Source of the DNA: Rivularia sp. PCC 7116
GTDB taxonomy: Bacteria > Cyanobacteriota > Cyanobacteriia > Cyanobacteriales > Nostocaceae
Direction of reading: 5' to 3'
Length of the DNA stretch: 64,000 nt
Assembly: GCF_000316665.1 (NCBI RefSeq)
Contig: NC_019678.1
Coordinates: forward strand, 4,154,001-4,218,000
In this document: positions 1 to 64,000 of the stretch, piece after piece
Layout of the letters: the number at the start of each line of letters is the position of its first letter
Numbering within the stretch: position 1 is the stretch's first letter
The notes under the pieces: model-generated
Seen by the model: the letters and a program-made list of their open reading frames with translations, nothing else
Databases searched by the model: none
What the model was told of the DNA's origin: nothing
Position numbers and translations under genes: made by a program

Positions 1-135
1 ATAAAATATACCCAAAACTTAATTTACCTGCATTTTCAACAATTCTTAATTTAAATGCAAATATTCATTACGATTACATGGAATACTAGTCCTATTTATC
101 TGATATCTTGAACCAATATCAATTAGCGCTCAAAA

Positions 136-325
136 TCGCCTAGGATTGAAAATCCCAGGCTAATAGCTCAAGTCTACTTAAGTAGACTGAAAGTCTTTCC
201 CAGTCCTATTTATAGGACTTTTTCTATGAGACGGGGGTTTGCAACCCCCGGCGGTGTTGAGAATGGTGCAAGATGTCAGATTTATAGGACTTGTGCTATC
301 AGACTGGGGTTTGCAACCCCAGTCG
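136..325. repeat. Cluster of short palindromes
   Basis: Four near-perfect dyads lie side by side: AGTCTACTTAAGTAGACT (171-188), AGTCCTA-N4-TAGGACT (202-219), CGGGGGTT-TGC-AACCCCCG (232-250) and a GACTGGGGTT/AACCCCAGTC dyad (302-324). Such clusters are common between genes in filamentous cyanobacteria. The last one ends just before the stop codon of the glycosyltransferase gene and could serve as its terminator on the minus strand, but no T-run follows. The rest of 1-327 shows no gene. Confidence 0.7.
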
Positions 326-327
326 GG

Positions 328-1416
328 CTATGATAATAACCCCTCAAAAAAATCAACTACCGTCTTCGCAATCACTTCATTCCCATCAATTGCAATAGCT
401 TCTTGACAACGAGGTGCTTCCAATGGCTGTTTCAAAAACTCCCAAGAACTTTCAAATAATTCGGCGGGAGTTAGTATTTGATGATAGTTGTAATTTTTTA
501 TTCCTTCTAAAAGAAAAGTTGCTTCTGCAAAATTATCTCTAGTAACTGAAATAATTGGCACTCCTAATTTAGTTGCTTCTGCAAAAGTACCGAATCCGGG
601 TTTGGAAACTATTTTCCCGCAAACTGGCATGAAATCAACGGGACGGATATGTATATCATTTACTTTAATTAAATTTGGTAAATCTGGTGCCGATTTATCA
701 AATGTGATAAATTGCCAGTCTGGAAAATTAACTAAATTTTGGTAAGGTATTTGCTGTAAACCCAAGCCGCCGAAGGTAAGCAATATAGTCTTTTCGCGGG
801 GTGCGGTAATATTCCACTTAGATTTAATTTCTTCGGCATCAATAAAAGGAGAACCACCAATTAAACCGATATCAGTTATGTTATTAAATGCCTGCATCGG
901 TTCGTGGAAAGGAAGACGAAACAGGCGATCGCACTTTGAATAACATTCGCCAATCCAGTCAGATATGTCAATAAAATCACCACCCCAATCTCTGTAAATA
1001 AAATCCCAACCAAAGTTACTAATTGCCCAACAGGGGACATTTGCAGCTTTGCCAATATCTGCGGCTAAGAAAGGAATATCTGCCAAAATTAAATTAACGT
1101 GATTCTGATGAATAAAATCAACTTCAGAAGCGATGATAGAAGATTGCTTTTTCTTTATTTTTAATAATTTGTCTAAGGTAGCTTGCTTATCCATACTGAA
1201 ACTATCAGCTTGGATAACTCCCACATCGTAAGCACGGGGGCGATGGATAAAATCACCTTTGATATAGCATTCCAACAACCAACGCGGTGCTGCTGTCACC
1301 ATAATTAGCAAGGCTTCCGGACATAACTTTTGAATAGTCGCCGCTACAGAAGCACTACGAGTAGCATGTCCGAAACCATGACTTGTAATTGCAATATATA
1401 TAATAGGACGTTGCAT
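328..1416 (-). CDS. Glycosyltransferase, MurG/arabinokinase-N-terminus-like
   Basis: A GT-B type glycosyltransferase-like protein of 362 residues. The N-terminal strand followed by SHGFGHATR (about residues 12-20) is the glycine-rich loop typical of the UDP-sugar transferase/MurG-like fold and of the N-terminal half of plant L-arabinokinase. Near residues 270-282, KPGFGTFAEA resembles the donor nucleotide-binding segment of these enzymes. No signal peptide or membrane segment is seen, so it is probably cytosolic. Donor and acceptor cannot be told from sequence. I start at the ATG at 1416 (MQRPIIYIA); the in-frame ATG at 1440 lies inside a repeat-like stretch (GGGAATTGGGCAT) that recurs near 21.2 kb, so the longer start is probably spurious. 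It is a single gene flanked by repeats. Confidence 0.75.
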   Translation of the reverse strand: MQRPIIYIAITSHGFGHATRSASVAATIQKLCPEALLIMVTAAPRWLLECYIKGDFIHRPRAYDVGVIQADSFSMDKQATLDKLLKIKKKQSSIIASEVDFIHQNHVNLILADIPFLAADIGKAANVPCWAISNFGWDFIYRDWGGDFIDISDWIGECYSKCDRLFRLPFHEPMQAFNNITDIGLIGGSPFIDAEEIKSKWNITAPREKTILLTFGGLGLQQIPYQNLVNFPDWQFITFDKSAPDLPNLIKVNDIHIRPVDFMPVCGKIVSKPGFGTFAEATKLGVPIISVTRDNFAEATFLLEGIKNYNYHQILTPAELFESSWEFLKQPLEAPRCQEAIAIDGNEVIAKTVVDFFEGLLS

Positions 1417-1537
1417 ATTTGAAAATAGGGAATTGGGCATTGAGCATTGGGAATAGCAATTAATTATTTGTTATTTCTTCTATTCCTTTTACATTTAACA
1501 CTTTATATGTTTTGGTATAATTTCGCATCTCAACTTA

Positions 1538-1684
1538 TGTGGCGGAGTACTAGTACTTCACCACATTAATTGTGCTAGGTTAGGAAGTCGCTCCGTAGGT
1601 TGGGTGAAGCGAAGCGCAACCCAACACTAGTGGTGCTTTTCATTTATTTTGACGGATTGTAGAGACGTAGCAATGCTACGTCTC
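1538..1684. repeat. Two palindromic repeats in the 1441-1761 gap
   Basis: An imperfect dyad centred on GTACTAGTAC occupies 1538-1565. A second dyad, GAGACGTAGC-AAT-GCTACGTCTC, occupies 1662-1684; the same element with an AGT loop lies at 26658-26680, and a relative with arms AGACGCGAT/ATCGCGTCT is at 62640-62662. Nothing else gene-like is seen between the two flanking minus-strand genes. Confidence 0.75.
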
Positions 1685-1761
1685 CCGACGTTAGGGAGAA
1701 AACGAACCCATCAAAATTAATGAAATAGAACACTAGTAACCTATGCCCAATTCCCAATTTT

Positions 1762-2949
1762 CTAATTAAAAAACTTCTGAATTTCCTCAACCAACCGATC
1801 CATTTCCGATTCTAAAGTAAAGTAATGGACGCAAGCACGGACACAATCGGGGTCTAGAATTGTACGTGTAAATATTTTTTTTGATTCTAAAAATGTTACT
1901 AGTTCTAAACTGCTTTTAGATTGATTACTTTCTAATTCAAAGGAAACTAAACCGGATTCGGGGGGAGAATTCCGCAAACATTTTATACCCGATACCTGCA
2001 TCAACTTTTGCCACAGATACTCGCTATTGTGACAAATTTGTTCGTAACGTTTTTGCGGTGTTCCCCATTGTTGATGTACTGAAATAGCTTCGGTTAAACC
2101 AACGTAGAAAGGATAAGCGGAGGTTGCAATTTCATATCTTTCGCCACTGTCTTGCCATTTTACAGGCTGAGCTTGACCGTCAACAACTACGCTACGCCAG
2201 CCTACAAAGGTAGGATAAAGACTTTCTCTGATTTGAGGACGCACGTACAAACCGCCAACACCGGGAGGTCCGCACAACCATTTGTGACCTGTAAAAGCGT
2301 AAAAATCTACACCCAATTCTGTTAAATTTAATGGTAATAATCCTACAGATTGGGCTGCATCTACCATTAATTTTGTATCGTTGTTTCTACAAACTTCCGA
2401 TATTTTGTCCAAAGGTAAAACTTGTCCCGTGTTCCAAAGTACGTGGCTTAATACCAACATACGAGTACGCGGACGTAAGTGTTGAGCAATTACTGCTACA
2501 GAATCGCCCTCATTTAAAGTCGCCATGATTGGGCAGGTACTAACTTCGACAGAAAATCTTCGTGCGATTTCCTTAGCTGTGGCGATAATCCCCGGATGTT
2601 CGCAGTCTGTAAGCAGTATATGGTCTCCTGCTTGCCACTCAATACCCCACATTGCAATATTGCAGCCAACGGTTACATCTTCTGTAAGAGTTATAGTTTC
2701 CGATGGTACATTGAGTTCGGTTGCAATTGCTACTCTTGTTGCTTTAGTCTGTTGTATAAGCCAGCTATTAACTTCATTCCCAAAAGGACCTAGTAGTTGA
2801 ATCTCCTCCTGAGCTTGAATTACGGCATTCATCGCCGAAGAAGGCATTGGTCCTTGACCTCCGAAGTTAAAATAAGCTTTATTGGCTAAAGCCGGAAATT
2901 CTTGTCGATACTGATGTAAGGTTGTTTGCTTAGCAGATATACTCGTCAT
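1762..2949 (-). CDS. Class V aminotransferase (cysteine desulfurase/epimerase-like)
   Basis: A fold-type I PLP enzyme of about 395 residues. YFNFGGQGPMP near the N-terminus, ILLTDCEHPG, LSHVLWNTGQVLP, DAAQSVG (the Asp that contacts the PLP ring nitrogen) and FTGHKWLCGPPGVG (Schiff-base Lys about residue 223) are the standard class V landmarks. The family includes SufS/NifS cysteine desulfurases, isopenicillin-N-epimerase-like proteins and kynureninase relatives. I see no SufS-type active-site Cys loop near the C-terminus, so the epimerase-like or lyase-like branch is as likely as sulfur transfer. The ATG at 2949 (MTSISAKQTT) is preferred; the longer frame to 2979 would use TTG. No operon partner is seen; the next gene diverges. 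Confidence 0.82.
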   Translation of the reverse strand: MTSISAKQTTLHQYRQEFPALANKAYFNFGGQGPMPSSAMNAVIQAQEEIQLLGPFGNEVNSWLIQQTKATRVAIATELNVPSETITLTEDVTVGCNIAMWGIEWQAGDHILLTDCEHPGIIATAKEIARRFSVEVSTCPIMATLNEGDSVAVIAQHLRPRTRMLVLSHVLWNTGQVLPLDKISEVCRNNDTKLMVDAAQSVGLLPLNLTELGVDFYAFTGHKWLCGPPGVGGLYVRPQIRESLYPTFVGWRSVVVDGQAQPVKWQDSGERYEIATSAYPFYVGLTEAISVHQQWGTPQKRYEQICHNSEYLWQKLMQVSGIKCLRNSPPESGLVSFELESNQSKSSLELVTFLESKKIFTRTILDPDCVRACVHYFTLESEMDRLVEEIQKFFN

Positions 2950-2979
2950 ACAGATTTTATATTTTGGATTAGGAAACAA

Positions 2980-3429
2980 GTTAAAGGTTAGGGATTTTTT
3001 ACTTTGTAAAGCTTTATAAAACAGCTTTATTGAAGGTTGAGCCTATTTTCCTCAAACGAGAATTTTTTTGATTTTAGCTGAAATGCTTTCAACTTAAATA
3101 TTTTCAATTTATGTAGGGAGTTTGTATTTTGAATCGGACTTCAACCCGGAGGGTGTAGATGTTCTTCTGGCATTATTGCTGTTGTGCGACACTTACTTAG
3201 ATTCTGAACGTAATAATAAAGCTTGCAGTGTTACGCACCAACCAAGTATTTGTGAGCATAATGTACGTATTTCCTATTGAATTTTCCAGTCGGTTCGTAC
3301 AAGTAAATTAGATGTTGAGTTAGTAATAGCATCTTTATCGCTTCTTCAACCGAGGTATTTTGTATCGCACTCACTTAAAGTTACCTTGATTACTCCCCGC
3401 CAAACGCTAATTATTGTTAGTTTAAAAGA
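2980..3429. other. Intergenic region between divergent genes
   Basis: 450 bases without a coding frame. At about 3180-3245 there is a degenerate relative of the core of the AGGACTTACGCA repeat (a TGCGACACTTAC stretch, then GTGTTACGCACCAACC), better preserved at 32388-32511. Promoters for the aminotransferase (minus strand) and the nuclease (plus strand) must lie here, but I could not pick out convincing -10/-35 elements. Confidence 0.5.
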
Positions 3430-5013
3430 ATGTTAATTAATGCCGAACTGCTGCTGCAATATCAAAAGTGTAAACGCCGCCCTTTTTTGAACGTTCGCGG
3501 CGACAAAACCGAGCAGGATGCTCCTAGTGACTTACTTTTGAAGCTTTATCAAGATAAGTTTGCTCATAAAAAAAAGGTTTTGGAAAAGTTGGATTATCAG
3601 CGTCCAAGGTTTCCCAAGGGGGAAGCTAAAACTGGTGAAGCGGCAACTTTAGAATTGATGCAGCAAGGTGTTGAATATATTTATCAGGGATTGTTGATAA
3701 CAAGGTACGAAGGCGGTCATACTTTATTAGTGCGTCCAGATTTACTCATTAAGCAGGAAGGAAAATCTTGTTTTGGAGATTGGAAGTACGTTCCCGCTAG
3801 GGTTGAATTAGGCAAGCGTCCTAAACAAGAATACCAAGTTATTGCCGCTTTTTACGCTTTTGTTTTAGCAGCAGTACAGCAAGCTGAATCGGAAACAGCT
3901 TGGTTAATGCTGCGGGGAAAGGAAACTAGGTACAATGTTGATTTAGTCAAATGGATTCCTCGGATGCAGGAAATTCTGGACGAATGCATCCACATGCTTC
4001 ATCTACCTACGGCTCCTGAAGTATTTATCTCGCGTCAAAAATGCAGTCTCTGTAATTGGTATAGTAGCTGTCATCAAATTGCTGTCCAGCAAAAACATCT
4101 TTCGCTGGTACCTGGGGTAACACCAGGGCGTTACAATCAGTTGAAAGTTCTTGATATTACGACTTTAGAAACGCTGACTCAAACGGTACCTTCACTATTA
4201 GAAGATTTACCTGGTTTCGATCGTGAAGTCGCAACTCAAATTGTTTTACAAGCAAAATCTTTACTCGTAAATCGTCCGTTGTTTTTACCTCAAGCATTAG
4301 GTGAATCTACAATTAGCGAAGAATTAATTTTTTCGTATCAAGAATCTTTGCTAAGTTTACCAAACCAGGAAAAAACTATAGCTGAATATCCTATTTTTGC
4401 AGAAATAGATCCAGTCGTATATGAAACTATCACTTATAGTGCCCCTGTCGAAATTTATTTTGATATAGAAGCCCAGCCAGATTTAAATTTAAATTATTTG
4501 CTAGGGGTTTTGGTTGTTGACAGAGAACGTAACACCGAGAATTTTTATTCTTTTCTTGCGGAAAAACCAGATGAAGAAGGATTAATTTGGCAACAATTTT
4601 TAGAATTAGTGTGGCAATATCCCGACGCACCAATTTATCACTTTTGCGTTTATGAGTTCGATACAGTGCAGAGGCTGGCAAAGCTGTACCGTACTCCCTC
4701 CAAAAAAGTATTGCCAGTTTTAGATCGATTCGTTGATATTTACGAACAAATTACTCAAACACTAGTACTACCATTAGAAAGCTATGCTTTAAAATCTATT
4801 GCTCGGTGGTTGGGGTTTGAATGGCGTGACAAAGAAGCTACGGGAGCTAAGTGTATTTACTGGTACGACAAATGGTTAAAAAATGGCGATCGCACCTTAT
4901 TAGAAGTTATCAGACGCTATAACGAAGACGACTGTCGTGCAACTTATGCTGTTAAAGATTGGCTTGTTAAATATATGATAAGTCAATACGAAAACGAGGG
5001 AGACGAAAGTTAA
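3430..5013 (+). CDS. TM0106-family RecB-like nuclease with RNase H-like domain
   Basis: A 527-residue protein with two nuclease-like modules. The N-terminal half resembles the Cas4/RecB PD-(D/E)XK family: RPDLLI (about 100-105) and GDWKYV (about 114-119) fit the D...(D/E)xK core. Cys14, Cys205, Cys208 and Cys214 (CSLCNWYSSC) fit the four-cysteine iron-sulfur cluster of AddB/Cas4-like nucleases. Next comes an HhH-like segment (LLEDLPGFDREVA). The C-terminal half has IYFDIEAQPD (about 340-350), a YHF/YEF segment and YNEDDCRATYAVKDWL (about 500), as in the DEDD exonuclease-like RNase_H_2 domain. This architecture matches the TM0106 family, probably involved in DNA repair, although no specific reaction is established for it as far as I know. 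No CRISPR or cas gene is nearby. Confidence 0.85.
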   Translation: MLINAELLLQYQKCKRRPFLNVRGDKTEQDAPSDLLLKLYQDKFAHKKKVLEKLDYQRPRFPKGEAKTGEAATLELMQQGVEYIYQGLLITRYEGGHTLLVRPDLLIKQEGKSCFGDWKYVPARVELGKRPKQEYQVIAAFYAFVLAAVQQAESETAWLMLRGKETRYNVDLVKWIPRMQEILDECIHMLHLPTAPEVFISRQKCSLCNWYSSCHQIAVQQKHLSLVPGVTPGRYNQLKVLDITTLETLTQTVPSLLEDLPGFDREVATQIVLQAKSLLVNRPLFLPQALGESTISEELIFSYQESLLSLPNQEKTIAEYPIFAEIDPVVYETITYSAPVEIYFDIEAQPDLNLNYLLGVLVVDRERNTENFYSFLAEKPDEEGLIWQQFLELVWQYPDAPIYHFCVYEFDTVQRLAKLYRTPSKKVLPVLDRFVDIYEQITQTLVLPLESYALKSIARWLGFEWRDKEATGAKCIYWYDKWLKNGDRTLLEVIRRYNEDDCRATYAVKDWLVKYMISQYENEGDES

Positions 5014-5088
5014 AAAGTCTCTATCTCCCCATACCTCTGCTCTTGTGATATCGTATTTGTGGCTTCTAGTGATGAGTAATAATGTGCC

Positions 5089-6264
5089 GTGCGACTTAGA
5101 AATGTATTTAAATTACCGCTAATTATTTTATTTTTGCTTACAGTTGCAATTGTTACGCTCGTCTTCACGAATTTCACTCCTTCTATTGTTAAAATTACGG
5201 ATATAAATTTTATCGGCAACGCAACTTTACCTACAGGTACGAATTTTGAAAATACTGAATTAGGCGGCTTGTCGGGAATAACTTACGATATTCGAGACAA
5301 ACTTTATTATGCTATATCTGATGACCGCTCTGTGAAGTCACCAGCAAGATTCTATACTTTTAAAATTAATCTTAAAGAAGATTCGTTTCAAAAAAGCGAT
5401 ATTGAAGTTGTTAGAGTCGCAACCTTAAAAGATGAAAGCGGTAAAATTTTTGCTGCTGGTACTATAGATCCAGAAGGAATTGCGCTCAATAATTCATCTA
5501 TATTCGTATCATCTGAAGGTGATGTCAGCAGAGGAATAAATCCGTTTATTAAAGAATTTGCTCTAGATTCAGGAAAAGAAATTTCTAGTTTACCGATTCC
5601 CCAAAAATATTTACCATCTGAAGACAAAAAGCAGGGCATTCGCAATAATTTAGCATTTGAAAGCTTGACGATAGCACCGGATAAAAAGCATTTATTTACA
5701 GCAACCGAAAACGCATTGATTCAAGATGGCGATAAAGCTAAACCCAATCAAGGTTCTTTATCTAGAATATTACAATACAATTTACTGACAAAAAAACTGG
5801 AAAAAGAATTTCTTTATCCAACCAAAAAAGTTAAGCCTTTTTTCAAGCTTAATGGTAGATTTGCTAGCGGTTTAACTGATTTGATAGCACTGGATAATCA
5901 GGGAAACTTTTTAAGTATAGAAAGAACTTTTACTGGTTTTGGTTTTGTAAATTCATTATTTAAAATATCTTTGTCCAATGCTGACGATATTAAGGATATT
6001 GATAGCCTCAAACAAGTTGATTCCCAAAATATTAAATCAGTAAAAAAAGAATTACTAATGGATTTAGGAAAGTTAGACGTTGCATTAGATAATACTGAAG
6101 GATTAACAATTGGTGCAGTTTTACCCAATGGACAACCTTCGCTAATTTTGGTTAGCGACAATAACTTTAATAACTTGCAACGCACTCAATTTCTAGCTTT
6201 TCGACTCAAGATAGAATCCCGTCTGGAAAGAATTTTACGTTTGATTCGCGAGCGTATTTCTTAA
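5089..6264 (+). CDS. Phytase-like esterase family protein
   Basis: 391 residues. Residues about 7-28 are a hydrophobic signal anchor, so the protein is probably exported or membrane-anchored. The remainder matches the esterase-like activity of phytase family (beta-propeller type): LGGLSGITYDIRDKLYYAISDDRS near the start, a DPEGIAL segment in the middle, LAFESLTIAPDKKHLFTATE, and near the end DNTEGLTIG and LVSDNNF. These Asp/Glu-rich segments recur in the family and probably bind metal. The start is GTG (5089); no in-frame ATG gives a complete signal segment. It begins 75 bp after the nuclease gene and may be co-transcribed. The true substrate is unknown. Confidence 0.8.
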   Translation: MRLRNVFKLPLIILFLLTVAIVTLVFTNFTPSIVKITDINFIGNATLPTGTNFENTELGGLSGITYDIRDKLYYAISDDRSVKSPARFYTFKINLKEDSFQKSDIEVVRVATLKDESGKIFAAGTIDPEGIALNNSSIFVSSEGDVSRGINPFIKEFALDSGKEISSLPIPQKYLPSEDKKQGIRNNLAFESLTIAPDKKHLFTATENALIQDGDKAKPNQGSLSRILQYNLLTKKLEKEFLYPTKKVKPFFKLNGRFASGLTDLIALDNQGNFLSIERTFTGFGFVNSLFKISLSNADDIKDIDSLKQVDSQNIKSVKKELLMDLGKLDVALDNTEGLTIGAVLPNGQPSLILVSDNNFNNLQRTQFLAFRLKIESRLERILRLIRERIS

Positions 6265-6282
6265 ATGTAAGCTAATGCTTTA

Positions 6283-6690
6283 CCTTATGCCCTCAATCAC
6301 CCTCACTCTATAAGAGTGGGGCTACTTAGGGTTTACTGTAAAAGTTTTCTTTGACAAGGCAAGGGGGCAGGGAGCAGGGAGCAGGGGGAAAACCAGATTG
6401 TATTTCTGAGCAAGTTAACTAAAAAGTGCAAAACTGTTAGCCAGAAGATATCATAAGCTTGCACTTGAAAGAGAGAAAAAGTCTTAAAAGCCTTATGTGG
6501 TAAAGCTAATAATCTTATTCAGCAAGCTCTACTTAAACAAAGCCCCTCCGGGTATCTCCCTCCGGGAGACGCTCCGCGTTCACGAAGTGACCCGTTAGGG
6601 TAACACTAGTTTGGGGGACCCAAACCGACACCCCCAACTAGATTCACCGTCTACACGGGCTAAATTCGGCGCATCTTTATAAAAAACGAA
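6283..6690. repeat. Split copy of the CTCACTCTATAAGAGTGGGG repeat with foreign filling
   Basis: The left part (ACTCTATAAGAGTGGGGCTAC, about 6303-6324) and the right part (CGTCTACACGGGCTAAATT and following to GCGCATCTTTATAAA, about 6647-6682) match the two halves of an intact 120-bp element at 52267-52386. Here the halves are about 320 bp apart. The filling holds a GGGAGCA tandem run (about 6365-6390) and a GC-rich palindromic stretch (6540-6605) of another repeat type, so later repeats seem to have entered this copy. No gene is seen. Confidence 0.6.
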
Positions 6691-7120
6691 CTAATCATCG
6701 AATACTCATCATAAATACTTAATACCAGGCGATGTTGAATCTGGACTTACATTGCGTATATTTGCTTTTATATCTTCAAAAAAGCATTTTTATCTTATAA
6801 CAGATTTTGTTTATGCGGCAATCATATAATTTATCTAAAGTCTTATTACACAAGGCTTTCAGCTTATATCAGCTATTTTTTCAGGGTACTGTTGCAGTAT
6901 ATTCACTGATAATATTTATTGAATTCCACGTAGCATTCAGAAACGTTTCAGTGAAATTCCTCATAGGCATCCTCAGTTGCTTGTGTTACATAATATTTAG
7001 TGTGTCTGCTAGAAATCTCGGAATTATGAGTCGATACTTTACACAACAAAGGTGAAAACAGATTTCCGCTGGTAAATACCAATCTCCTTCTCAATTAAAA
7101 CTTTATAAATTTATTGATTT
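6691..7120. other. Gene-poor leader of the protein kinase gene
   Basis: An 80-codon frame (ATG 6813 to 7055) with hydrophobic stretches is open here, but it has no ribosome-binding site, no recognisable family and AT-rich composition like its surroundings. I do not call it a gene. No terminator or strong promoter was recognised. Confidence 0.4.
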
Positions 7121-8728
7121 ATGTTGAAACAAGAAATCGATAAGATGTTACATCAAAAATATAAAACAGAATTAGACCAATATATTGGTAAATTTGTAAA
7201 TCACCGCTACTTGATTAGAGATTTAATTGGTAAAGGAGGAGGAGGAAAAGTATATTTAGCAGAAGATTGTACGAATGGAGGAATGCCAGTCGCGGTTAAG
7301 ATATTATCTTTAAACTTAGATAATCAAACAATATCTCAACGCTTTGCCAGAGAAATTTTTATTAGTACTCAGTTAGGGCGCAAAAGCCAGCATATTGTCA
7401 GAGTCTTAGGGTACGGTATTATTGATGATAAAATTCCATTTTACGTGATGGAATATCTCCAAGGTAAAAATTTACTAGAAGTAATTAATAATCAGCCTTT
7501 AGAATTAGAAAAATTTTTAGATATTACCTACCAAATTTGCCAAGGTTTGCAATGCGCGCACAAAGGTATCTGTATTAAAGGTGAAAATAATCCAGTTATT
7601 CATCGAGATATAAAGCCGCAAAATATATTTATTACCGAAGATGAAAAGAAAGGGGAAATAACGAAAATATTAGATTTTGGAATTGCAAAGTTTTTAAAAG
7701 AAAGGGCTGGGGCAACACTTTCAAAATCTTTTATAAGTAGCTTACCTTATTGTTCGCCAGAGCATATGGAAGGACGTAAACTACTAGATATCCGCTCCGA
7801 TATTTATAGTTTAGGAATAATCATGTATCAGATGCTTTATGGTAAGCATCCTTTCCAATTAAGAAGCGATTCCTTTGGCGAATGGTATCAAGCTCATCGT
7901 TTTGAAACACCATCTTTATTAAGCGAGGTGATACCAGAAGCGAGAATACCTCTAGATTTAGAAGCTCTGGTAATTAGTTGTCTAGCTAAAGATATCAAAA
8001 ATCGACCTCAAAATATTACAGAAATCTTAGAAACACTAGAATTAGTACAAAAACAGTGCAATAAAGATCGGGGAAAAAAGGATAATACCTTTACAGATGA
8101 CTATGGGGTAAATTTAACACCAGCAACATTAATATCTAAACACATTTGCCTACAAAAAAATTGGCCTGATAATAAGCCAATAGCACCGATTGTTTTCCCT
8201 CATCTTCTGTATGCTGTAGAAGGTAAAATTCCCACTTTTTGGGCAATGTTACCTCAAGCAGAAATATCCAAATTCTTAGAACAAAAAAATACAACAGAAT
8301 TTCTTCAAAAAATCAACGTTTACCCAATGATTATGTGGGTAACAGTTTTGCATGACGCAAATTATTCTTTAACGCGCTGGCTATCTTGCTTCTTAGATAT
8401 TACAGATAAAAGAGGAGAAAGAATGGTTAAGCACCTAGCGGAAAAAGGCTACTATCATTTACTTTTATTTGCACTAGAAAAGCCAGAAAAATGCGCTCAT
8501 GTCATCACAATAACTATTACTCCACAACAACGCGAGCAATTATTTAATTGGTTGCAAGTAAGCCGTAACTCCGAAAGCTTTATCTCACCAAATCAAAGTA
8601 AGACTATTCTTAAAGCCCAATACGAAAAGATTAAACCTAAAATTTTGCAAAAATTAGCAGATAACCAAGATGGGAAACCAGATGTCAAAGCTTGGTTGTC
8701 TAATGTTTTTCGCAAATTCTTCAAATAG
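7121..8728 (+). CDS. Serine/threonine protein kinase
   Basis: A 535-residue Hanks-type (Pkn) kinase. The catalytic domain occupies about residues 28-310: glycine loop IGKGGGGKVYL, VAVKIL with Lys60, HRDIKPQN with catalytic Asp163, DFGIAKF with metal-binding Asp185, and CSPEHMEGR as the APE-like activation-segment end. All key residues are present, so it should be active. The C-terminal 220 residues are not membrane-spanning and carry no WD40, TPR or PASTA repeats that I recognise; WAMLPQAEISKFLEQKN and MIMWVTVLHDANYSLTRWLS look like a separate globular domain of unknown role. ATG start at 7121. It stands alone and is followed by a mobile repeat, so its substrate cannot be inferred from its neighbours. 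Confidence 0.9.
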   Translation: MLKQEIDKMLHQKYKTELDQYIGKFVNHRYLIRDLIGKGGGGKVYLAEDCTNGGMPVAVKILSLNLDNQTISQRFAREIFISTQLGRKSQHIVRVLGYGIIDDKIPFYVMEYLQGKNLLEVINNQPLELEKFLDITYQICQGLQCAHKGICIKGENNPVIHRDIKPQNIFITEDEKKGEITKILDFGIAKFLKERAGATLSKSFISSLPYCSPEHMEGRKLLDIRSDIYSLGIIMYQMLYGKHPFQLRSDSFGEWYQAHRFETPSLLSEVIPEARIPLDLEALVISCLAKDIKNRPQNITEILETLELVQKQCNKDRGKKDNTFTDDYGVNLTPATLISKHICLQKNWPDNKPIAPIVFPHLLYAVEGKIPTFWAMLPQAEISKFLEQKNTTEFLQKINVYPMIMWVTVLHDANYSLTRWLSCFLDITDKRGERMVKHLAEKGYYHLLLFALEKPEKCAHVITITITPQQREQLFNWLQVSRNSESFISPNQSKTILKAQYEKIKPKILQKLADNQDGKPDVKAWLSNVFRKFFK

Positions 8729-8732
8729 TTGT

Positions 8733-8846
8733 TAAGCTGCTACGCATTTAACTTATATATTCGTTTGGCATTGATTAATGGCTACAACTCTTGTCCCTTT
8801 TTCCTTCTTCCAAGAGTATTGTGCATTTTTAATACACGACAGCTTA
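8733..8846. repeat. MITE-like element, TAAGCTGCT family, copy 1
   Basis: The element starts TAAGCTGCTACGCATTTAAC and ends TACACGACAGCTTA, giving imperfect inverted ends. The interior shares TTAATGGCTACAACTCTTGTC with a second copy at 52139-52265. No open frame fits inside, so it is non-autonomous. It sits 4 bp after the kinase stop codon. Confidence 0.75.
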
Positions 8847-8991
8847 GCGCTTAGATTTGAGAGTATATAAATTTTAACTTTTTTTAATTTTTATCTTTCC
8901 CCATCTCTTATATCCCTACTGACAAAATTAATTCAAATTACCCCTTGACAAATTGCGAAATAAGAGACATACTTAGAAAGTTGCAAAACAA

Positions 8992-9065
8992 GGGACCGTA
9001 GTTCAACTGGTTAGAGCACCGCCCTGTCACGGCGGAAGTTGCGGGTTCGAATCCCGTCGGTCCCG
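8992..9065 (+). tRNA. tRNA-Asp (GTC anticodon)
   Basis: A complete cloverleaf of 74 nt. The acceptor arms are GGGACCG (8992-8998) and CGGTCCC (9058-9064) with discriminator G at 9065. The anticodon is GTC (9026-9028) in the loop CTGTCAC, and the T-loop is TTCGAAT between GCGGG and CCCGT. CCA is not encoded. It lies upstream of gltX in the same direction, about 270 bp before its start. Confidence 0.97.
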
Positions 9066-9333
9066 TTTAAAAGAAGAAATATTTTTTAAATCAGGAATTA
9101 GAATTCTGTCTTTAATTCTGTAGCTCTTAGTATAAGTGGTAGAACTCCATTTTTGATGACTAACCTCGAAGGTTCTCTAAAATGGTGAAGGTTAAAATTA
9201 GTTTTAACTATTGCAATTGTGAATCGGATAAATCAAAATCTAAAATCGCGCCATTTGAATCATCGAGTAAGTCTCAACGGACAGTATGCTCGGGATTGCT
9301 TGTGGTTCTAAAATCTCAAATATTACGGAATAT

Positions 9334-10779
9334 ATGACTTTCAGAGTACGTATTGCTCCTAGTCCAACTGGGAATTTACATATTGGTACGGCGAGAACTG
9401 CTGTATTTAACTGGTTGTTTGCTCGCCATCATGGCGGAAAATTTGTTTTACGAATCGAAGATACTGATACAGAACGTTCGCGCCCCGAATATACCGATAA
9501 TATCCTTGAGGGATTGCGTTGGTTGGGAATGGATTGGGATGAAGGGCCATTTTTCCAAACCAAGCGTTTAGATATGTATAAGGAAGCGGTGCAAAGTCTT
9601 TTAGATAAGGGATTAGCTTATCGCTGTTACACCACCTCCGAGGAGTTAGAAGCTTTACGAGAATCTCAAAAAGCTAGAAATCAAGCACCTCGTTACGATA
9701 ATCGTCACCGCAATTTAACACCAGAGCAAGAAGCGGCATTTAAAGCTGAAGGACGCAGCTTTGTGATTCGTTTTAAAATTGATGACAGCCGCAAGATTAA
9801 ATGGAATGACTTGGTAAGAGGAGAGATGAGTTGGCAAGGTAGCGATTTGGGTGGTGATATGGTTATCGCTCGCGCTACTGAAGATGGTATCGGTCAGCCA
9901 CTGTATAATTTTGCTGTGGTGGTGGATGATATGGATATGCAAATCACCCATGTAATTCGCGGGGAAGACCATATTGCCAATACAGCCAAACAAATTTTGC
10001 TATATGAAGCATTTGGCGCAAAAGTTCCAGAATTTTCTCATACACCTCTAATTTTGAATGAGAAAGGTGCCAAGCTTTCTAAACGAGATGGTGTTACCTC
10101 TATTTCTGACTTTCAGAAAATGGGTTTTACTGCCGAGGGTTTGGTTAACTATATGACCTTGTTGGGATGGTCACCACCGGATTCTACTCAGGAAATTTTT
10201 ACTTTACAAGAAGCTGCCAAGGACTTTACTTTTGAGCGCGTTAACAAAGCCGGTGCAAAATTTGATTGGGACAAATTAGATTGGATTAACAGCCAGTATA
10301 TTCATAGTATGCCGGTAGATAAACTTACCGATATGCTAATCCCTTTTTGGAAAGAAGCAGGGTATCACTTTACTGAAAATAAAGAACGTCCTTGGCTCGA
10401 AAAGTTAACTGCTTTAATTCAACCCGGTATATCTCGTTTAACTGAAGCTGTAGAGGTAGCTAAAATATTTGCTATCGAGACTGTAGACTTTGATTCTGAG
10501 GCACAAGAGCAACTGCAAAAAGAAGGAGTCAAAACTGCCCTTCAAGGGGTTGTTGGCGCTTTAGACAGTGAAATTAATGCTGCAAATGCCAAAGATATCA
10601 TTAAGCAGGTAGTTAAACAGCAAAACGTCAAAAAAGGCTTATTGATGAGGAGTTTGCGGGCTGCTTTAACAGGAGAAATGAACGGCCCCGATATTGTAGA
10701 CTCTTGGGTGCTGCTTAATAACACTGGTTTAGATAAGCTGCGTTTAGAAAAGGCGATCGCCCACAGCAGTGGAGATTAA
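9334..10779 (+). CDS. gltX: Glutamyl-tRNA synthetase
   Basis: A class I aminoacyl-tRNA synthetase that charges tRNA-Glu. In cyanobacteria, which normally use GatCAB, it is usually non-discriminating and also mischarges tRNA-Gln. [10 protein letters not shown] is the HIGH motif and KLSKRDG is the KMSKS motif. [11 protein letters not shown], the catalytic-domain segment [11 protein letters not shown] and a helical anticodon-binding C-terminus complete the usual layout. I start at ATG 9334 ([13 protein letters not shown]), giving 481 residues as in the family; the frame is open 16 codons further upstream but without similarity. It is a single gene with a good terminator at 10840-10870. Confidence 0.96.
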
Positions 10780-10839
10780 ATTTCCATAAATAAAAGCATT
10801 TTTTACCCGTCAAGTAAGTCAAAATCTTGAATAATTACC

Positions 10840-10870
10840 TTGGGGCGCATTTTATGTGCCCCAATTTATT
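10840..10870 (+). terminator. Rho-independent terminator of gltX
   Basis: Stem TTGGGGCGCA (10840-10849) pairs with TGTGCCCCAA (10855-10864) with one G-U pair and a five-base loop, followed by TTTATT. It lies 60 bp after the gltX stop codon. Confidence 0.75.
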
Positions 10871-10942
10871 CTGGTTTATGCCAAGCAAGCAAATAGGAGA
10901 TGTGTAAAAAACGAATTAATTATCTACTTTGACTACCTAAAT

Positions 10943-10992
10943 TTGTTGTGACTGCTGCGATCGCGCTTCACGTATCGCGGCAGTCACAACAA
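10943..10992. repeat. Long hairpin containing a HIP1 site
   Basis: Arms TTGTTGTGACTGC-T-GCGAT (10943-10961) and ATCGC-G-GCAGTCACAACAA (10974-10992) pair with one mismatch around a 12-nt loop. The left arm runs into HIP1 (GCGATCGC). No U-tract follows, so this looks like a mobile palindromic repeat rather than a second terminator. Confidence 0.7.
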
Positions 10993-11148
10993 AACAAAAA
11001 TTTTTATATTCTTCACTTACATGTAATTCAGATAGTAGTTAATTCATGCAGTTTAGCTTCTCTGAATAATAGTTAATTACTCTGAGACGTTGGGAACAAT
11101 ATATGTAAACTTAATGTCATCTCAAACACTTAGAAAAATATAATCAAA

Positions 11149-11646
11149 ATGTCTAATAAATTATTAAGTAGAGTCATAAAGCTATCAATTTTCTTCTTAT
11201 CGCTAACCACAGCATCCGGAATAAACACGGCAGTAAAAGCCCAAGAAACTCCTCCACCGATATTCGGAGATATAAGCATAGAGCGTCCTTTATCGAAAGA
11301 TCCACTGACAGTTCGAGGGATGAGCGGTGGTACGATATCGGGAAAAAAGATTTCTGAAAGAAATGACACTCCCACAGGAGCCTGTACCGGTTATATGGAT
11401 AGAGAACCGGATCATACCCTTAAGTTAAAAAACAAATTTGATTATATGAAGCTGGTAATAGAAAGTCCTGAAGATACCACTTTAATAATCAAAGGTCCTG
11501 GTGGTACTTGGTGTAATGACGAATTTGAAGGCAAAAACCCCGGTATCGTGGGTGAATGGCTTCAAGGAAACTATCAAGTCTGGATAGGTTCTTATAAGAA
11601 AGAACATTATTTTCCCTATACTTTGAAAATTACAGAAGCTAAGTGA
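11149..11646 (+). CDS. Secreted hypothetical protein
   Basis: 165 residues. Residues 1-31 form a signal peptide (basic start, hydrophobic core IKLSIFFLSLTTASGI, likely cleavage after AVKA). The mature part is about 134 residues with two cysteines: ACTGYMDREPDHTLKL and GPGGTWCNDEFEGKNPG. The pattern of a Cys-Gly-Tyr/Asp segment, then LKLxxKFDYMKLVIES, a TTLIIKGPGGTWCND turn, and GEWLQGNYQVWIGSY recalls pre-peptidase-C-like beta-sandwich proteins that are conserved in cyanobacteria. I do not know a function. It stands alone between gltX and a repeat-rich gap. Confidence 0.75.
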   Translation: MSNKLLSRVIKLSIFFLSLTTASGINTAVKAQETPPPIFGDISIERPLSKDPLTVRGMSGGTISGKKISERNDTPTGACTGYMDREPDHTLKLKNKFDYMKLVIESPEDTTLIIKGPGGTWCNDEFEGKNPGIVGEWLQGNYQVWIGSYKKEHYFPYTLKITEAK

Positions 11647-11697
11647 CAGTTAACAGTGAACAGCGAGCAGTCAACAGTTAACAGCGAGCAGCGAGCA
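11646..11697. repeat. Heptamer short tandem repeats (GAACAGT type)
   Basis: An array built from AGTGAAC/AGCGAGC/AGTTAAC variants of a seven-base unit, starting at the stop codon of the secreted-protein gene. It is in inverted orientation relative to the array at 12052-12127. This repeat class is typical of heterocystous cyanobacteria. Confidence 0.85.
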
Positions 11698-11861
11698 ATA
11701 GTTTAGCTCGGCATTGGTGAGTAAACCAGATTATGATTTTTCATAGCCTCTCTCCTGGTAGGAGAAAGGCTTTGATATTTTTAGCAAATGAAAATCGTGA
11801 GAAAGTTTTATGAGGCGATCGGTATGCTTCTAATCAGCGATTACCTCTAAAAAACTGAAAA

Positions 11862-11968
11862 TACTCCTATTCCGCTCTAAGATTTCCTATAAAAATTTCT
11901 CCCTCACTCCCTCCCTCTCTCACTCTCTCCCTCAGTTAGTTAGGTAATCTTCTACCGGAAAGGGAGTA
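11862..11968. repeat. MITE-like element with CT-rich core, copy A
   Basis: A 107-bp element. Its left end TACTCCTATTCCG and right end CGGAAAGGGAGTA are imperfect inverted ends, with AAGATT/AATCTT further inside. The core is a run of CTCCCTCACTCC-like pyrimidines. A second copy in reverse orientation is at 35191-35302. Confidence 0.75.
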
Positions 11969-12051
11969 GCTGACATTTGCCGAACAAAATTCTTTGAATT
12001 CGGTGTGAGCCTTCTTGCAGAAGAAGGTAAATTATCATATTTAAATTATTT

Positions 12052-12127
12052 ACTGCTAATTGCTCACTGCTAACTGTTCACTGCTCACTGTTCACTGCTA
12101 ATTGCTCGCTGTTCGCGGCTAACTGTT
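12052..12127. repeat. Heptamer short tandem repeats (ACTGTTC type)
   Basis: About ten variants of the unit ACTGCTA/ACTGTTC/ACTGCTC in tandem. It is the inverse complement type of the 11646-11697 array, so the two arrays flank about 350 bp as a loose inverted repeat. Confidence 0.85.
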
Positions 12128-12337
12128 CCCTTATATGGTAAAAAGTCTTAAAATTAAGTTACATTTGATTAAGAATAATAAAAATGTTTTGGCAAATGTC
12201 GTATAGCTCAGATGGGTAAATATGACAAGTCATACATAAAGATGAAAATTAAACAAATCGGGATTTATATACATCCGTTTCACATTAATTATGTTAACGG
12301 GGTGATGCATCCCAGTGGTATCTAGAGGCGAAATAAA

Positions 12338-14224
12338 ATGAAATTCTCTTGGAGAGTCCTAGTTCTTTGGACCTTGCCTGCTTTAGTGATAGGCTTTTTC
12401 TTTTGGCAGGGAGCATTCGCGAATACTCCTGCTGATATGGGTAAAAACGCAGCTAGCACTCGCATGACCTACGGTCGTTTTCTCGAATATTTAGATAATA
12501 ATCGGGTGGCGATGGTGGATTTATATGAAGGTGGTAGAACCGCTATCGTTGAAGCTGTAGATCCAGACCTTGATGATAGAGTTCAGCGCGTCCGCGTTGA
12601 TTTACCTGCTAATGCCCCCGAATTGATTAGCAAGCTCAAAGAAAAAAACGTCAGCTTTGATGCCCATCCAGTAAGAAATGATGGGGCTATCTGGGGTTTA
12701 CTAGGCAATCTAGTTTTTCCAATCTTATTGATTACCGGATTGTTCCTTTTGTTCCGTCGTTCCAGCAATCTTCCTGGTGGTCCCGGACAAGCCATGAATT
12801 TTGGTAAATCTCGGGCACGTTTCCAAATGGAAGCCAAAACCGGAGTCATGTTTGACGATGTAGCTGGAATTGAAGAAGCGAAAGAAGAACTTGGTGAAGT
12901 TGTTACTTTCCTTAAGCAGCCCGAGAAATTTACTGCTGTAGGTGCGCGCATTCCTAAAGGTGTATTGTTAGTAGGACCTCCAGGAACTGGTAAAACCTTA
13001 CTAGCAAAAGCAATTGCTGGAGAAGCTGGCGTACCGTTCTTTAGCATTTCAGGTTCCGAGTTTGTGGAAATGTTTGTGGGTGTGGGTGCTTCCCGCGTTC
13101 GCGATTTATTTAAAAAAGCTAAAGATAACGCTCCATGTATCATCTTTATTGATGAAATTGATGCTGTAGGAAGACAGCGTGGTGCGGGTATCGGCGGCGG
13201 TAACGATGAGCGCGAACAAACCCTAAACCAGTTGCTGACTGAGATGGATGGTTTTGAAGGTAATACCGGCATTATTATTATTGCTGCTACCAACCGTCCC
13301 GATGTATTAGATGCAGCGCTGTTACGTCCCGGACGTTTTGATAGACAGGTGATTGTTGATGCACCCGATATCAAGGGACGTTTAGAAATTTTAGAAGTCC
13401 ACGCACGCAACAAGAAATTAGATAAAGGCGTATCTTTGGAAGCAATTGCTCGCCGTACACCAGGTTTCACCGGTGCGGATTTAGCTAACTTGCTTAATGA
13501 AGCTGCAATTCTAACTGCCAGAAGACGTAAAGAAGGTATTACGCTCACAGAAATCGACGATGCTGTTGATAGGGTTGTTGCTGGTATGGAAGGCACGCCT
13601 TTGGTAGATAGCAAGAGCAAGCGTTTGATTGCTTACCATGAAGTCGGACATGCTTTGGTAGGAACTTTGGTTAAAGACCACGACCCGGTACAAAAAGTTA
13701 CCTTAATTCCTCGCGGACAGGCTCAGGGTTTGACCTGGTTTACTCCTAGTGAAGACCAAGGTTTAATCAGCCGTTCTCAGTTGAAAGCAAGAATTTCTGG
13801 TGCTTTGGGCGGACGTGCTGCTGAACAAGTAATTTTTGGTAGAGATGAAATTACTACTGGTGCTGGTAATGACTTGCAACAGGTAACTGGTATGGCTCGT
13901 CAAATGGTTACAAGATTTGGGATGTCTGATTTAGGCCCATTGTCATTAGAAAGTCAGCAGGGAGAAGTATTCTTAGGACGTGACTGGACAACACGCTCCG
14001 AATATTCTGAATCTATTGCATCTCGTATTGATTCTCAAGTTCGTGAAATTGTTGAAGAGCAATATCAAGCAACATTGCAAATGATGCGCGACCATCGTAG
14101 TTTGATGGATAGATTGGTTGACTTACTAATTGAAAAAGAAACCATTGATGGTGATGAGTTTCGTCAAATTGTGGCTGAGTATGCAGAAGTACCAGATAAG
14201 CCACAATATGTTCCATCTTTGTAA
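12338..14224 (+). CDS. ftsH: ATP-dependent zinc metalloprotease FtsH
   Basis: A membrane-bound hexameric AAA protease, 628 residues. In cyanobacteria this type degrades damaged photosystem II D1 and other membrane proteins. Residues about 8-28 and 121-140 are membrane segments enclosing the lumenal/periplasmic domain. The AAA domain has Walker A GPPGTGKT (from about 213), Walker B IIFIDEID, the second-region-of-homology segment [17 protein letters not shown] and the pore-loop segment [10 protein letters not shown]. The protease has HEVGH with His434/Glu435/His438. The thylakoid location and similarity to the Synechocystis FtsH2/FtsH3 type are inference from length and the conserved [10 protein letters not shown] region. 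The start is ATG 12338 with AGAGG ten bases upstream. It has its own terminator. Confidence 0.95.
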
Positions 14225-14282
14225 TATTTCTTAATTAGTTTTTTCAAAATTGAGGAATTTGTCAAAATATTTATAGTTTAAG

Positions 14283-14309
14283 GGACACGTTATCGTGTCC
14301 TTTTTTTTT
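14283..14309 (+). terminator. Rho-independent terminator of ftsH
   Basis: Perfect stem GGACACG-TTAT-CGTGTCC (14283-14300) followed by nine T residues, 59 bp after the ftsH stop codon. Confidence 0.92.
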
Positions 14310-14605
14310 GGGTACCGTTTTGAATTTTATGTAGAGACGGGGGAATGCCTAAAATATTGCCCTCTCCCCCTTTTTTCTCCTCAAATTACCCGTAAGGGCG
14401 GGGTGAGGGAGAAAGATTGTGGTTGTTACCGACATAAAAGTTGCATGGACGAAAATTTCGCAATTTTATCAAAGTACACAGCCTAGGTAATGCCTGCCCT
14501 CTCTACATTTTTGGTGAAAATGTTACTAAAAATACGAAGATGGGAACAATATTTATAGCTTAATTCAAACTTAATCTTAAAACTTGCCATTGTGTTTGAT
14601 TTCTC

Positions 14606-14743
14606 ATGTCATTATCTAAAACCATTCGACATCTACCTTTTCAATTTGACTTTGAACAAATTAGTAAAGTCGAAAAACAAACCGAAGGTATGGGATTGGG
14701 TTTAACTATTAGTCAAACAATTTATATCATGTTTGTTAAATGA
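14606..14743 (+). pseudogene. Relic of a histidine kinase ATPase domain
   Basis: A 45-codon frame contains FEQISKVEKQTEGMGLGL, which is the G2-box region of a sensor kinase HATPase domain (compare FEQV...GTGLGLAIS in typical hybrid kinases). The sequence before it does not continue the domain, and after TISQT it runs into a stop. This is a decayed C-terminal fragment of a kinase. The response-regulator relic that follows suggests both come from one hybrid kinase gene. Confidence 0.7.
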
Positions 14744-14779
14744 ACCGTCATTGCTTCGCACAGCGAACAATGACATATT

Positions 14780-14926
14780 ATGGGTGATTTGCCGGACATC
14801 ATATTACTTGAAGCAATTGATGGTAAGGAAGAATTAGAAAAAGCTTATAGTGGAAAACCCGACGCGATAATCGCAGATTTAGCAATGCCAGTAATGAACG
14901 GTTTTGAGATGGTTAAACAAATGTGA
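14780..14926 (+). pseudogene. Relic of a response-regulator receiver domain
   Basis: The 48-codon frame reads LLEAIDGKEELEKAYSGKPD, then AIIADLAMPVMNGFEMVKQM and a stop. This is the middle of a receiver domain: the phospho-acceptor position is DLAMPVMNGFE and the residue preceding LAMP is the conserved Asp. The N-terminal DD motif and the C-terminal half with the conserved Lys are absent. Together with the kinase fragment 37 bp upstream, it marks a degraded hybrid kinase next to an intact one at 15100. Confidence 0.7.
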
Positions 14927-15099
14927 TGTTCTCCCGAACTTAAAGACTCAGTAATTTTGCATCTTCTGCGAGTATATTTGAATTTCACCCTGACTCTATC
15001 TACGGCAAATATTTCCCTCTGCTGATTAAGAAGAGGGTTAGGGTGAGGTTTTGCAAACATTCATCTTAAAATCCAAAATCTTAAATTTCAAATATAATT

Positions 15100-16386
15100 A
15101 TGCCTTCAAATTCAATTTTAATTGTTGACGACACACCAAATAATATTCGCCTTTTGTTCGATGTTTTGGATAATGCAGGATTTGATATTTCTGTTGTCAG
15201 GAATGGAGAAACTGCCTTAGAAAAATTGCACTATATCCAACCAGATTTAATTCTTCTTGACGTAATGATGCCAGGAATTGATGGTTTTGAAACCTGCCGT
15301 CGTATTAAGTCCAACACCGAAACGCGAGATATACCAATCATTTTTATGACAGCACTTGCCGACACCGAACACAAAGTCAGTGGCTTGCAGTTAGGGGCAA
15401 TTGACTACATTACTAAACCGATTCAAGTTGAAGAAGTATTAGCAAGGGTTAACTTGCATTTGAATTTACGAAATGCTCAAATTCAAGTTCAGCAGGAAGC
15501 AATCGAACGCAAGCAAACAGAAATTGAACTTAGACAAGCTCTTGTATCAATGCAACAGATGCAAGCACAATTAGTCCAAAGCGAGAAAATGTCAGCTTTA
15601 GGAAATTTAGTGGCAGGGATTGCTCACGAAATTAATAATCCTTTGGGTTTCCTTAATGGAAGTATTCGCAATGCTACAGAAAACGTAGCAGATTTATTTG
15701 AACATATAAAGCTATATCAACAAGAATGCTCGGAACCTAAAGATACAATTACCGAACATGCTGAAGATATTGATTTAGATTATTTAAACGAAGATTTACC
15801 GCAAATGTTTGAGGCGATGCAAAAGGCTACAAATCGGATTCAAAGTATTAGCGATAGCCTGCGTACTTTCTCTAGGGGTGATACCCAATGTAAAGTCAAA
15901 GCTGATTTGCACCAGGGCATTGATAGCACAATCTTAATTTTGAAATATCGCCTTAAAGCTAATGAGAAACGACCAGCAATTGAAATAATAACTAACTATG
16001 GCGATTTACCTAAAGCTCAATGTTTTCCCGGACAATTGAATCAAGTATTTATGAATTTATTGGCAAATGCTATTGATGCGTTAGAAGAGTCGAACAAAGA
16101 ACTTAGTTATAAAGAAATAGAGGCAAATCCTAATAAAATTATTGTTAATACTTTTATAGAAGAAAATTTTATCAAAATTAGTATTGCTGATAATGGGAAA
16201 GGAATATCAGAAGAAGTCAAAGGAAAAATATTTAATCATTTATTTACTACTAAGGCTGTTGGAAAAGGTACGGGCTTGGGATTATCCATAGCTCGCCAGA
16301 TTATTGTTGAAAAACACAATGGTAATTTGGAAGTTAATTCAGAGATTGATAGAGGGACTGAGTTTATAATTTCAATTCCAATTTAA
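15100..16386 (+). CDS. Response regulator/sensor histidine kinase (REC-HisKA-HATPase)
   Basis: 428 residues, soluble. The receiver domain covers about 4-122 with acidic pocket DD (10-11), phospho-acceptor Asp54 in LLDVMMPG and the Lys of YITKPIQ. A coiled-coil linker (about 125-165, Gln/Glu-rich) leads to a HisKA domain with His176 in AHEINNPLGFLNGS, the HPK4-like class. The HATPase domain has NLLANAIDAL (N box), DNGKGI (G1) and GKGTGLGLSIA (G2). A receiver at the N-terminus means the kinase is itself probably controlled by an upstream kinase in a phosphorelay; no partner is adjacent. Just upstream lie relics of a related gene. ATG start; no clear ribosome-binding site. Confidence 0.92.
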   Translation: MPSNSILIVDDTPNNIRLLFDVLDNAGFDISVVRNGETALEKLHYIQPDLILLDVMMPGIDGFETCRRIKSNTETRDIPIIFMTALADTEHKVSGLQLGAIDYITKPIQVEEVLARVNLHLNLRNAQIQVQQEAIERKQTEIELRQALVSMQQMQAQLVQSEKMSALGNLVAGIAHEINNPLGFLNGSIRNATENVADLFEHIKLYQQECSEPKDTITEHAEDIDLDYLNEDLPQMFEAMQKATNRIQSISDSLRTFSRGDTQCKVKADLHQGIDSTILILKYRLKANEKRPAIEIITNYGDLPKAQCFPGQLNQVFMNLLANAIDALEESNKELSYKEIEANPNKIIVNTFIEENFIKISIADNGKGISEEVKGKIFNHLFTTKAVGKGTGLGLSIARQIIVEKHNGNLEVNSEIDRGTEFIISIPI

Positions 16387-16496
16387 TCAAGGTTGTTAAG
16401 TTTAATTGTTGATATTTTATTTTGTATATTTAATTTTTGCATATTTACTAAATTCCTTTTTATAATGCTTGATGTGGAACATTTTCGTCAACTTAC

Positions 16497-17807
16497 TTAT
16501 TCAGCGTTAAGATATTGGGAAAAATAGGAACGATACAGTTCTCTACTGATAATTGCACCATCAGGAGTTAATTTAATTAATCCAATACTTTCTAATTTAT
16601 AAGCAACTGTAGGTGGAAGACTTACAGAGTTTTGTGCTGTCAACATTTGAGAAAATACTGCTGCTAAATTGGTATTTTTTCGCAAATAATCTAGTTTTTC
16701 TCGTAGATGATGCCGATAAATTCCTCTTTCCGTAGTTGCTTCTTCTAAAAGTTGCTCTAAGGTTAATTCTTCTTGACTTAAATGGTAAAGTGCAATGTTG
16801 ACTAAACTGGGTTGCCCCCCTATCACTTCTATTAATTTTTGAGCTTGGTTACCTGCTTGCCAATCTAATTCGTAACGTGTTGCTAATTCTTCTACTTGCT
16901 CAAGAGTAAATTCTGGCAGTTGAATGGGTAATCCAATATTGAATGGTGAATGATTTACGTCTAAGGGGACATAAATATCAGTTGAATAGTCCACAACTAA
17001 ACGTAATTTCTGCCAAGCTTGATTGTACTGCGAGTTTTCATGCCAAGAGCGTAGCAATGGTAAAAACTCTTGAGCTAATTCTGGATATTCAAATACGCGA
17101 TTAAGTTCGTTAAATGATAAAACTAAAGAACTATTGAGAGATTCTAATATATGAGCTTGGAAATAAAGGGTGCAGCTTAATTTGCTGCCAATTTCCTCAT
17201 CCCAAAATTCATCTATCTGTGCTTCGATGTTTAAACTTTTGCTAACCATGCGGCACATCCAGCGTAAAAATACATCTATATTTAGAAACTTATCGGTGTC
17301 TACTAAATTTAAATCCAGATGTAGGGTATAGTAACTCAATGATTTTGCATAATCGAGCAATCTCAACTTCAAAGAAGTTTTTCCCATTCCTTTAGAAGCT
17401 TTGATGCGAACTAAACATCCTGGACGTGAAATCTCTTGATTAACTAATTGCTCGATAGGGGGACGGCAAATATATAATTTTGAATATAACGATAGAGGTC
17501 CGTTGGGATATTCAGCACCTTCAGATTGCTCTACTTCTTCCCAGGCTCTGTAGTCAGAACCAGTTAATTCTAAATCAAAAGCGCTAAAACATAGCTTTAC
17601 CGAGCGCGAATCTACTCCAGTCTTCAAAGACCACAATCGCGATAGTGTATTTGTTGACACTCCAATGCGGCTGCTCAATTCTTCCTGCGTAAAGCGGCTT
17701 CCATCATTTTCTTGCAGCTGGGCTGACTGTATTGCCGTTTGCAGCCGTTTTAAACCCGTTGCAGTTAATACTATTCCTCGCCTTCGCCTTTGCTTCGCCG
17801 CCTCCAT
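16497..17807 (-). CDS. HTH plus AAA-like ATPase domain protein
   Basis: 436 residues. The N-terminus is very basic (KQRRRRG) and is followed by a helix-turn-helix: FTQEELSSRIGVSTNTLSRLW (about 38-58). An ATPase of the AAA-like (AAA_35) family follows: LVRIKASKGMGKTSLKLRLLD (Walker A, about 132-152) and SLVLSFNELNRVFE as the Walker B region. In cyanobacteria this ATPase domain often occurs in multidomain signalling proteins next to WD40, CHASE2 or kinase modules; here it is coupled only to an HTH. That suggests a STAND-like or NTP-dependent DNA-binding regulator, but its target is unknown. ATG start at 17807; codon use resembles the neighbours. Confidence 0.75.
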   Translation of the reverse strand: MEAAKQRRRRGIVLTATGLKRLQTAIQSAQLQENDGSRFTQEELSSRIGVSTNTLSRLWSLKTGVDSRSVKLCFSAFDLELTGSDYRAWEEVEQSEGAEYPNGPLSLYSKLYICRPPIEQLVNQEISRPGCLVRIKASKGMGKTSLKLRLLDYAKSLSYYTLHLDLNLVDTDKFLNIDVFLRWMCRMVSKSLNIEAQIDEFWDEEIGSKLSCTLYFQAHILESLNSSLVLSFNELNRVFEYPELAQEFLPLLRSWHENSQYNQAWQKLRLVVDYSTDIYVPLDVNHSPFNIGLPIQLPEFTLEQVEELATRYELDWQAGNQAQKLIEVIGGQPSLVNIALYHLSQEELTLEQLLEEATTERGIYRHHLREKLDYLRKNTNLAAVFSQMLTAQNSVSLPPTVAYKLESIGLIKLTPDGAIISRELYRSYFSQYLNAE

Positions 17808-18283
17808 TTGATCGACACCTATTTATTTTCATTGAAAATAATAATCTATTACATACCCATCAATTATCCTTAAATATTAATTTACTCAGTAATTATCGGA
17901 TAGCAATATATTTTTTCTAAAGAATAAAAGCTTTAATACGGAGTAGTACTAAATATTCCTCAAATATACTTGACAAAACATTTAAACTTACTAAGTGGAT
18001 AAATTATCCGAATGAATGTAATAAATATCTTAAATGGGTACTTAACTGGCTTAACTGCCATTGAAGGAAAACATTCGTATATGACAGAATAAAGACTCAA
18101 TCAAATACCCAATTTACTAGCAAACCAAGTAGTTTTCTTCCCTGGAAAACTAATATTGTGTTTAGTGTGTTCCCTATTTACCGCCAGCTTTGTTGAAGCA
18201 ATCTGGCGGTATTTGTCTGTATAAATCTATATTAGCTTTGAAGTTAAATTACCTTCAATACCTCGCTAGGTATAGATGAGCGG
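17808..18283. other. Intergenic region with one strong hairpin
   Basis: 476 bases without a gene. A dyad ACCGCCAG (18180-18187) and CTGGCGGT (18203-18210) encloses a 15-nt loop and could end transcription of the minus-strand substrate-binding-protein gene, although no good T-run follows on either strand. The rest is AT-rich and featureless to me. Confidence 0.5.
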
Positions 18284-19180
18284 CTATTGACGAACATCTT
18301 GATGGGAGTCTATAACTATTCGCATGGTTTCTACTGTAAGTTCGCGTAAATCGCGATTCAGGGGAATTGCTCCCCTCGGGCCAAACCAGCGGTCAAATAT
18401 AGTTACATATTTACTTTCATTATTGACAAACCCTTGCATAAATCCGTAGAAGGTATAGTTTACCGTATCCAGAAAATCGGAATTATTCTCCGGAATCATG
18501 CAGGCGATACCTTCTCTAGAATAAGGTCTGTCTGGTACAACTTTGAATTGATTGTAATTTTTACTTCTACCCAACCAGGCTTCTAAAAGAATACCATCGT
18601 CGGCAAAAGCATCTATTTTTCCTTGCCGCAAAGCTGTATATCCTTGCCATCTATCTTTCAAGTATACTAATTTTGCTTGTGGTTGTGCCCTTTTAATCGC
18701 GTTTTCGTTGGTGGTTTTTGCTAGTACTCCGATTTTCTTACCAACTAAACTTTTCGGAGAACCTAAATTACTTGCTTTCTTAACTAATAAATTAGTACCG
18801 GTTGCACCATAACTAAAAGAAAAATCGACATTTTTGTTTCGTTCCCAAGTAAAACTGCTCGCGTCGCAAACAATATCAACTTTTCTATTAACTATATTGG
18901 GAATGCGTCCGGCTGGGGGGAGCGTGACTAATTGGAGTTTGACTTTTTTACCAAGTTCTTTTTCTAATTGCTGTTGGATAAGTTTGAGCATATCCACAGA
19001 GTAACCAATCAACTCACCTTGTTTATTTTTATATGCAAAAGGGAAAGCATCCTTACTGGTTCCTGCTGTGAGTACACCCGTGCGTTTCACCTTTTGCATT
19101 ACGGTTTCCGCTGAAGCAATACCAGGTAATGCTGCTGTAAATAGCAGACTTAAGGCTGCGATGGCAATTTGTTTAGACAT
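18284..19180 (-). CDS. Amino-acid ABC transporter substrate-binding protein (SBP_bac_3)
   Basis: 298 residues. A clear Sec signal peptide (KQIAIAALSLLFTAALPGIASA) targets it to the periplasm. The mature part begins with VKRTGVLTAGTSKDAFPFAY and IGYSVDMLKLI, the hallmark start of the family 3 solute-binding fold (polar amino acid/glutamine-type binders). The hinge region has DIVCDASSFTWERNKNVDFSF and GKKIGVLAKTTNENA, matching family positions. I start at ATG 19180 because AAGGAG sits five bases before it; a GTG two codons earlier is too close to that site. No permease or ATPase gene is adjacent, so it is an orphan binding protein whose permease must be elsewhere. The substrate is not determined. 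Confidence 0.88.
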   Translation of the reverse strand: MSKQIAIAALSLLFTAALPGIASAETVMQKVKRTGVLTAGTSKDAFPFAYKNKQGELIGYSVDMLKLIQQQLEKELGKKVKLQLVTLPPAGRIPNIVNRKVDIVCDASSFTWERNKNVDFSFSYGATGTNLLVKKASNLGSPKSLVGKKIGVLAKTTNENAIKRAQPQAKLVYLKDRWQGYTALRQGKIDAFADDGILLEAWLGRSKNYNQFKVVPDRPYSREGIACMIPENNSDFLDTVNYTFYGFMQGFVNNESKYVTIFDRWFGPRGAIPLNRDLRELTVETMRIVIDSHQDVRQ

Positions 19181-19347
19181 ACTCACTCCTTCTCATACCA
19201 CCAAGGTTGACCTTGAAATTTCTTTGTAAGTTACAAAATACAGTAATTCCCCTGTAAGATTACAAGTAAAGATGATACAAGTCACATTTTTTTATATTTT
19301 GACTCGATTAAATACATTTAGTACCGCATAATAGTTAATTAAAATTT

Positions 19348-21207
19348 ATGAATTACATCATAATATTTGTAGTCTGTGTCACAGTCGGCTTTATTATCTA
19401 TTGCATTAATAAAAAGTCTCTACAATCTAAATCATCGAACTACAAAATAAGCAGTGAGTCGCCTTTATTTGCTCCAGAATATTATCCCATCAATCAAACA
19501 GTTGATTTAAAGCTTTATCAACCTGTAGCGGAATGGAGTGGTCGTTTAATTTTTATTAACGAACATGAAAACGAGCGTTTTGTTAAATTTGAACTTCAAA
19601 ATACTCCCAATTCATACAGGCACTTGCTCGGTAAAGTTGTGAAATTGCAATGGAGTGACGATCGCAAGGTTCAAGAATATGTCAAACGCATGAGTTTTGA
19701 CGTTAAATTTACCAACCAAGCAAAAAAAAGTCATCAAAAAGGTTTGGTTCACCCTGTAAGATTAGATGGGCTGGCTCAAGTTGATTCTTTGGAATCTTTA
19801 GCAGGTGCAAGACCTATGAATGATGTCTGCGTTATGCTATTGAATCCAGAAGTGCAAGCTGATGCTAAGGGCGAGACGCAATTAATTATCGAACGCGAAC
19901 CTATAGAAATTGCGGGACGTTTTGTTGCTTTGGTGCAGTTTCAAGCAAGAATAGAACCCCAAAGCGATTTATTTAAAGTTCATCATTACAATAATGCAAC
20001 TAGAAGTTTTAGTCAGGGCATCGAAGAAATCATTTGTATACCGCAAGTACCGCAGGATATCAAAGGTATTCCTCGTTCGAGCAATCGAGATATTGAAAAA
20101 TCCCCTGCGAATATTGAGGGCTGGTATATTTACGGCGCGCCAAATGCAGAAGGTATATTTGTGGTACAAGCGATTGAACCCCGCGCTTTAGTCAAGATAG
20201 AACCGCAAAAGGTAATTACAAAATCTCCAAAAATATTTGAGTATCTTAACAAAAGAATTTGGGCAAAAACGAAATTACAAAAAGGAAATTACGATACAGT
20301 TTTATTAGCACCAGAACGGGCAAATATAAAAGGTGCCTTATCTGAATGGCAGTTAGGAGATAAAGCTTTAGTAATTCATTTATTCGGTGGTATTGGTGGT
20401 CAAAAAGCCGAAGCATCATCTTGGCTTCCGGTTCCAGGTCATTTTTCCTACGGAATTGCAGAGGTAGTAAAAGATAAGATTACTTCGGAATTACGCTTCG
20501 ATATTATTTACCACCAAGTTTATTGTCATAACCCAGAAGCGATTATTGCCGGTAGTTTAACTTGGGCTGCTTATATGGGTTCATTATGGAGGGGTTGGTT
20601 GGGAACTCGTCCGGTAAGCGATATTTTGATTAAATACGAGCCGATTACTACTGATTATGATTTTGGTGGAATTAAAGTATCTCCCCTAACAGAATTTATC
20701 GAAGAACTTAGAGAAATTACAGCCCGCTATCGCCTCGGAGATGGAACCGGGGCATCATTAATCAGCCCAACAGCTTCCTGCGTTCAAGATTCTAATCAAG
20801 CACTTTACGCCACAATTCACGATATACAGAACTTAGTTAAATCAAATCCGGCAATAAACCAATGGTTACAAAAGCATCCAAATGATAAACAAACTCAGTA
20901 TTTTAACGAATTAATATCTTTAGGAGATATTTTAGAAAAACAGTTAATTCCCTTGGGTGTAGTACGTCGAGACTGGCAGCAAAATGCCAAAGATTTATTC
21001 GGAACTAACAGTAAAAATGAAAATATTTTTACAACTGCCATCAAAATGTTGAAAAGTTGGCGAACTGTATTACCCAAGAGAGCGCAAGACGAAATCGTAA
21101 AAATCTTTCTCAAGCAAAAAGCCACGGCATGGGTATTAAGAACTAATCAAGTCGGAGGATATGACGATACTATCGCACCAGTTGCGCCGACTATGATTTT
21201 TAAGTAA
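19348..21207 (+). CDS. Membrane-anchored protein of unknown function
   Basis: 619 residues. Residues 2-20 are a single hydrophobic segment, so it is probably anchored by its N-terminus with a large soluble part. I see no known catalytic motif. Recognisable landmarks are a central region rich in beta structure (EWSGRLIFINEHENERFVKF, GWYIYGAPNAEGIFVVQA), a glycine run HLFGGIGG at about residue 348, AAYMGSLWRGWLGTRPVSDI, and a C-terminus ending GGYDDTIAPVAPT. It looks like a conserved protein rather than a random frame (long, no low complexity). It may be one of the cyanobacterial proteins labelled CAAX-protease-like, but I cannot see that family's EExxxR motif. No operon. Confidence 0.7.
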   Translation: MNYIIIFVVCVTVGFIIYCINKKSLQSKSSNYKISSESPLFAPEYYPINQTVDLKLYQPVAEWSGRLIFINEHENERFVKFELQNTPNSYRHLLGKVVKLQWSDDRKVQEYVKRMSFDVKFTNQAKKSHQKGLVHPVRLDGLAQVDSLESLAGARPMNDVCVMLLNPEVQADAKGETQLIIEREPIEIAGRFVALVQFQARIEPQSDLFKVHHYNNATRSFSQGIEEIICIPQVPQDIKGIPRSSNRDIEKSPANIEGWYIYGAPNAEGIFVVQAIEPRALVKIEPQKVITKSPKIFEYLNKRIWAKTKLQKGNYDTVLLAPERANIKGALSEWQLGDKALVIHLFGGIGGQKAEASSWLPVPGHFSYGIAEVVKDKITSELRFDIIYHQVYCHNPEAIIAGSLTWAAYMGSLWRGWLGTRPVSDILIKYEPITTDYDFGGIKVSPLTEFIEELREITARYRLGDGTGASLISPTASCVQDSNQALYATIHDIQNLVKSNPAINQWLQKHPNDKQTQYFNELISLGDILEKQLIPLGVVRRDWQQNAKDLFGTNSKNENIFTTAIKMLKSWRTVLPKRAQDEIVKIFLKQKATAWVLRTNQVGGYDDTIAPVAPTMIFK

Positions 21208-21500
21208 TTGGGCATGGGGAATTAGGCATGGGGAATTGGGCATTGGGCATGGGGAAAATCGGATAACAAGAGGACAAAAGGCAAAAAGCCAGCAGGCTAG
21301 AAGCCTGGGGCTAATACTGCGAAGCCCACCTGCGTGGGCTACTAACTGGACTTAGACAAACAACAAGGAGGAAAAAGCCTCAAAGTGAGTTACTGCGTTG
21401 CGCGGGAACAAGCGCGTTGTAGCAAGTGGCGTTCCCCCAAACTAGCGAAGCCGAAGGGGCTTAGTTTATGTAGCTGCACCCTTACAGGGTATCGGGTACA
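21208..21500. repeat. Tandem and palindromic repeat cluster
   Basis: Directly after the preceding stop codon, 21208-21256 holds degenerate tandem copies of TTGGGCATGGGGAA. Next come a CAGGCTAGAAGCCTG dyad and a GAAGCCCACCTGCGTGGGCT dyad (about 21294-21345), then a GC-rich stretch with GCGCGGGAACAAGCGCG (about 21395-21420). The two hairpins contain the CCCAC/GTGGG arms also seen near 42.8 and 62.9 kb. No gene is seen. Confidence 0.65.
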
Positions 21501-21650
21501 ATGTTTGTTCAAAATCGGGATGCTCCCCAAAAATAATTTACAGTTTGAACTTTAACCTTTAACCTTTGACCTTAAGTTAACTTCTGTTTCTCGTTATATT
21601 CGATAGGATTGCTAGGTAACTTATTTATTGCCTCAATTGCGAAACTATTT

Positions 21651-22289
21651 ATGGCTCTTAATTTATATTTTTTGCGTCACGGAGAAACTACTTTTAGTCA
21701 AAGTGGTGATTTTTGCGGGGAAACTAATGCGGAATTGACTCCGGAAGGGGAGCATATGGCGGAATCTTTTGCTGATGTTTATCAGAAGCTGAAGTGGAAA
21801 GCTGTTTACGCTAGTCCGATGAAGCGTACTGTGGCGACTGCGAAACCGTTTTGTGATGCTACCGGAATTGATATGCAGTTGCGGGATGGGCTGCGGGAAG
21901 GTAGTTATGGTGAGTGGGAAGGTAAAAGTAAGGAATTTGCTCAAGAGCATTATGCAGAAAATTATATTAATTGGTTAACTGAACCCGCTTGGAATGCTCC
22001 GAAGGGTGGAGAAACTGCGGTGGACATCGCAAACCGCTCTATGCCTGTAATTGCTGAAATTCAAGAAAAACATCCTGAAGGTAATGTTTTAGTTGTTTCT
22101 CACAAGGCAACTATTCGGATTATGCTTTGCAGTTTATTAGGTATTGATTTGGGTAGTTACCGCTATCGGATTAATATTTTAGTTGCGTCGGTGAGTATGG
22201 TTAAATTTGATGTTCACGGTCCTTTACTGGAATTTTTAGGAGATAGAAATCATATACCAGAAGATATTCGTACTCGGAAGGGAACTTAG
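21651..22289 (+). CDS. Histidine phosphatase family protein (phosphoglycerate-mutase-like)
   Basis: 212 residues. YFLRHGETTFS near the N-terminus is the RHG motif carrying the phospho-accepting His. YASPMKRTVATAKPF carries the second conserved Arg, LREGSYGEWEGK matches the usual loop with a catalytic Glu, and VVSHKATIRIMLC contains the second catalytic His. All four catalytic elements are present. Members include cofactor-dependent mutases and broad phosphatases such as CobC; the sequence does not separate these. The ATG at 21651 (MALNLYFLRHGE) is chosen; the longer frame would use TTG at 21609 with no similarity. It is followed by a GGTAATT tandem repeat. Confidence 0.88.
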   Translation: MALNLYFLRHGETTFSQSGDFCGETNAELTPEGEHMAESFADVYQKLKWKAVYASPMKRTVATAKPFCDATGIDMQLRDGLREGSYGEWEGKSKEFAQEHYAENYINWLTEPAWNAPKGGETAVDIANRSMPVIAEIQEKHPEGNVLVVSHKATIRIMLCSLLGIDLGSYRYRINILVASVSMVKFDVHGPLLEFLGDRNHIPEDIRTRKGT

Positions 22290-22323
22290 GTAATTGGTAA
22301 TGGGTAATTGGTAATTGGTATTT
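22288..22323. repeat. GGTAATT heptamer tandem repeat
   Basis: About five imperfect copies of TAATTGG/TAATGGG units directly after the phosphatase stop codon. Confidence 0.75.
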
Positions 22324-22396
22324 GATGATTAGATAAATGGGAGGGGCATTCTTGTCCATCCCATTTGAATTGATTTTACAAATATCTCACAAATTA

Positions 22397-22590
22397 CTAA
22401 ACAACTTTTTTTCTGGCAACGTCGAAAATTTGTTGATTACCGCGACTCCAAAGTACGTTAAATTTCCAACGTTTGATTTTCCAAGTTGAATCGGTGCGAA
22501 TTAAACCAGCAGTGTAGTAACCGCCCATTTCTAAAATATCTTTTCCTGGTTCCCCTGGTAAATAGTGAAAAGCTCGAACTTGAATATCCC
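22397..22590 (-). pseudogene. 3' remnant of an NTF2-like (SnoaL/dehydratase-like) gene
   Basis: Read on the minus strand, this frame gives [20 protein letters not shown], then [20 protein letters not shown] and LWSRGNQQIFDVARKK. The run [16 protein letters not shown] and the [17 protein letters not shown] pattern are typical of the last beta strands of the NTF2-like fold in cyanobacterial proteins of about 130-150 residues. Only about 60 codons remain. Upstream of this point the same frame is just a shadow of the AraC gene, so the 5' two thirds are gone. The AraC gene runs into it one frame off, which defines a deletion junction near 22575-22595. Confidence 0.75.
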
Positions 22591-23375
22591 AACTGACGGC
22601 TAATTTGAACAATTGATAATTCAGGTTTAGCAAGTAACCTTTTTGCTGCTTCAACTCGCACTTTGATAACGTATTGCCAAGGTGTTAAACCCGTTGTTTG
22701 TTTGAATAAGCGACAAAAATGGTATTTACTTATATCAAGCAGCGAAGCAATAGTTTCTAATGATAAATCTTCGTTTAAATGCTCGTGAATATATTCTATG
22801 GCTTGTCCGATTTGAGAATTACTTCCTACATCAGCATTAATTTTTGGCTTTCTGGCTGTATAGAATTGCAATAAATGCGCGGCTAAAGCTGTAATTAAAG
22901 AATCTGCATAAAAACGACTTTCTAAAGGATTTGTTTGTAATGCAGTTTTTAAAGATAATCCAATTTGGTAAATTAAAGGATCGGGTTTAGCAAAGTGCGG
23001 CAAGAGTTCAATATCCGAAGTAATTGATTCATAAGCAATACGTTTGAGAAAAGAAGGTTTTAAACTAAGTAATATCAGTTCTTGTTCTCCAGCTGAATGA
23101 ATCCAATGGGGAGTATGAGCGGGAACAATACATACGTCACCGACATTGACTTGTTCTTGTTTTAAGCTTCCATCTAATCGTCGCTCTGCTTCAACTCTCC
23201 CTACAGTTTGAATTGCTAAAACATGTTGTTTGGGATAATGTTCGGGAGTTTCGTGGGGTGGATGCTGGTGATATTCCAAATAAACGTTGTTCAATTGATA
23301 GATGTTCCTTGGTTTGCTACCTGCCTGAATTAATAGAGCAACCAAATTATTACAATCAAAAAGCATCTTTAACAC
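22458..23375 (-). CDS. AraC-family transcriptional regulator, both ends rearranged
   Basis: A 305-codon frame. Residues about 17-130 form the cupin-like sensing domain ([40 protein letters not shown]). Residues about 190-270 are the AraC DNA-binding region: first [25 protein letters not shown], linker helix and the start of the second HTH ([15 protein letters not shown]). The second HTH then stops matching: the frame continues into out-of-frame NTF2-like coding sequence ([12 protein letters not shown]...), so the second recognition helix and its tail are lost. At the other end, the first 16 codons lie in DNA that codes for TnpB on the plus strand, so the original start is probably gone too. 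Regulatory function is doubtful; it may be a pseudogene. Confidence 0.78.
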
Positions 23376-24379
23376 AACTTAAAAAAGAACATCCTTGGTA
23401 CAAAGATATTCATTCCCAAGTATTACAGGAAGTTCCGAAAAGAGTTGAAAAAGCTTTTGATAGATGGTTGAAAGGTGATGCTAACGCGAAGCTCGCCGGA
23501 AAGAGTACTCTGTCCGGCAGACTTCGCGGTAAAAAATCGGGACGGCCGAGATTTAAGGGCGAAGGTCAATATAAGACTTTTACTTATCAGCAGTTCAAGC
23601 AACATCATTTCTCAAATAAAGTGATAAAGCTTTCAAAAATTGGTGATGTAAAAGTAATCGTACATCGTCCTATTCCAGACGGTTTCACAATAAAAACTGT
23701 ATCCGTCACGAAGAAAGCGGATGGTTATTATGTAACTTTGAGCCTTGATGATAAGACAGTACCAACAATTAAACCTGACTTTAACCGGGATAATATTGTT
23801 GGGATTGATGCCGGATTAATAGACTTTATTGTTACGTCTAATAACGAAAGAGTTGCAGCACCAAAATATTTACGTAAAGCAGAACGTAAATTATGTAAAG
23901 CTCAAAAGCGCGTTTCTCGCCGCAAAAAAGGTTCTAATAGACGTAAAAAAGCTATACGAAAATTAAGTAAACAGCATAAAAAGATTGCTGATACAAGGAA
24001 AGATTTTCATTTTAAAATAGCTAATCGACTACTTAAAAATTATGATGTAGTAGCGGTTGAAAAGTTAAATATAAAAGGTCTGGCTAGGACTAGACTTGCT
24101 AAAAGTATTCATGACGCAGGTTGGGGACAATTCATTTCAATACTTACAAACAAAGCCGAAAATGCTGGTTTGGTGGTAATAAAAGTATTGCCTCATGGTA
24201 CTTCTCAAGAGTGTTCAAATTGTGGTCACAAAGTAAAGAAACCTTTGTCTCAAAGAATGCATAATTGCCCGGTTTGTCATACTTCTATTTGCCGTGACCA
24301 AAATGCCGCAATTAACATCAGGAATCGTGGGGCGCACGACCTGTATAAACAAGCTCAGTTTATGTCTAGGGTTGCCTAG
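23213..24379 (+). CDS. tnpB: TnpB, IS200/IS605-family RNA-guided nuclease, 5'-truncated
   Basis: The frame is 388 codons. Similarity to TnpB begins only around residue 40 ([20 protein letters not shown]); the preceding codons lie antisense to the AraC gene, so the native N-terminus is missing. Active-site elements are intact: Asp in [10 protein letters not shown] (RuvC-I), Glu in VEKLNIKGL (RuvC-II), zinc finger CSNCG...CPVCH, and the final Asp in [10 protein letters not shown] (RuvC-III). TnpB is the nuclease guided by omega RNA from the element's right end; the partner transposase TnpA is absent here. A palindrome inserted in frame (23485-23528) adds about 15 residues ([15 protein letters not shown]). 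The true start is uncertain; loss of the wedge-domain N-terminus probably inactivates it. Confidence 0.85.
23485..23528. repeat. Palindromic repeat inserted in the tnpB frame
   Basis: Arms CGCGAAGCTCGCCGGA (23485-23500) and TCCGGCAGACTTCGCG (23512-23527) pair at 13 of 16 positions around AAGAGTACTCTG. It interrupts the conserved TnpB region between FDRWLKG and SGRPRFKG in frame. GC content is well above the surroundings, as expected for a REP-like mobile palindrome. Confidence 0.75.
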
Positions 24380-24428
24380 AGTCTCTGAGAAGCCCACACT
24401 CACCCGAAGGGGAGTGTGTGGAGTACGT
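24290..24428 (+). ncRNA. Predicted TnpB omega RNA (right-end element)
   Basis: In IS605-type elements the guide RNA scaffold overlaps the 3' end of tnpB and ends at the element's right end. Here the tnpB stop (24377-24379) is followed by a hairpin CCCACACTC...GAGTGTGTGG with inner CCC-GAA-GGG (24393-24422), and then GAGTACGTCAC. The hairpin is the kind that ends cyanobacterial IS605/IS1341 elements. The guide would be the flanking DNA starting near 24432. The 5' boundary is a guess and expression is not shown. Confidence 0.45.
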
Positions 24429-24429
24429 C

Positions 24430-25534
24430 ACTAACTTCATTTACCGATTGCGTTGCAAGAGCCAATTTTCTCAGTTATTGAAAATAAGCAATTGACCTTA
24501 CATAAAAATTATAAGTTATCTTTACTACAAACATATTTTATATAATGCCGTATATAATGAGATAATTACTTATCTTTTCGTCAGTAAGGTATAGATAATT
24601 GCCAAGTTTTTTTTGCAAATAAAAAGAGTGCAGTTTTTTTAATTTGTAACGTTTTCGTGATATTATTCATTGTAGAGATTATTTTAAATAATGGGGAGGC
24701 TTGCCTTATCTGAAAATTTTGCTTATATTTCCATTATTAAAATTAACTATTCAATTTATTCATCATCTCATATTTTCATTAATTAAAATATTTTTTTCAT
24801 CAAATAAAATTGAGAAAATTCTGAATTGTTTTTTATAAAATGACATGGTGGTCTTTTATATTTTAATGCACACCAGACGTAAATTAAAAATATAAATCAA
24901 ATAATGGTTTCAAAGGTTTACTTTAAATTAATCCGAAACCTAGTAATTAATGTTTTCCTTTTCCTAAACCAATATTAAGGGCGATCGCCTTCTTAATTAA
25001 AATCATCCCTCTCTCACTCTGCGTACCTTTGCGCTTACCTTTGTATTCCTCTGCGTTTATAAAACTATTAATTATCCCACATTATAAAAACAAGAATCAA
25101 ATCGATATTTATCTAATATTGCGTAATGTAAACAACAGCCTGATTAAATTTTGTAAATCGCTAAAAAGAGCTCGAATAAACAACCTACATACTACAAAAA
25201 ATAACGATTTATCTATGTTACAAGGAATGAATTTAAAACCGTGAATTACTTTCGCCAGCCTACAAATAGTATGTTACATACTGTAACTCCTATACTGCTG
25301 TTGGACTATTGATAATAGCATCAATAAGCGGTCAAAACATTGCGAAATATTTAGATAAGTTAAGACTAATGAATACTGATATTTAATTAGAACTTGAATC
25401 TAGATTAGGTTGAATTATAGCTATATATTAATGACTAAAATTTGCCTAATAAAACTATGTGAAGCATGAATAATTTATGAGGTATGTAGCTAGTATTAGA
25501 AAGTTGTTAATATTCGCATAGTCTCTAAAATCGA
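24430..25534. other. Gene-free AT-rich stretch
   Basis: About 1.1 kb between the tnpB right end and the Old Yellow Enzyme gene. It is very AT-rich with long A/T runs and one HIP1 site at about 24980. A 71-codon frame (25029-25244) is open but has no family resemblance, no signal peptide and no ribosome-binding site. I see no tRNA, terminator or repeat that also occurs elsewhere in the window. It may hold decayed sequence left from the transposon event. Confidence 0.45.
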
Positions 25535-26635
25535 ATGACTTCCCATCTCCTCAGTGATTTCAATCTCAAGAATCTATCTTTAAAAAACCGTTTGGTAATG
25601 GCTCCGATGACTCGCTCTCGTGCGGGTGCGGAAAGAATGCCAAATGCTTTAATGGCAGAATATTACGCTCAGCGATCGGGTGCTGGTTTGATTATTAGCG
25701 AAGGGACAACTATTTCTAAACAAGCAAATGGCTGGTTGCATACTCCCGGAATTTATACTCCCGAACAAACAGAAGCTTGGAAGCAAGTAGTTGATGCAGT
25801 ACACGCGAAAGGAACGCCGATTTTTTTGCAGTTATGGCATACGGGGAGAGCTTCTCACAGCAGTTTTCAGGAAAATAATCAGCTTCCTGTTGCACCTTCA
25901 GCAATTAGAATTGAAAGCTCAGAAGCTCATACACCAGACGGTAAAAAACCTCATGAAACTCCGAGAGCTTTGGAGACAGCAGAAGTTTCCCAGGTTGTGG
26001 AAGATTATCGTCAAGCAGCAGCAAATGCCAAACAAGCTGGTTTTGATGGAGTAGAAATTCACGGTGCAAACGGCTATATTATCGATGAATTTTTACAATC
26101 TAAAACCAATCAACGCAGCGATAAATATGGTGGTAGTTTAGAAAATCGCTATCGGTTTTTGAAAGAAATTATTGAATCTGTTCTTACCGTATGGGATGCG
26201 GGAAGGGTAGGAGTTAGACTTTCTCCCAACGGTAATTACAACGATATGGGTTCGCCAGATTATCGGGAAACTTTTACTTATGTAATCGAGCAGTTAAACC
26301 AATATGGGTTGGCTTATCTACACGTACTTGACGGTTTGGGTTTTGGTTTCCACGAACTTGGTGAACCAATGACTGTAGCTGAATTGAGAAAAATATATAA
26401 CGGTACTTTGATAGGTAATTGCGGTTACGACAAACAGAGCGCAGAGAAAGCGATCGCTGCCAATGAAGCTGATTTAATTGCTTTTGGCAGACCATTTATC
26501 AGTAATCCCGATTTAGTTGAGCGTTTTGCTAATAATTGGGAACTTAATGCCGATCCAGAAACGGCTATTTGGTATTCCTTTGAAGCGGAAGGTTATACAG
26601 ATTTTCCGACATATCAGGATAAGGTAGCTGTGTAG
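25535..26635 (+). CDS. Alkene reductase, Old Yellow Enzyme family (NemA-like)
   Basis: 366 residues, a full-length FMN-dependent TIM-barrel enzyme that reduces activated C=C bonds with NAD(P)H. Landmarks: LKNRLVMAPMTRSRA at the start, QLWHTGRASH in the barrel, HGANGYIIDEFLQ with the His/Asn pair that binds the substrate carbonyl and the Tyr that donates the proton, RSDKYGGSLENRYRF, GVRLSPNGNYNDM and AFGRPFISNPDLVERF near the phosphate site. It belongs to the classical OYE group. The physiological substrate is unknown; members act in xenobiotic or oxidative stress metabolism. It is transcribed alone; ATG start with no obvious ribosome-binding site. Confidence 0.92.
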   Translation: MTSHLLSDFNLKNLSLKNRLVMAPMTRSRAGAERMPNALMAEYYAQRSGAGLIISEGTTISKQANGWLHTPGIYTPEQTEAWKQVVDAVHAKGTPIFLQLWHTGRASHSSFQENNQLPVAPSAIRIESSEAHTPDGKKPHETPRALETAEVSQVVEDYRQAAANAKQAGFDGVEIHGANGYIIDEFLQSKTNQRSDKYGGSLENRYRFLKEIIESVLTVWDAGRVGVRLSPNGNYNDMGSPDYRETFTYVIEQLNQYGLAYLHVLDGLGFGFHELGEPMTVAELRKIYNGTLIGNCGYDKQSAEKAIAANEADLIAFGRPFISNPDLVERFANNWELNADPETAIWYSFEAEGYTDFPTYQDKVAV

Positions 26636-26657
26636 GAATGGTTATTCCATAAATGTA

Positions 26658-26680
26658 GAGACGTAGCAGTGCTACGTCTC
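26658..26680. repeat. GAGACGTAGC palindrome
   Basis: GAGACGTAGC-AGT-GCTACGTCTC, a perfect dyad with 10-bp arms, the same element as at 1662-1684. It lies between two convergent stop codons and may act as a bidirectional terminator. Confidence 0.8.
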
Positions 26681-26689
26681 GGTGAAAAT

Positions 26690-27217
26690 TTATTCCGGAC
26701 GTTCGGGAGGATTTTCAGGAACTCCAAGAGCTTCTTTTAGTTCTTCTTCGCTAATTCCTAACTTGCTTGCTGCTGCACTCAAATCTTTTCTGGGTCTTGG
26801 TCCAAAGGCTTCTTTGATTTGTTGTTTGGTAACACCTAACTTTGCTGCTGCTGCTTTAAAATCTGGTTTAGGTGGTCGTTGACCTTCGCTTAATTCGGGA
26901 GGATTTTCGGGTAATCCTAGAGCTTCTTTTAGTTCTCCTTCGCTAGTTCCTAACTTGCTTGCTGCTGCTGCAAAATCAGGTTGCGGTGGTCGTCCCAGAG
27001 CATCTTTTAATTGTTGTTCTGTAATTCCTAATTTTTCTGCTGCTGCTTTTAAATTTGGTTTTTGTCTTCGGGGTCGTCTTTGTCCTTGGGGTGGTTGGTT
27101 TTGAGCGATAGTTAACGAGGATGGACTAGCTGCATTAATCTTATTGACGGAAGCAAAAGCTAATGTTCCAAGTAATGCGGGAATTGCGGTTAAAGTGAGT
27201 AGTTGATTAAGTTTCAT
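26690..27217 (-). CDS. Secreted protein with four KLGIxExxLKEALG repeats
   Basis: 175 residues. A signal peptide covers about 1-30 (TLTAIPALLGTLAFASVNKINA). A Gln/Pro/Arg-rich linker follows (QPPQGQRRPRRQKP). The rest is four copies of a helical unit with consensus (D/N)(F/L)xAAAxKLGxxxxxLKEALG, separated by Pro-rich spacers (GLPENPPELSEGQRPPKP). I do not know the family; similar AAxxLGxxxxxLxxAL units look like short helix-turn-helix pairs found in secreted actinobacterial and cyanobacterial proteins. The PPQGQR motif also occurs at the C-terminus of the YHYH lipoprotein at 32912. A degenerate copy of the ATTACA/TGTAAT dyad lies upstream (27274-27312). Its role is unknown. Confidence 0.78.
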   Translation of the reverse strand: MKLNQLLTLTAIPALLGTLAFASVNKINAASPSSLTIAQNQPPQGQRRPRRQKPNLKAAAEKLGITEQQLKDALGRPPQPDFAAAASKLGTSEGELKEALGLPENPPELSEGQRPPKPDFKAAAAKLGVTKQQIKEAFGPRPRKDLSAAASKLGISEEELKEALGVPENPPERPE

Positions 27218-27273
27218 AATTAAACTTTGAACTCCGAATCAGTTGCTTACATTTACGATTAAGCCAGTTAAAA

Positions 27274-27312
27274 ATTACATTTGACTTTGGTTTTTGATTA
27301 AAATTTTGTAAT
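27274..27312. promoter_or_regulatory. Degenerate dyad upstream of the four-repeat protein gene
   Basis: ATTACATTTGACT (from 27274) followed by ATTAAAATTTTGTAAT (27297-27312). The same composite, ATTACATTTGACTATG then ATTATAAAATTGTAAT, recurs at 28646-28684. Its right half matches the arms of the perfect dyads at 27979, 32568, 32712 and 35310. It is 57-95 bp from the start of the minus-strand gene, a plausible operator position. Confidence 0.4.
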
Positions 27313-27534
27313 TTAAGTCTTGGAAGAGTAAATATAAGCAAAACCTTGATGAGCGATGATGAATACTTGTGAAGGTTCTGCTTCTCTTGATAATCCCCAT
27401 CAATTAATTGATTGTGATTCTAGTTTTATTGTCGTTGGTTATCTTTACAGGTTTTATCCAGCTTGATTTATATAAGTAGTTAAACATAATTAATTACACA
27501 ATGTTATTGCGAGTGTAACGTTCATCGAAGATGT

Positions 27535-27606
27535 TCCCGAAGGGTAGTGAAACGAAGCATGAGCGCGTTCACCTTTATGTGCGGCTCAGCTGCGGCTCAT
27601 CGCAAG
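27535..27606. repeat. GC-rich mobile-palindrome-like stretch
   Basis: Within AT-rich DNA this stretch has several GCGAAGC/GAACGC-like words and CGGCTCAGCTGCGGCTC, which folds on itself. It resembles the composite palindromes at 6540-6605 and 21395-21500. It is part of a 990-bp gap (27218-28210) that otherwise holds the repeat at 27668-27782 and the dyad at 27979. Confidence 0.5.
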
Positions 27607-27667
27607 GGTTATGGCTAATTTTCTTAGCTTTTAATAAGAGTAAATAATTTTGTTCACTTACTTAAAC

Positions 27668-27782
27668 AGGACTTACGCAATTGTCATAAGGCTTTGGTTG
27701 GTGCTTGATAGGAAAGCCTTATTATTGCGTTAGAAATCAAGCGAACTGTCACTGCACCCTACAAGCAAAATGTGCCAGTTAA
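27668..27782. repeat. AGGACTTACGCA MITE, damaged copy
   Basis: The left end AGGACTTACGCAA is intact. The right part TGCACCCTACAAGCAAAATG and GTGCCAGTT matches, in reverse orientation, the left interior of the intact copy at 32388-32511, but the final inverted end is missing. It is probably a rearranged or deleted copy. Confidence 0.6.
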
Positions 27783-27978
27783 ATCTTCAAAGCCAAAAGT
27801 GTTAGCATCTAATAATTTTATATGCTCGAAGATAACTTTATCGGTATTAGCTCTTTATTCAAGTAAGTATTTGAGCGAATATATGATTAAAATATATAAC
27901 AAAAATAGAATCACTTATTCATGTGATTTAGACGTATTAAATTGATGATAATTTTATCGAGTTTAGCTTTAGTTTTCG

Positions 27979-27994
27979 ATTACAATTTTGTAAT
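27979..27994. promoter_or_regulatory. Dyad ATTACA-ATTT-TGTAAT
   Basis: A perfect 6+6 dyad with a four-base spacer, 216 bp upstream of the small basic secreted-protein gene. It has the same arms as the dyads at 32568, 32712 and 35310. Proposed operator for a dimeric regulator. Confidence 0.45.
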
Positions 27995-28210
27995 TTTAGT
28001 TCTAGATTTGTGAAGCTAAAATAGAGCTATTCGCGAAAAAATCATGAATCTTTCTCAAGGTTCTGTTTATCTTGAGACTCCCCTATGTCAATTAATCAAA
28101 GTACTAAATTGTAAAGGGACGAAAGACACTTTTTTTAGGACAAATATACAGATTTTGAATCTGAAGGCTTTCTAGTATTTAGTTATCCACTCATTTTAAG
28201 AGGTTTAATT

Positions 28211-28486
28211 ATGAATTGGAATCAAGTTTCAACAGGAATATTGGTAATAGCGTCTTTAGTAACTACTGCATTGCCTGTATCAGCCAGTCCCTACCGTACT
28301 TCTAACAACGATTATCGAAGAGAAAAAGTTGTTGATGTAGTTGATATAAATGTAAATTTAAGAGGTAAAAAGAAGCGAAGAGTTAATAAAAAGAAGTTCA
28401 AGGAGGTTTGCGTTAACAAGCGTGTCCGAACAAGAAGAGGTGTTAGAAAAGTTCGGGAATGTAAATTAGTTAGAATCCGCAGATAA
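28211..28486 (+). CDS. Small basic secreted protein
   Basis: 91 residues. A signal peptide (about 1-25, STGILVIASLVTTALPVSA) precedes a short, strongly basic mature part: KVVDVVDINVNLRGKKKRRV, NKKKFKEVC, NKRVRTRRGVRKVREC. Two cysteines about 20 residues apart could form a disulfide. The start is supported by AAGAGG eight bases before the ATG. No family is recognised. The charge suggests binding to an acidic polymer such as exopolysaccharide or DNA, but this is inference. It lies inside the dyad-marked block (27979 upstream) and has a hairpin terminator at 28521-28557. Confidence 0.75.
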   Translation: MNWNQVSTGILVIASLVTTALPVSASPYRTSNNDYRREKVVDVVDINVNLRGKKKRRVNKKKFKEVCVNKRVRTRRGVRKVRECKLVRIRR

Positions 28487-28520
28487 GAAAAACAATACTG
28501 ATTTTTTGTAATGCGAATGC

Positions 28521-28557
28521 AAAGCCTTTACAAGCGATGAAAACTTGTGAAGGCTTT
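28521..28557 (+). terminator. Stem-loop after the small basic protein gene
   Basis: AAAGCCTT-T-ACAAG (28521-28534) pairs with CTTGT-G-AAGGCTTT (28544-28557), followed by ACTTGTATT. A related stem-loop with the shared words GAGCGATGATGAAT and CTTGTGAAGGTT occurs at about 27343-27379. The U-tract is weak, so it may instead be part of a repeated regulatory module. Confidence 0.5.
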
Positions 28558-28668
28558 ACTTGTATTAATACCCTTCTTTAATTAATCTTTGACATTTTTA
28601 ATTATTATTTTACTTTAACTACCTCGGTAATTAAAGTTAGGAAATATTACATTTGACTATGATTGTTG

Positions 28669-28684
28669 ATTATAAAATTGTAAT
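28669..28684. promoter_or_regulatory. Imperfect dyad ATTATA-AAAT-TGTAAT
   Basis: One mismatch from the perfect dyad, preceded by ATTACATTTGACT (28646-28658) as at 27274. It lies between two convergent genes, so a direct operator role is unclear; it may be a remnant of a duplicated upstream region. Confidence 0.3.
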
Positions 28685-28731
28685 TGAATCAACAACAAAA
28701 GCAATTATAATTCTGGCTAAAATTCGTTTAA

Positions 28732-29412
28732 CTAGGTTACTTTGTGAGTCACTAAACCATCTTTGACGTGAATAATGCGGTTGGTTTGGTTGGCGACATC
28801 TGGCTCGTGGGTGACAATAACGATTGTGATACCTTGACTATTAAGTTCGGTTAGTAAATTCATCACTTCCCCGGAAGTTTGGGTGTCCAATGCTCCTGTG
28901 GGTTCGTCTGCTAAAACAAGTTTAGGACGGTTGACGAGGGCACGGGCAATGGCTACTCGCTGCTGTTGTCCGCCAGACATCTGATTGGGACGGTTTAACA
29001 TTCGCTCTGCTAAGCCAACGCGGATTAAGGCTGACTCAGCCCGTTTTTTGCGTTGCGATTTAGAAATACCTGCATACACCATTGGCAGCATGACGTTTTC
29101 TAAAGCCGTGGAGCGAGGTAGTAAATTAAATTGCTGAAACACAAAACCGATATGTTGATTGCGGATATATGCCAACTCATCATTAGTTAGTGTAGTCAGA
29201 TTTCTACCTTCTAGAACATAATATCCAGATGTTGGGCGGTCGAGACAACCAATAATATTCATCAGTGTAGACTTTCCCGAACCAGACATCCCCATAATTG
29301 CAACATATTCGCCTTCTTCGATAGATAAATTAATCCCCTTGAGTATTGGAATTTTGCTTTCCCCTAAACAATAAGTTTTTTCAATGCCTTCCATCCAAAT
29401 CATAGTTGCCAT
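28732..29412 (-). CDS. MacB/LolD-type ABC transporter ATPase
   Basis: 226 residues, the ATP-binding subunit of a MacB-like exporter in which ATPase and permease are separate chains. Walker A is GMSGSGKST, the signature [15 protein letters not shown] and Walker [13 protein letters not shown]; the Q-loop lies in [20 protein letters not shown] and the H-loop in VTHEP. FNLLP and [12 protein letters not shown] are typical of the MacB/LolD/FtsE subgroup. It begins 33 bp after the permease stop codon with AGAGGA ten bases before the ATG. It is last in the three-gene operon adaptor-permease-ATPase. Confidence 0.93.
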
Positions 29413-29445
29413 ATTCGTAATCCTCTAAGCTATCAGTATGCTGTT

Positions 29446-30756
29446 TCAATCGCTCCTGAGCGCTTCGATTGGGTCAAGTCTGGCAGCATTACGAGCGGGT
29501 ATTACTCCAGCTAGCAACCCAATGATAAATGTCAAACCAAATCCGAATAAAATCGACCATAGTGAAATCACAAGGGGAAATTTAAACGAATTTGAGGCAC
29601 CGAAGCCAATTACAATCCCCAAGCAGATACCAATCGCTCCTCCCATTGCTGCAATAATTACTGCTTCAGCTAAAAACTGGCTCAAAATAGCACTATTAGT
29701 AGCTCCAACTGCTTTGCGAATCCCGATTTCTCTTGTCCGCTCAACCACTGACACAAGCATAATGTTGGCAATGCCAATACCCCCGACAATTAAAGAAATT
29801 GCGGCGACTGCTACTATCATGATGGTAAACAGTTTAGATGTACTGGTAAGGGTTTCGATAATATCAGCTGAATTGATAATTCTAAAATCGTCTTTATGGT
29901 CTTTTGCGGGAAAAATACCATGTCGTACCCGCAACAGATTTGTAGTTTGATATTCGGCAGCGTCTAACCTATCCTGGCTTTTGACTTTGACATAAATTCC
30001 TCTGACGGCAATTCCTTTAACAGAGTTGTTTCCTACTAGCCGAGCAGACATATTGGTGAGGGGAATATAAATTAGTTCATCTGGGTTTTGCCTTCCTTGC
30101 GCTCCTTTCGTCTCCATAACGCCAATTACCTCATAGATTTGTCCTTGAATGCGGATTTGTGAACCTTCTGCACTACTTCCCGAACCCAGTAATTCATCTC
30201 GTGCGGTGGGACCTAAAACTGCCACAGGTTTTCCCGCATCAACTTCCTCTTGAGTAAAAAATCTACCTGTTTGAGGATGGGTGTTGCGTACATCTGGATA
30301 GTTGATATCGGTGCCAATAATTGTCAACGAGTTGTTGTTTTGGGCATAAACAACTTGAGCGTTTTGTTCCAGGAAAGCAGATACGCGCTCAACTCCTAAA
30401 ACCTGTTGAGCGATCGCCTCAGCATCTTCCAAGGTTAACGTTGTTGCACTCCCAGCCCCCTGCCGGACTCTACCGCTTCTAGCTGCACCCGATCGCACTT
30501 GCAAAATGTCGCTTCCAAGGGATTGTAATCGTTGCTCGGTAGCTTTTTGAGTACCTTGACCAATGGCGGTAACGGCAATCACTGCTGTAATACCAATGAT
30601 GATGCCTAACATTGTCAACATAGTGCGGAGTTTGTTATTCCACAACGCTTCAACAGCCATTGTCAGAATTTCCACGTGCGATACCGTAGATACTTTTTTA
30701 ACTCGTGGTTTGAAGTCAAGTGCGTTCATTTTAATCAACTTAAAAGGGCATATCAC
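29446..30756 (-). CDS. MacB-like ABC transporter permease
   Basis: 436 residues. The first membrane helix is near 50-72 (LRTMLTMLGIIIGITAVIAV), then a MacB periplasmic core domain (about 75-300), and three C-terminal FtsX-type helices (about 315-345, 370-395, 400-425) with RTREIGIRKAVGA between the first two and PARNAARLDPIEALRSD at the end. These mechanotransmission-type permeases do not form a membrane channel for the cargo but work on substrate in the periplasm with a MacA-like adaptor. The frame starts with GTG at 30756 overlapping the adaptor's TGA (GTGA), which suggests translational coupling; ATG 30729 (MNALDF) is an alternative start. Confidence 0.92.
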   Translation of the reverse strand: MICPFKLIKMNALDFKPRVKKVSTVSHVEILTMAVEALWNNKLRTMLTMLGIIIGITAVIAVTAIGQGTQKATEQRLQSLGSDILQVRSGAARSGRVRQGAGSATTLTLEDAEAIAQQVLGVERVSAFLEQNAQVVYAQNNNSLTIIGTDINYPDVRNTHPQTGRFFTQEEVDAGKPVAVLGPTARDELLGSGSSAEGSQIRIQGQIYEVIGVMETKGAQGRQNPDELIYIPLTNMSARLVGNNSVKGIAVRGIYVKVKSQDRLDAAEYQTTNLLRVRHGIFPAKDHKDDFRIINSADIIETLTSTSKLFTIMIVAVAAISLIVGGIGIANIMLVSVVERTREIGIRKAVGATNSAILSQFLAEAVIIAAMGGAIGICLGIVIGFGASNSFKFPLVISLWSILFGFGLTFIIGLLAGVIPARNAARLDPIEALRSD

Positions 30757-32261
30757 AAAGGAGGAGGACCACCACCAGGGGGACGATTTCTGTTACTATT
30801 TCTTTGAGAACCTGATGGAGCACTAAGCAAAACTTTCTCGTTTCCTTGTAAACCGGAACGTACTTCAGTCTTACTATTAACTGTTAGTCCGGTTTTTATT
30901 GGTACGAATCGAATCCCTTTTTCAGTAATTACTCGTACTCCGGTGCCGTTCTTTTGCCGTAGAATCGCCACCGTTGGGATGACAAGCACATTATTTAATT
31001 TACCTGCATTGAATTTTGCATTGACGTTCATACCGGGACGCAGCAGAGTTTCAGAATCGGTAAAGTTTACTCTGACTTCAAAGCTAGTGACGTTAGAAGT
31101 TACCGTTGCTTGAGGCGCAACTTCAGCAACTTTGCCTTTAAAAGTTCTATCAGAATAGGCATCAGCGATAACAGTGACTGACTGCCCGACTTTTATTTTA
31201 CTGATATCTGTTTCAGCCACATTTGCTACAACTTGATAGTTTGATGCCAAGGAGAGAATCGAAGAAGAAGTTGCGCTAGATACTTCGCTTCCCGATGTGG
31301 TAGGTGTGACAAAACCACCTGGATCTGCATACTTGGCAGTGACAATGCCACTGAAAGGAGCGCGAATAATTGTATTTTGAATCTGTGTTTCAATCGTTTT
31401 TAAGTTGCCCTGTTGTTGAATCACTTGTGCGCGTGCAGCTTCAATGTCTTCGGTGCGCGTTCCTGCTTTTTGCAGTGCTAAAGCTTGTTGCTTTTCTTTG
31501 ACTGCTGCCTTTAATTGCTCGATATCTTCAGTGCGCGTTCCTGCTTTTTGTAATGCTAATGCTTGCTGTGCTTCATTTACCGCAGCTTGGGCGCTATCGC
31601 GTTCGGCACGTTGTTGGTTGAGAATTTGTAGGGAAATGGCACCAGCATTATATAGTTGCTGATTGCGGTTAAAATCATCTTCAGCTTTTCTTAAATTTGC
31701 TTGAGCGCTTTTTAAACGTGCTTGAGCCTGAGCAATATCTTGAGGACGATTACCCGCAATTGCTTTTTGCAGATTAGCTTGAGCTTGCTCTAATTGTGCT
31801 TGTGCTTGAGCAATATCTTGAGAGCGATTACCCGCAATTGCCTTTTTCAAATTTGCTTGAGCCGCAGCTAGAGAACCCCGTGCTTGAATAAACTGCCCTT
31901 GTAGGGTTGAGTCATCCATGCGTGCCAGGATTTGTCCGACTTTTACATAGTCCCCTTCCTTTACAAGCAAGCTCTTTAACCGTCCAGAAGTATCGGGGCT
32001 AACGTTGGTTGATTGTTTGGCTTCAATTGCACCGTTGGCTAAGATAGTAATAGGTAACGTTTCTCGTTCAACTGGAACCGTCAACATTTTGCTTCTGGCT
32101 TTTTGAGCGAAAGAAATCACTACCTGGCGGTAAATAAGGTATCCACCACCCGTTAATAAACAGAGAATCAGTAAACCTATTAGCCACTTGCTTAGTTTAT
32201 GTTTGAACGAGCCTTTTCCTAAAGGCTGAAATATCGCATGTTGGGAAGATTGAAGTTTCAT
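30753..32261 (-). CDS. MacA/HlyD-like periplasmic adaptor protein
   Basis: 502 residues. A single N-terminal membrane anchor (about 24-46, WLIGLLILCLLTGGGYLIY), split barrel/lipoyl segments (VSPDTSGRLKSLLVKEGDYV and ...IIRAPFSGIVTAKYADPG) and a long coiled-coil hairpin (about 120-300) identify the membrane-fusion protein of a tripartite exporter. The hairpin contains internal duplications: AIAGNR(S/P)QDIAQAQA occurs twice and LALQKAGTRTEDIE twice. The C-terminus is Pro/Gly-rich (RPPGGGPPPL). First gene of the operon; no TolC gene is next to it. The cargo is unknown; MacAB relatives export macrolides, peptides or lipoproteins. A MITE (32388-32511) lies in its upstream region. Confidence 0.93.
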   Translation of the reverse strand: MKLQSSQHAIFQPLGKGSFKHKLSKWLIGLLILCLLTGGGYLIYRQVVISFAQKARSKMLTVPVERETLPITILANGAIEAKQSTNVSPDTSGRLKSLLVKEGDYVKVGQILARMDDSTLQGQFIQARGSLAAAQANLKKAIAGNRSQDIAQAQAQLEQAQANLQKAIAGNRPQDIAQAQARLKSAQANLRKAEDDFNRNQQLYNAGAISLQILNQQRAERDSAQAAVNEAQQALALQKAGTRTEDIEQLKAAVKEKQQALALQKAGTRTEDIEAARAQVIQQQGNLKTIETQIQNTIIRAPFSGIVTAKYADPGGFVTPTTSGSEVSSATSSSILSLASNYQVVANVAETDISKIKVGQSVTVIADAYSDRTFKGKVAEVAPQATVTSNVTSFEVRVNFTDSETLLRPGMNVNAKFNAGKLNNVLVIPTVAILRQKNGTGVRVITEKGIRFVPIKTGLTVNSKTEVRSGLQGNEKVLLSAPSGSQRNSNRNRPPGGGPPPL

Positions 32262-32387
32262 ACGCTACGAATGCACAATTAGTGCAAGAAGCAACAATAA
32301 ATGATTCTGATTGCGTTTTGTGCGGCTCTGTGTGGGAGTATCCCAAGAACTTTATTAATTACTTGTTTATATTTATCTAATGATTTT

Positions 32388-32511
32388 AGGACTTACGCAA
32401 CTGGCACATTTATGCTGTAGGGTGCTGTGACACTTATTCGATTTTTTGACGTAATAGTGAGGGTTTTAGTGTCACGCACCACCCAAGTTGTGTGACACTT
32501 GCGTAAGTCCT
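32388..32511. repeat. AGGACTTACGCA MITE, intact copy
   Basis: A 124-bp element with perfect 13-bp inverted ends AGGACTTACGCAA (32388-32400) and TTGCGTAAGTCCT (32499-32511). Inside are a second dyad (GTGCTGTGACAC...GTGTCACGCACC) and no open frame. Related full or partial copies lie at 27668-27782, 47741-47839 and, degenerate, at about 3180-3245. It lies between the adaptor gene and the dyad pair at 32568/32712. Confidence 0.85.
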
Positions 32512-32565
32512 GGATTTAATACTTTTTAATTACAGTATATCGATATAACAATTAATCCTGTGTTT

Positions 32566-32792
32566 AAATTACAAAATTGTAATTTTGAGGCGTAAATTTT
32601 GTTTTTGACCAGCAATTATTTTGTGACAAAATCCGTACTTTCTATATTTAGAAAAGGATTTAATATTTATTAATCACAACATATTGACATAAAAATTTAC
32701 TGTTTGTTTGAATTACAAAATTGTAATTTTAATACGTAAATTTTGTCGTTAAAAAGTAATTATTCTAGGATAAAATCTGTTTCCATAGGGTT
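32566..32792. promoter_or_regulatory. Tandem pair of ATTACA-AAAT-TGTAAT regulatory modules
   Basis: Two modules 144 bp apart share a dyad and its flank. Module 1 has the dyad at 32568-32583 followed by CGTAAATTTTGT (32591) and CAATTATTTTGTGACAAAAT. Module 2 has the dyad at 32712-32727 followed by CGTAAATTTTGT (32735) and TAATTATTCTAGGATAAAAT. Arms extend to AAATTACA/TGTAATTT in the first. The modules lie between the divergent adaptor and YHYH-lipoprotein genes, 185 bp (module 2) upstream of the lipoprotein start. A dimeric or OmpR-like regulator is the likely ligand. Confidence 0.5.
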
Positions 32793-32911
32793 ATAACTAA
32801 AAATTGCTAAAATGCTCCCTAAATATATGTTCCTACAGTTTTTAGTACCCTTTTTCTAGTTATTTGTATGATATCTGGATTAACAGCAATTCAAGCAGGG
32901 AATTATATAAT

Positions 32912-34039
32912 ATGAAGGTACTAATTATTATTCTTACAGGTGTTATAGCGGCAGGCTCATCATTTAGTTGCACTAAACAGAAACCAATTGCAAGCAGCAC
33001 TAACATGAGCGAGATTAGCGACAATCGGGTTAAAAATCAAGATAGTGGAGAAGAAGCAGAAACTGCACTTACACAATACGAAACCCTTGGTATGACGTTT
33101 CTAAAAAATGCAATTGTTAAAGATATTACTACCAAAAATTGTACTTTGGTAGATGGAACCCAAACTACTTGTCAATCAATTACTGTAAGCGGATACCCGT
33201 CTAATTATGAAGCAGGACCATTTTGTCCGCGAACAACCGCTGACTCCAAAGAAACAACTGGTATTTGGCTTGATGGTGAGAATATCTACGATTTAGATGG
33301 TAAGTTTATTATGAAACTTCCTGAGATATACGATGACGAGAAATTTATACTATATGATTCAAATAACAATGTAAATGTTACTGATACGAAAGAAGAGTTT
33401 GATGGAGCGGCTAAACCTCAAGTAGAAGAGGAATACAAATACAATTGTGTTGAAGGAAAAATAGAATGGCTTGAAGGCGGCTCACCGATTCAAACTACTG
33501 TTGAAATACCTGCAAACCCAGTCAAAAGTGATACCGTTACCAATCTTGGCAGAAATAAAGTCGGAGTAACTATTAATGGGGTTGTAATTGATAGTCCAGC
33601 ACCGGTACAAGCAATTCTCTCAGCCTATACTATAGCTGCTTTTGATGATTGTGGAGGTCATATTAATCCAGTCATTGGGTATCACCAACATGGTATTACT
33701 GGATGTTTTGGTGTCGAAAGCAAAGTTGATGGTGAAACGAAATTAGTTGGATACGCTATGGACGGGTTCCCTATCCATAGTACTTATGAAGAAAGTAATC
33801 AAACTCCAGAACTGGATGAGTGCGGAGGTCATGAAGTAGAAGGATTAGGATACCATTATCACGCAAATAAAGCAGCAAAAAATTCAGTAATTTCTTGTTT
33901 TCATGGAACTTTGGTAAAAGGTCAGCAAGGTAGAAGGGGTGGTAGACCTCGTAGACCACCGCAGGGTCAAAGACCACCTGGAAATATGACTCCGAGAAAA
34001 GGCATTTCTCCTGTGGTATTACCTCCAAAACAAGATTAA
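32912..34039 (+). CDS. YHYH-domain lipoprotein 1
   Basis: 375 residues from ATG 32912 (the frame is open 16 codons further upstream without function). A signal peptide with lipobox-like AGSSFSC puts the lipidated Cys at residue 20. The YHYH domain covers about 90-345: FCPRTTADSKETTG, VGVTINGVVIDSPAPV, DDCGGHINPVIGYHQHG, YAMDGFPIHSTYE, DECGGHEVEGLGYHYHANK (YHYH at about 314-317) and CFHGTLV. The many His, Cys and Asp residues suggest metal binding, but the domain's function is unknown. The C-terminus is Arg/Pro/Gly-rich (GGRPRRPPQGQRPPG), sharing PPQGQR with the secreted repeat protein at 26690. It is followed 30 bp later by a second YHYH gene; regulatory dyads lie upstream. Confidence 0.85.
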   Translation: MKVLIIILTGVIAAGSSFSCTKQKPIASSTNMSEISDNRVKNQDSGEEAETALTQYETLGMTFLKNAIVKDITTKNCTLVDGTQTTCQSITVSGYPSNYEAGPFCPRTTADSKETTGIWLDGENIYDLDGKFIMKLPEIYDDEKFILYDSNNNVNVTDTKEEFDGAAKPQVEEEYKYNCVEGKIEWLEGGSPIQTTVEIPANPVKSDTVTNLGRNKVGVTINGVVIDSPAPVQAILSAYTIAAFDDCGGHINPVIGYHQHGITGCFGVESKVDGETKLVGYAMDGFPIHSTYEESNQTPELDECGGHEVEGLGYHYHANKAAKNSVISCFHGTLVKGQQGRRGGRPRRPPQGQRPPGNMTPRKGISPVVLPPKQD

Positions 34040-34069
34040 CCAATATCTAAGTAATAGGTTCTATATAAT

Positions 34070-35182
34070 ATGCAAGTACGACGACTTCCAATTCTTATTC
34101 TGACAGCAGTTTTCGCGGCTAGCTCATCATTGAGTTGCACGCAACAGACACCAAATTCAAGCAGCGCAAACACAATTGATGCTAGTAAGCGTAATGGTGA
34201 CGAAGAAACAAAAAACGCTCAAAGTTCGCCAACCGCAACAGACTGCACAACCTATAAAAAAGCTTTTGGGTTACACCTCGATTCTGAGGCAATTAATTGT
34301 ACTGCTGATTCCCTTGAGGTAACCGCTACAGGTCTTCCCGATTTGACTTCCCGAAGCAGTGAAGATGTACCAATGGTAGGCATCAAATCTTGGATACAAA
34401 GAGTTGCGATTCCATACGATTATCAGTGGCGTATTCCTCTCAAACCTCAGTGGTTAGATGAGCCTGTTGAAGCAAGTCCGCGTGGACCGATAGCAGTTGC
34501 AGTTGACGGTGTGCCTATTTTTCATTACGAACGACGACCTGATGTTTCAACTTCCCTAGATAACTATGAGGAGCGCAATGATACCGTTGTTCAGGGCGAA
34601 TTAGACCAATGTGGCGGTCACGCGGGGCAGGGTGAAGACTATCATTATCATTACGCTCCGGTTTGCTTGATGGATAAACATAATCCTGAATTACCTATTG
34701 CCTTTGCTCTTGACGGCACGCCTATCTATTTCGGTGAAGGTGGTGATGAATATTATGGACGGGGTAGATACAGCGACCTTAGTTATCTACCCGATCAAGA
34801 ACTTGATGAGTGCAACGCGCTGCAATTACCAGATGGTAGTTATGTGCATTACACAACCAAAACCCCACCATATGTTGTAGGTTGCCATCACGGATTTTTT
34901 GACTCTAAACTACAAATAGAACCTCCCACCTTCGATGCATTGGCGCAGCGTACATCAAGCCCCTTTGGTGGTAGCTATGGTGAGCCTGTCTCTACGCTTA
35001 TCACTGATTTTAAGAAAAATGAAGATGGAGAATATCGTTTGGGTTTCAATTCTTTAACTACACCTGGTGTAACAAGTGCAGTTGTGTACCGTAAGACTTC
35101 ATCGGATTGTTGGGAGTTTGAGTACCAAAAAGTTGCGGGGGAAACAGTTCAGACAACAACAGCCTGCCGACACCAACACTAA
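34070..35182 (+). CDS. YHYH-domain lipoprotein 2
   Basis: 370 residues. A signal peptide with lipobox-like ASSSLSC puts the lipidated Cys at residue 23. The YHYH domain has PIAVAVDGVPIFHYERR, LDQCGGHAGQGEDYHYHYAP (YHYH at 191-194), CLMDKHNPELPIAFALDGTPIYFG, LDECNALQLPDGSYVHYTT and VVGCHHGFF. It differs clearly from lipoprotein 1, so this is an old duplication or separate recruitment and not a recent copy. It lacks the Arg/Pro-rich tail. It is 30 bp downstream of gene 1 and very probably co-transcribed. The function of this domain is not known. A MITE and a dyad separate it from the response-regulator gene. Confidence 0.85.
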   Translation: MQVRRLPILILTAVFAASSSLSCTQQTPNSSSANTIDASKRNGDEETKNAQSSPTATDCTTYKKAFGLHLDSEAINCTADSLEVTATGLPDLTSRSSEDVPMVGIKSWIQRVAIPYDYQWRIPLKPQWLDEPVEASPRGPIAVAVDGVPIFHYERRPDVSTSLDNYEERNDTVVQGELDQCGGHAGQGEDYHYHYAPVCLMDKHNPELPIAFALDGTPIYFGEGGDEYYGRGRYSDLSYLPDQELDECNALQLPDGSYVHYTTKTPPYVVGCHHGFFDSKLQIEPPTFDALAQRTSSPFGGSYGEPVSTLITDFKKNEDGEYRLGFNSLTTPGVTSAVVYRKTSSDCWEFEYQKVAGETVQTTTACRHQH

Positions 35183-35190
35183 CGGTTACA

Positions 35191-35302
35191 TACTCCCTTC
35201 CCGGTGGAAGATTACCGGTTTTGATAGAGGGAGGGAGTGAGAGAGGGAGGGAGTGAGAGAGAAAGAAATTGTTATAGGAAATCTTAGAGTGGGATAGGAG
35301 TA
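35191..35302. repeat. MITE-like element with CT-rich core, copy B
   Basis: The reverse-orientation partner of 11862-11968. Ends are TACTCCCTTCCCGG and TGGGATAGGAGTA, with GGAAGATTACC and GAAATCTTAGA inside; the core is GAGGGAGGGAGTGAGAGAG. 112 bp, no coding capacity. It starts 9 bp after the YHYH-2 stop codon and ends 8 bp before the dyad at 35310. Confidence 0.75.
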
Positions 35303-35309
35303 ATTCTTG

Positions 35310-35325
35310 ATTACAAAATTGTAAT
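35310..35325. promoter_or_regulatory. Dyad ATTACA-AAAT-TGTAAT upstream of the response-regulator gene
   Basis: A perfect 6+6 dyad identical in arms and spacer to those at 32568 and 32712. It ends 61 bp before the GTG start of the two-component operon, a position suited to autoregulation. Confidence 0.5.
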
Positions 35326-35386
35326 GTGAGTTTTTGAGTAGCAAGTTTAAAATATTACTATCGCGTGCGGAAGCTATTGAATAGTT

Positions 35387-36070
35387 GTGAATGTTCTATT
35401 TGTCGAAGATGAAGCAAAAATTGCTGACTTTGTTCGGGCTGGACTAAAGGAGCAAGGGTTTACTGTAGATTACTGCGATAATGGGAATGAAGGTTGTTTA
35501 CTAGCCTTAGAAAACGAATATGATGCAATTATTTTGGATATTATGGTTCCTGGAAAAGACGGGCTATCAATTCTCAAACAATTGCGTCAAAAAGGTAAGA
35601 ATACTCCGGTAATTTTATTAACGGCTCGGAATGAACTTGATGATAGATTACAAGGGTTGAACTTGGGTGCTGATGATTACATTGCCAAACCTTTCTTTGT
35701 GGAAGAATTAGTTGCTCGCATCCATGCTGTTATCCGTCGTACTGTGGGAGAGCGGCAAAATTATATTGCTGTGGGAGCTTTAAAATTAGATAGAATTACT
35801 AGGGAAGTTACTTGCAATCAAAAAGCGATTGAGCTTACCACTCGCGAGTTTAATCTTCTAGAATATTTGATGCGATCGCCAGAAAGAGTTTTTACCAGAA
35901 CCCAAATATTAGAGCATGTTTGGGGTTATGATTTTAATCCAAATACCAATGTTGTAGACGTTTGTATCCAGCGGATTCGGAAAAAAATTGACCCTATTAA
36001 CAAGGGAGAATGGATTGAAAGTATTCGCGGAGTTGGTTATCGCTTTCGTCAAGCAGATACTCATTCATGA
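35387..36070 (+). CDS. OmpR/PhoB-family response regulator
   Basis: 227 residues. The receiver domain covers about 1-118 with acidic pocket VEDE, phospho-acceptor Asp51 (ILDIMVPGKDG), the Thr switch in LLTARNE and Lys in DDYIAKPF. The winged-helix domain (about 125-222) has ELTTREFNLLEYLMRSPERV, and the recognition region ending VDVCIQRIRKKI and IESIRGVGYRF. The start is GTG 35387. The gene overlaps the kinase gene by ATGA. It resembles RppA/CopR/heavy-metal-type regulators (closest style: RppA-RppB, NrsR, CusR), which suggests response to metals or envelope stress; this is inference. Confidence 0.93.
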   Translation: MNVLFVEDEAKIADFVRAGLKEQGFTVDYCDNGNEGCLLALENEYDAIILDIMVPGKDGLSILKQLRQKGKNTPVILLTARNELDDRLQGLNLGADDYIAKPFFVEELVARIHAVIRRTVGERQNYIAVGALKLDRITREVTCNQKAIELTTREFNLLEYLMRSPERVFTRTQILEHVWGYDFNPNTNVVDVCIQRIRKKIDPINKGEWIESIRGVGYRFRQADTHS

Positions 36071-37521
36071 AACTAGCTTCGTTTCGTCTGAGAATTGCTT
36101 TATTCTCTTCAGTTCTTGCTGGTAGTGCTTTGATTGGGTTTGGTGGAATTTCCTGGTTGCAAATTTACAATGCCAACATTAGCCGTTTGGATGCACAAAT
36201 TATTAATCAGTTAATGCGAGGAAATGGTCCACCAAAACGAGATATTACGCAACTTTACCAGAAACAGAGATGGAAATTATACTCCGATTCACTTTCCGAT
36301 GTATTAGGAGCAAATACAAAAATACCTACGGCTCTATTAGTACTTGACAAAGAGGGTAATAAACTTTACCAAACTCAGGAAATCATTTTAGATAGGGATT
36401 TGCATCGTCTGCTTAATAAGCAACTAAAATTAACAAATCCCTCTCCACTAATAACTGCTCGTAATCTATCCAGCAAGGAATTACCTCCTGCCCCACTTCC
36501 CATTCTCTTAACTACAGAATCTACAGAAACAGGAACTTGGCGAATTGGTACGGCTAAATTTCGCAAAATTCAAATAGCAGTTGCTGTTAATTTAGAAGTA
36601 GTTAATCAAGAAATGGCTGCGATTACCAATATTTTCTTGATTTCTATCCCTGGAGTATTGTTATTAATTGCAGTTGGTGGGTGGTTGCTGTCTGGAAGTG
36701 TTTTACGTCCCATAAATCAGTTAACTAGTGAAATTCAACTAGTTAGTGCCAAAGGATTAGATCGAAGAATTCCTCTAGATAAAACAGATGTGGAATTTGT
36801 GGAATTGATTCAAGTATTTAACCAAATGCTCGAACGTTTAGAACGCAGTTTTCATCAAGCTTCTCGTTTCAGTGGTGATGCTGCTCATGAATTAAAAACT
36901 CCATTAACGATTTTGCAAGGAGAATTAGAAAGAACATTACAGCAGGTAACTCACGGAAGTGAAGTACAGCAGCGTTTGAGTTATTTATTGGATGAAGTTC
37001 ACCGTCTGAATGGAATTATCCGCAAATTGTTACTGTTGTCTTTAGCCGATGCCGGAAAATTGAGTCTATACCTGGTGAAGGTGGATATTTCGGAGTTATT
37101 ATTTCAGATGTTAGAAGATATGGAAATGTTAGCTCCTCATCTGAGAGTACAAACTAATATTGCAAAGGGATTAAAAGTTAAAGGTGACAAAGATTTGCTG
37201 ATGCAGGTTTTGCAAAATCTAATTAGTAACGCTATAAAATATAATCTTGCTGACGGTTGGATAAAAGTTGATGCCTTCGCAAATCAAAATTCACTTCAAG
37301 TTACTATTGTTAATGCATCTGAGGGAATAAAAGATGAGAATAGAACTCGAATTTTTGACCGTTTCCATCGAGGAGATCCATCTCGCAACCGTAAAGTAGA
37401 AGGAATTGGATTGGGTTTGAGTCTTGCTCGCGAAATAGTTCGTGCCCATCATGGTGAGTTAATCCTTAATCCAGCTTCGGAAGGAGAGACATCTTTTAGT
37501 CTTTGTTTACCGGTGGTGTGA
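36067..37521 (+). CDS. Membrane sensor histidine kinase (EnvZ/CusS-type)
   Basis: 484 residues. Two membrane helices (about 9-31 and 186-210) enclose a periplasmic sensor of about 150 residues that contains no known sensor motif. Then come a HAMP domain (about 210-262), HisKA with His274 in DAAHELKTPLTILQGELE, and HATPase with NLISNAIKYN, a degenerate G1 region (VNASEGIKDENRTRIFDRFHRG) and GIGLGLSLAREIV. G1 lacks the usual DNGxG (here VNASEG), a common variation in the CusS/RppB type. It overlaps the regulator gene by 4 bp, so the two are translationally coupled. Its 3' end overlaps the convergent LRR gene by 15 bp. Confidence 0.93.
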   Translation: MKLASFRLRIALFSSVLAGSALIGFGGISWLQIYNANISRLDAQIINQLMRGNGPPKRDITQLYQKQRWKLYSDSLSDVLGANTKIPTALLVLDKEGNKLYQTQEIILDRDLHRLLNKQLKLTNPSPLITARNLSSKELPPAPLPILLTTESTETGTWRIGTAKFRKIQIAVAVNLEVVNQEMAAITNIFLISIPGVLLLIAVGGWLLSGSVLRPINQLTSEIQLVSAKGLDRRIPLDKTDVEFVELIQVFNQMLERLERSFHQASRFSGDAAHELKTPLTILQGELERTLQQVTHGSEVQQRLSYLLDEVHRLNGIIRKLLLLSLADAGKLSLYLVKVDISELLFQMLEDMEMLAPHLRVQTNIAKGLKVKGDKDLLMQVLQNLISNAIKYNLADGWIKVDAFANQNSLQVTIVNASEGIKDENRTRIFDRFHRGDPSRNRKVEGIGLGLSLAREIVRAHHGELILNPASEGETSFSLCLPVV

Positions 37522-38772
37522 GGTGAAATAGCAATTGAGTATTTTTTGAGGTTTTTCTTTTAAAATCTCTGGTGGAATTGAAATTGGATTTTTAGATAAA
37601 TCAAGATGTTTCAGCTTTGTAAGTTGTTTTATTTCTATAGGTAAATTACTAATTTTATTTTCGCTCAGAAAAAGATATTCTAAATTCATAAGCTTTTCGA
37701 TTTCTGTTGGTAAAGTAGTTAATTGATTTTCCTGAAGGTTTAGAGTTACTAAATTAGTTAGATGTCCGATTTCTTTTGGTAAATTACTTAAGTGATTTAC
37801 ATTTAAGATAAAATATCGTAAACTAGTCAGTTTTTCAATTTCTGTTGGTAAGCTATTAAGCTTATTCTCGCTGATATCGAGAAGCTCTAAATTAGATAGT
37901 TGACCTATTTCAGGGGTTAAGTTATTTAGTTGATTTTGAATTACATAGAGAGATTTTAAGTTAGTCAATCTAGATATTTCTGCGGGTAACTTAGTAAATT
38001 GATTGGAACATAGATACAACGTTTTTAAATTAATCAATTTGGCTTGCGATAGCGGTAAATCACTCAATTGATTAACAGATAGGTTAAGTTGTTTCAACTT
38101 GCTGAGTTTTCCAAGCTCAGGAGGTAAGCTAGTTAGTTGATTCTCTCCAATTTCTAATAGCTCTAAATTCGCGAGTTGTCCGATTTCTTTTGGTAAAGTT
38201 ATAAGTTTATTGTTTCCTAAATCAACTTTTTGTAAATTGATTAATTTTCCAAACTCTTCTGGTAAGTAAGTTAATTCATTTTCAAGCAAATCTAATTCTT
38301 TCAACTTGCTGAGTTGTCCAAATTCGCAGGGTAAGCTAGTCAGTTGATTTCCTTCTAGACAAAGTTCTTGTAACTTAATGAGTTTTCCAAACTCCGGAGG
38401 TAATTGATTTAATTGATTGTTGCTCAAATCTAGATATTCTAAATTATTTAAATTACCGATTTCTTCAGGTAAATTATTTAAATAATTGTCATCCAGACTG
38501 AGTACCTTTAAATTAGTCAGCTTTGCGATTCCTAATGGAAATGATTTGATTAGATTGTTAGATAAGTCGAGAAGCTTCAATTTCTTGAGTTGCTCAATTT
38601 CTTCTGGTAATTCAGTGAGGTGATTATTTCCTAAATATAGATATTCTAAATTAGGTAGTTTTTTTATTTCCTTTGGTAAAAAGTGTAAGTCTTCACCAGA
38701 AAGGTTTAATGTTGTTAATCCTTCTTTTTCTGTTTGTTCGATTATTTTTAATAGTTCTTCTTCGTTCATCAT
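37507..38772 (-). CDS. Leucine-rich repeat protein (about 16 LRRs)
   Basis: 421 residues. After a short cap (MMNEEELLKIIEQTEKEGL) comes an uninterrupted array of about sixteen 23-residue LRRs with consensus LxxLxLxxNxLxxLPxEIxxL (bacterial LPxEIGxL type). No signal peptide, kinase, GTPase or C-terminal domain is seen, so it is probably a cytosolic protein-binding scaffold. Its tail (PISIPPEILKEKPQKILNCY) matches the end of the neighbour at 38823, so the pair arose by duplication, the arrays then growing or shrinking. Similar arrays precede Roc/COR GTPase domains in other cyanobacterial proteins; those domains are absent here. The 3' end overlaps the kinase gene by 15 bp in convergent orientation. 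Confidence 0.88.
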   Translation of the reverse strand: MMNEEELLKIIEQTEKEGLTTLNLSGEDLHFLPKEIKKLPNLEYLYLGNNHLTELPEEIEQLKKLKLLDLSNNLIKSFPLGIAKLTNLKVLSLDDNYLNNLPEEIGNLNNLEYLDLSNNQLNQLPPEFGKLIKLQELCLEGNQLTSLPCEFGQLSKLKELDLLENELTYLPEEFGKLINLQKVDLGNNKLITLPKEIGQLANLELLEIGENQLTSLPPELGKLSKLKQLNLSVNQLSDLPLSQAKLINLKTLYLCSNQFTKLPAEISRLTNLKSLYVIQNQLNNLTPEIGQLSNLELLDISENKLNSLPTEIEKLTSLRYFILNVNHLSNLPKEIGHLTNLVTLNLQENQLTTLPTEIEKLMNLEYLFLSENKISNLPIEIKQLTKLKHLDLSKNPISIPPEILKEKPQKILNCYFTSHHR

Positions 38773-38822
38773 TCATAAGTTATCTATAGTGTAATATGTT
38801 AATTTAGTAATCTTAATTTCAA

Positions 38823-39473
38823 TTAATTCGAGCCATGATTTTGTAATTTGAAATAAAAATTAATAATTTGCTTGGGACTCTTCTTTAATACCCCTAGTGG
38901 AATAGATATTGGGTTTTTAGATAATTCTATCTCTATAAGTCCGGTAAGTTTTTTTATTTCCACAGGTAAACTAGTAAGTTGATTTCCGCCGAGGTAGAGG
39001 GTGTGTAATCTAGTCAGTTGACCAATATCTGAAGGTAATTCATTTAATTGATTTCCGCTGAGATAAAGAGATTTTAACCGAGTCAGTTGACCAATTTCTC
39101 TGGGTAATTCACTTAGATGATTACTTTCTAAATCAAGACACTGTAAATTATTAATTTTTCCAATTTCTGGAGGTAAGCTATTGATTTGATTTTCTTCCAG
39201 GTCAAGTTCTTCTAAATTAATAAGTTTACCAATTTCTGATGGTAAGCTACTTAATTTATTGCGACTTAAACAGAGATATTCTAGATTAGTTAGATTTCCG
39301 ATTTCTCTAGGTAAAGTAATCAGTTGATTTTCATCTAAATTAAGTACTTTTAAATTAGTGAGTTGACCGATTTCTTTCGGTAACAGCTTTATGCTTTGAC
39401 GGGCAAGGTTTAATGTTTTTAATCCTTCTCTTGCTGCTTGTTCAATTTGCTCTAGTAATTCTTCTTCAGTCAT
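38823..39473 (-). CDS. Leucine-rich repeat protein (about 7 LRRs)
   Basis: 216 residues. Same architecture as the gene downstream: cap MTEEELLEQIEQAAREGLKTL, then seven 23-residue repeats (LPxEIGxLxNLxxLxLxxNQL), then tail NPISIPLGVLKKSPKQIINFY. It is 50 bp upstream of the larger LRR gene on the same strand and is probably co-transcribed with it. The shared cap and tail with a different repeat number point to tandem duplication followed by unequal exchange between repeats. No catalytic domain; the binding partner is unknown. Confidence 0.88.
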   Translation of the reverse strand: MTEEELLEQIEQAAREGLKTLNLARQSIKLLPKEIGQLTNLKVLNLDENQLITLPREIGNLTNLEYLCLSRNKLSSLPSEIGKLINLEELDLEENQINSLPPEIGKINNLQCLDLESNHLSELPREIGQLTRLKSLYLSGNQLNELPSDIGQLTRLHTLYLGGNQLTSLPVEIKKLTGLIEIELSKNPISIPLGVLKKSPKQIINFYFKLQNHGSN

Positions 39474-39490
39474 CAGCCAGCATTCTAGTA

Positions 39491-39558
39491 GTAGGTTGGG
39501 TTAGACGCACGAATAATATAGTTTTAACCCGAAATTAATATTGCGTCGTAACCCAACA
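39491..39558. repeat. TTGGGTTAGACGCACGA repeat family
   Basis: GGTTGGGTTAGACGCACGAA (from about 39494) and TTGCGTCGTAACCCAAC at the end form inverted ends. Related copies lie at 39721-39794 (TGTTGGGTTACGACACGATA...TCGTGTCTAACCCAAC) and 39856-39924 (same start, end TCGTATCTAACCAAACC). Three copies in 430 bp fill much of the gap 39474-39976. Confidence 0.7.
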
Positions 39559-39576
39559 TCTTGATTGTAGGTATTT

Positions 39577-39695
39577 ATATCATTTCTTTATAAAGATGCG
39601 CCGAATTAAGCCTACGCAGGTAGGCTTTGTATCAGTAGCTCCACTCTTTCAGAGTGAGAGCGATTGAGCGCAGCCTCATACAGAATTGGTATTAG
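39577..39695. repeat. TATACCAATTCTG repeat family, reverse copy
   Basis: Starts ATCATTTCTTTATAAAGATG and ends CATACAGAATTGGTATTA. It is the reverse complement of the element at 52267-52386 (about 120 bp) with the same internal dyads (GCCTACGCAGGTAGGC and ACTCTTTCAGAGTGAG here). It is flanked by two TTGGGTTA-family repeats. Confidence 0.75.
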
Positions 39696-39720
39696 CAATA
39701 TCTTTTTTTCAAGATATTAA

Positions 39721-39924
39721 TGTTGGGTTACGACACGATATAAAAGATTCTGTGTGTTTTTCAAATTCAGTTTCGTGTCTAACCCAACCTACAATACCTC
39801 TTCACTTCTTTTCTCTGCGCTCTTTGCGTATTCTGCGGTTTAATTAATATCAAAATGTTGGGTTACGACACGATATTATAAGTTATCCGTGTTTATTCAT
39901 TTCTTTTCGTATCTAACCAAACCT
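39721..39924. repeat. Two further TTGGGTTACGACACGATA repeats
   Basis: Copies at 39721-39794 and 39856-39924 begin TGTTGGGTTACGACACGATA and end in TAACCcAACCTA-like inverted ends. Between them is a degenerate CTTCTTTTCTCTGCGCTC stretch. No coding frame. Confidence 0.65.
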
Positions 39925-39976
39925 AAAAGACTACAATCCTAAATTAGTTAATATTGCTTTACATTTAATCAGATAA

Positions 39977-40927
39977 ATGGAGAATTTACCCATGCAAATC
40001 AAAATTCGGAATTTGCAAGAAGTTGAAATCCCTGAAGCCGATCGGATTTTTCGATTAGCATTTGGTACCTTTATTGGACTACCCAATCCGTTAGAAATAT
40101 TCGGTGATGCAGATTTTATTACTTATCGGTGGAAAACAGATCCGAGTGCAGCATTTGCAGCGGAAATTAATGGTAAATTAGTCGGTACAAATATTGCTTG
40201 TCGTTGGGGAAATGTAGGATTTTTTGGTCCTTTAAGCGTTCATCCCGACTATTGGAATCAAGGTGTTGCTCAAAAGTTGATTGCTGCTGTGATGTCAAAA
40301 TTTGAGCAATGGGATGTTAAACAAGCTAATTTATTTACTTTTGCTGATAGTTCTAAACATCATGTACTTTACCAAAAATTTGGTTTTTACCCTCGTTTCC
40401 TAACTTTTTTTATGGCGAAGTCCATACAGAAAACATCAGAAGAATCAGCATCGGGATATTCGCAGTTACAACCAGAATTACGTCGTCAATCTTTAGATGC
40501 TTGCTTTGAAATTACTAATGAAATTTATCCTGGTTTGGATGTTTCTTCAGAAATCATTGCTGTTTACGAACACAATTTAGGTGACACGGTTTTGCTTTGG
40601 GAGGATAATCAACTAATTGGATTTGCTGTTTGTCATTGCGGTGCGAATACAGAAGCTGGCAGCAATGACTGTTATATAAAATTCGCAGCAGTAAAACCAG
40701 GAATTAACGTCGCAGCAAACTTTGAAAAATTACTAAAATCTTGCGAATATTTTACCGAAAATCAAGGATTAAATCGCTTAGTTGCAGCAGTTAACATCAG
40801 TCACGAGCAAGCGTACAAAATTTTGTTTGCACGACAATTTAGAACAGAAAGTATCGGTGTTACTATGCATAACCCAAGTCCGGAATACAACAAGGTTGAT
40901 GTTTTTGTCTTAGATAATTGGCGTTAG
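39977..40927 (+). CDS. GNAT-family N-acetyltransferase
   Basis: 316 residues. The N-terminal half (about 8-150) is a GNAT domain: VGTNIACRWGNVGFFGPLSVHPDYWNQGVAQKLI contains the V/I beta-strand and the Q/RxxGxG/A acetyl-CoA pyrophosphate loop (here NQGVAQ), followed by ANLFTFADSSKHHVLYQKFGFYPR, the usual end of the fold. The C-terminal half (about 160-315) looks like a second, weaker GNAT-like domain (LIGFAVCHCG, YIKFAAVKPG) with a degenerate CoA site, as in two-domain members. ATG 39977 is used; ATG 39992 (MQIKIRNL) is possible because GGAG lies ten bases before it. The substrate is unknown. Confidence 0.83.
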   Translation: MENLPMQIKIRNLQEVEIPEADRIFRLAFGTFIGLPNPLEIFGDADFITYRWKTDPSAAFAAEINGKLVGTNIACRWGNVGFFGPLSVHPDYWNQGVAQKLIAAVMSKFEQWDVKQANLFTFADSSKHHVLYQKFGFYPRFLTFFMAKSIQKTSEESASGYSQLQPELRRQSLDACFEITNEIYPGLDVSSEIIAVYEHNLGDTVLLWEDNQLIGFAVCHCGANTEAGSNDCYIKFAAVKPGINVAANFEKLLKSCEYFTENQGLNRLVAAVNISHEQAYKILFARQFRTESIGVTMHNPSPEYNKVDVFVLDNWR

Positions 40928-41435
40928 GATTTAATACAACATATCGCCTCTTGATTTTTTATTAACTGCTGAGAAACTCCCCTTGGCGATCGCCGGACAT
41001 CTTCGTCAGAAGATACCCCAAAGGCTGATTGCAGATTGCTTTTGGTTAATTCTTTTACTTCATGTCCAGAGTTTAGGCTACCCAATCCATAGTTATGCTT
41101 TTAACATTTATTCTTCAAACACAAAATTTAATCTTCACTAAATCTTCACATAATATTAGTCTTGCTTAAATAAAAATACATAAATTCAACCTATGTCTAA
41201 TTATAAATTACTTAAGTGATAATACTCAATATTTATTCTTTTTGCGTAAAAAATAATCAACCGAATTTAGTACCGCAGCTTGTTCGTTAATTGCTTGCGT
41301 TACGGCTCAGCTTTGAGAATATATTCTTCCCCCAAATGAGGGTGAATCAATTGGTTAACCGCTCTTAAGACGCTACAAAACCGGCGTTGATTTTAACAAT
41401 CAAGCCGGAGTCCTATAATTATCAGATATCAGCAG
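40928..41435. other. Upstream region of the tyrosinase gene with a stem-loop
   Basis: 508 bases without a gene. A stem-loop CCGGCGTTGATT-N5-AATCAAGCCGG (41381-41407) ends 28 bp before the tyrosinase ATG, where it would lie in the 5' leader of the mRNA; it is not followed by a T-run. A HIP1 site lies at about 40987. Around 41290-41330 are GC-rich words (TTGCTTGCGTTACGGCTCAGC) like those of the repeats at 27535. The leader hairpin could affect translation or mRNA stability. Confidence 0.5.
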
Positions 41436-42779
41436 ATGAAGCATTTACCAAAAATCCTCGCCAAAATGACTGTCGGTATGGCTATTGTCTTCAGCATCTC
41501 GCAAGCTCCAGCAATAGCTGCATCTTTGGTGAGAAAGAACGTTATTGATTTGACTCCACAGGAAAAAGCAGATTTTGTGGATGCAATTAAAACATTAAAA
41601 ACAACACCTGGTACTAACGATAATCAAGTCAGCATCTATGATGAGATTGTTGCCATCCATACTGGTGCAATGGCATTTACACCAAAGCAATTGGGTGGTT
41701 TAGTTACACTTCCTCAAGATACGCCAGCCACAGGGCAGCAGGCTGGAGTTGATGCGGCTCATGGAAATTCGGCATTTCTACCTTGGCATCGTGAATATTT
41801 GAACCGATTTGAAAAAGCTTTACAGTCGGTTAATCCTAACGTCACTATTCCCTATTGGGATTGGACAGATCCCAGATCCGTTGATGCGATTTTCCAGCCA
41901 GACTTTTTAGGTACTAATGGCTCGGGGCAGCCAAGAGAGATTCGAGGTAGAGATGAACTGTTAGAAGGTGGTCCTTTGCAGTCAGGTAATTTTTCTGCTG
42001 CTGATGGCTGGAATCTGATTCCAGATTTACACACTAACGTTGTAACCGGGGAAACCTTAGGAAGCTCTATTGTTCGCTATCTACCACCTGACTCTAATCC
42101 CCCCGAGCAGCAATTACCTCTAGATAATGCTCGAATAGATAGACTTCTTCAATCTGACAACTATAATAGGTTCCGCCTTGCTTTAGAAGGACGGACTTTT
42201 ATTGATGAAAACGGCAACGAGCAAATCTGTACATTGCCCTGTACTCATAACCTTATTCATGCATTAGTTGGTGGTGGATTCGTCGATCAACCACCCGATT
42301 TATCTGACCTAAATCCACCGGCAGAACCACCCCCACTGGAAATAGTTGGTACTATGAACAACGTTCCAGGCTCTCCTAATGACCCAGTTTTCTGGCTGCA
42401 TCATAGTAACGTAGAACGTCTTTGGGCAGAATGGCAAAACAACGGTCGCCAAGGTAGCGAATTTTATGCTGAACTAGGTACGCAACCTCAAGGACACGAT
42501 CTTAATGATAGGATGTGGCCTTGGGATGGCGGTGCTTCCATACCAGGCTCGGTTAGTGATATAGATATAACACCCTATTTACCATCGATTGCACCGGAGG
42601 ATATTGTTAAAGTTTCCGATACTTTGAATCTTAGTGATTATCACTACACTTATGACACCATTGTAAACAAAGGTCAGGTAATAAAAGTTCCGGAAACTAA
42701 TTCGATATTTGGTTTATTCGGTTTGGGTGTTGTGGGTGCTATTTGTCTGCGTCGGCGTAAAGGTTTTTTTGGTAGCTAG
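41436..42779 (+). CDS. Secreted tyrosinase with PEP-CTERM tail
   Basis: 447 residues, a type 3 copper oxidase. A signal peptide covers about 1-31 (MAIVFSISQAPAIAA). CuA ligands fit His75 (VAIHTGAM), His109 (AAHGNSAFLPW) and His118 (PWHREYLNRFE); PYWDWTDP follows. CuB fits His271 and His275 (CTHNLIHALVGG) and His322/His323 (DPVFWLHHSNVERLWAEW). All six ligand positions are occupied. The last 30 residues (VPETNSIFGLFGLGVVGAIC, then LRRRK) form a PEP-CTERM sorting tail: VPE motif, hydrophobic helix, basic end. The mature enzyme is therefore exported and probably processed by an exosortase into the cell-surface or extracellular matrix. It could oxidise phenols to quinones or melanin-like pigments. 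It stands alone with a hairpin in its leader. Confidence 0.93.
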   Translation: MKHLPKILAKMTVGMAIVFSISQAPAIAASLVRKNVIDLTPQEKADFVDAIKTLKTTPGTNDNQVSIYDEIVAIHTGAMAFTPKQLGGLVTLPQDTPATGQQAGVDAAHGNSAFLPWHREYLNRFEKALQSVNPNVTIPYWDWTDPRSVDAIFQPDFLGTNGSGQPREIRGRDELLEGGPLQSGNFSAADGWNLIPDLHTNVVTGETLGSSIVRYLPPDSNPPEQQLPLDNARIDRLLQSDNYNRFRLALEGRTFIDENGNEQICTLPCTHNLIHALVGGGFVDQPPDLSDLNPPAEPPPLEIVGTMNNVPGSPNDPVFWLHHSNVERLWAEWQNNGRQGSEFYAELGTQPQGHDLNDRMWPWDGGASIPGSVSDIDITPYLPSIAPEDIVKVSDTLNLSDYHYTYDTIVNKGQVIKVPETNSIFGLFGLGVVGAICLRRRKGFFGS

Positions 42780-42829
42780 CTGTACCAAAAGATTGAAAAC
42801 CAATTCATAAATGAAAGAAAGATACCCCA

Positions 42830-42899
42830 AATTTAGCCCATCTTAACGGTGGGCTTTGTTGGAGTAACCCCACTCTTCTAGAGTCAGGACATTTAGCTA
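42830..42899. repeat. Fragment of the CCCACTCT/AGAGTGGGG repeat
   Basis: AGCCCA-N9-TGGGCT (42835-42855), then CCCCACTCTTCTAGAGT, as in the right and left dyads of the element at 52267-52386. It lies between the convergent tyrosinase and methyltransferase genes and could act as a bidirectional terminator. Confidence 0.6.
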
Positions 42900-42911
42900 A
42901 TTCGTATTTGA

Positions 42912-43673
42912 TTATTTTTCTGCGATTACTAGCATTTCAAAGTCTTTGGTTGATAATTTATCCCCTCGACTAAAAGCACCAAGTTTAGCGCCAAAAATAT
43001 CCACGGGTTGAAAATTTAGCGTTTTTAATAGCCAAGTTATTTCGGATGGTACATAATATCTTTCGACAGATTGAATTTCTTTTTGATTTCCCAAATCATC
43101 TTCGATACATATCTTACTGACATCTCGAAAAGTCATTAAATCGAATGAATTATTGTCGTATGTCGCATTTCCAGATTCCGCTTCTGAATTGAGGAATTCT
43201 TTGACGGAATTAAATAGAGGAAATAAACCGTTCAAGGTAGTAAAAATGAATTTTCCTTTTGATTTTAAGGCATTAGCGGCATTCTGCAAGATTTGGAAAT
43301 TCATCTCGTCGGTTTCCATTAAAGAAAATCCACCTTCACATAGCATAATTACCAAATCAAATTGATCTAAATAAGGAATTTTTCTGGCATCATGTTTTTC
43401 AAATTTGACTTCTACGTCTTCTTCGCCTGCCTTTTGCTTTGCCCTTCTTAACATAGATTCAGATAAATCAATCCCAATAACCTTATATCCTCTTTTGGCT
43501 AATTCAATCGAATGTCTACCAGTACCACAGCCGATATCAAGAATTTTTGCTTCTTTGTTATATTCAATTTCTTTTTCAATAAAGTCGCACTCTCCAATGG
43601 TTCCTTGAGTGAAACTTTCTTTATCGTATTTAACTGCGTAATTTTCAAACAATTCTTCATACCACTGTTTCAT
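42912..43673 (-). CDS. Class I SAM-dependent methyltransferase
   Basis: 253 residues. AKILDIGCGTGRHSIELAKRGYKVIGIDLS (about 38-67) is motif I and the acidic end of strand 2 that binds SAM. FDLVIMLCEGGFSLME is motif II/III, and the adjoining helices fit the Rossmann-like methyltransferase fold (Methyltransf_25 style). The C-terminal part (YYVPSEITWLLKTLNFQPVDIFG) is typical of small-molecule methyltransferases. AAGGAGA seven bases before the ATG supports the start. No partner gene reveals the substrate. Confidence 0.88.
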   Translation of the reverse strand: MKQWYEELFENYAVKYDKESFTQGTIGECDFIEKEIEYNKEAKILDIGCGTGRHSIELAKRGYKVIGIDLSESMLRRAKQKAGEEDVEVKFEKHDARKIPYLDQFDLVIMLCEGGFSLMETDEMNFQILQNAANALKSKGKFIFTTLNGLFPLFNSVKEFLNSEAESGNATYDNNSFDLMTFRDVSKICIEDDLGNQKEIQSVERYYVPSEITWLLKTLNFQPVDIFGAKLGAFSRGDKLSTKDFEMLVIAEK

Positions 43674-43689
43674 ATTTATTCTCCTTTTC

Positions 43690-43892
43690 TCATCTCAGGG
43701 AACGAGCGCATCTATACGTTGTTTTTATCTCAAAATCTTGGCTTACCACAGGATATTTCAGATTCTCGTTATCTTTCAAACTCCTAAACCTGTCTAACAC
43801 AACCTACAATACTCCGGAAATGGTGCGTTACGGCATTATTAAGATAGTAATGTAGACCGGAAATACATTGAAGCTGTAACACACCCTACAAA
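43690..43892. repeat. Degenerate dispersed repeats
   Basis: Between the methyltransferase and murD are an AACCTGTCTAACACAACCTACAA end like that of the repeats near 39.7 kb (about 43775-43808) and a stretch GTGCGTTACGGCATT...GCTGTAACACACCCTACAA (about 43821-43890) like the core of the AGGACTTACGCA element. No gene is seen. Confidence 0.45.
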
Positions 43893-43894
43893 AC

Positions 43895-43930
43895 AATAAA
43901 AAACCCGGCTTTACCAAAAAAACCGGGTTG
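43895..43930 (-). terminator. Rho-independent terminator of murD
   Basis: On the minus strand AACCCGG (43929-43923) pairs with CCGGGTT (43908-43902), and TTTTTATTGT follows. It is 25 bp after the murD stop codon. Confidence 0.85.
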
Positions 43931-43954
43931 ATAAATCATCAAAAATTACTTAAT

Positions 43955-45364
43955 CTATAATTCCAAACAACACTTCCGAAAATCATCACCGCGTACTTCA
44001 AAGTTCGCATACTGGTCAAAACTTGCACAAGCAGGAGACAGTAATACTACCTTGGCATCATGCTGTTTCGCTAATTTCAATCCATGAGTAACGGCTTTTT
44101 CCATCGTTCCCATGTCTTCGTAGTTGGAATATCCTTCTTCTTCAAAGCGCTTTGCAAATACCGGTGCTGCATCACCAATTAATAATACAGCGGCGGCTTT
44201 TTGTTTAATTTGATCTATCCAGGGTTTATCGTTACCAGCTTTCGCAGCACCCCCAGCTATTAATATTGCCGGACTTTTTACCGATGCTAAACCAACTTCA
44301 GCAGCATCGTAGTTGGTTGCTTTACTATCATTAATAAAATCAATTCCTTCTATTGTCCGAATATGTTCTAAACGGTGAGGAACTCCGGAGAATTCAGATA
44401 TAGCTTGATGAATTGCTGATTTTTCAATTCCTGCTAATCTTGCTGCTGCAACTGATAATAATAGGTTTTGTAAATTATGCTCTCCCACCATTCTTAAAGC
44501 GGAAACTGGCATAATTTTTTGGTCTTCCGATGTAGATGTAATTTGCGTCTCTACAACCCAACCATCTTCTATATAAAAACCTTTGCCGGTAAGTAAATTA
44601 TCTTTACCTTTAATGCTCGTCCAATAAGCATCTTGCCAATCGGTTTCACCCACTTTTCTCAAATATGGGTTATCAGCGTTAAAAACCTGCATTTGAGAAC
44701 GTTTTAATAAACGTGCTTTGATACTGTAGTAGTTTTCTACAGTTTTATGACGCGCTAAATGGTCTGGGGTTAATGTCGTCCAGATTCCAATTTTGGGAGA
44801 CAGCGAGTCGGAGGATTCGATTTGGTAACTGCTGAGTTCGGCGATTATCCACTCTAGGTTAGAGGGGGAAGAGGGGGAAGAGGGGGAAGAATTTTGTCCT
44901 CTTTGCTTGTCCTCAAGTGCTATTTCAGTTGCAGCAAGACCAATATTCCCGCAAGTTGGTGCGTTTAAGCCTGCTGTTTGAAAAATTGCTCCGATTAATG
45001 ACGTGACGGTAGTTTTACCGTTGGTTCCGGTAACTGCTACCCAAGGGATGGAACCTAAATTGCGCCATGCAAGTTCCATTTCCCCCACGGTTTCAATCCC
45101 TTTTTTTCGGGCTGCGATTAATGCAGGGATGTCCCAGGGTACACCGGGACTAACAACAATTAATTTCGGTAGTTCGGTATCTTCGAGTTTGAGGGAATAC
45201 TCTAATTTTACCGTGATTCCCTCAAGGGCAAGTTCTTGTTGTTGTTTGAGGAGGTTAGGGGAGGTTTTTGTATCACCAATTTCCACCTCCCAACCTTCTC
45301 GTTTCAACAATCTCGCCGCAGCAACACCGGACTTTCCCAATCCAATTACATGAGCTTTAGGCAT
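43955..45364 (-). CDS. murD: UDP-N-acetylmuramoylalanine--D-glutamate ligase
   Basis: 469 residues. Cytosolic Mur ligase that adds D-glutamate to UDP-MurNAc-L-Ala in peptidoglycan synthesis. HVIGLGKSGVAAARLLKREG is the UDP-binding N-terminal Rossmann start, VAVTGTNGKTTVTSLIG the ATP P-loop, AELSSYQIES and TTLTPDHLARHK the central-domain landmarks, and EFSGVPHRLEHIRTIEGIDFINDSKATNYDA the C-terminal domain start. An unusual low-complexity insert (NSSPSSPSSPSN) between the P-loop domain strands comes from a 9-bp tandem repeat (44860-44889). The rest is normal, so the protein should be active. Start ATG 45364; terminator at 43895-43930. Confidence 0.95.
   Translation of the reverse strand: MPKAHVIGLGKSGVAAARLLKREGWEVEIGDTKTSPNLLKQQQELALEGITVKLEYSLKLEDTELPKLIVVSPGVPWDIPALIAARKKGIETVGEMELAWRNLGSIPWVAVTGTNGKTTVTSLIGAIFQTAGLNAPTCGNIGLAATEIALEDKQRGQNSSPSSPSSPSNLEWIIAELSSYQIESSDSLSPKIGIWTTLTPDHLARHKTVENYYSIKARLLKRSQMQVFNADNPYLRKVGETDWQDAYWTSIKGKDNLLTGKGFYIEDGWVVETQITSTSEDQKIMPVSALRMVGEHNLQNLLLSVAAARLAGIEKSAIHQAISEFSGVPHRLEHIRTIEGIDFINDSKATNYDAAEVGLASVKSPAILIAGGAAKAGNDKPWIDQIKQKAAAVLLIGDAAPVFAKRFEEEGYSNYEDMGTMEKAVTHGLKLAKQHDAKVVLLSPACASFDQYANFEVRGDDFRKCCLEL
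44860..44889. repeat. In-frame 9-bp minisatellite in murD
   Basis: Three tandem copies of GAAGAGGGG on the plus strand, coding for (S)SPSSPSSPS on the minus strand. The insert precedes NLEWIIAELSSYQIES, which in other MurD proteins follows without such a run. Its length is a multiple of three, so the frame is kept. Confidence 0.85.
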
Positions 45365-45444
45365 AGACTGTAAGCAGACCCTGGTTAAGCATGACTATAG
45401 TAACGTTTATTGGCATAATTTACACCATGTTTTGTTGATTTTCA

Positions 45445-47595
45445 CTACAGATTTTTTACAATTGCGCCAAAATCAGCTAAAACGCGAGCGTGGTTACGAA
45501 GTAACCCTAGTAAATACAGACGATTTCGCTTAATATCCGGATTGTCATCCATTACTAACACGCTTTCTGCCCCATCGAAGAATGTACTAACTGTTGGTGC
45601 TATTTCTGCTAATCCTGCTATCAGTTGCTCGTAATTCCGCTGTTGTTGTGCTGCTTGGGTTTGCGGTACTAAGCCTAAGACTGCGTTATAAAATGATTCT
45701 TCGGATGTTTTTTGGAATAAGTCCTTTTGTACTACTTCACTGGGGTCTAATTTTTGAGTATCTAAATCGCCTTGGGCTGCTAATCTTGTGGAGCGGTTGA
45801 CGGTTTCGTAAATTTTATCTAAGGTGCCGTTGTTGCGAATTTGTTGCAGGAATGAAGCGCGATCGCGAACGTCGAGTAAGTCTTGTAATGCTCGCTCTGT
45901 ATACTCTTTATCGTTTTCTCCTAAAACGGCATTAACTAAGTCGTAGTCGATATGTTTCTCATCTTGTAATAAGGTACGAATTCGCTGTAGGAAGAAGTCT
46001 TCTAGATCGGCAACTAATTTAGTTTTATCTTTGTTATAAGTATTCGCAAAATCTGCTGCTGTTTCCTCAATTAGCTGCTGTAAGTTAATTGCGACATCAC
46101 CATCCCAAGTAATATTAACAATAGCAGTTGCGGCTCTACGTAAGGCAAAGGGATCGGAGGAACCAGTGGGAATCATTCCCAAACCAAAAATACTTACTAA
46201 AGTATCGAGTCTATCAGCAATAGCCACAACTCTACCCGTAACGGTTTGCGGTAAAATGTCATCCGCACCTCTAGGTAAATAATGTTCAAAAATTGCATCG
46301 GCGACAGCTTCGGGTTCGTTTGATTTAAAAGCGTATTTTTGACCCATAATTCCCTGCAATTCCGGGAATTCATACACCATCGAACTAACCAAATCGGCTT
46401 TACATAATAAAGCTGCTCTTTGGACGTATTCCTGTTGTTGAGAATCTAAATTTAACTGTTTTGAAACTTTATCGGCAACCGTGCAGATTCTATCAACCTT
46501 TTGACGTAAAGAACCTAAATCTTCTTGGAAAGTAACAGCTTCCAATTCGGGTAAAAAACTTTCCAAAGACTGCTTGATATCGTTATCGTAAAAATATCTA
46601 CCGTCAGCTAAACGAGCGCGAATTACCCTTTCATTACCTTTAGCAATAATATCCGATTTCTCCGGGTCGCCATTAGAAACTGTAATAAAATAAGGCAGCA
46701 ATTCCTTACTATCTTCAGCTTTAAACACTGGAAAATACTTTTGGTGAGAAACCATCACCGTAGTAATAACTTCCGGTGGTAACTCCAAAAATTCCGGTTC
46801 AAAATTACCCACAACAGCAGTTGGATATTCAACTAAATTAACAACTTCTTCCAACAAATCGGGATAAATTTGAGCGTAACCATTGTGTTTCTTGGCTGCT
46901 TCTTGTACTTGAGTTGTAATCGTATTAACTCGGGTTTGAGTATCAGCAACCACCGAAGCTAAATTCAAACTGCTTAGATAATCAGTCGGTTGAGAAATAG
47001 TTACCTCATCTGGATGTAAAACCCGATGTCCTCTAGAAGAATTACCGCTTTTCACCATCTCCGAATTATTTTCAATTTCAATAGGTAAAACCTTGTCATC
47101 TAACAAAGCAACCAACCAGCGAATCGGACGAGAAAACTTCAAATCCCCATCGCTCCAGCGCATCAACCGCTTACCTTCTAATTTAAAAATCCAGTTGGGA
47201 ATTAGTTCCGTAAGAATATCGGCAGTAGAGCGTCCCTTAATACTCTTCTTAACAAAAACAAAATCACCTTTATCTGTGGGACGAACTTCTAATTGATTGA
47301 CATCAACACCTTGCTTTTTCGCAAAACCTTCAGCTGCTTTAGTAGGATTACCATCCTTGAAAGCAGCTTTCGCGGGTGGTCCCTTGACTTCCTCTTCCCT
47401 ATCTGCTTGTTGCTCCGGTAAACCCTTGATTAACACCGCTAACCTGCGGGGAGTACCGTAAATTTCTACCGCTTCATTATCGAGAAAATTTTCCGCTATA
47501 GATCCGGGAATCATCTGCTTCCACTGAGATAAAGCACCCCTGAGAAAGCTTGCAGGTAACTCTTCCGTTCCGACTTCCAATAAAAAATTAGCCAT
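45445..47595 (-). CDS. glyS: Glycyl-tRNA synthetase beta subunit
   Basis: 716 residues, the beta chain of the bacterial alpha2beta2 GlyRS that charges tRNA-Gly. [19 protein letters not shown] at the start, [34 protein letters not shown], LPKxMRWSDGD-type segment ([19 protein letters not shown]), [37 protein letters not shown] and the C-terminal DALR-like helical region are the standard landmarks. The alpha subunit (glyQ) is not in this window. Single gene on the minus strand. ATG start. Confidence 0.96.
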
Positions 47596-47740
47596 AACAC
47601 ACAGTTGATTATTAAGGAATGTCCTTTACAATTTCAACAGTTTACCGTGGGTTTTGGTTTGGTTGGTGGGAATGGGGATAATATATTTTTTTAAACGCAG
47701 AGGAGCGCTGAGGTTAACGCAGAGGAGCGCGGAGAATTAT

Positions 47741-47839
47741 TGTAGGGTGCTGTGACGCTTTGATGATTTTTGTTCGTAGCGATAATTTAATGGAGAGCGT
47801 CACGCACCAGCTGAGTCTTGTGATAATTGCGTAAGTCCT
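47741..47839. repeat. AGGACTTACGCA MITE, right-end copy
   Basis: TGTAGGGTGCTGTGACGCTT at the left and AATTGCGTAAGTCCT at the right match the interior and right end of the 32388-32511 element; its left inverted end is missing. It lies between glyS and the 66-residue hypothetical gene, next to a CGCAGAGGAGCGC dyad (47700-47733). Confidence 0.7.
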
Positions 47840-47926
47840 GATAGATATGGGTTGAGTAATGAAAATTAGATTTCTCCTAATGATGTTACTTATGCTGCTG
47901 GTTCATGTTTTCGCAGTGTAGCTTGT

Positions 47927-48127
47927 ATGAATCAGATTTTATTTGCAATTAATGAAAAATATTTATTAAACGAAAAAGGTGCGGTAGCTTTAACTAACAA
48001 TTTTGAAATTTGTCCCCAGGATTATCAACACCGGGTTGAATCAGCATTGGCTTTATTATCGCAATCAAAAAAATCAATCGGGGATGTTATTGTAATCCTG
48101 GAGAATATTGAAAGATATTTAAAATAA
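47927..48127 (+). CDS. Small hypothetical protein
   Basis: 66 residues: hydrophilic, no signal peptide or membrane segment. The regular sequence FAINEKYLLNEKGAVALTNN, NFEICPQDYQHRVESALALL looks protein-like (helical C-terminus IGDVIVILENIERYLK), so it may be real and conserved in related cyanobacteria, possibly a fragment of a nucleotidyltransferase-associated protein. I cannot name a family. Its last 9 bp overlap the convergent DM13-paralogue gene. Confidence 0.5.
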   Translation: MNQILFAINEKYLLNEKGAVALTNNFEICPQDYQHRVESALALLSQSKKSIGDVIVILENIERYLK

Positions 48128-48484
48128 TCTTACCCTTCCAAAGCTTTCATGGAAATCATTACCGGTGCTAAAACTATTATCAAAATGCACGTGGTTTCTA
48201 TGAATACGTCTACCACGGTTTATGAAAATAGGATTATAGTTACGTCTAAAATTACGTCTCAAAGCACGTCTACGATTACGTCTGAATCTACGTCTGCGGC
48301 TGTGTATATTGCGTCTGTGACGACGAGATTTACCTTTAATGACTTTCTTCGCTAGAACTAAATTATTAGATGTAACTAAGGAATTATCAGAAACTTCTAA
48401 GGCTTTAACTGGTGCAATTTCACCAATGCTTCCGAATAATATTAGAGATGCAATTCCTAAACCAGCTAATTTATTGAATTTCAT
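48119..48484 (-). CDS. Degenerate DM13 paralogue with Arg-rich repeat
   Basis: 121 residues from ATG 48484 (MKFNKLAGLGIASLILFGS). The signal peptide is nearly the same as that of the DM13 protein at 48912, and the frame continues SNNLVLAKKVIKGK in register with SGNFVKAEKATSGK there. Then comes an Arg-rich stretch (RRRRFRRNRRRALRRNFRRN) made by a 12-bp tandem repeat, then FDNSFSTGND, matching FDKAFSTGN of the neighbour, and an end FHESFGRVRLF. About 55 residues of the DM13 core are lost. It may be a decaying duplicate or a new basic secreted protein. The frame is open 35 codons upstream of the chosen ATG but without similarity. Confidence 0.7.
   Translation of the reverse strand: MKFNKLAGLGIASLILFGSIGEIAPVKALEVSDNSLVTSNNLVLAKKVIKGKSRRHRRNIHSRRRRFRRNRRRALRRNFRRNYNPIFINRGRRIHRNHVHFDNSFSTGNDFHESFGRVRLF
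48240..48325. repeat. 12-bp minisatellite coding for RRxx tetrapeptides
   Basis: ACGTCT recurs every 12 bases on the plus strand (for example TTACGTCTAAAA, TTACGTCTCAAA, GCACGTCTACGA, TTACGTCTGAAT, CTACGTCTGCGG), which gives RRNY/RRNF/RRAL/RRNR/RRRF units on the minus strand. It lies inside the gene at 48119. Confidence 0.8.
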
Positions 48485-48555
48485 TGTTGTTACCTCTTGT
48501 TGGGATTTAAGGAAGTTTGTTTTCCTTTCGTTACTTATTACTATGAGGGATGAAG

Positions 48556-48604
48556 CTGAGGTGATAGTGATTGGTAACTGAGGTAACACTAAGAGTTATC
48601 TGAG
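48556..48604 (-). promoter_or_regulatory. CTCAG direct-repeat box upstream of the DM13 paralogue
   Basis: On the minus strand CTCAG occurs three times at exact 22-bp spacing (plus-strand CTGAG at 48556, 48578 and 48600). Between them the pattern continues with CTTAGTGTTAC, so the unit is about 11 bp (CTCAGATAACT/CTTAGTGTTAC/CTCAGTTACCA). Direct repeats of 11 bp are the signature of OmpR/PhoB-family sites. The box is 72-120 bp upstream of the start and is conserved in the neighbouring gene (49452-49509). Confidence 0.6.
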
Positions 48605-48836
48605 AAATATGAGAATTGAAAATTTATTTGATTGCATAGGATTTAGGCTATTTTATAATTTTCTGTTGGTGCCTGAAATTATCAACATTATTTATTACTC
48701 GGTTCAAAGTGTTACAGCACCTACGAGATGAGAATTAATTATTTAATATAAAAAACAGCAGCACCCGATAAGGATTCTGCTGATAAAATAGTGTGAAGTG
48801 TTGTCTTTGAAGCAATAATATAACTGATAATATAGG

Positions 48837-48892
48837 GTTCGTAGTTGCGCTTTAGCGCTCCACATTGTTGGCGCTAAAGCGCAACTACGAAC
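48837..48892. repeat. Perfect 22-bp inverted repeat
   Basis: GTTCGTAGTTGCGCTTTAGCGC (left arm, 48837-48858) and its exact complement (48871-48892) enclose a 12-nt loop. It lies 20 bp after the DM13 stop codon. It has no T-run, so it looks more like a mobile palindrome, but it could also end transcription. Confidence 0.85.
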
Positions 48893-48911
48893 ATATTTAT
48901 ATTCATAAGCA

Positions 48912-49385
48912 TTAAGCACCTCGCAAGCTAGCAAAACCAAAGGTGGCGTTAAATTCTTCGCACCAGATTCCCACAGATTTATAATTAGCAAGGTTTAAGT
49001 TGTTGGGAATTGCATAGCGCTGTTTACCATTAAAGCTTTTGATTCTACCCAATGTAATGTAATTTCCTTCTTTGATATTGAGGGGAATGCTGCTGTTTTT
49101 ATGTAAAATAATCTTGACATCTGGGCCGTTTCCGGTGCTAAATGCTTTGTCAAATTCTAGATAACGTCTGCCGTTAATATTCACAATTTTAGCTTTACCG
49201 CTAGTTGCTTTCTCTGCTTTAACAAAGTTACCGGATGCAATTAGAGATTTAGATTTTGCGGCAACTCTAATACTTCTTCCTGCTCTTTGAGCTTGTACTG
49301 GTTGCAGATTAACTGCTAATTGTCCGACGCTACCGAATAATAAGATAGATGCGATTCCAAAGCCAGCTAGTTTATTGAATTTCAT
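48912..49385 (-). CDS. Secreted DM13-domain protein
   Basis: 157 residues. A signal peptide covers about 1-33 (IASILLFGSVGQLAV...PVQA). The DM13 domain is about 45-157: ASGNFVKAEKATSGKAKIVN, NGRRYLEFDKAFSTGNGPDV, KIILHKNSS, ITLGRIKSFNGKQRYAIP and SVGIWCEEFNATFGFASL. The single Cys in IWCEEF is the conserved cysteine of DM13, proposed to take part in electron transfer in animal and bacterial proteins. This protein may have a redox or matrix role at the cell envelope, which is inference. It is a tandem paralogue of 48119, and both carry the CTCAG box upstream. It diverges from the DHFR-like gene with 127 bp between starts. Confidence 0.87.
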   Translation of the reverse strand: MKFNKLAGFGIASILLFGSVGQLAVNLQPVQAQRAGRSIRVAAKSKSLIASGNFVKAEKATSGKAKIVNINGRRYLEFDKAFSTGNGPDVKIILHKNSSIPLNIKEGNYITLGRIKSFNGKQRYAIPNNLNLANYKSVGIWCEEFNATFGFASLRGA

Positions 49386-49451
49386 TTGTCGTTACCTCAA
49401 GTTTTCAGTTCGTTGTTTTCTTTTCCTTGATTACTAATATGAAGGATGAAG

Positions 49452-49509
49452 CTGAGGAGGTAATGATTGCTAACTGAGGAGATACTAAGAGTTATCTGAG
49501 AAAACTGAG
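49452..49509 (-). promoter_or_regulatory. CTCAG direct-repeat box upstream of the DM13 gene
   Basis: CTCAG at 22-bp spacing again (plus-strand CTGAG at 49452, 49474, 49496) with a fourth copy 9 bp on (49505). The shared core CTCAGATAACTCTTAGT is identical to the box upstream of 48119. The spacing and 11-bp sub-repeat favour an OmpR-type activator; the box also sits just before the divergent gene at 49513. Confidence 0.6.
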
Positions 49510-49512
49510 AAG

Positions 49513-50043
49513 ATGACAAACTACATATATATAGCAACCAGTTTGGACGGATTCATTGCTACGGAGGATGGAAGCATCGATTGGTTGTACGAGTTTCCCA
49601 GTCCCGAAAACAGCGATTATGGCTATGCCGAGTTTATTGGCGGTATTGATGCTATTGTTATGGGACGAAATACCTTTGAGAAGGTTTTAACTTTTGGCGA
49701 ATGGGTTTACGACAAACCTGTTTTTGTATTAAGCAATAGTTTGACTGAAGTTCCTCAAGATGTTGTTGGTAAAGCTGAAATTGTCTGCGGGGATATTAAA
49801 AATTTGGTGATTCAATTAGATCGGCAAGGATATCACAATTTATATATTGATGGTGGTGGAACAATCCAGAGTTTTCTCAAACAAGATTTGATTGATGAAA
49901 TGATTATTACTACTTTCCCCATTATCTTGGGAGGTGGATTTCCTTTATTTAATAAGCTTGATAAAATGTTGAAATTCAAATATCAGAAAACAGAGATATA
50001 TCACAATACTTTGGTAAAAAATTATTACACAAGAGATAAATAA
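49513..50043 (+). CDS. Dihydrofolate reductase/RibD-C-like reductase
   Basis: 176 residues. The RibD C-terminal/DHFR-like fold: YIYIATSLDGFIATEDGSIDWL at the start, DAIVMGRNTFEKVLTFGEWVYDKPVFVLS (substrate/NADPH strand-turn), NLYIDGGGTIQSFLKQDLIDEMIITTFPIILGGGFPLF (GGG cofactor loop and C-terminal strand). It is probably an NADPH-dependent reductase of a pteridine- or uracil-type substrate; as a stand-alone member of this family its substrate is unknown. Its start lies directly after the CTCAG box (49452-49509), which it may share with the divergent DM13 gene. Confidence 0.87.
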   Translation: MTNYIYIATSLDGFIATEDGSIDWLYEFPSPENSDYGYAEFIGGIDAIVMGRNTFEKVLTFGEWVYDKPVFVLSNSLTEVPQDVVGKAEIVCGDIKNLVIQLDRQGYHNLYIDGGGTIQSFLKQDLIDEMIITTFPIILGGGFPLFNKLDKMLKFKYQKTEIYHNTLVKNYYTRDK

Positions 50044-50136
50044 AAAATTCCTAACTATTAAAAAATGTAGCTATACAAATCGAAGCCCAGGTTAATAGGC
50101 TTCGTATTTTTCCGGCTTCATATGAATGCAAAATAT

Positions 50137-50790
50137 CTACAAATCGCTTTTAGCCACCGGACGCTTGCCATCTATATTTAAAGTATGGTCTATCTCTAAA
50201 TCGCTGGGATCGATGGGACGCTCTCCGTCTACACTTATGGTTTCGTTCTCTTCAAAATTACTTTTGGCAATCGGGCGATCGCCATCTACATTGAATGTTT
50301 CTTCGACTTGAATATTGCTTTTAGCAACGGGACGCTTGCCATCTATATTTAAAGTATGGTCTATTTCTAAATCGCTGGGATCGATGGGACGTTCGCCGTC
50401 AACATGAAGAAATTCACCACTACTATCATCAGCTTGATTAATTAAAGCTTTATTTTCAACATTGAATGTTTCTTCAATTTGAAGATTGCTTTTAGCAACG
50501 GGACGTTCGCCAGCTTCGTTAAATGTATGATCTATTTCTAAGTCGCTGGGATCGATAGGGCGTTCGCCGTCAACATGAAGAAATTCACCGGTACTATCAT
50601 CGCTTTGAACAATCGGATGATGTTCGACATTAAAGGTTTCTTCAATTTGAAGATTGCTTTTAGCAACGGGACGTTCGCCGTCTTCATAAAAAGTATGGTC
50701 TATTTGTAAATCTTTTGAGTCAACTGGACGCTTTTCGTCTGCGCTCGGATTAGAGGAATCTGCTTTTGATTTATTATTTTTTTGATTCAT
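50137..50790 (-). CDS. Hydrophilic acidic repeat protein (GERPIDPSDLEIDHT type)
   Basis: 217 residues, no signal peptide or membrane segment, strongly acidic and hydrophilic. After a Lys/Ser-rich start it is an array of about ten units of roughly 20 residues with consensus xGxRP(I/V)xxSxLxIxxTFN, alternating two flavours: GERPIDPSDLEIDHT and GERPVAKSNLQIEETFN. Some units carry DDSTGEFLHVD variants. The regular alternation suggests a repeating beta-structure or an intrinsically disordered binding protein. I do not recognise the family and will not name a function. Three long DNA duplications (67-200 bp scale) recur within the gene. It is followed by no other gene on its strand nearby. Confidence 0.72.
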   Translation of the reverse strand: MNQKNNKSKADSSNPSADEKRPVDSKDLQIDHTFYEDGERPVAKSNLQIEETFNVEHHPIVQSDDSTGEFLHVDGERPIDPSDLEIDHTFNEAGERPVAKSNLQIEETFNVENKALINQADDSSGEFLHVDGERPIDPSDLEIDHTLNIDGKRPVAKSNIQVEETFNVDGDRPIAKSNFEENETISVDGERPIDPSDLEIDHTLNIDGKRPVAKSDL

Positions 50791-51280
50791 GACAAAGTCT
50801 AAATACTAGGGAAAATAAATTTTGTACTGCAATTATTTATTAATAATATGATGTTGAATGGACTAAGCAGTTATATCTTTAGGACTAAAAAATAATTATT
50901 AGGTGTTAAGTCTATCGACATATTTTGCATTCAAAGGCTATTTGTAAAGAAAAATTACAATTTTTGGTCGAAGTAATTTAATTGCAAAAACGAACGCAAT
51001 TAATAATGAAAATATTAATGGTGGTTAGACCTGAAAATCTAGGTTTTAATAGATTTGAATTGATTACTACTTGCGATAGTTGTAAATAAGCACCTTGTCA
51101 GAGTTAATATAGTCGGCGATTTAGAATAATTGTAAGATAGATTACAAATAATTAGGTTAACAAGAATAATGTGCAAACAAAATATTTTTCCTGGGAAGAA
51201 ATAGCCAAAATCTGAGAGAATAATAATTTACAGCCATTTTTAATTGCTGCAACGTTTTCTTTGTCAATACCTTGTTACTT
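50791..51280. other. Gene-free gap
   Basis: 490 AT-rich bases between the repeat-protein gene and the SDR gene. I see no repeat known from elsewhere in the window and no clear promoter. A 76-codon minus-strand frame at 51157-51387 overlaps the SDR gene and is a shadow. Confidence 0.4.
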
Positions 51281-52114
51281 ATGTCTAATGCCCAATTTCG
51301 ACCTATAAACAATATTGAAGGTAAGACAGTAATATTAACAGGTGCTTCGCGGGGGATAGGAGCTTTTATTGCTCGCGAACTTGCCAAAAAACAAGCAACC
51401 GTAATCTGTATTTCTCGCTCTCAGGAAGGTTTGGATAAAATCTGTAATGAAATTAATGATTTAGGTGGAAAAGGAATAGGTATTAATTTTAATATTAGCA
51501 AGGTTGAAAGAATACCAGAGCTAGTGTACGAGATTAAGCAGCTTACCGGCTCGTTTGATGTGGATATTTTAATTAACAATGCCGGTATCGAAATATATCG
51601 CGCTTTTCATCATTATTCCCTCAAAGATATTCAATTGGTGTTGTCGGTTAATTTACTTGCAGCAATTGAATTATCCCGCTTAGTATTGCCGCAAATGTTA
51701 GATAAAGCTAGCGGACATATTATTAATATTGCTTCTTTAACTGGTAAAAAAGGTCTTGCCTACGATAGTATTTATTCTGCCAGTAAAGCGGGTTTAATAA
51801 CATGGGCTGATGCCCTCAAACAAGAATTAGCGAACACTAATATCAAAATATCTAATATCTGTCCGGAATCTATTTCCGAGCAAGCATCATTTGCCGATAC
51901 TGGAATATCTACAACCTTGAAGGCAGCTATTTCCATACCGGAAAAAGTCGCGATCGCAGTTTGTTACACTCTTGAAAATAACGGGGTTGAGATTGTCGAG
52001 AATGGCAATTTTTTAACTAGAAATATCACGAAGCTGAAATTTGCATTTGAAGAACATCTACCCAGATTTGGCGATGATATTAAACGAAGTTTACACCAAC
52101 CAAATAGTCAATAG
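51281..52114 (+). CDS. Short-chain dehydrogenase/reductase
   Basis: 277 residues. Classical SDR: KTVILTGASRGIGAFIAREL (TGxxxGIG NAD(P)-binding), LINNAGIEIYRAF (NNAG), IINIASLTGKKGLAY and YDSIYSASKAGLI with catalytic Ser, Tyr and Lys (YxxxK). The Arg-free strand-2 end (VICISRSQEG) fits NADP preference weakly. The frame is open to a TTG at 51272, but ATG 51281 (MSNAQFRP) is a normal start. The substrate is unknown; the C-terminal tail (about 245-277) is longer and basic. It stands alone, followed by two repeats. Confidence 0.9.
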   Translation: MSNAQFRPINNIEGKTVILTGASRGIGAFIARELAKKQATVICISRSQEGLDKICNEINDLGGKGIGINFNISKVERIPELVYEIKQLTGSFDVDILINNAGIEIYRAFHHYSLKDIQLVLSVNLLAAIELSRLVLPQMLDKASGHIINIASLTGKKGLAYDSIYSASKAGLITWADALKQELANTNIKISNICPESISEQASFADTGISTTLKAAISIPEKVAIAVCYTLENNGVEIVENGNFLTRNITKLKFAFEEHLPRFGDDIKRSLHQPNSQ

Positions 52115-52138
52115 AAATTTATCGTAAATAAAACTGAA

Positions 52139-52265
52139 TAAGCTGCTACGCATTTAACTTATATATTCATTTCTCATTAGTTAATGGCTACAACTCTTGT
52201 CCCTTCTTCCTTCTTCCCTCTTCCTTCTTCCTTGCTGTTGTGCATTTAAAATGCACAACAGCTTA
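52139..52265. repeat. MITE-like element, TAAGCTGCT family, copy 2
   Basis: Starts TAAGCTGCTACGCATTTAAC and ends TTAAAATGCACAACAGCTTA, imperfect inverted ends of about 20 bp, with TTCTTCC pyrimidine runs inside. It shares start, TTAATGGCTACAACTCTTGTC and end with 8733-8846. It lies 24 bp after the SDR stop codon. Confidence 0.8.
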
Positions 52266-52266
52266 G

Positions 52267-52386
52267 TTATACCAATTCTGTATGAGGCTGCGCTCAATTG
52301 CCCTCACTCTATAAGAGTGGGGCTACCTAAACAAAGCCCGTCTACACGGGCTAAATTCGGCGCATCTTTATAAAGAAATGGTATTA
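52267..52386. repeat. TATACCAATTCTG repeat family, forward copy
   Basis: A 120-bp element beginning TATACCAATTCTGTATGAGG and ending TTTATAAAGAAATGGTATTA, with dyads CCTCACTCTATAAGAGTGGGG and GCCCGTCTACACGGGC. The reverse copy is at 39577-39695, a split copy at 6283-6690, and fragments at 42830-42899 and about 62827-62885. It lies only 1 bp from the TAAGCTGCT element. Confidence 0.85.
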
Positions 52387-52781
52387 CGACTTTAGTTAGG
52401 AGAATCCACACCCCAATTTGCCTGTTCGGACAAAATCTTCTCATGTAAGTTATTCCAAGGTTCGTTTAGTCGATTAAATAGCAAAAGGTTCTGGCTTAAT
52501 CTGAAGCCAGATGGAGCCTTGGATCGAGAAATCATCCAAATCCGAACAAAATCAACACCCTACTGCGTAAAGCTACGAGAAAATTTCAAGGTAGTAATAG
52601 GGTTTTAGCCTCATGCAGCAAAAAGTTATTATGCGGTAGGCAATGGTTTGGAGGTGGGAAGGTAAGGTTTCTCTTTATTTTATTCACAAGAAAACCGCTA
52701 TAAATATCTTAGAACATTGCGCCACAATTACTTTACATTGTTATGATTAGTACAACTGTAGTTATCGGTTAAATATTTATT
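52387..52781. other. Gene-free gap upstream of the sensor kinase
   Basis: 395 bases without a gene. One dyad, CTGGCTT-AATCTG-AAGCCAG (about 52491-52510), is seen. The AT-rich part next to the GTG start (from about 52680) probably holds the promoter. Confidence 0.4.
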
Positions 52782-54899
52782 GTGGAACTACGGGCGTTTT
52801 TATTAGATAGTATTTTAATTTCAATAGTTATGTTTTGGTGGAATATTTATCTATCGAAGCGTCTTAACTATACTAAGCAGATTAATTACAGCTATCGTCA
52901 TATTTTTAATAATACCGATCAATTTCTGTTTATCGTTAAGCCTAACGGCATTTTATTAGAAGCTAACCAAAAAGCACTTGACTACTTTGGTTTAGTGAAA
53001 CAAGATATCCGAGGAAAACATTTATCCTCCGTTTTATCATCACATCAAACTTCTTCAATAAAAATACAGTTAAAAGATGGTATCGCTCGTACAGCTAAGG
53101 GTGAATTGGTAAATATAAAACTTGAGTTAATACATGCAAAAAATATTACTCAAGAAATAGATTTATCCTTGACTCCAATCACTAACAATAAGGGAAAAAT
53201 AACTTTTATAATCGCCGAAGTATTGAATCTCACGGAAACTAATCCCACACAATTACCACAACATCAGTTATTAGAAAGTTTTTTTAAAAATGCTGCAATT
53301 GGTTTAGCAATTCTCGATGATAAATGGCGACACGTAAAAATTAACGAAACTTTAGCAGATATTAATGGCAAATCGGTAGACGAGCATATTGGTAAAGCTG
53401 TTCGCGAAATGGTACCCGAAATAGCTCCTAAATTAGAATCAATTTTTCAACAAGTTTCTACTACGGGTGAACCCGTATATGGAATTGAAATTACGGGAGA
53501 AACTCCCAAAGAACCAGGTTCAACCAAAAATTGGGAAGCTTCTTATTTCTCTTTACAAGTTTCCGAAAACTGCAATGGAATTGGCTGTATAGTACTCGAA
53601 GTTACCAAATGTAAAAAAGCAGAACAAGCCCTTAAAACTAGACTTAAGCAGCAAGCGGTGGTAGCACAATTAGGACAACTTGCTTTGTCGGGACTGGAAT
53701 TACCCCATTTATTCGAGCAAACTACAGCTTTAGTCGCTCGAAGTCTTAATGTAGATTCTTGCAAAATTCTGGAACTACTTTCTGGAGGCGATAAACTACT
53801 TTTACGTGCTTGTGTAGGTTTAGAAGAAGAATTGGTAAATAAAGCTATATTGGAAACAGATTTGAAATCCCAAGCCGGTTACGCTTTACTATCCGGAGAA
53901 GCAGTTATATTAGATAATTTGAACCAAGAAACTCGATTTACAGGTTCTTCCTTACTACACAAACATAAATATATTAGCGGTCTTAGTGCAATTATCCTGG
54001 GAAATGAAAATCAACATTTTGGAGTATTAGAAGCCCATTCGACTGTAGAGCATCAATTTAGTTGGGATGATGCTAATTTTCTGCAATCGGTGGCTAATAT
54101 TTTATCTACTGCAATTGCTCGTAAAGAATCGGAGTCTGAGAATCGCCAGCTTAACGCAACTTTGGAAGCGCGAGTCAAAAAAAGAACTTACCAATTAGAA
54201 CAATTAAACCAAGAATTAGAAGCTTTTTCTTATTCTGTTTCTCACGATTTACGGGCACCTTTACGCGCTATTCAAGGCTTTGGGCAAGTTTTGCTAGAAG
54301 ACTACGAACACTCGCTTGATGATATGGGACGAGAATATTTAAATCGTCTCACCACAGCAGCGGCACATTTAGATACTTTAATTTTAGATTTATTAGAATA
54401 TAGTCGTTTGGGAAGAACTCAAATTCAATTTGCAGAAGTTAATTTAGCAACTTTAATTGAGGAAATACTCAAAGAACTTGAATCTGAATTACAAGAAAGA
54501 CAATCGCTAGTTAATATTAATACAAGTCTTCCTGTGGTTAGAAGCCAGCAAAGCATTTTAAAATCGGTGATTACTAATTTGCTCGCTAACGCAATCAAAT
54601 TTGTTCATCCCAACGTTTATCCTATTATCACAATTTCCGCAGAAGAACGGGATGGATACGTAAGGTTATGGGTGGAAGATAACGGTATTGGTATTGCTGT
54701 AGAACATCAAGAAAGAATTTTTCGAGTTTTCGAGCGGCTGCATGGAATCGAATCCTATGCCGGTACGGGAATTGGCTTAGCCATTGTTAAGCGTGGTGTC
54801 GAAAGTTTAGACGGTAGGATTGGTGTTTTATCCCATCTCGATGAAGGAAGTCGTTTTTGGATTGAACTACCAAGTTTAACAGTGAGCAGTGAACAGTGA
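52782..54899 (+). CDS. PAS-PAS-GAF sensor histidine kinase
   Basis: 705 residues. A short N-terminal hydrophobic segment (about 5-24) may anchor it. PAS1 about 42-150 (FIVKPNGILLEANQKALDYFG), PAS2 about 165-285 (IGLAILDDKWRHVKINETLAD), GAF about 300-455 (RSLNVDSCKILELL, GYALLSGEAVILDN, FGVLEAHST), a coiled-coil linker, HisKA with His488 in SYSVSHDLRAPLRAIQGF and HATPase with NLLANAIKFV, DNGIGIAVEHQERIFRVFERLHG and GTGIGLAIVKRG. The HisKA/HATPase pair is of the bacteriophytochrome-like type, but the GAF lacks a clear chromophore Cys/His pair, so I do not call it a phytochrome. GTG start at 52782. First of four co-oriented signalling genes; a heptamer repeat forms its last codons. Confidence 0.92.
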   Translation: MELRAFLLDSILISIVMFWWNIYLSKRLNYTKQINYSYRHIFNNTDQFLFIVKPNGILLEANQKALDYFGLVKQDIRGKHLSSVLSSHQTSSIKIQLKDGIARTAKGELVNIKLELIHAKNITQEIDLSLTPITNNKGKITFIIAEVLNLTETNPTQLPQHQLLESFFKNAAIGLAILDDKWRHVKINETLADINGKSVDEHIGKAVREMVPEIAPKLESIFQQVSTTGEPVYGIEITGETPKEPGSTKNWEASYFSLQVSENCNGIGCIVLEVTKCKKAEQALKTRLKQQAVVAQLGQLALSGLELPHLFEQTTALVARSLNVDSCKILELLSGGDKLLLRACVGLEEELVNKAILETDLKSQAGYALLSGEAVILDNLNQETRFTGSSLLHKHKYISGLSAIILGNENQHFGVLEAHSTVEHQFSWDDANFLQSVANILSTAIARKESESENRQLNATLEARVKKRTYQLEQLNQELEAFSYSVSHDLRAPLRAIQGFGQVLLEDYEHSLDDMGREYLNRLTTAAAHLDTLILDLLEYSRLGRTQIQFAEVNLATLIEEILKELESELQERQSLVNINTSLPVVRSQQSILKSVITNLLANAIKFVHPNVYPIITISAEERDGYVRLWVEDNGIGIAVEHQERIFRVFERLHGIESYAGTGIGLAIVKRGVESLDGRIGVLSHLDEGSRFWIELPSLTVSSEQ

Positions 54900-54926
54900 G
54901 CAGTGAACAGTGAACAGTGAACAGTT
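54879..54926. repeat. Heptamer short tandem repeats (GAACAGT type)
   Basis: Seven units of AGTGAGC/AGTGAAC starting at the last codons of the kinase gene (VSSEQ and stop fall in the repeat). The repeat therefore supplies the C-terminus and stop of that gene. Confidence 0.85.
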
Positions 54927-55130
54927 AAATCCTTGGGGCTAAGTCCCCCACCATACGCCGTCAGGACTGATAACTGTTTTAAGGAATACCCAAAAGTTAT
55001 AGGTTTACATCATAAGTTAATTATTAAGACAACTATCCGGAGAAAGTTAATTAAAAATAAAAAAATAAGTCTTTAGTCTAGGTCGAGGCGATGATGGAAT
55101 CTATAATTAGCTGATATACGATTGAGGATT

Positions 55131-55583
55131 ATGGGCTTAAAAGAATCTGGGATTCTGCTGGTAGAAGACGATTCTAACGATATCTTGTTTATACAGCGCG
55201 CTATGAAACGAAGTAAGTTAAATAATCCCATGCAAGTTGTACGGGATGGAGATGAAGCTGTTGCATATCTTGCTGGAAAAGAAAAATACGCCGATAGAAA
55301 CGTTTATCCACTGCCTACTATAATTCTTCTGGATCTTAAACTTCCCCGTCGCTCTGGTTTAGAAGTTCTCGCATGGCTTAGACAGCAACATGTAATTAAG
55401 CGTATTCCTGTTGTGATTTTGACTTCTTCTAGAGAGCATGTTGATGTCAATAGAGCTTATGATATTGGAGTCAATTCATATTTATTAAAGCCCGTGAACC
55501 ATAATGCTCTCAACGATATGATTGAAATGCTAAATGCTTATTGGGTAAATTTAAATTGTTACCCTTCGATTGTTTCGATATAG
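55131..55583 (+). CDS. Rcp1-like single-domain response regulator
   Basis: 150 residues, a receiver domain alone. The acidic pocket is ED in ILLVEDDSNDI, the phospho-acceptor Asp68 in IILLDLKLPRRSGLEVL, the Thr/Ser switch in VVILTSSREH and the Lys in SYLLKPVN. The extra loop (AGKEKYADRNVYPLPT) between strands is typical of Rcp1-type partners of phytochrome-like kinases. The frame also opens at a TTG at 55122; ATG 55131 is used. Its position between the two PAS kinases suggests it shuttles phosphate between them. Confidence 0.9.
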   Translation: MGLKESGILLVEDDSNDILFIQRAMKRSKLNNPMQVVRDGDEAVAYLAGKEKYADRNVYPLPTIILLDLKLPRRSGLEVLAWLRQQHVIKRIPVVILTSSREHVDVNRAYDIGVNSYLLKPVNHNALNDMIEMLNAYWVNLNCYPSIVSI

Positions 55584-55927
55584 TATAATCTTTAAGTTTA
55601 CTTTCGTATTTCAACTTTGATTTTTTTAGTCTTCATTTTGCAGAACACTAGAAAGATGAATTATTTATTTAAAAACTAATATCTATTATCGAAGAATAAA
55701 AGAATACGGATGAGATTAGCTGATTTTAAAGAATCAATCATTCATCTAAAGTCTAACTTGCTAGAACCATGAATGTAATATTGCCCACCTGCATCATTCT
55801 AGTACAAGTCGGCGTAAATAAGGCAACCATTAAAAATGGTACAAAAGCCTAGAAAATTAAACTTCTTACTTCTTACTTCCGCGAAACGGTACTAGGGCAA
55901 ATATGAAAGTTTCTATAGCATTGATGT
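55584..55927. other. Intergenic gap within the signalling cluster
   Basis: 344 bases, AT-rich, no gene, no repeat shared with other sites and no clear terminator, so the downstream kinase may be co-transcribed or have its own promoter. Confidence 0.4.
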
Positions 55928-57415
55928 ATGAGTCAGGCTCGACTGTTGGAAAGAATTCTGCTAATTGATGATAATCCGGATGACCGTCTTTTAGCAATGC
56001 GAGAACTTGCAAAAGAATTTTCTAATTTGCGAGTTGTAGAAATTATTGATGCATCTGAGTTTGAATATGCATTAGAAAAAGGTCATTATGATTTAGTCAT
56101 TACAGATTACCAGCTTAAATGGACAAATGGTCTTAATGTTTTAAATGCTTTTAAAAATCGTTATCCCGATATTCCGGTAATCATGTTTACTAATTCCGGT
56201 ACCCAAGAAGTTGCAGTTGCAGCAATGAAAGCCGGGTTGGATGATTATGTAATTAAATCACCTAAGCATTTTGTACGTTTAAGTCAAGCTGCACGCTTGG
56301 CTTGGGAAAATGCTCAAACTCGCTTGAGATTGAATCAAACAAGTTTACGCTTGCGATTTTTATTGAATCAACTGAATGTAGGAGTATTTCGGGCAACTTT
56401 AGATGGCGAATTGATTGAATGTAGCAATGGTTTTTTGCATCTTTTAAAGTTGAATACCCCAGAAGAAGCAAGAATATTTTTCCGTAGTTATCCAAAGTTG
56501 AATTTAGCTAAATCTCCTGGAAAGCCACCTTGGGAAAAAGAAGTTAAATTATTGCTTGATGGCAATACTATTTGGTTAATGTTGAGCGAAACTCTTACCG
56601 AATTAAACGGTGAAACGGTGATTGATGGTTTATTGCAAGATATTACCGAGCGTAAAAAAGCCGAAGCTGTAATTAAACAACTTAATCAAACTCTTGAATG
56701 TCGAGTTTTAGAGCGTACCGCTCAATTAGAAGCAACAAACAAAGAGCTAGAAACCTTTGCTTATTCAATATCACATGATTTGAGATCGCCAATTCGGCAG
56801 ATTCATAGTTTTGTCGATTTATTACAAGAATCGTTACAATCCATCCATCTTTCGGAAGAAATTGAGAGTTATTTAGGAATGATTCTTAAACTGACTCAAA
56901 GAGCCGGTAAGATGATAGATCACTTAATAGAATTTTCCACCACCGGAAGATTTGAAATGCTCTACAAAACTATTGATATGAATAGCTTGGTGCAAGAAGT
57001 CAAGCAGCAATTGATATCGCAAACTCAAGGTAGAACAATTATTTGGGATATTGAGTCCCTTCCCAAAGTGAAGGGCGATCGCACCTTATTTAGAATAGTT
57101 TGGCAGAATCTAATCGAAAACGCGATAAAGTACACCAGCCCCAAAGATATTGCAGAAATTAAGATTGGTAGCAGCAAAAATTCATCAGAAATCACTTTTT
57201 TTATCGCAGATAATGGAGTCGGGTTCGATATGCGTTATGTAGAAAGAATCTTCGGAATTTTTCAACGATTGCATACCGATACAGAATTTGAAGGAACTGG
57301 AATTGGACTTGCTAACGTACAGCGAATCATTCATCGCCACGGAGGAAGAATTTGGACTCAATCAACAATAAATCAAGGAACAACGTTTTACTTCTCGCTA
57401 CCAATTAATGAATAA
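55928..57415 (+). CDS. Response regulator/sensor kinase (REC-PAS-HisKA-HATPase)
   Basis: 495 residues, soluble. REC about 9-128 (acidic pocket IDDNPDD, Asp in VITDYQLKWTNGL, Lys in DDYVIKSPKHF), a PAS-like segment about 145-245 (LLNQLNVGVFRATLDGELIECSNGF), coiled coil, HisKA with His283 in AYSISHDLRSPIRQIHSF and HATPase with NLIENAIKYT, DNGVGFDMRYVERIFGIFQRLH and GTGIGLANVQRI. A receiver at the N-terminus means it accepts phosphate or signals from another kinase, probably the neighbour at 52782 through the receiver at 55131. ATG start at 55928. Confidence 0.92.
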   Translation: MSQARLLERILLIDDNPDDRLLAMRELAKEFSNLRVVEIIDASEFEYALEKGHYDLVITDYQLKWTNGLNVLNAFKNRYPDIPVIMFTNSGTQEVAVAAMKAGLDDYVIKSPKHFVRLSQAARLAWENAQTRLRLNQTSLRLRFLLNQLNVGVFRATLDGELIECSNGFLHLLKLNTPEEARIFFRSYPKLNLAKSPGKPPWEKEVKLLLDGNTIWLMLSETLTELNGETVIDGLLQDITERKKAEAVIKQLNQTLECRVLERTAQLEATNKELETFAYSISHDLRSPIRQIHSFVDLLQESLQSIHLSEEIESYLGMILKLTQRAGKMIDHLIEFSTTGRFEMLYKTIDMNSLVQEVKQQLISQTQGRTIIWDIESLPKVKGDRTLFRIVWQNLIENAIKYTSPKDIAEIKIGSSKNSSEITFFIADNGVGFDMRYVERIFGIFQRLHTDTEFEGTGIGLANVQRIIHRHGGRIWTQSTINQGTTFYFSLPINE

Positions 57416-57659
57416 TTATTAAGTTTTAATCTTAAATAATTGTTAATTTTATAAACTTTTAACTCTAATTGCTTATCCCTAATTTAACTATTCTCATATC
57501 TAAAGAAATGTAAAAACTTCTTCTTTAGGTAGAAGCTAATGGTGATAGATTTTTGTATCGTTTTGGTAAGTAATTTAATATAAAAACTCTTGCTAACCAC
57601 CCTAGGAGGTAAGGACTCTGCTGGTAAACACTTTACCCAAAAATCAGCTTTCCCAAAAA

Positions 57660-59609
57660 ATGCTGCATATTCTGTTGCTAGAAGATGACTCAGCAGATTG
57701 CGAGTTAATCCGCGCTACTCTGAAAAATGGTGGTATAAATTGTAATTTAAAAACGGTAGCGACTCGCCAAGCTTTTTTAGCAGAGTTGCAAAATGATAGT
57801 TTAGATTTGATTTTATCTGACTATTCGCTTCCTCAATTTGACGGAATTTCGGCTTTAAAATTAGCTCAAGAAACTTGTTCGGATGTACCTTTTATATTAG
57901 TTTCGGGGGTATTAGGAGAAGAAAGAGCTATAGAGGCAGTTAAAGATGGAGCAACTGATTATGTTCTTAAGCAACGTCTAGAGCGTTTAGTTCCTTCTGT
58001 AAAACGAGCATTACGGGAAAGCTTGGAGCGTCAAGCCCTTAAACGTACTGAAGAATCTTTGCGTCAGACAAATGACATGCTGCGAGCGGTGGTACAGGCT
58101 TCTCCGGTGGCAATCGTTACTTTAAGTTTGGATTATCAGGTTTTAACTTGGAATAAAACTGCCGAACAGATATACGGTTGGAAAGCATTTGAAATATTGC
58201 ATCAAAAGTTACCTGTAATTCCCGAAAACAGTAAGAGTGCTTTTAGTAGTTGTGTTGAAAGAGTAATCCAAAACCAGACTTTAAAAAACTTGGAGTTTTG
58301 TCATCTGAAAAAAGATGGTTCTGAAGTTGATATTAATGTTTCTTTAGCACCCATACACGATAATGAAGGAAACAGCTGCTGCTTTATAATGACTGCGGTT
58401 GATATTACCTTAAGTAAGCAAATAGAAGCAGAACGTAGAGTTTTGTTACAGCGAGAGCAGAAGGCTCGTGCTGATGCTGAAAAAGCAAGTCGAATTAAAG
58501 ATGAGTTTTTAGCAATAGTTTCTCATGAATTGCGAACTCCACTAAATGCAATTCTGGGATGGACTAAACTGATAAATAGCGGCAGAATTAAACCAGAAAG
58601 ATTTCAGCAAGCTTTAGAAGTTATCGATCGTAATGCAACTTTACAAGCGCAATTAATCGAGGATTTGCTTGATATTTCGCGGATAATCCGCGGACAACTT
58701 CATTTAGAACTGAATCCAGTCAATTTAGCTGATGTAATTAAAGAAGCTGTAGAAACTTTACACTTAGCAGCAGAAGCTAAATCTATTCGCGTAGAGTTAA
58801 ATTTGGATGAAAACGTCAGAAATATAGTTGGGGATTCCAATCGGATTTCTCAAGTGATGTGGAATTTAGTTTCCAACGCCATCAAATTTACCGATATCGG
58901 GGGAATCGTAGAAATTAGCTTACAGGAAATAGGCTCAAACGCTCAAGTTCAAATCAGCGATACGGGCATTGGTATAGATGAAGATTTCATTGATTCGGTG
59001 TTTGAATATTTTCGTCAGGCAGATGGCTCTACAACTCGCTCTCAAGGTGGTTTGGGATTAGGTTTGGCAATTACCCGTAACTTAGTCGAAGCCCACGGTG
59101 GTAATATTCAAGTAGAAAGTGCTGGAGTAGGGCTAGGGACAGTTTTTACAGTCAATTTTCCCATCATACCTAGTGATGCCGCACAGTCTGAATCTGCACA
59201 ACTTTTAGGAAATAGCCATCAACAACTTTCTTCCACCAAAATATTAGTAGTCGATGATGAACCCGATGCTCGGGAATTAGTCGCTTTTATTTTAGAAGAA
59301 CAAGGTGCTGAAATTGAAATAGTAGGTTCGGCAAAAGAAGCTTTGCGTAAACTCGAAAGATTCGTACCCGATCTTTTAATCAGCGATATTGGAATGCCAG
59401 GAGAAGACGGTTTTAGCTTATTGAGTAAAATACGCAAACTAGCTGGTAATAAAGGAGGTAATGTTGCTGCGATCGCCTTAACAGCATTTGCCACGCAGCA
59501 AGATTATAAAAATGCGATAGAAGCTGGTTTTCAAGCGCATTTAGCAAAACCTTTTGATGCTGATGAATTGATTAACTTAGTAATTAATTTGTCACCTAAG
59601 ACAAGGTAA
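57660..59609 (+). CDS. Hybrid kinase REC-PAS-HisKA-HATPase-REC
   Basis: 649 residues. REC1 about 1-120 (ILLLEDDSADCEL, SDYSLPQFDG, DYVLKQRLE), PAS about 130-255 (VVQASPVAIVTLSLDYQVLTWNKTAEQIYGW), HisKA with His289 in AIVSHELRTPLNAILGW, HATPase (NLVSNAIKFTD, DTGIGIDEDF, GGLGLGLAITRNLV) and REC2 about 530-645 (ILVVDDEPDARELV, LLISDIGMPGEDGF, HLAKPFDADELI). It thus has receivers at both ends, the richest of the three kinases here, and could be the end point or integrator of a phosphorelay. ATG start at 57660 with no clear ribosome-binding site. No Hpt or DNA-binding output gene is adjacent. Confidence 0.93.
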   Translation: MLHILLLEDDSADCELIRATLKNGGINCNLKTVATRQAFLAELQNDSLDLILSDYSLPQFDGISALKLAQETCSDVPFILVSGVLGEERAIEAVKDGATDYVLKQRLERLVPSVKRALRESLERQALKRTEESLRQTNDMLRAVVQASPVAIVTLSLDYQVLTWNKTAEQIYGWKAFEILHQKLPVIPENSKSAFSSCVERVIQNQTLKNLEFCHLKKDGSEVDINVSLAPIHDNEGNSCCFIMTAVDITLSKQIEAERRVLLQREQKARADAEKASRIKDEFLAIVSHELRTPLNAILGWTKLINSGRIKPERFQQALEVIDRNATLQAQLIEDLLDISRIIRGQLHLELNPVNLADVIKEAVETLHLAAEAKSIRVELNLDENVRNIVGDSNRISQVMWNLVSNAIKFTDIGGIVEISLQEIGSNAQVQISDTGIGIDEDFIDSVFEYFRQADGSTTRSQGGLGLGLAITRNLVEAHGGNIQVESAGVGLGTVFTVNFPIIPSDAAQSESAQLLGNSHQQLSSTKILVVDDEPDARELVAFILEEQGAEIEIVGSAKEALRKLERFVPDLLISDIGMPGEDGFSLLSKIRKLAGNKGGNVAAIALTAFATQQDYKNAIEAGFQAHLAKPFDADELINLVINLSPKTR

Positions 59610-59760
59610 AAAGTATTTAGATTAAAGCTTCATTTATAAATGCAATTTTAAAACTTGGTTCCAAAATTTAGTTCTAGCATTTAGTTATAAATACAATTTA
59701 TAAAACTGCCAGTCTACATTTCCTAACTATAAATTATAAAATAAATAATCCACAAATAAA

Positions 59761-60363
59761 ATGCTAGATTGGGTCACAAATATAATATCTTCTTTTGGTT
59801 ACGCAGGCATTGCTCTGCTAATGTTATTAGAAAACATCTTTCCACCAATCCCTTCCGAGTTAATTATGCCCTTAGCGGGATTTACCGTAAACCAAGGTAA
59901 GCTGAACATGCAGCTTGTAATTTTAGCAGGAACCTTGGGTTCAGTTTTAGGTGCATTCCCTTGGTATTACGTTGGTAGAGTAGTTGGTGAAAGACGTTTA
60001 CGAAAATGGATAGATAAATATGGAAAATGGCTAACTTTATCCGGTAAAGATATAGATAGATCGAAAAGCTGGTTAGATAAATATGGAAAAGCCGTAGTAT
60101 TTTTCGGTCGTTTAGTCCCTGGAATTCGTACATTTATATCGGTTCCCGCAGGATTAGACAAAATGCCGTTAATACCATTTTTATTATATTCTTTTGCAGG
60201 TAGTTTGATATGGACGGCGATTTTAACTTATGCAGGATTTTTGCTAGGAGATAATTTTCAACTAGTCGAAAAATATATCAAGCCAATTTCTGTAATTGTC
60301 ATGGCATCTATTGCCATTTACTTAATAATTACATTTATTCGACGGAAAAGTAGAAACAACTGA
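59761..60363 (+). CDS. DedA-family (SNARE-associated/VTT) membrane protein
   Basis: 200 residues with about five hydrophobic segments. LENIFPPIPSELIMPLAGF (about 22-40) is the re-entrant first motif with Glu and Pro, and FFGRLVPGIRTFISVPAGLDKM (about 118-139) is the second motif with the conserved Arg and Gly. These are the hallmarks of DedA proteins, which take part in membrane lipid (undecaprenyl phosphate or phospholipid) translocation and pH/membrane homeostasis. ATG start at 59761. It is 151 bp after the hybrid kinase, same strand, possibly unrelated. Confidence 0.92.
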   Translation: MLDWVTNIISSFGYAGIALLMLLENIFPPIPSELIMPLAGFTVNQGKLNMQLVILAGTLGSVLGAFPWYYVGRVVGERRLRKWIDKYGKWLTLSGKDIDRSKSWLDKYGKAVVFFGRLVPGIRTFISVPAGLDKMPLIPFLLYSFAGSLIWTAILTYAGFLLGDNFQLVEKYIKPISVIVMASIAIYLIITFIRRKSRNN

Positions 60364-60423
60364 ATAATTTCCAGTCTTAACTGGTTAACTGGTTCCCAGT
60401 CTCCGGCTGGGAATCCGTAACAG

Positions 60424-60490
60424 AAGGCTCTGCCTTCCCAAACTAGAGGCAGAGCCTCATGCAAATGCATTACAAGGCAGAGCCTTGTAA
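60424..60490. repeat. Three palindromes with GGC-TCT-GCC cores
   Basis: GAAGGC-TCT-GCCTTC (60424-60438), GAGGC-AGA-GCCTC (about 60446-60458) and TTACAAGGC-AGA-GCCTTGTAA (60470-60490). The third supplies the last six codons and the stop of the hydantoinase-like gene on the minus strand. Confidence 0.8.
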
Positions 60491-62593
60491 CGAGATGTTA
60501 ACTGTTAAGTGCAAATGATTCCGCTCGGTTAACTCAGCTTCCCAATTCGGCTCAATCACAATCGTGCTAATCTTTTCTACAATAATCGCAGCACCTTGAA
60601 TAACATCCCCCGGTTGTAAATCTTCCCGACGATAAACCGGTGCTGAGTACCACTTATCATTAGTAAACATCTTCACCGTCTCCACAGAAACCGGAAATTC
60701 ATCTAACCCCCGACTACGTTTAACTAAAGCTTCCTCTGGAGTATCCATTTTTTGAATCACCTCCACCGAAACCGACTCCACAATCAAATTTTTGTCACTT
60801 TGAATAAAACCGTACCTCAACTTATGCTCCCGCTCAAACTCCTCCCGCATCAATCCCACACTTACATTGAAATCAACCCCCAGAATAGAATTAGTCCCCT
60901 CATACTTCAAATTCACCTTTCTTACAACCTCTTTGCGCTCCTCTGCGCCCCTCTGCGTTTCCAACTCACTCCTCCCTTGACTCTCCAACCTTTCCATCAA
61001 TCCCCGTAAATCTCCCAACAACACTTCATCCAAAACCTTCTCCACTCCAGCTTCCCGAATAGCTCTGACATCAGCCAAACCCATACCGTAAGCAGAAAGC
61101 ACCCCAGCATAAGGATGTAGAAAAATCTTCTTCATCCCCAAAGTATCTGCAATTAAACAAGCAACTTGCGCTCCCGCACCTCCAAAACAGCAAAGCGCGT
61201 AATTAGTCACGTCATAACCGCGTTGCAGACTTATTTTTTTAATAGCATTCGCCATACTTTCCACAGCTATGGAAATAAAACCGGCAGCAACTTGTTCCGG
61301 TGTACGATAATTTCCCGTAGCAGTTTCAATATCCTGGGCTAGCTGTATAAATTTTTCAGTAACAATATCTTTATCCAAAGGTGAATTTCCATCCTTTCCA
61401 AACACCGCAGGGAAATATTGCGGATGAATTTTACCCAACATGACATTAGCATCAGTCACCGCCAACTTACCACCGCGACGATAACAAGCAGGTCCCGGAT
61501 TCGAGCCAGCAGATTCGGGCCCCACTCGATAGCTAGAACCGTCAAAAGATAAAATCGAACCACCACCCGCCGCGATTGTATGTATTGCCAGCACAGGAAC
61601 CCGCATTCTTGCTCCAGCAATTTCGTTCTCTAACTGCCGCTCGTATTCACCGTTAAAATGGGCAACATCAGTACTAGTTCCCCCCATATCAAAAGTAATT
61701 ATCGAATTAAAACCACCCCTTAAACTAGTTTGCACCGCACCAACAATACCCCCCGCAGGACCGCTTAAAATGCTATCCTTACCTTGGAACTTTTGGGCAT
61801 CAACCAAGCCCCCATCCGACTTCATAAACATTAATTTGACACTGGGTAATTGACTAGCCACAGAGTCAACATAGCGACGTAAAATAGGAGTTAAATACGC
61901 ATCAACAACAGTAGTATCTCCCCGTGAAACCAATTTCATTAAAGGACTAACTTCATGAGAAACCGATATCTGCGTAAAACCGACTTCCCCAGCAATTGCA
62001 GCTACTTGTTGCTCGTGTTGCGGATAATTGTAACTATGCATCAACACCACAGCACAGCTACGAATTCCCGTATCGTAAACTGCTTGTAAATCTTTTCTTA
62101 CTTCTTCGATATTTACTGCAATTAACTCATTACCCTTCGCATCATACCGCTCGTTAACTTCAACAACTTGCTCGTAAAGCATACTCGGTAAAACAATATG
62201 ACGAGCAAAAATATCGGGACGATTTTGATAGCCGATTCGCAAAGCATCCTTGAATCCCTTAGTAATGACAAGTAAAACCCTGTCTCCCTTTCTTTCCAAT
62301 AAAGCATTAGTAGCGACAGTAGTACCCATCTTCACCACTTCAATTTCTTGTGTCGGAATAGGTTGGTTGCCCTTAATTCCGAGAATATCGCGAATACCTT
62401 GAATTGCAGCATCTTGATATTGTTCGGGATTTTCCGAAAGTAGCTTATAAACGATTACCCATTGTTGGTTAGGAAGAGGAACAATAAGAAAACGCTGGGG
62501 ATGATTTGCGAGTTGGTTGATTGTAGATTGATTGTCAGTGACGGCGACAATATCGGTAAAAGTTCCACCCCTGTCAGCAAATACTTTTAGCAT
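60470..62593 (-). CDS. Hydantoinase/5-oxoprolinase A-like protein, HyuB part absent
   Basis: 707 residues, an ATP-dependent acyl-amide hydrolase subunit of the HyuA family. FADRGGTFTDIVAV (N-terminal GGTFTD), MGTTVATNALLERKGDRVLLVITKGFKD, SPLMKLVSRGDTTVVDAYL, SDGGL, SGPAGGIVGA, TFDMGGTSTDVAHF (second ATP-binding loop), NPGPACYRRGG, VTDANVMLG and CCFGGAGAQVAC are the family landmarks. In 5-oxoprolinase the A part is followed by a HyuB part in the same chain (about 1200-1300 residues) or by an adjacent hyuB. Here neither is present: the frame ends after WEAELTERNHLHLTVNISLQ with a stop formed by a palindromic repeat. It may be inactive alone or pair with a HyuB encoded elsewhere. Confidence 0.88.
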   Translation of the reverse strand: MLKVFADRGGTFTDIVAVTDNQSTINQLANHPQRFLIVPLPNQQWVIVYKLLSENPEQYQDAAIQGIRDILGIKGNQPIPTQEIEVVKMGTTVATNALLERKGDRVLLVITKGFKDALRIGYQNRPDIFARHIVLPSMLYEQVVEVNERYDAKGNELIAVNIEEVRKDLQAVYDTGIRSCAVVLMHSYNYPQHEQQVAAIAGEVGFTQISVSHEVSPLMKLVSRGDTTVVDAYLTPILRRYVDSVASQLPSVKLMFMKSDGGLVDAQKFQGKDSILSGPAGGIVGAVQTSLRGGFNSIITFDMGGTSTDVAHFNGEYERQLENEIAGARMRVPVLAIHTIAAGGGSILSFDGSSYRVGPESAGSNPGPACYRRGGKLAVTDANVMLGKIHPQYFPAVFGKDGNSPLDKDIVTEKFIQLAQDIETATGNYRTPEQVAAGFISIAVESMANAIKKISLQRGYDVTNYALCCFGGAGAQVACLIADTLGMKKIFLHPYAGVLSAYGMGLADVRAIREAGVEKVLDEVLLGDLRGLMERLESQGRSELETQRGAEERKEVVRKVNLKYEGTNSILGVDFNVSVGLMREEFEREHKLRYGFIQSDKNLIVESVSVEVIQKMDTPEEALVKRSRGLDEFPVSVETVKMFTNDKWYSAPVYRREDLQPGDVIQGAAIIVEKISTIVIEPNWEAELTERNHLHLTVNISLQGSAL

Positions 62594-62639
62594 AATTTTG
62601 ATTTTATAGGAGTACCCTTCATCACAGAATAATTTATGT

Positions 62640-62662
62640 AGAGACGCGATACATCGCGTCTA
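62640..62662. repeat. AGACGCGAT palindrome
   Basis: AGACGCGAT-AC-ATCGCGTCT, perfect 9-bp arms, the GAGACGCGAT variant of the palindromes at 1662 and 26658. It lies 46 bp upstream of the hydantoinase-like start codon. Confidence 0.8.
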
Positions 62663-62722
62663 TATAAGAGTTATCGTTATTTAATAAAGGTTTTTACGGG
62701 AAACTTTATTCTTAATATACAA

Positions 62723-62885
62723 GGGTGCTGTTAGACGCACGATAATGTTGTGATTTAAGGATTAATTTGGAATTCGTTTAACGCACCATCTTTGATTGAT
62801 AATATTCACCATTCCTTGTTAATAAATCACCCTCACCCTGGAAGGGTGGGGCTATAGGAACAAAGCCCACCTTCGTGGGCTGAGT
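62723..62885. repeat. GGGTGCTGTTAGACGCA repeat plus CCCACC/GTGGGCT fragment
   Basis: GGGTGCTGTTAGACGCACGA to TTTAACGCACCATC (62724-62792) recurs at 63202-63270. The second part, CCCTCACCCTGGAAGGGTGGGG then AGCCCACCTTCGTGGGCT (about 62830-62880), is a fragment of the element seen whole at 52267. No gene between 62594 and 62943. Confidence 0.7.
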
Positions 62886-62943
62886 TACTAAAAATTTAAC
62901 GAGATTATAATTAAAAAATATTGTATAGCTTTTTAATAAAAAT

Positions 62944-63186
62944 ATGATTGGAAGAGAGTGGTTGAGAACACTTCATACTAAACAACTTATTGAATTGAAA
63001 AATCGTTGCTATTCTCAACGTCTACTTAATGGGGGCTATATTTGTTGCGATGGTTATGAATTTAATATTGAAGAATTGAAACAAGTATTCAGTGAAAGAC
63101 CTCATATTCCGAATAGAGCAGAAACTAATATTATTCGTAGAAAATCAGCAAAATATAAAAAGAGATTGCATCAATCTAGTAAATAG
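62944..63186 (+). CDS. Small hypothetical protein
   Basis: 80 residues: hydrophilic and basic (many Arg and Lys), with two adjacent cysteines in GGYICCDGYEFNIEE. No signal peptide or membrane segment. The sequence has normal amino-acid balance, so it may be real, but I recognise no family. ATG start with no clear ribosome-binding site. It is flanked on both sides by the same GGGTGCTGTTAGACGCA repeat, so it may have been brought in with repeats or be a chance frame. Confidence 0.45.
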   Translation: MIGREWLRTLHTKQLIELKNRCYSQRLLNGGYICCDGYEFNIEELKQVFSERPHIPNRAETNIIRRKSAKYKKRLHQSSK

Positions 63187-63201
63187 AAAATAATTTTTTG
63201 T

Positions 63202-63270
63202 AGGGTGCTGTTAGACGCAAGACAATTTTGTCATTTTACGAGCAATTTGGGATTCGTAAGGCGGCACCAT
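63202..63270. repeat. GGGTGCTGTTAGACGCA repeat, second copy
   Basis: GGGTGCTGTTAGACGCAAGA to GGCGGCACCATC, about 70 bp, matching 62724-62792 in the same direction. The two copies flank the small gene at 62944. Confidence 0.7.
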
Positions 63271-63366
63271 CCGTTATTAGTTCATTACAAAAACGGTTAA
63301 GGCTACTCTATACAATTTTTAATTAAAAGAGTACACCAAATTTATCATATTGTTTTCGCATACACC

Positions 63367-63416
63367 GGGGAATGCAATTCCCCGTCTAATAGCGAAAGTC
63401 CATTAAAATGGACTAA
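63367..63416. repeat. Adjacent palindromes GGGGAAT/ATTCCCC and AGTCCATT/AATGGACT
   Basis: GGGGAAT-GCA-ATTCCCC (about 63367-63383) and AGTCCATT-A-AAATGGACT (about 63397-63414), the same style as the cluster at 136-325. They lie just after the stop codon of the minus-strand gene at 63429. Confidence 0.7.
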
Positions 63417-63428
63417 GAAAAATTGAGT

Positions 63429-63746
63429 CTACATATTTTTATAATCAGTTATCCAATTTCCTCTAGCATCCCCTTGAATAGATTTTACCGTTCCCAATAC
63501 TTTCTCAATTTCACGCGGTAATTTACGAACACCAGACATATAAATACAAGTTTCTTCTGGCTGAGTTGTTAAATAAATAATTCTTGCTTCGTAATCTGTT
63601 AAGCGTTCAATGTTGACATATCCGACAACTTCAATATCTTCTGGAATTTCGTATCTCTCTTGACTCAAAATATATCTTTGCTCTAATTTGTTAGCTATTG
63701 TATCGGTAACTTGTACAGTTTTAACAGGAGCTTTGTCTTTCGTCAT
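63429..63746 (-). CDS. Hypothetical protein
   Basis: 105 residues, soluble, no signal peptide. Sequence such as KTVQVTDTIANKLEQRYILS, EIPEDIEVVGYVNIERLTDYEARIIYLTTQPEETCIYM and VKSIQGDARGNWITDYK looks like a compact alpha/beta protein. I recognise no family. ATG start at 63746. It diverges from the HicB-like gene with about 110 bp between starts. Confidence 0.6.
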   Translation of the reverse strand: MTKDKAPVKTVQVTDTIANKLEQRYILSQERYEIPEDIEVVGYVNIERLTDYEARIIYLTTQPEETCIYMSGVRKLPREIEKVLGTVKSIQGDARGNWITDYKNM

Positions 63747-63854
63747 AATATTAAATTGTTTCTGTTCTGCTTTTATATTAACTTGGGATATGGGGATTTT
63801 ATCAATCAGCTAAAGCTAAAATGGCTTATATAGCTTTACATGAGAGAATGGGCA

Positions 63855-64000
63855 ATGAAAATCAAAGCAGTAATCTGGCAAGAAGATGATTTATGGTGTG
63901 GTTCTGTACCAGCCTTACCTGGTTGTCATACTTGGGGTAATAGTTACGAACATTTGTTAGAAATGTTAGAAGATGCCATTCAAGGTTGGTTAGAAGTTGC
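63855..64000 (+). CDS. HicB-family antitoxin-like protein (partial)
   Basis: The first 48 codons are seen before the window ends. MKIKAVIWQEDDLWCGSVPALPGCHTWGNSYEHLLEMLEDAIQGWLE matches the start of HicB: a beta-strand, the VPALPGCxTxG turn and the helix LxNxxEAI. HicB proteins neutralise the HicA mRNA-interferase or act alone. No HicA gene precedes it in the 108 bp upstream; it may follow beyond the window. The frame is also open from ATG 63840, but MKIKAV is the usual start. Confidence 0.8.
   Translation, partial: MKIKAVIWQEDDLWCGSVPALPGCHTWGNSYEHLLEMLEDAIQGWLEV

Follow-up and report, generated by a model that had tools for sequence, protein, structure and literature searches.

A gene block of Rivularia sp. 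PCC 7116 very likely encodes a two-component system of CusR/HprR/AgrR type that regulates itself and has a small extracytoplasmic protection regulon. The sensor-regulator pair probably activates a few genes for envelope protection via a predicted operator, the 6-4-6 palindrome ATTACA-N4-TGTAAT. This assigns to a two-component system of patchy distribution among cyanobacteria a precise operator together with a predicted regulon and a mechanism that can be tested.

Genes of the block

The gene inventory of the initial annotation (exporter operon, two YHYH genes, regulator-kinase pair, four-repeat protein and basic protein) was reproduced by ORF analysis and profile searches. Positions refer to the window, i.e. 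the whole 64-kb stretch of DNA analyzed.

26690..27217, minus strand: rep4, four-repeat secreted protein (ORF and profile search)
28211..28486, plus strand: small basic secreted protein, 91 aa
28732..29412, minus strand: MacB-type ATPase subunit, a separate polypeptide
29446..30756, minus strand: MacB-type permease, MacB_PCD and FtsX domains
30753..32261, minus strand: MacA-type adaptor
32912..34039, plus strand: YHYH-1, putative lipoprotein, 375 aa from ATG; operator control unsupported
34070..35182, plus strand: YHYH-2, putative lipoprotein, 370 aa
35387..36070, plus strand: OmpR-type response regulator, CusR/HprR/AgrR-like
36067..37521, plus strand: sensor histidine kinase with HAMP, HisKA (AHELKTPL box) and HATPase domains

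The regulator combines a receiver domain, including the phosphoacceptor Asp (D51) along with T79 and K101, with an OmpR-type winged-helix domain. The exporter genes form a split MacAB-type operon (32261-28732, minus strand), recognized by PF12704 (MacB periplasmic core), PF02687 (FtsX) and a HlyD-family adaptor; the E. coli-type MacB equivalog is not matched, the two polypeptides scoring 292.4 and 237.7 against 966 bits. Both YHYH proteins exceed the gathering cutoff of PF14240 (56.5 and 65.4 against 25 bits); the YHYH-1 ORF spans 32864-34039, the ATG at 32912 being the better start by eye. The basic protein has a close relative in the same position at locus L090. The hexapeptide PPQGQR is common to the four-repeat protein and YHYH-1, as previously noted, but was found by reading to lie within Pro/Arg-rich stretches. 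Scanning the block for promoters and terminators gave no excess over shuffles.

The rep4 protein appears by eye to carry a Sec-type signal peptide, followed by four repeats of about 25 aa (xDFxAAAxKLGvTExxLKxALG). Only fragmentary Pfam matches and no NCBIfam family were found for it; PF07813, the Spy/CpxP LTxxQ family, did not match either of the two rep4 proteins scanned, and a search of solved structures gave nothing convincing (best E 0.33).

Predicted operator architecture

The motif scan located exact dyads at 27979, 32568, 32712 and 35310, and one-mismatch forms at 27297 and 28669. The positions reported initially, four exact and degenerate forms at 27274-27312 and 28669, were thus found again, and the first of the degenerate forms turned out to be precisely one composite operator, made of a dyad with one mismatch, 17 bp and TGTAAT. 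The sites and their associated elements are as follows.

27274..27312, minus strand: rep4 composite operator, dyad 27297-27312 (one mismatch), 17 bp, TGTAAT (27274-27279)
27979..27994, plus strand: exact dyad 5' of the basic-protein gene, of regulator type and lacking a third half-site at 17
28017..28022, plus strand: -10-like TAAAAT, 22 bp past the 27979 dyad
28490..28640, minus strand: structured segment downstream of the orphan operator in its reading direction (z -4.61)
28646..28684, minus strand: orphan composite operator, dyad 28669-28684 (one mismatch), third half-site exact; points left
32545..32583, minus strand: MacA composite operator, exact dyad 32568-32583, 17 bp, TGTTAT (one mismatch); TATACT at 28
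32689..32727, minus strand: second MacA-facing operator, tandem-duplicated, exact dyad 32712-32727, third half-site with two mismatches
35310..35325, plus strand: regulator operator dyad; extended form 17/18 against the E. coli HprR/CusR box
35348..35353, plus strand: -10-like TAAAAT, 22 bp past the regulator dyad

Two promoter types are distinguished. Target promoters carry a third half-site, TGTMAT, 17 bp downstream of the dyad, toward the target gene, which places it 23 bp (roughly two turns of the helix) away from the proximal half-site. Regulator promoters have no third half-site and mostly feature a -10-like hexamer on the downstream side at 22 bp, a spacing shared by E. coli hprR; this geometry, with the dyad just 5' of the hexamer, fits an activator bound at the -35 position. 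The box ATKACA-N4-TGTMAT, typical of CusR/HprR/AgrR, is present at the regulator's own promoter, where 17 of the 18 bases of the 35310 site (GATTACAAAATTGTAATG) agree with the HprR/CusR box of E. coli (CATTACAAAATTGTAATG). A candidate -10 element at 19 bp in the rep4 promoters was rejected, the match belonging to the third half-site TGTAAT at 17. Around the 27979 dyad, a second TAAAAT is found 22 bp off on the opposite side.

The dyad at 28669 sits between convergent gene ends, not 5' of any gene, and no minus-strand ORF of at least 20 aa immediately follows the orphan operator. The structured stretch read from it is possibly a small RNA or a bidirectional terminator; no match reaching the gathering score was obtained in an Rfam scan.

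In the window, 11 dyads with up to two mismatches were counted, a number reached by 12 of 100 shuffles and therefore not unusual: it is the exact sites, not the mismatched ones, that stand out. Genome-wide, the exact sequence ATTACAANNTTGTAAT occurs five times in 8.73 Mb, against none in the reversed control; four of these sites fall within the block, while the fifth is located ahead of a gene for an Eis-like acetyltransferase, distant on the chromosome. Allowing one mismatch, 13 sites were found against two. The looser ATTACAN4TGTAAT gives six against three, and with one mismatch 70 against 39, so that mismatched loose dyads alone mean little. Scattering of the dyad at random positions, which the initial annotation had named as contrary evidence, is not observed for the exact form.

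Conservation across genomes

The analysis was extended to 192 genomes of the host's family, 71 of which bear the regulator, the other 121 having no close ortholog of it. Upstream of the regulator, 61 of 78 sequences contain an exact dyad and seven a one-mismatch form. Among the ten lacking it, four have an exact dyad at 248-344 bp, one is a stretch of only 57 bp and five have none near. By genus, 8 of 26 show no exact dyad within 260 bp of the regulator. Dyads average 3.06 per regulator-bearing genome and 0.93 in the others (reversed control, 0.70 and 0.64). The composite operator, with at most one mismatch, is present in all 71 regulator-bearing genomes and in 23 of the 121 others. Some of the sites in these 23 genomes appear by eye as a near-identical 39-mer repeated across several genomes, and may represent conserved sequence of another kind.

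The two promoter types are maintained. The -10-like hexamer is located at 21-23 bp in 15 of the 18 genera having an exact regulator dyad; in E. coli hprR the distance is 22. With up to one mismatch allowed, a third half-site at 17 accompanies all 54 distinct rep4 sites (18/18 genera), 7 of 8 intradiol dioxygenase sites and 3 of 3 MacB ATPase sites, against none of 20 genera at regulator promoters. MacA sites have it in only five cases out of nine, and all nine feature one at 33. These counts, partly taken per genus, concern orthologous promoters and overstate independence, since such promoters share ancestry.

Twelve loci outside the host's family, picked by the regulator alone, yielded eight exact and three one-mismatch dyads, with a -10 at 22 in 10/12 and a third half-site in 11/12. 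As judged from sequence comparison, the association of dyad and regulator is conserved across many cyanobacteria.

Composition of the predicted regulon

The initial annotation had the regulator controlling the whole set of neighboring genes. For its own operon, rep4 and MacAB this has good backing from comparative genomics, and for the basic protein membership is plausible. YHYH control is unsupported, because the operators at 32568 and 32712 point at MacA; operator polarity and distribution led us to discard YHYH as a core member, strong YHYH-1 relatives being present in 3 of 192 family genomes, with only weak matches elsewhere in four others. In another respect the proposed set was too narrow: within the genus, all three genomes bearing the regulator have the operator at the distant gene for the Eis-like acetyltransferase and none of the five others do, an in-trans test. 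The predicted members well supported here are therefore regulator-kinase, rep4, MacAB and acetyltransferase.

In other genomes, the set also holds a secreted intradiol dioxygenase-like protein, cytochrome b561, LTxxQ (Spy/CpxP-type) proteins and MsrQ-like haem proteins. No intradiol dioxygenase was found in the host's own genome by a search which, lacking a positive control, shows little. The main conserved and most constant predicted target is rep4, whose slot elsewhere can be taken by LTxxQ or MsrQ-like proteins. Going by operator slot only, rep4 would likeliest be a Spy-like protein-protecting factor; it represents an uncharacterized secreted repeat family, whose position links it to chaperones of the Spy/CpxP type and to MsrQ-like redox proteins.

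Proposed mechanism and alternative explanations

The regulon is best read as a predicted response to extracytoplasmic redox or metal damage, the nature of the signal being inferred. A regulator dimer would bind the palindrome and a third subunit the extra half-site, jointly recruiting RNA polymerase, while phosphorylation by the kinase would tune this process. The likeliest job of the system would be to limit damage caused by oxidants, quinones or metals outside the cytoplasm; MacAB would export or clear material that is damaged or toxic.

A bolder version may be put forward tentatively: an ancient HprR/CusR-like system, with box and regulator-promoter geometry kept from E. coli to cyanobacteria and a three-half-site operator with a two-turn offset, would act against oxidant, quinone or catechol stress, not metal, and would command in rep4 a novel type of extracytoplasmic protection protein, built of repeats, that takes the place of Spy/CpxP-type factors in the slot.

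A copper/silver response of the CusRS type, with the kinase as sensor of periplasmic metal and the regulon conferring metal resistance, is less probable. The box is common to CusR/HprR and AgrR, LTxxQ/Metal_resist proteins fill the target slot in some genomes, and the best NCBIfam subfamilies of the two proteins are the heavy-metal regulator and kinase. Both, however, fall below the curated cutoffs (TIGR01387, 243.1 against 279.2 bits; TIGR01386, 241.7 against 292.55 bits). In addition, no His or Cys metal ligand occupies an invariant or nearly invariant column in 29 aligned sensor domains, although Met M183 is invariant, and inspection by eye of 25 gene clusters behind dyads recognized no copper ATPase, Cus-type RND or multicopper oxidase.

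It is rather unlikely that the block is a cationic-peptide or antibiotic response unit with the MacAB-type exporter as main effector, comparable to PhoPQ-macAB or BceRS-BceAB. MacAB genes are directly under the operator in several genera, and passages of a MacB review describe PhoPQ control of macAB and co-evolution of two-component systems with BceAB. In the stretches examined, however, the surroundings of the regulator often show no MacAB but usually contain rep4 or an LTxxQ protein. The sensor domain spans about 150 residues, unlike that of the BceS type, which is very short.

Binding of the dyad by another regulator, of which the two-component system is merely one target, is improbable: the 23 genomes that have a composite operator and no close regulator, and one genome (G184) having rep4 with its operator and no close regulator, would agree with it, but the operator accompanies the regulator in every genome bearing it, loss of the acetyltransferase site tracks regulator absence, and the box is that known for the regulator's subfamily. 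Clustering of the dyads by local promoter-segment duplication only, suggested by a 125-nt tandem repeat at 32512-32780 and three-copy repeats around 27280, 27962 and 28652, can be dismissed almost entirely, given that dyad and spacing recur identically at unrelated genes of many genera and at loci outside the family, and that the dyad also stands at the far-off acetyltransferase gene.

Comparison with known systems

Among the open-licence papers searched, no recognizable description of a cyanobacterial regulon of this kind was found; its components resemble several known systems. Spy/CpxP (LTxxQ) proteins are small secreted proteins occupying the equivalent operator slot in other genomes, while rep4 has a different repeat and no LTxxQ match. 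The exporter shares adaptor, MacB-type permease and ATPase with MacAB and DevBCA; it differs in having ATPase and permease split, and stays below the MacB, LolD, DevA and DevC equivalog or subfamily cutoffs.

Synechocystis CopRS (PMC13421787) is likewise a cyanobacterial OmpR-type pair, activating its own operon and an efflux operon; its targets are copBAC and copMRS and its signal copper.

E. coli HprRS (YedWV) and CusRS share the 6-4-6 box with the system described here, the exact HprR box ATTACAATTTTGTAAT occurring at position 1476 of locus L152, and in both the regulator adjoins target genes. Their regulators are 41% and 42% identical to that of Rivularia. The -10-like hexamer at 22 bp is common to the hprR direction, whereas cusR has none there, unlike cyanobacterial regulator promoters. 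The E. coli targets are hiuH-msrPQ and cusCFBA, the cyanobacterial ones rep4, MacAB and acetyltransferase; the extra half-site is 23 bp from the proximal one in cyanobacteria, while a TGTMA-like element lies at about 11 bp in hiuH and cusC, two promoters only. The E. coli box of CusR/HprR is tied to copper and oxidant stress, and the original work on it is reportedly that of Urano et al., of 2015 and 2017.

Cupriavidus metallidurans AgrRS similarly combines the box (ATKACANNNNTGTMAT, AgrR consensus) with a direct-repeat half-site. Its targets differ, being silver/copper resistance genes; box and half-site both contribute to AgrR action, and the half-site is needed for full activation.

Genome scans for the dyad and the composite operator

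The genes named in the initial annotation were all confirmed in the window, each where it had been placed, and their order is that of the locus of a near relative, Calothrix parasitica NIES-267 (L163). The genome behind L090, from genus mate G083, seems to be identical with that of L163. The genome-wide motif scan suggested there revealed that the exact dyad, ATTACAANNTTGTAAT, is rare, with 5 occurrences in the 8.73 Mb genome, 4 of them within the block, and 0 in the reversed control. The looser ATTACAN4TGTAAT occurs 6 times against 3 in the reversed control and, with one mismatch, 70 times against 39; for this reason a mismatched dyad alone was regarded as weak evidence. A composite operator, in which a third half-site follows the dyad (ATTACAN4TGTAAT-N17-TGTMAT), gave 4 matches with at most one mismatch, against 0 in the reversed control, and 10 against 3 with two mismatches.

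Composite operators in the Rivularia genome
27274-27312, before the gene of rep4, the four-repeat secreted protein
28646-28684, orphan composite operator
32545-32583, before MacA, of the exporter operon
outside the window, 167 kb to its left, and 55 bp upstream of the gene of an Eis-like acetyltransferase

The acetyltransferase (Pfam matches PF13527, PF17668 and PF13530) was used for a test in trans. Its gene is present in all 8 genus genomes searched; an exact dyad lies 55-57 bp before it in the 3 with an intact regulator, and the site carries at least 3 mismatches in the 5 without one, one of which retains a remnant. A second copy, found in two genomes, has no site. Genome G130, whose acetyltransferase gene has no site, retains fragments of a shortened regulator and kinase beside an exact dyad (L091, 1-1100), likely a decaying system.

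Within the window, an operator segment of 58 nt and a leader-like segment of 51 nt are each repeated imperfectly, in three copies and in varying order, across region 27280-28709. Directly downstream of the orphan operator, strong hairpins are predicted at 28490-28640 on the minus strand (z -4.61), possibly a small RNA or a shared terminator. By eye, the ORF at 23213-24379, whose CxxC end is zinc-finger-like, resembles a transposon protein of the TnpB type. Two leucine-rich-repeat genes (37507-39473) converge with the kinase gene; in two genus mates (L090, L094) the kinase is likewise followed by leucine-rich-repeat matches.

Co-occurrence of operator and regulator

Close orthologs of the regulator were found in 71 of the 192 family genomes, at 76 places (25 within 57 dyad-centred stretches, the window itself, and 50 fetched separately). 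The composite operator, with at most one mismatch, is present in 71/71 of these genomes against 23/121 of the others; family-wide it occurs at 185 places, against 5 in the reversed control (table read by eye). Dyads number 3.06 per regulator-bearing genome (reversed control 0.70) and 0.93 per genome without a close regulator (reversed control 0.64), an excess with p 1.7e-18 in a rank test that ignores relatedness.

Upstream regions were collected for the 76 places and for two shortened copies (L062, L091). An exact dyad lies within 260 bp of the regulator in 61 of these 78 regions, corresponding to 18/26 genera, and a one-mismatch form in 7 more. Of the remaining 10, the exact dyad is 248-344 bp away in 4, the stretch is just 57 bp long in one, and no dyad is near in 5.

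An exact composite operator also precedes a 116-aa membrane protein in genome G133 (L046, 7936-8477), PepSY-type by eye, which is a possible further regulon member.

Promoter geometry

At regulator promoters, a -10-like hexamer, TAnnnT, follows the dyad at 22 bp in 60/88 distinct sites (mean per position 2.23), and at 21-23 bp in 15/18 genera, while the other 3-bp bins tested hold at most 7. In the window, TAAAAT is found at 22 bp for both the regulator promoter and that of the small basic protein.

Target promoters carry the third half-site, beginning 17 bp past the dyad and oriented toward the target. Counting distinct sites with at most one mismatch, each attributed to the recognised gene closest to it (in some, an unrecognised short ORF may intervene), it is found for rep4 in 54/54 sites (18/18 genera), for the intradiol dioxygenase-like gene in 7/8 (5 genera), for the MacB ATPase in 3/3 (2 genera) and for cytochrome b561 in 1/1. 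For MacA it is at 17 bp in 5/9 sites (3 genera) and at 33 bp in 9/9. Regulator promoters have it at 17 bp in 0/20 genera. In the window, a match at any one position would arise by chance at a rate of about 1.1%. The rep4 element had also been considered as a -10 at 19 bp; this was rejected, the element being the third half-site at 17.

Genes at the target position

Among family members, rep4 is the commonest divergent gene; it encodes a secreted protein built on the repeat xDFxAAAxKLGvTExxLKxALG. Its Pfam matches are fragmentary and helix-turn-helix-like; against PF20432 the whole protein scores above cutoff, with no single stretch passing. In other genomes, LTxxQ (Spy/CpxP/Metal_resist) proteins fill the slot: L098, L099, L183 and L185, as well as L233, L238 and L240 (above cutoff) and L232 (below it). 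Other genes behind dyads encode a secreted intradiol dioxygenase-like protein (PF00775), cytochrome b561 (PF01292) and MacAB.

The regulator was found in 23/386 genomes of a phylum sample. In the 12 of these that lie outside the family, picked by the regulator alone and including three of one genus (L231, L234, L239), the dyad is exact in 8, has one mismatch in 3 and is missing in 1; the hexamer at 22 is present in 10, and 11 carry the third half-site (at most one mismatch) on their divergent side. Their slots hold rep4 (4), LTxxQ-like proteins (4), the MsrQ-like protein (1), and something else or nothing recognised (3). Among 16 named loci taken as outside-family, a set overlapping the former (L236, L237 and L241 resemble L194, L197 and L193), the dyad is exact in 14, and the composite operator, with at most one mismatch, is likewise present in 14. 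The Planktothrix slot (L194) encodes a ferric-reductase/MsrQ-like membrane protein (PF01794; 36.4 bits with the MsrQ model, cutoff 130).

The MacA-YHYH interval

The initial annotation had placed the YHYH lipoprotein genes under the regulator as well. Both dyads between MacA and YHYH-1 fall inside a 125-nt tandem duplication. On the MacA-facing side, both have TAnnnT at 28, a feature confined to the MacA sites of this genus, and the third half-site is present, with one mismatch, in one of them; the YHYH-facing side of both has neither third half-site nor hexamer at 22. Strong YHYH-1 relatives occur in 3/192 family genomes, one of them truncated (L094/L164). Because of this polarity and this rarity, control of the YHYH genes by the operator, while possible, is not supported. 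On one MAG contig (L165, 1830-2877) a YHYH gene is split over two overlapping frames, with the regulator divergent and a dyad between. A published prediction assigns YHYH a Zn site and a role as metal-dependent hydrolase (PMC7824862).

Between MacA and its operator lies a 124-bp element (32388-32511) whose ends are inverted over 21 nt (AGGACTTACGCAA...). The distance from MacA to its dyad exceeds that in L090 by about 128 bp, so the element resembles an insertion of the MITE type; by eye, a similar end sequence is found near 27668.

The regulon and related systems

We consider it likely that, through this operator, the regulator controls its own operon together with rep4, MacAB and the acetyltransferase, probably as an activator. 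The box, the neighbouring genes and the slot replacements suggest that this regulon would meet extracytoplasmic oxidant, quinone or metal damage. In the sensor domain of the kinase, T150, W158, R159 and M183 are invariant among 29 sequences, which contain no conserved His or Cys; this counts against a CusS-like metal site.

The best NCBIfam match of the regulator is TIGR01387 (heavy-metal regulator), under the curated cutoff, as is that of the kinase to TIGR01386. Identity is 41% to HprR and 42% to CusR. The window site at 35310, GATTACAAAATTGTAATG, has 17/18 bases in common with the box printed for the E. coli hiuH-hprR intergenic region, CATTACAAAATTGTAATG (PMC9302797), whose core was located in E. 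coli SK1144 (L152:1476); the same source places an HprR/CusR box at the hiuH-msrPQ operon. The geometry of the regulator promoters is matched by E. coli hprR, with TATGAT at 22 bp, unlike cusR, which has no hexamer there. According to PMC7380067, direct repeats are the binding sites of many regulators of the OmpR family, and dyads those of some; in Cupriavidus metallidurans the box of AgrR reads ATKACANNNNTGTMAT, and activation by AgrR draws on the palindrome as well as on a direct-repeat half-site.
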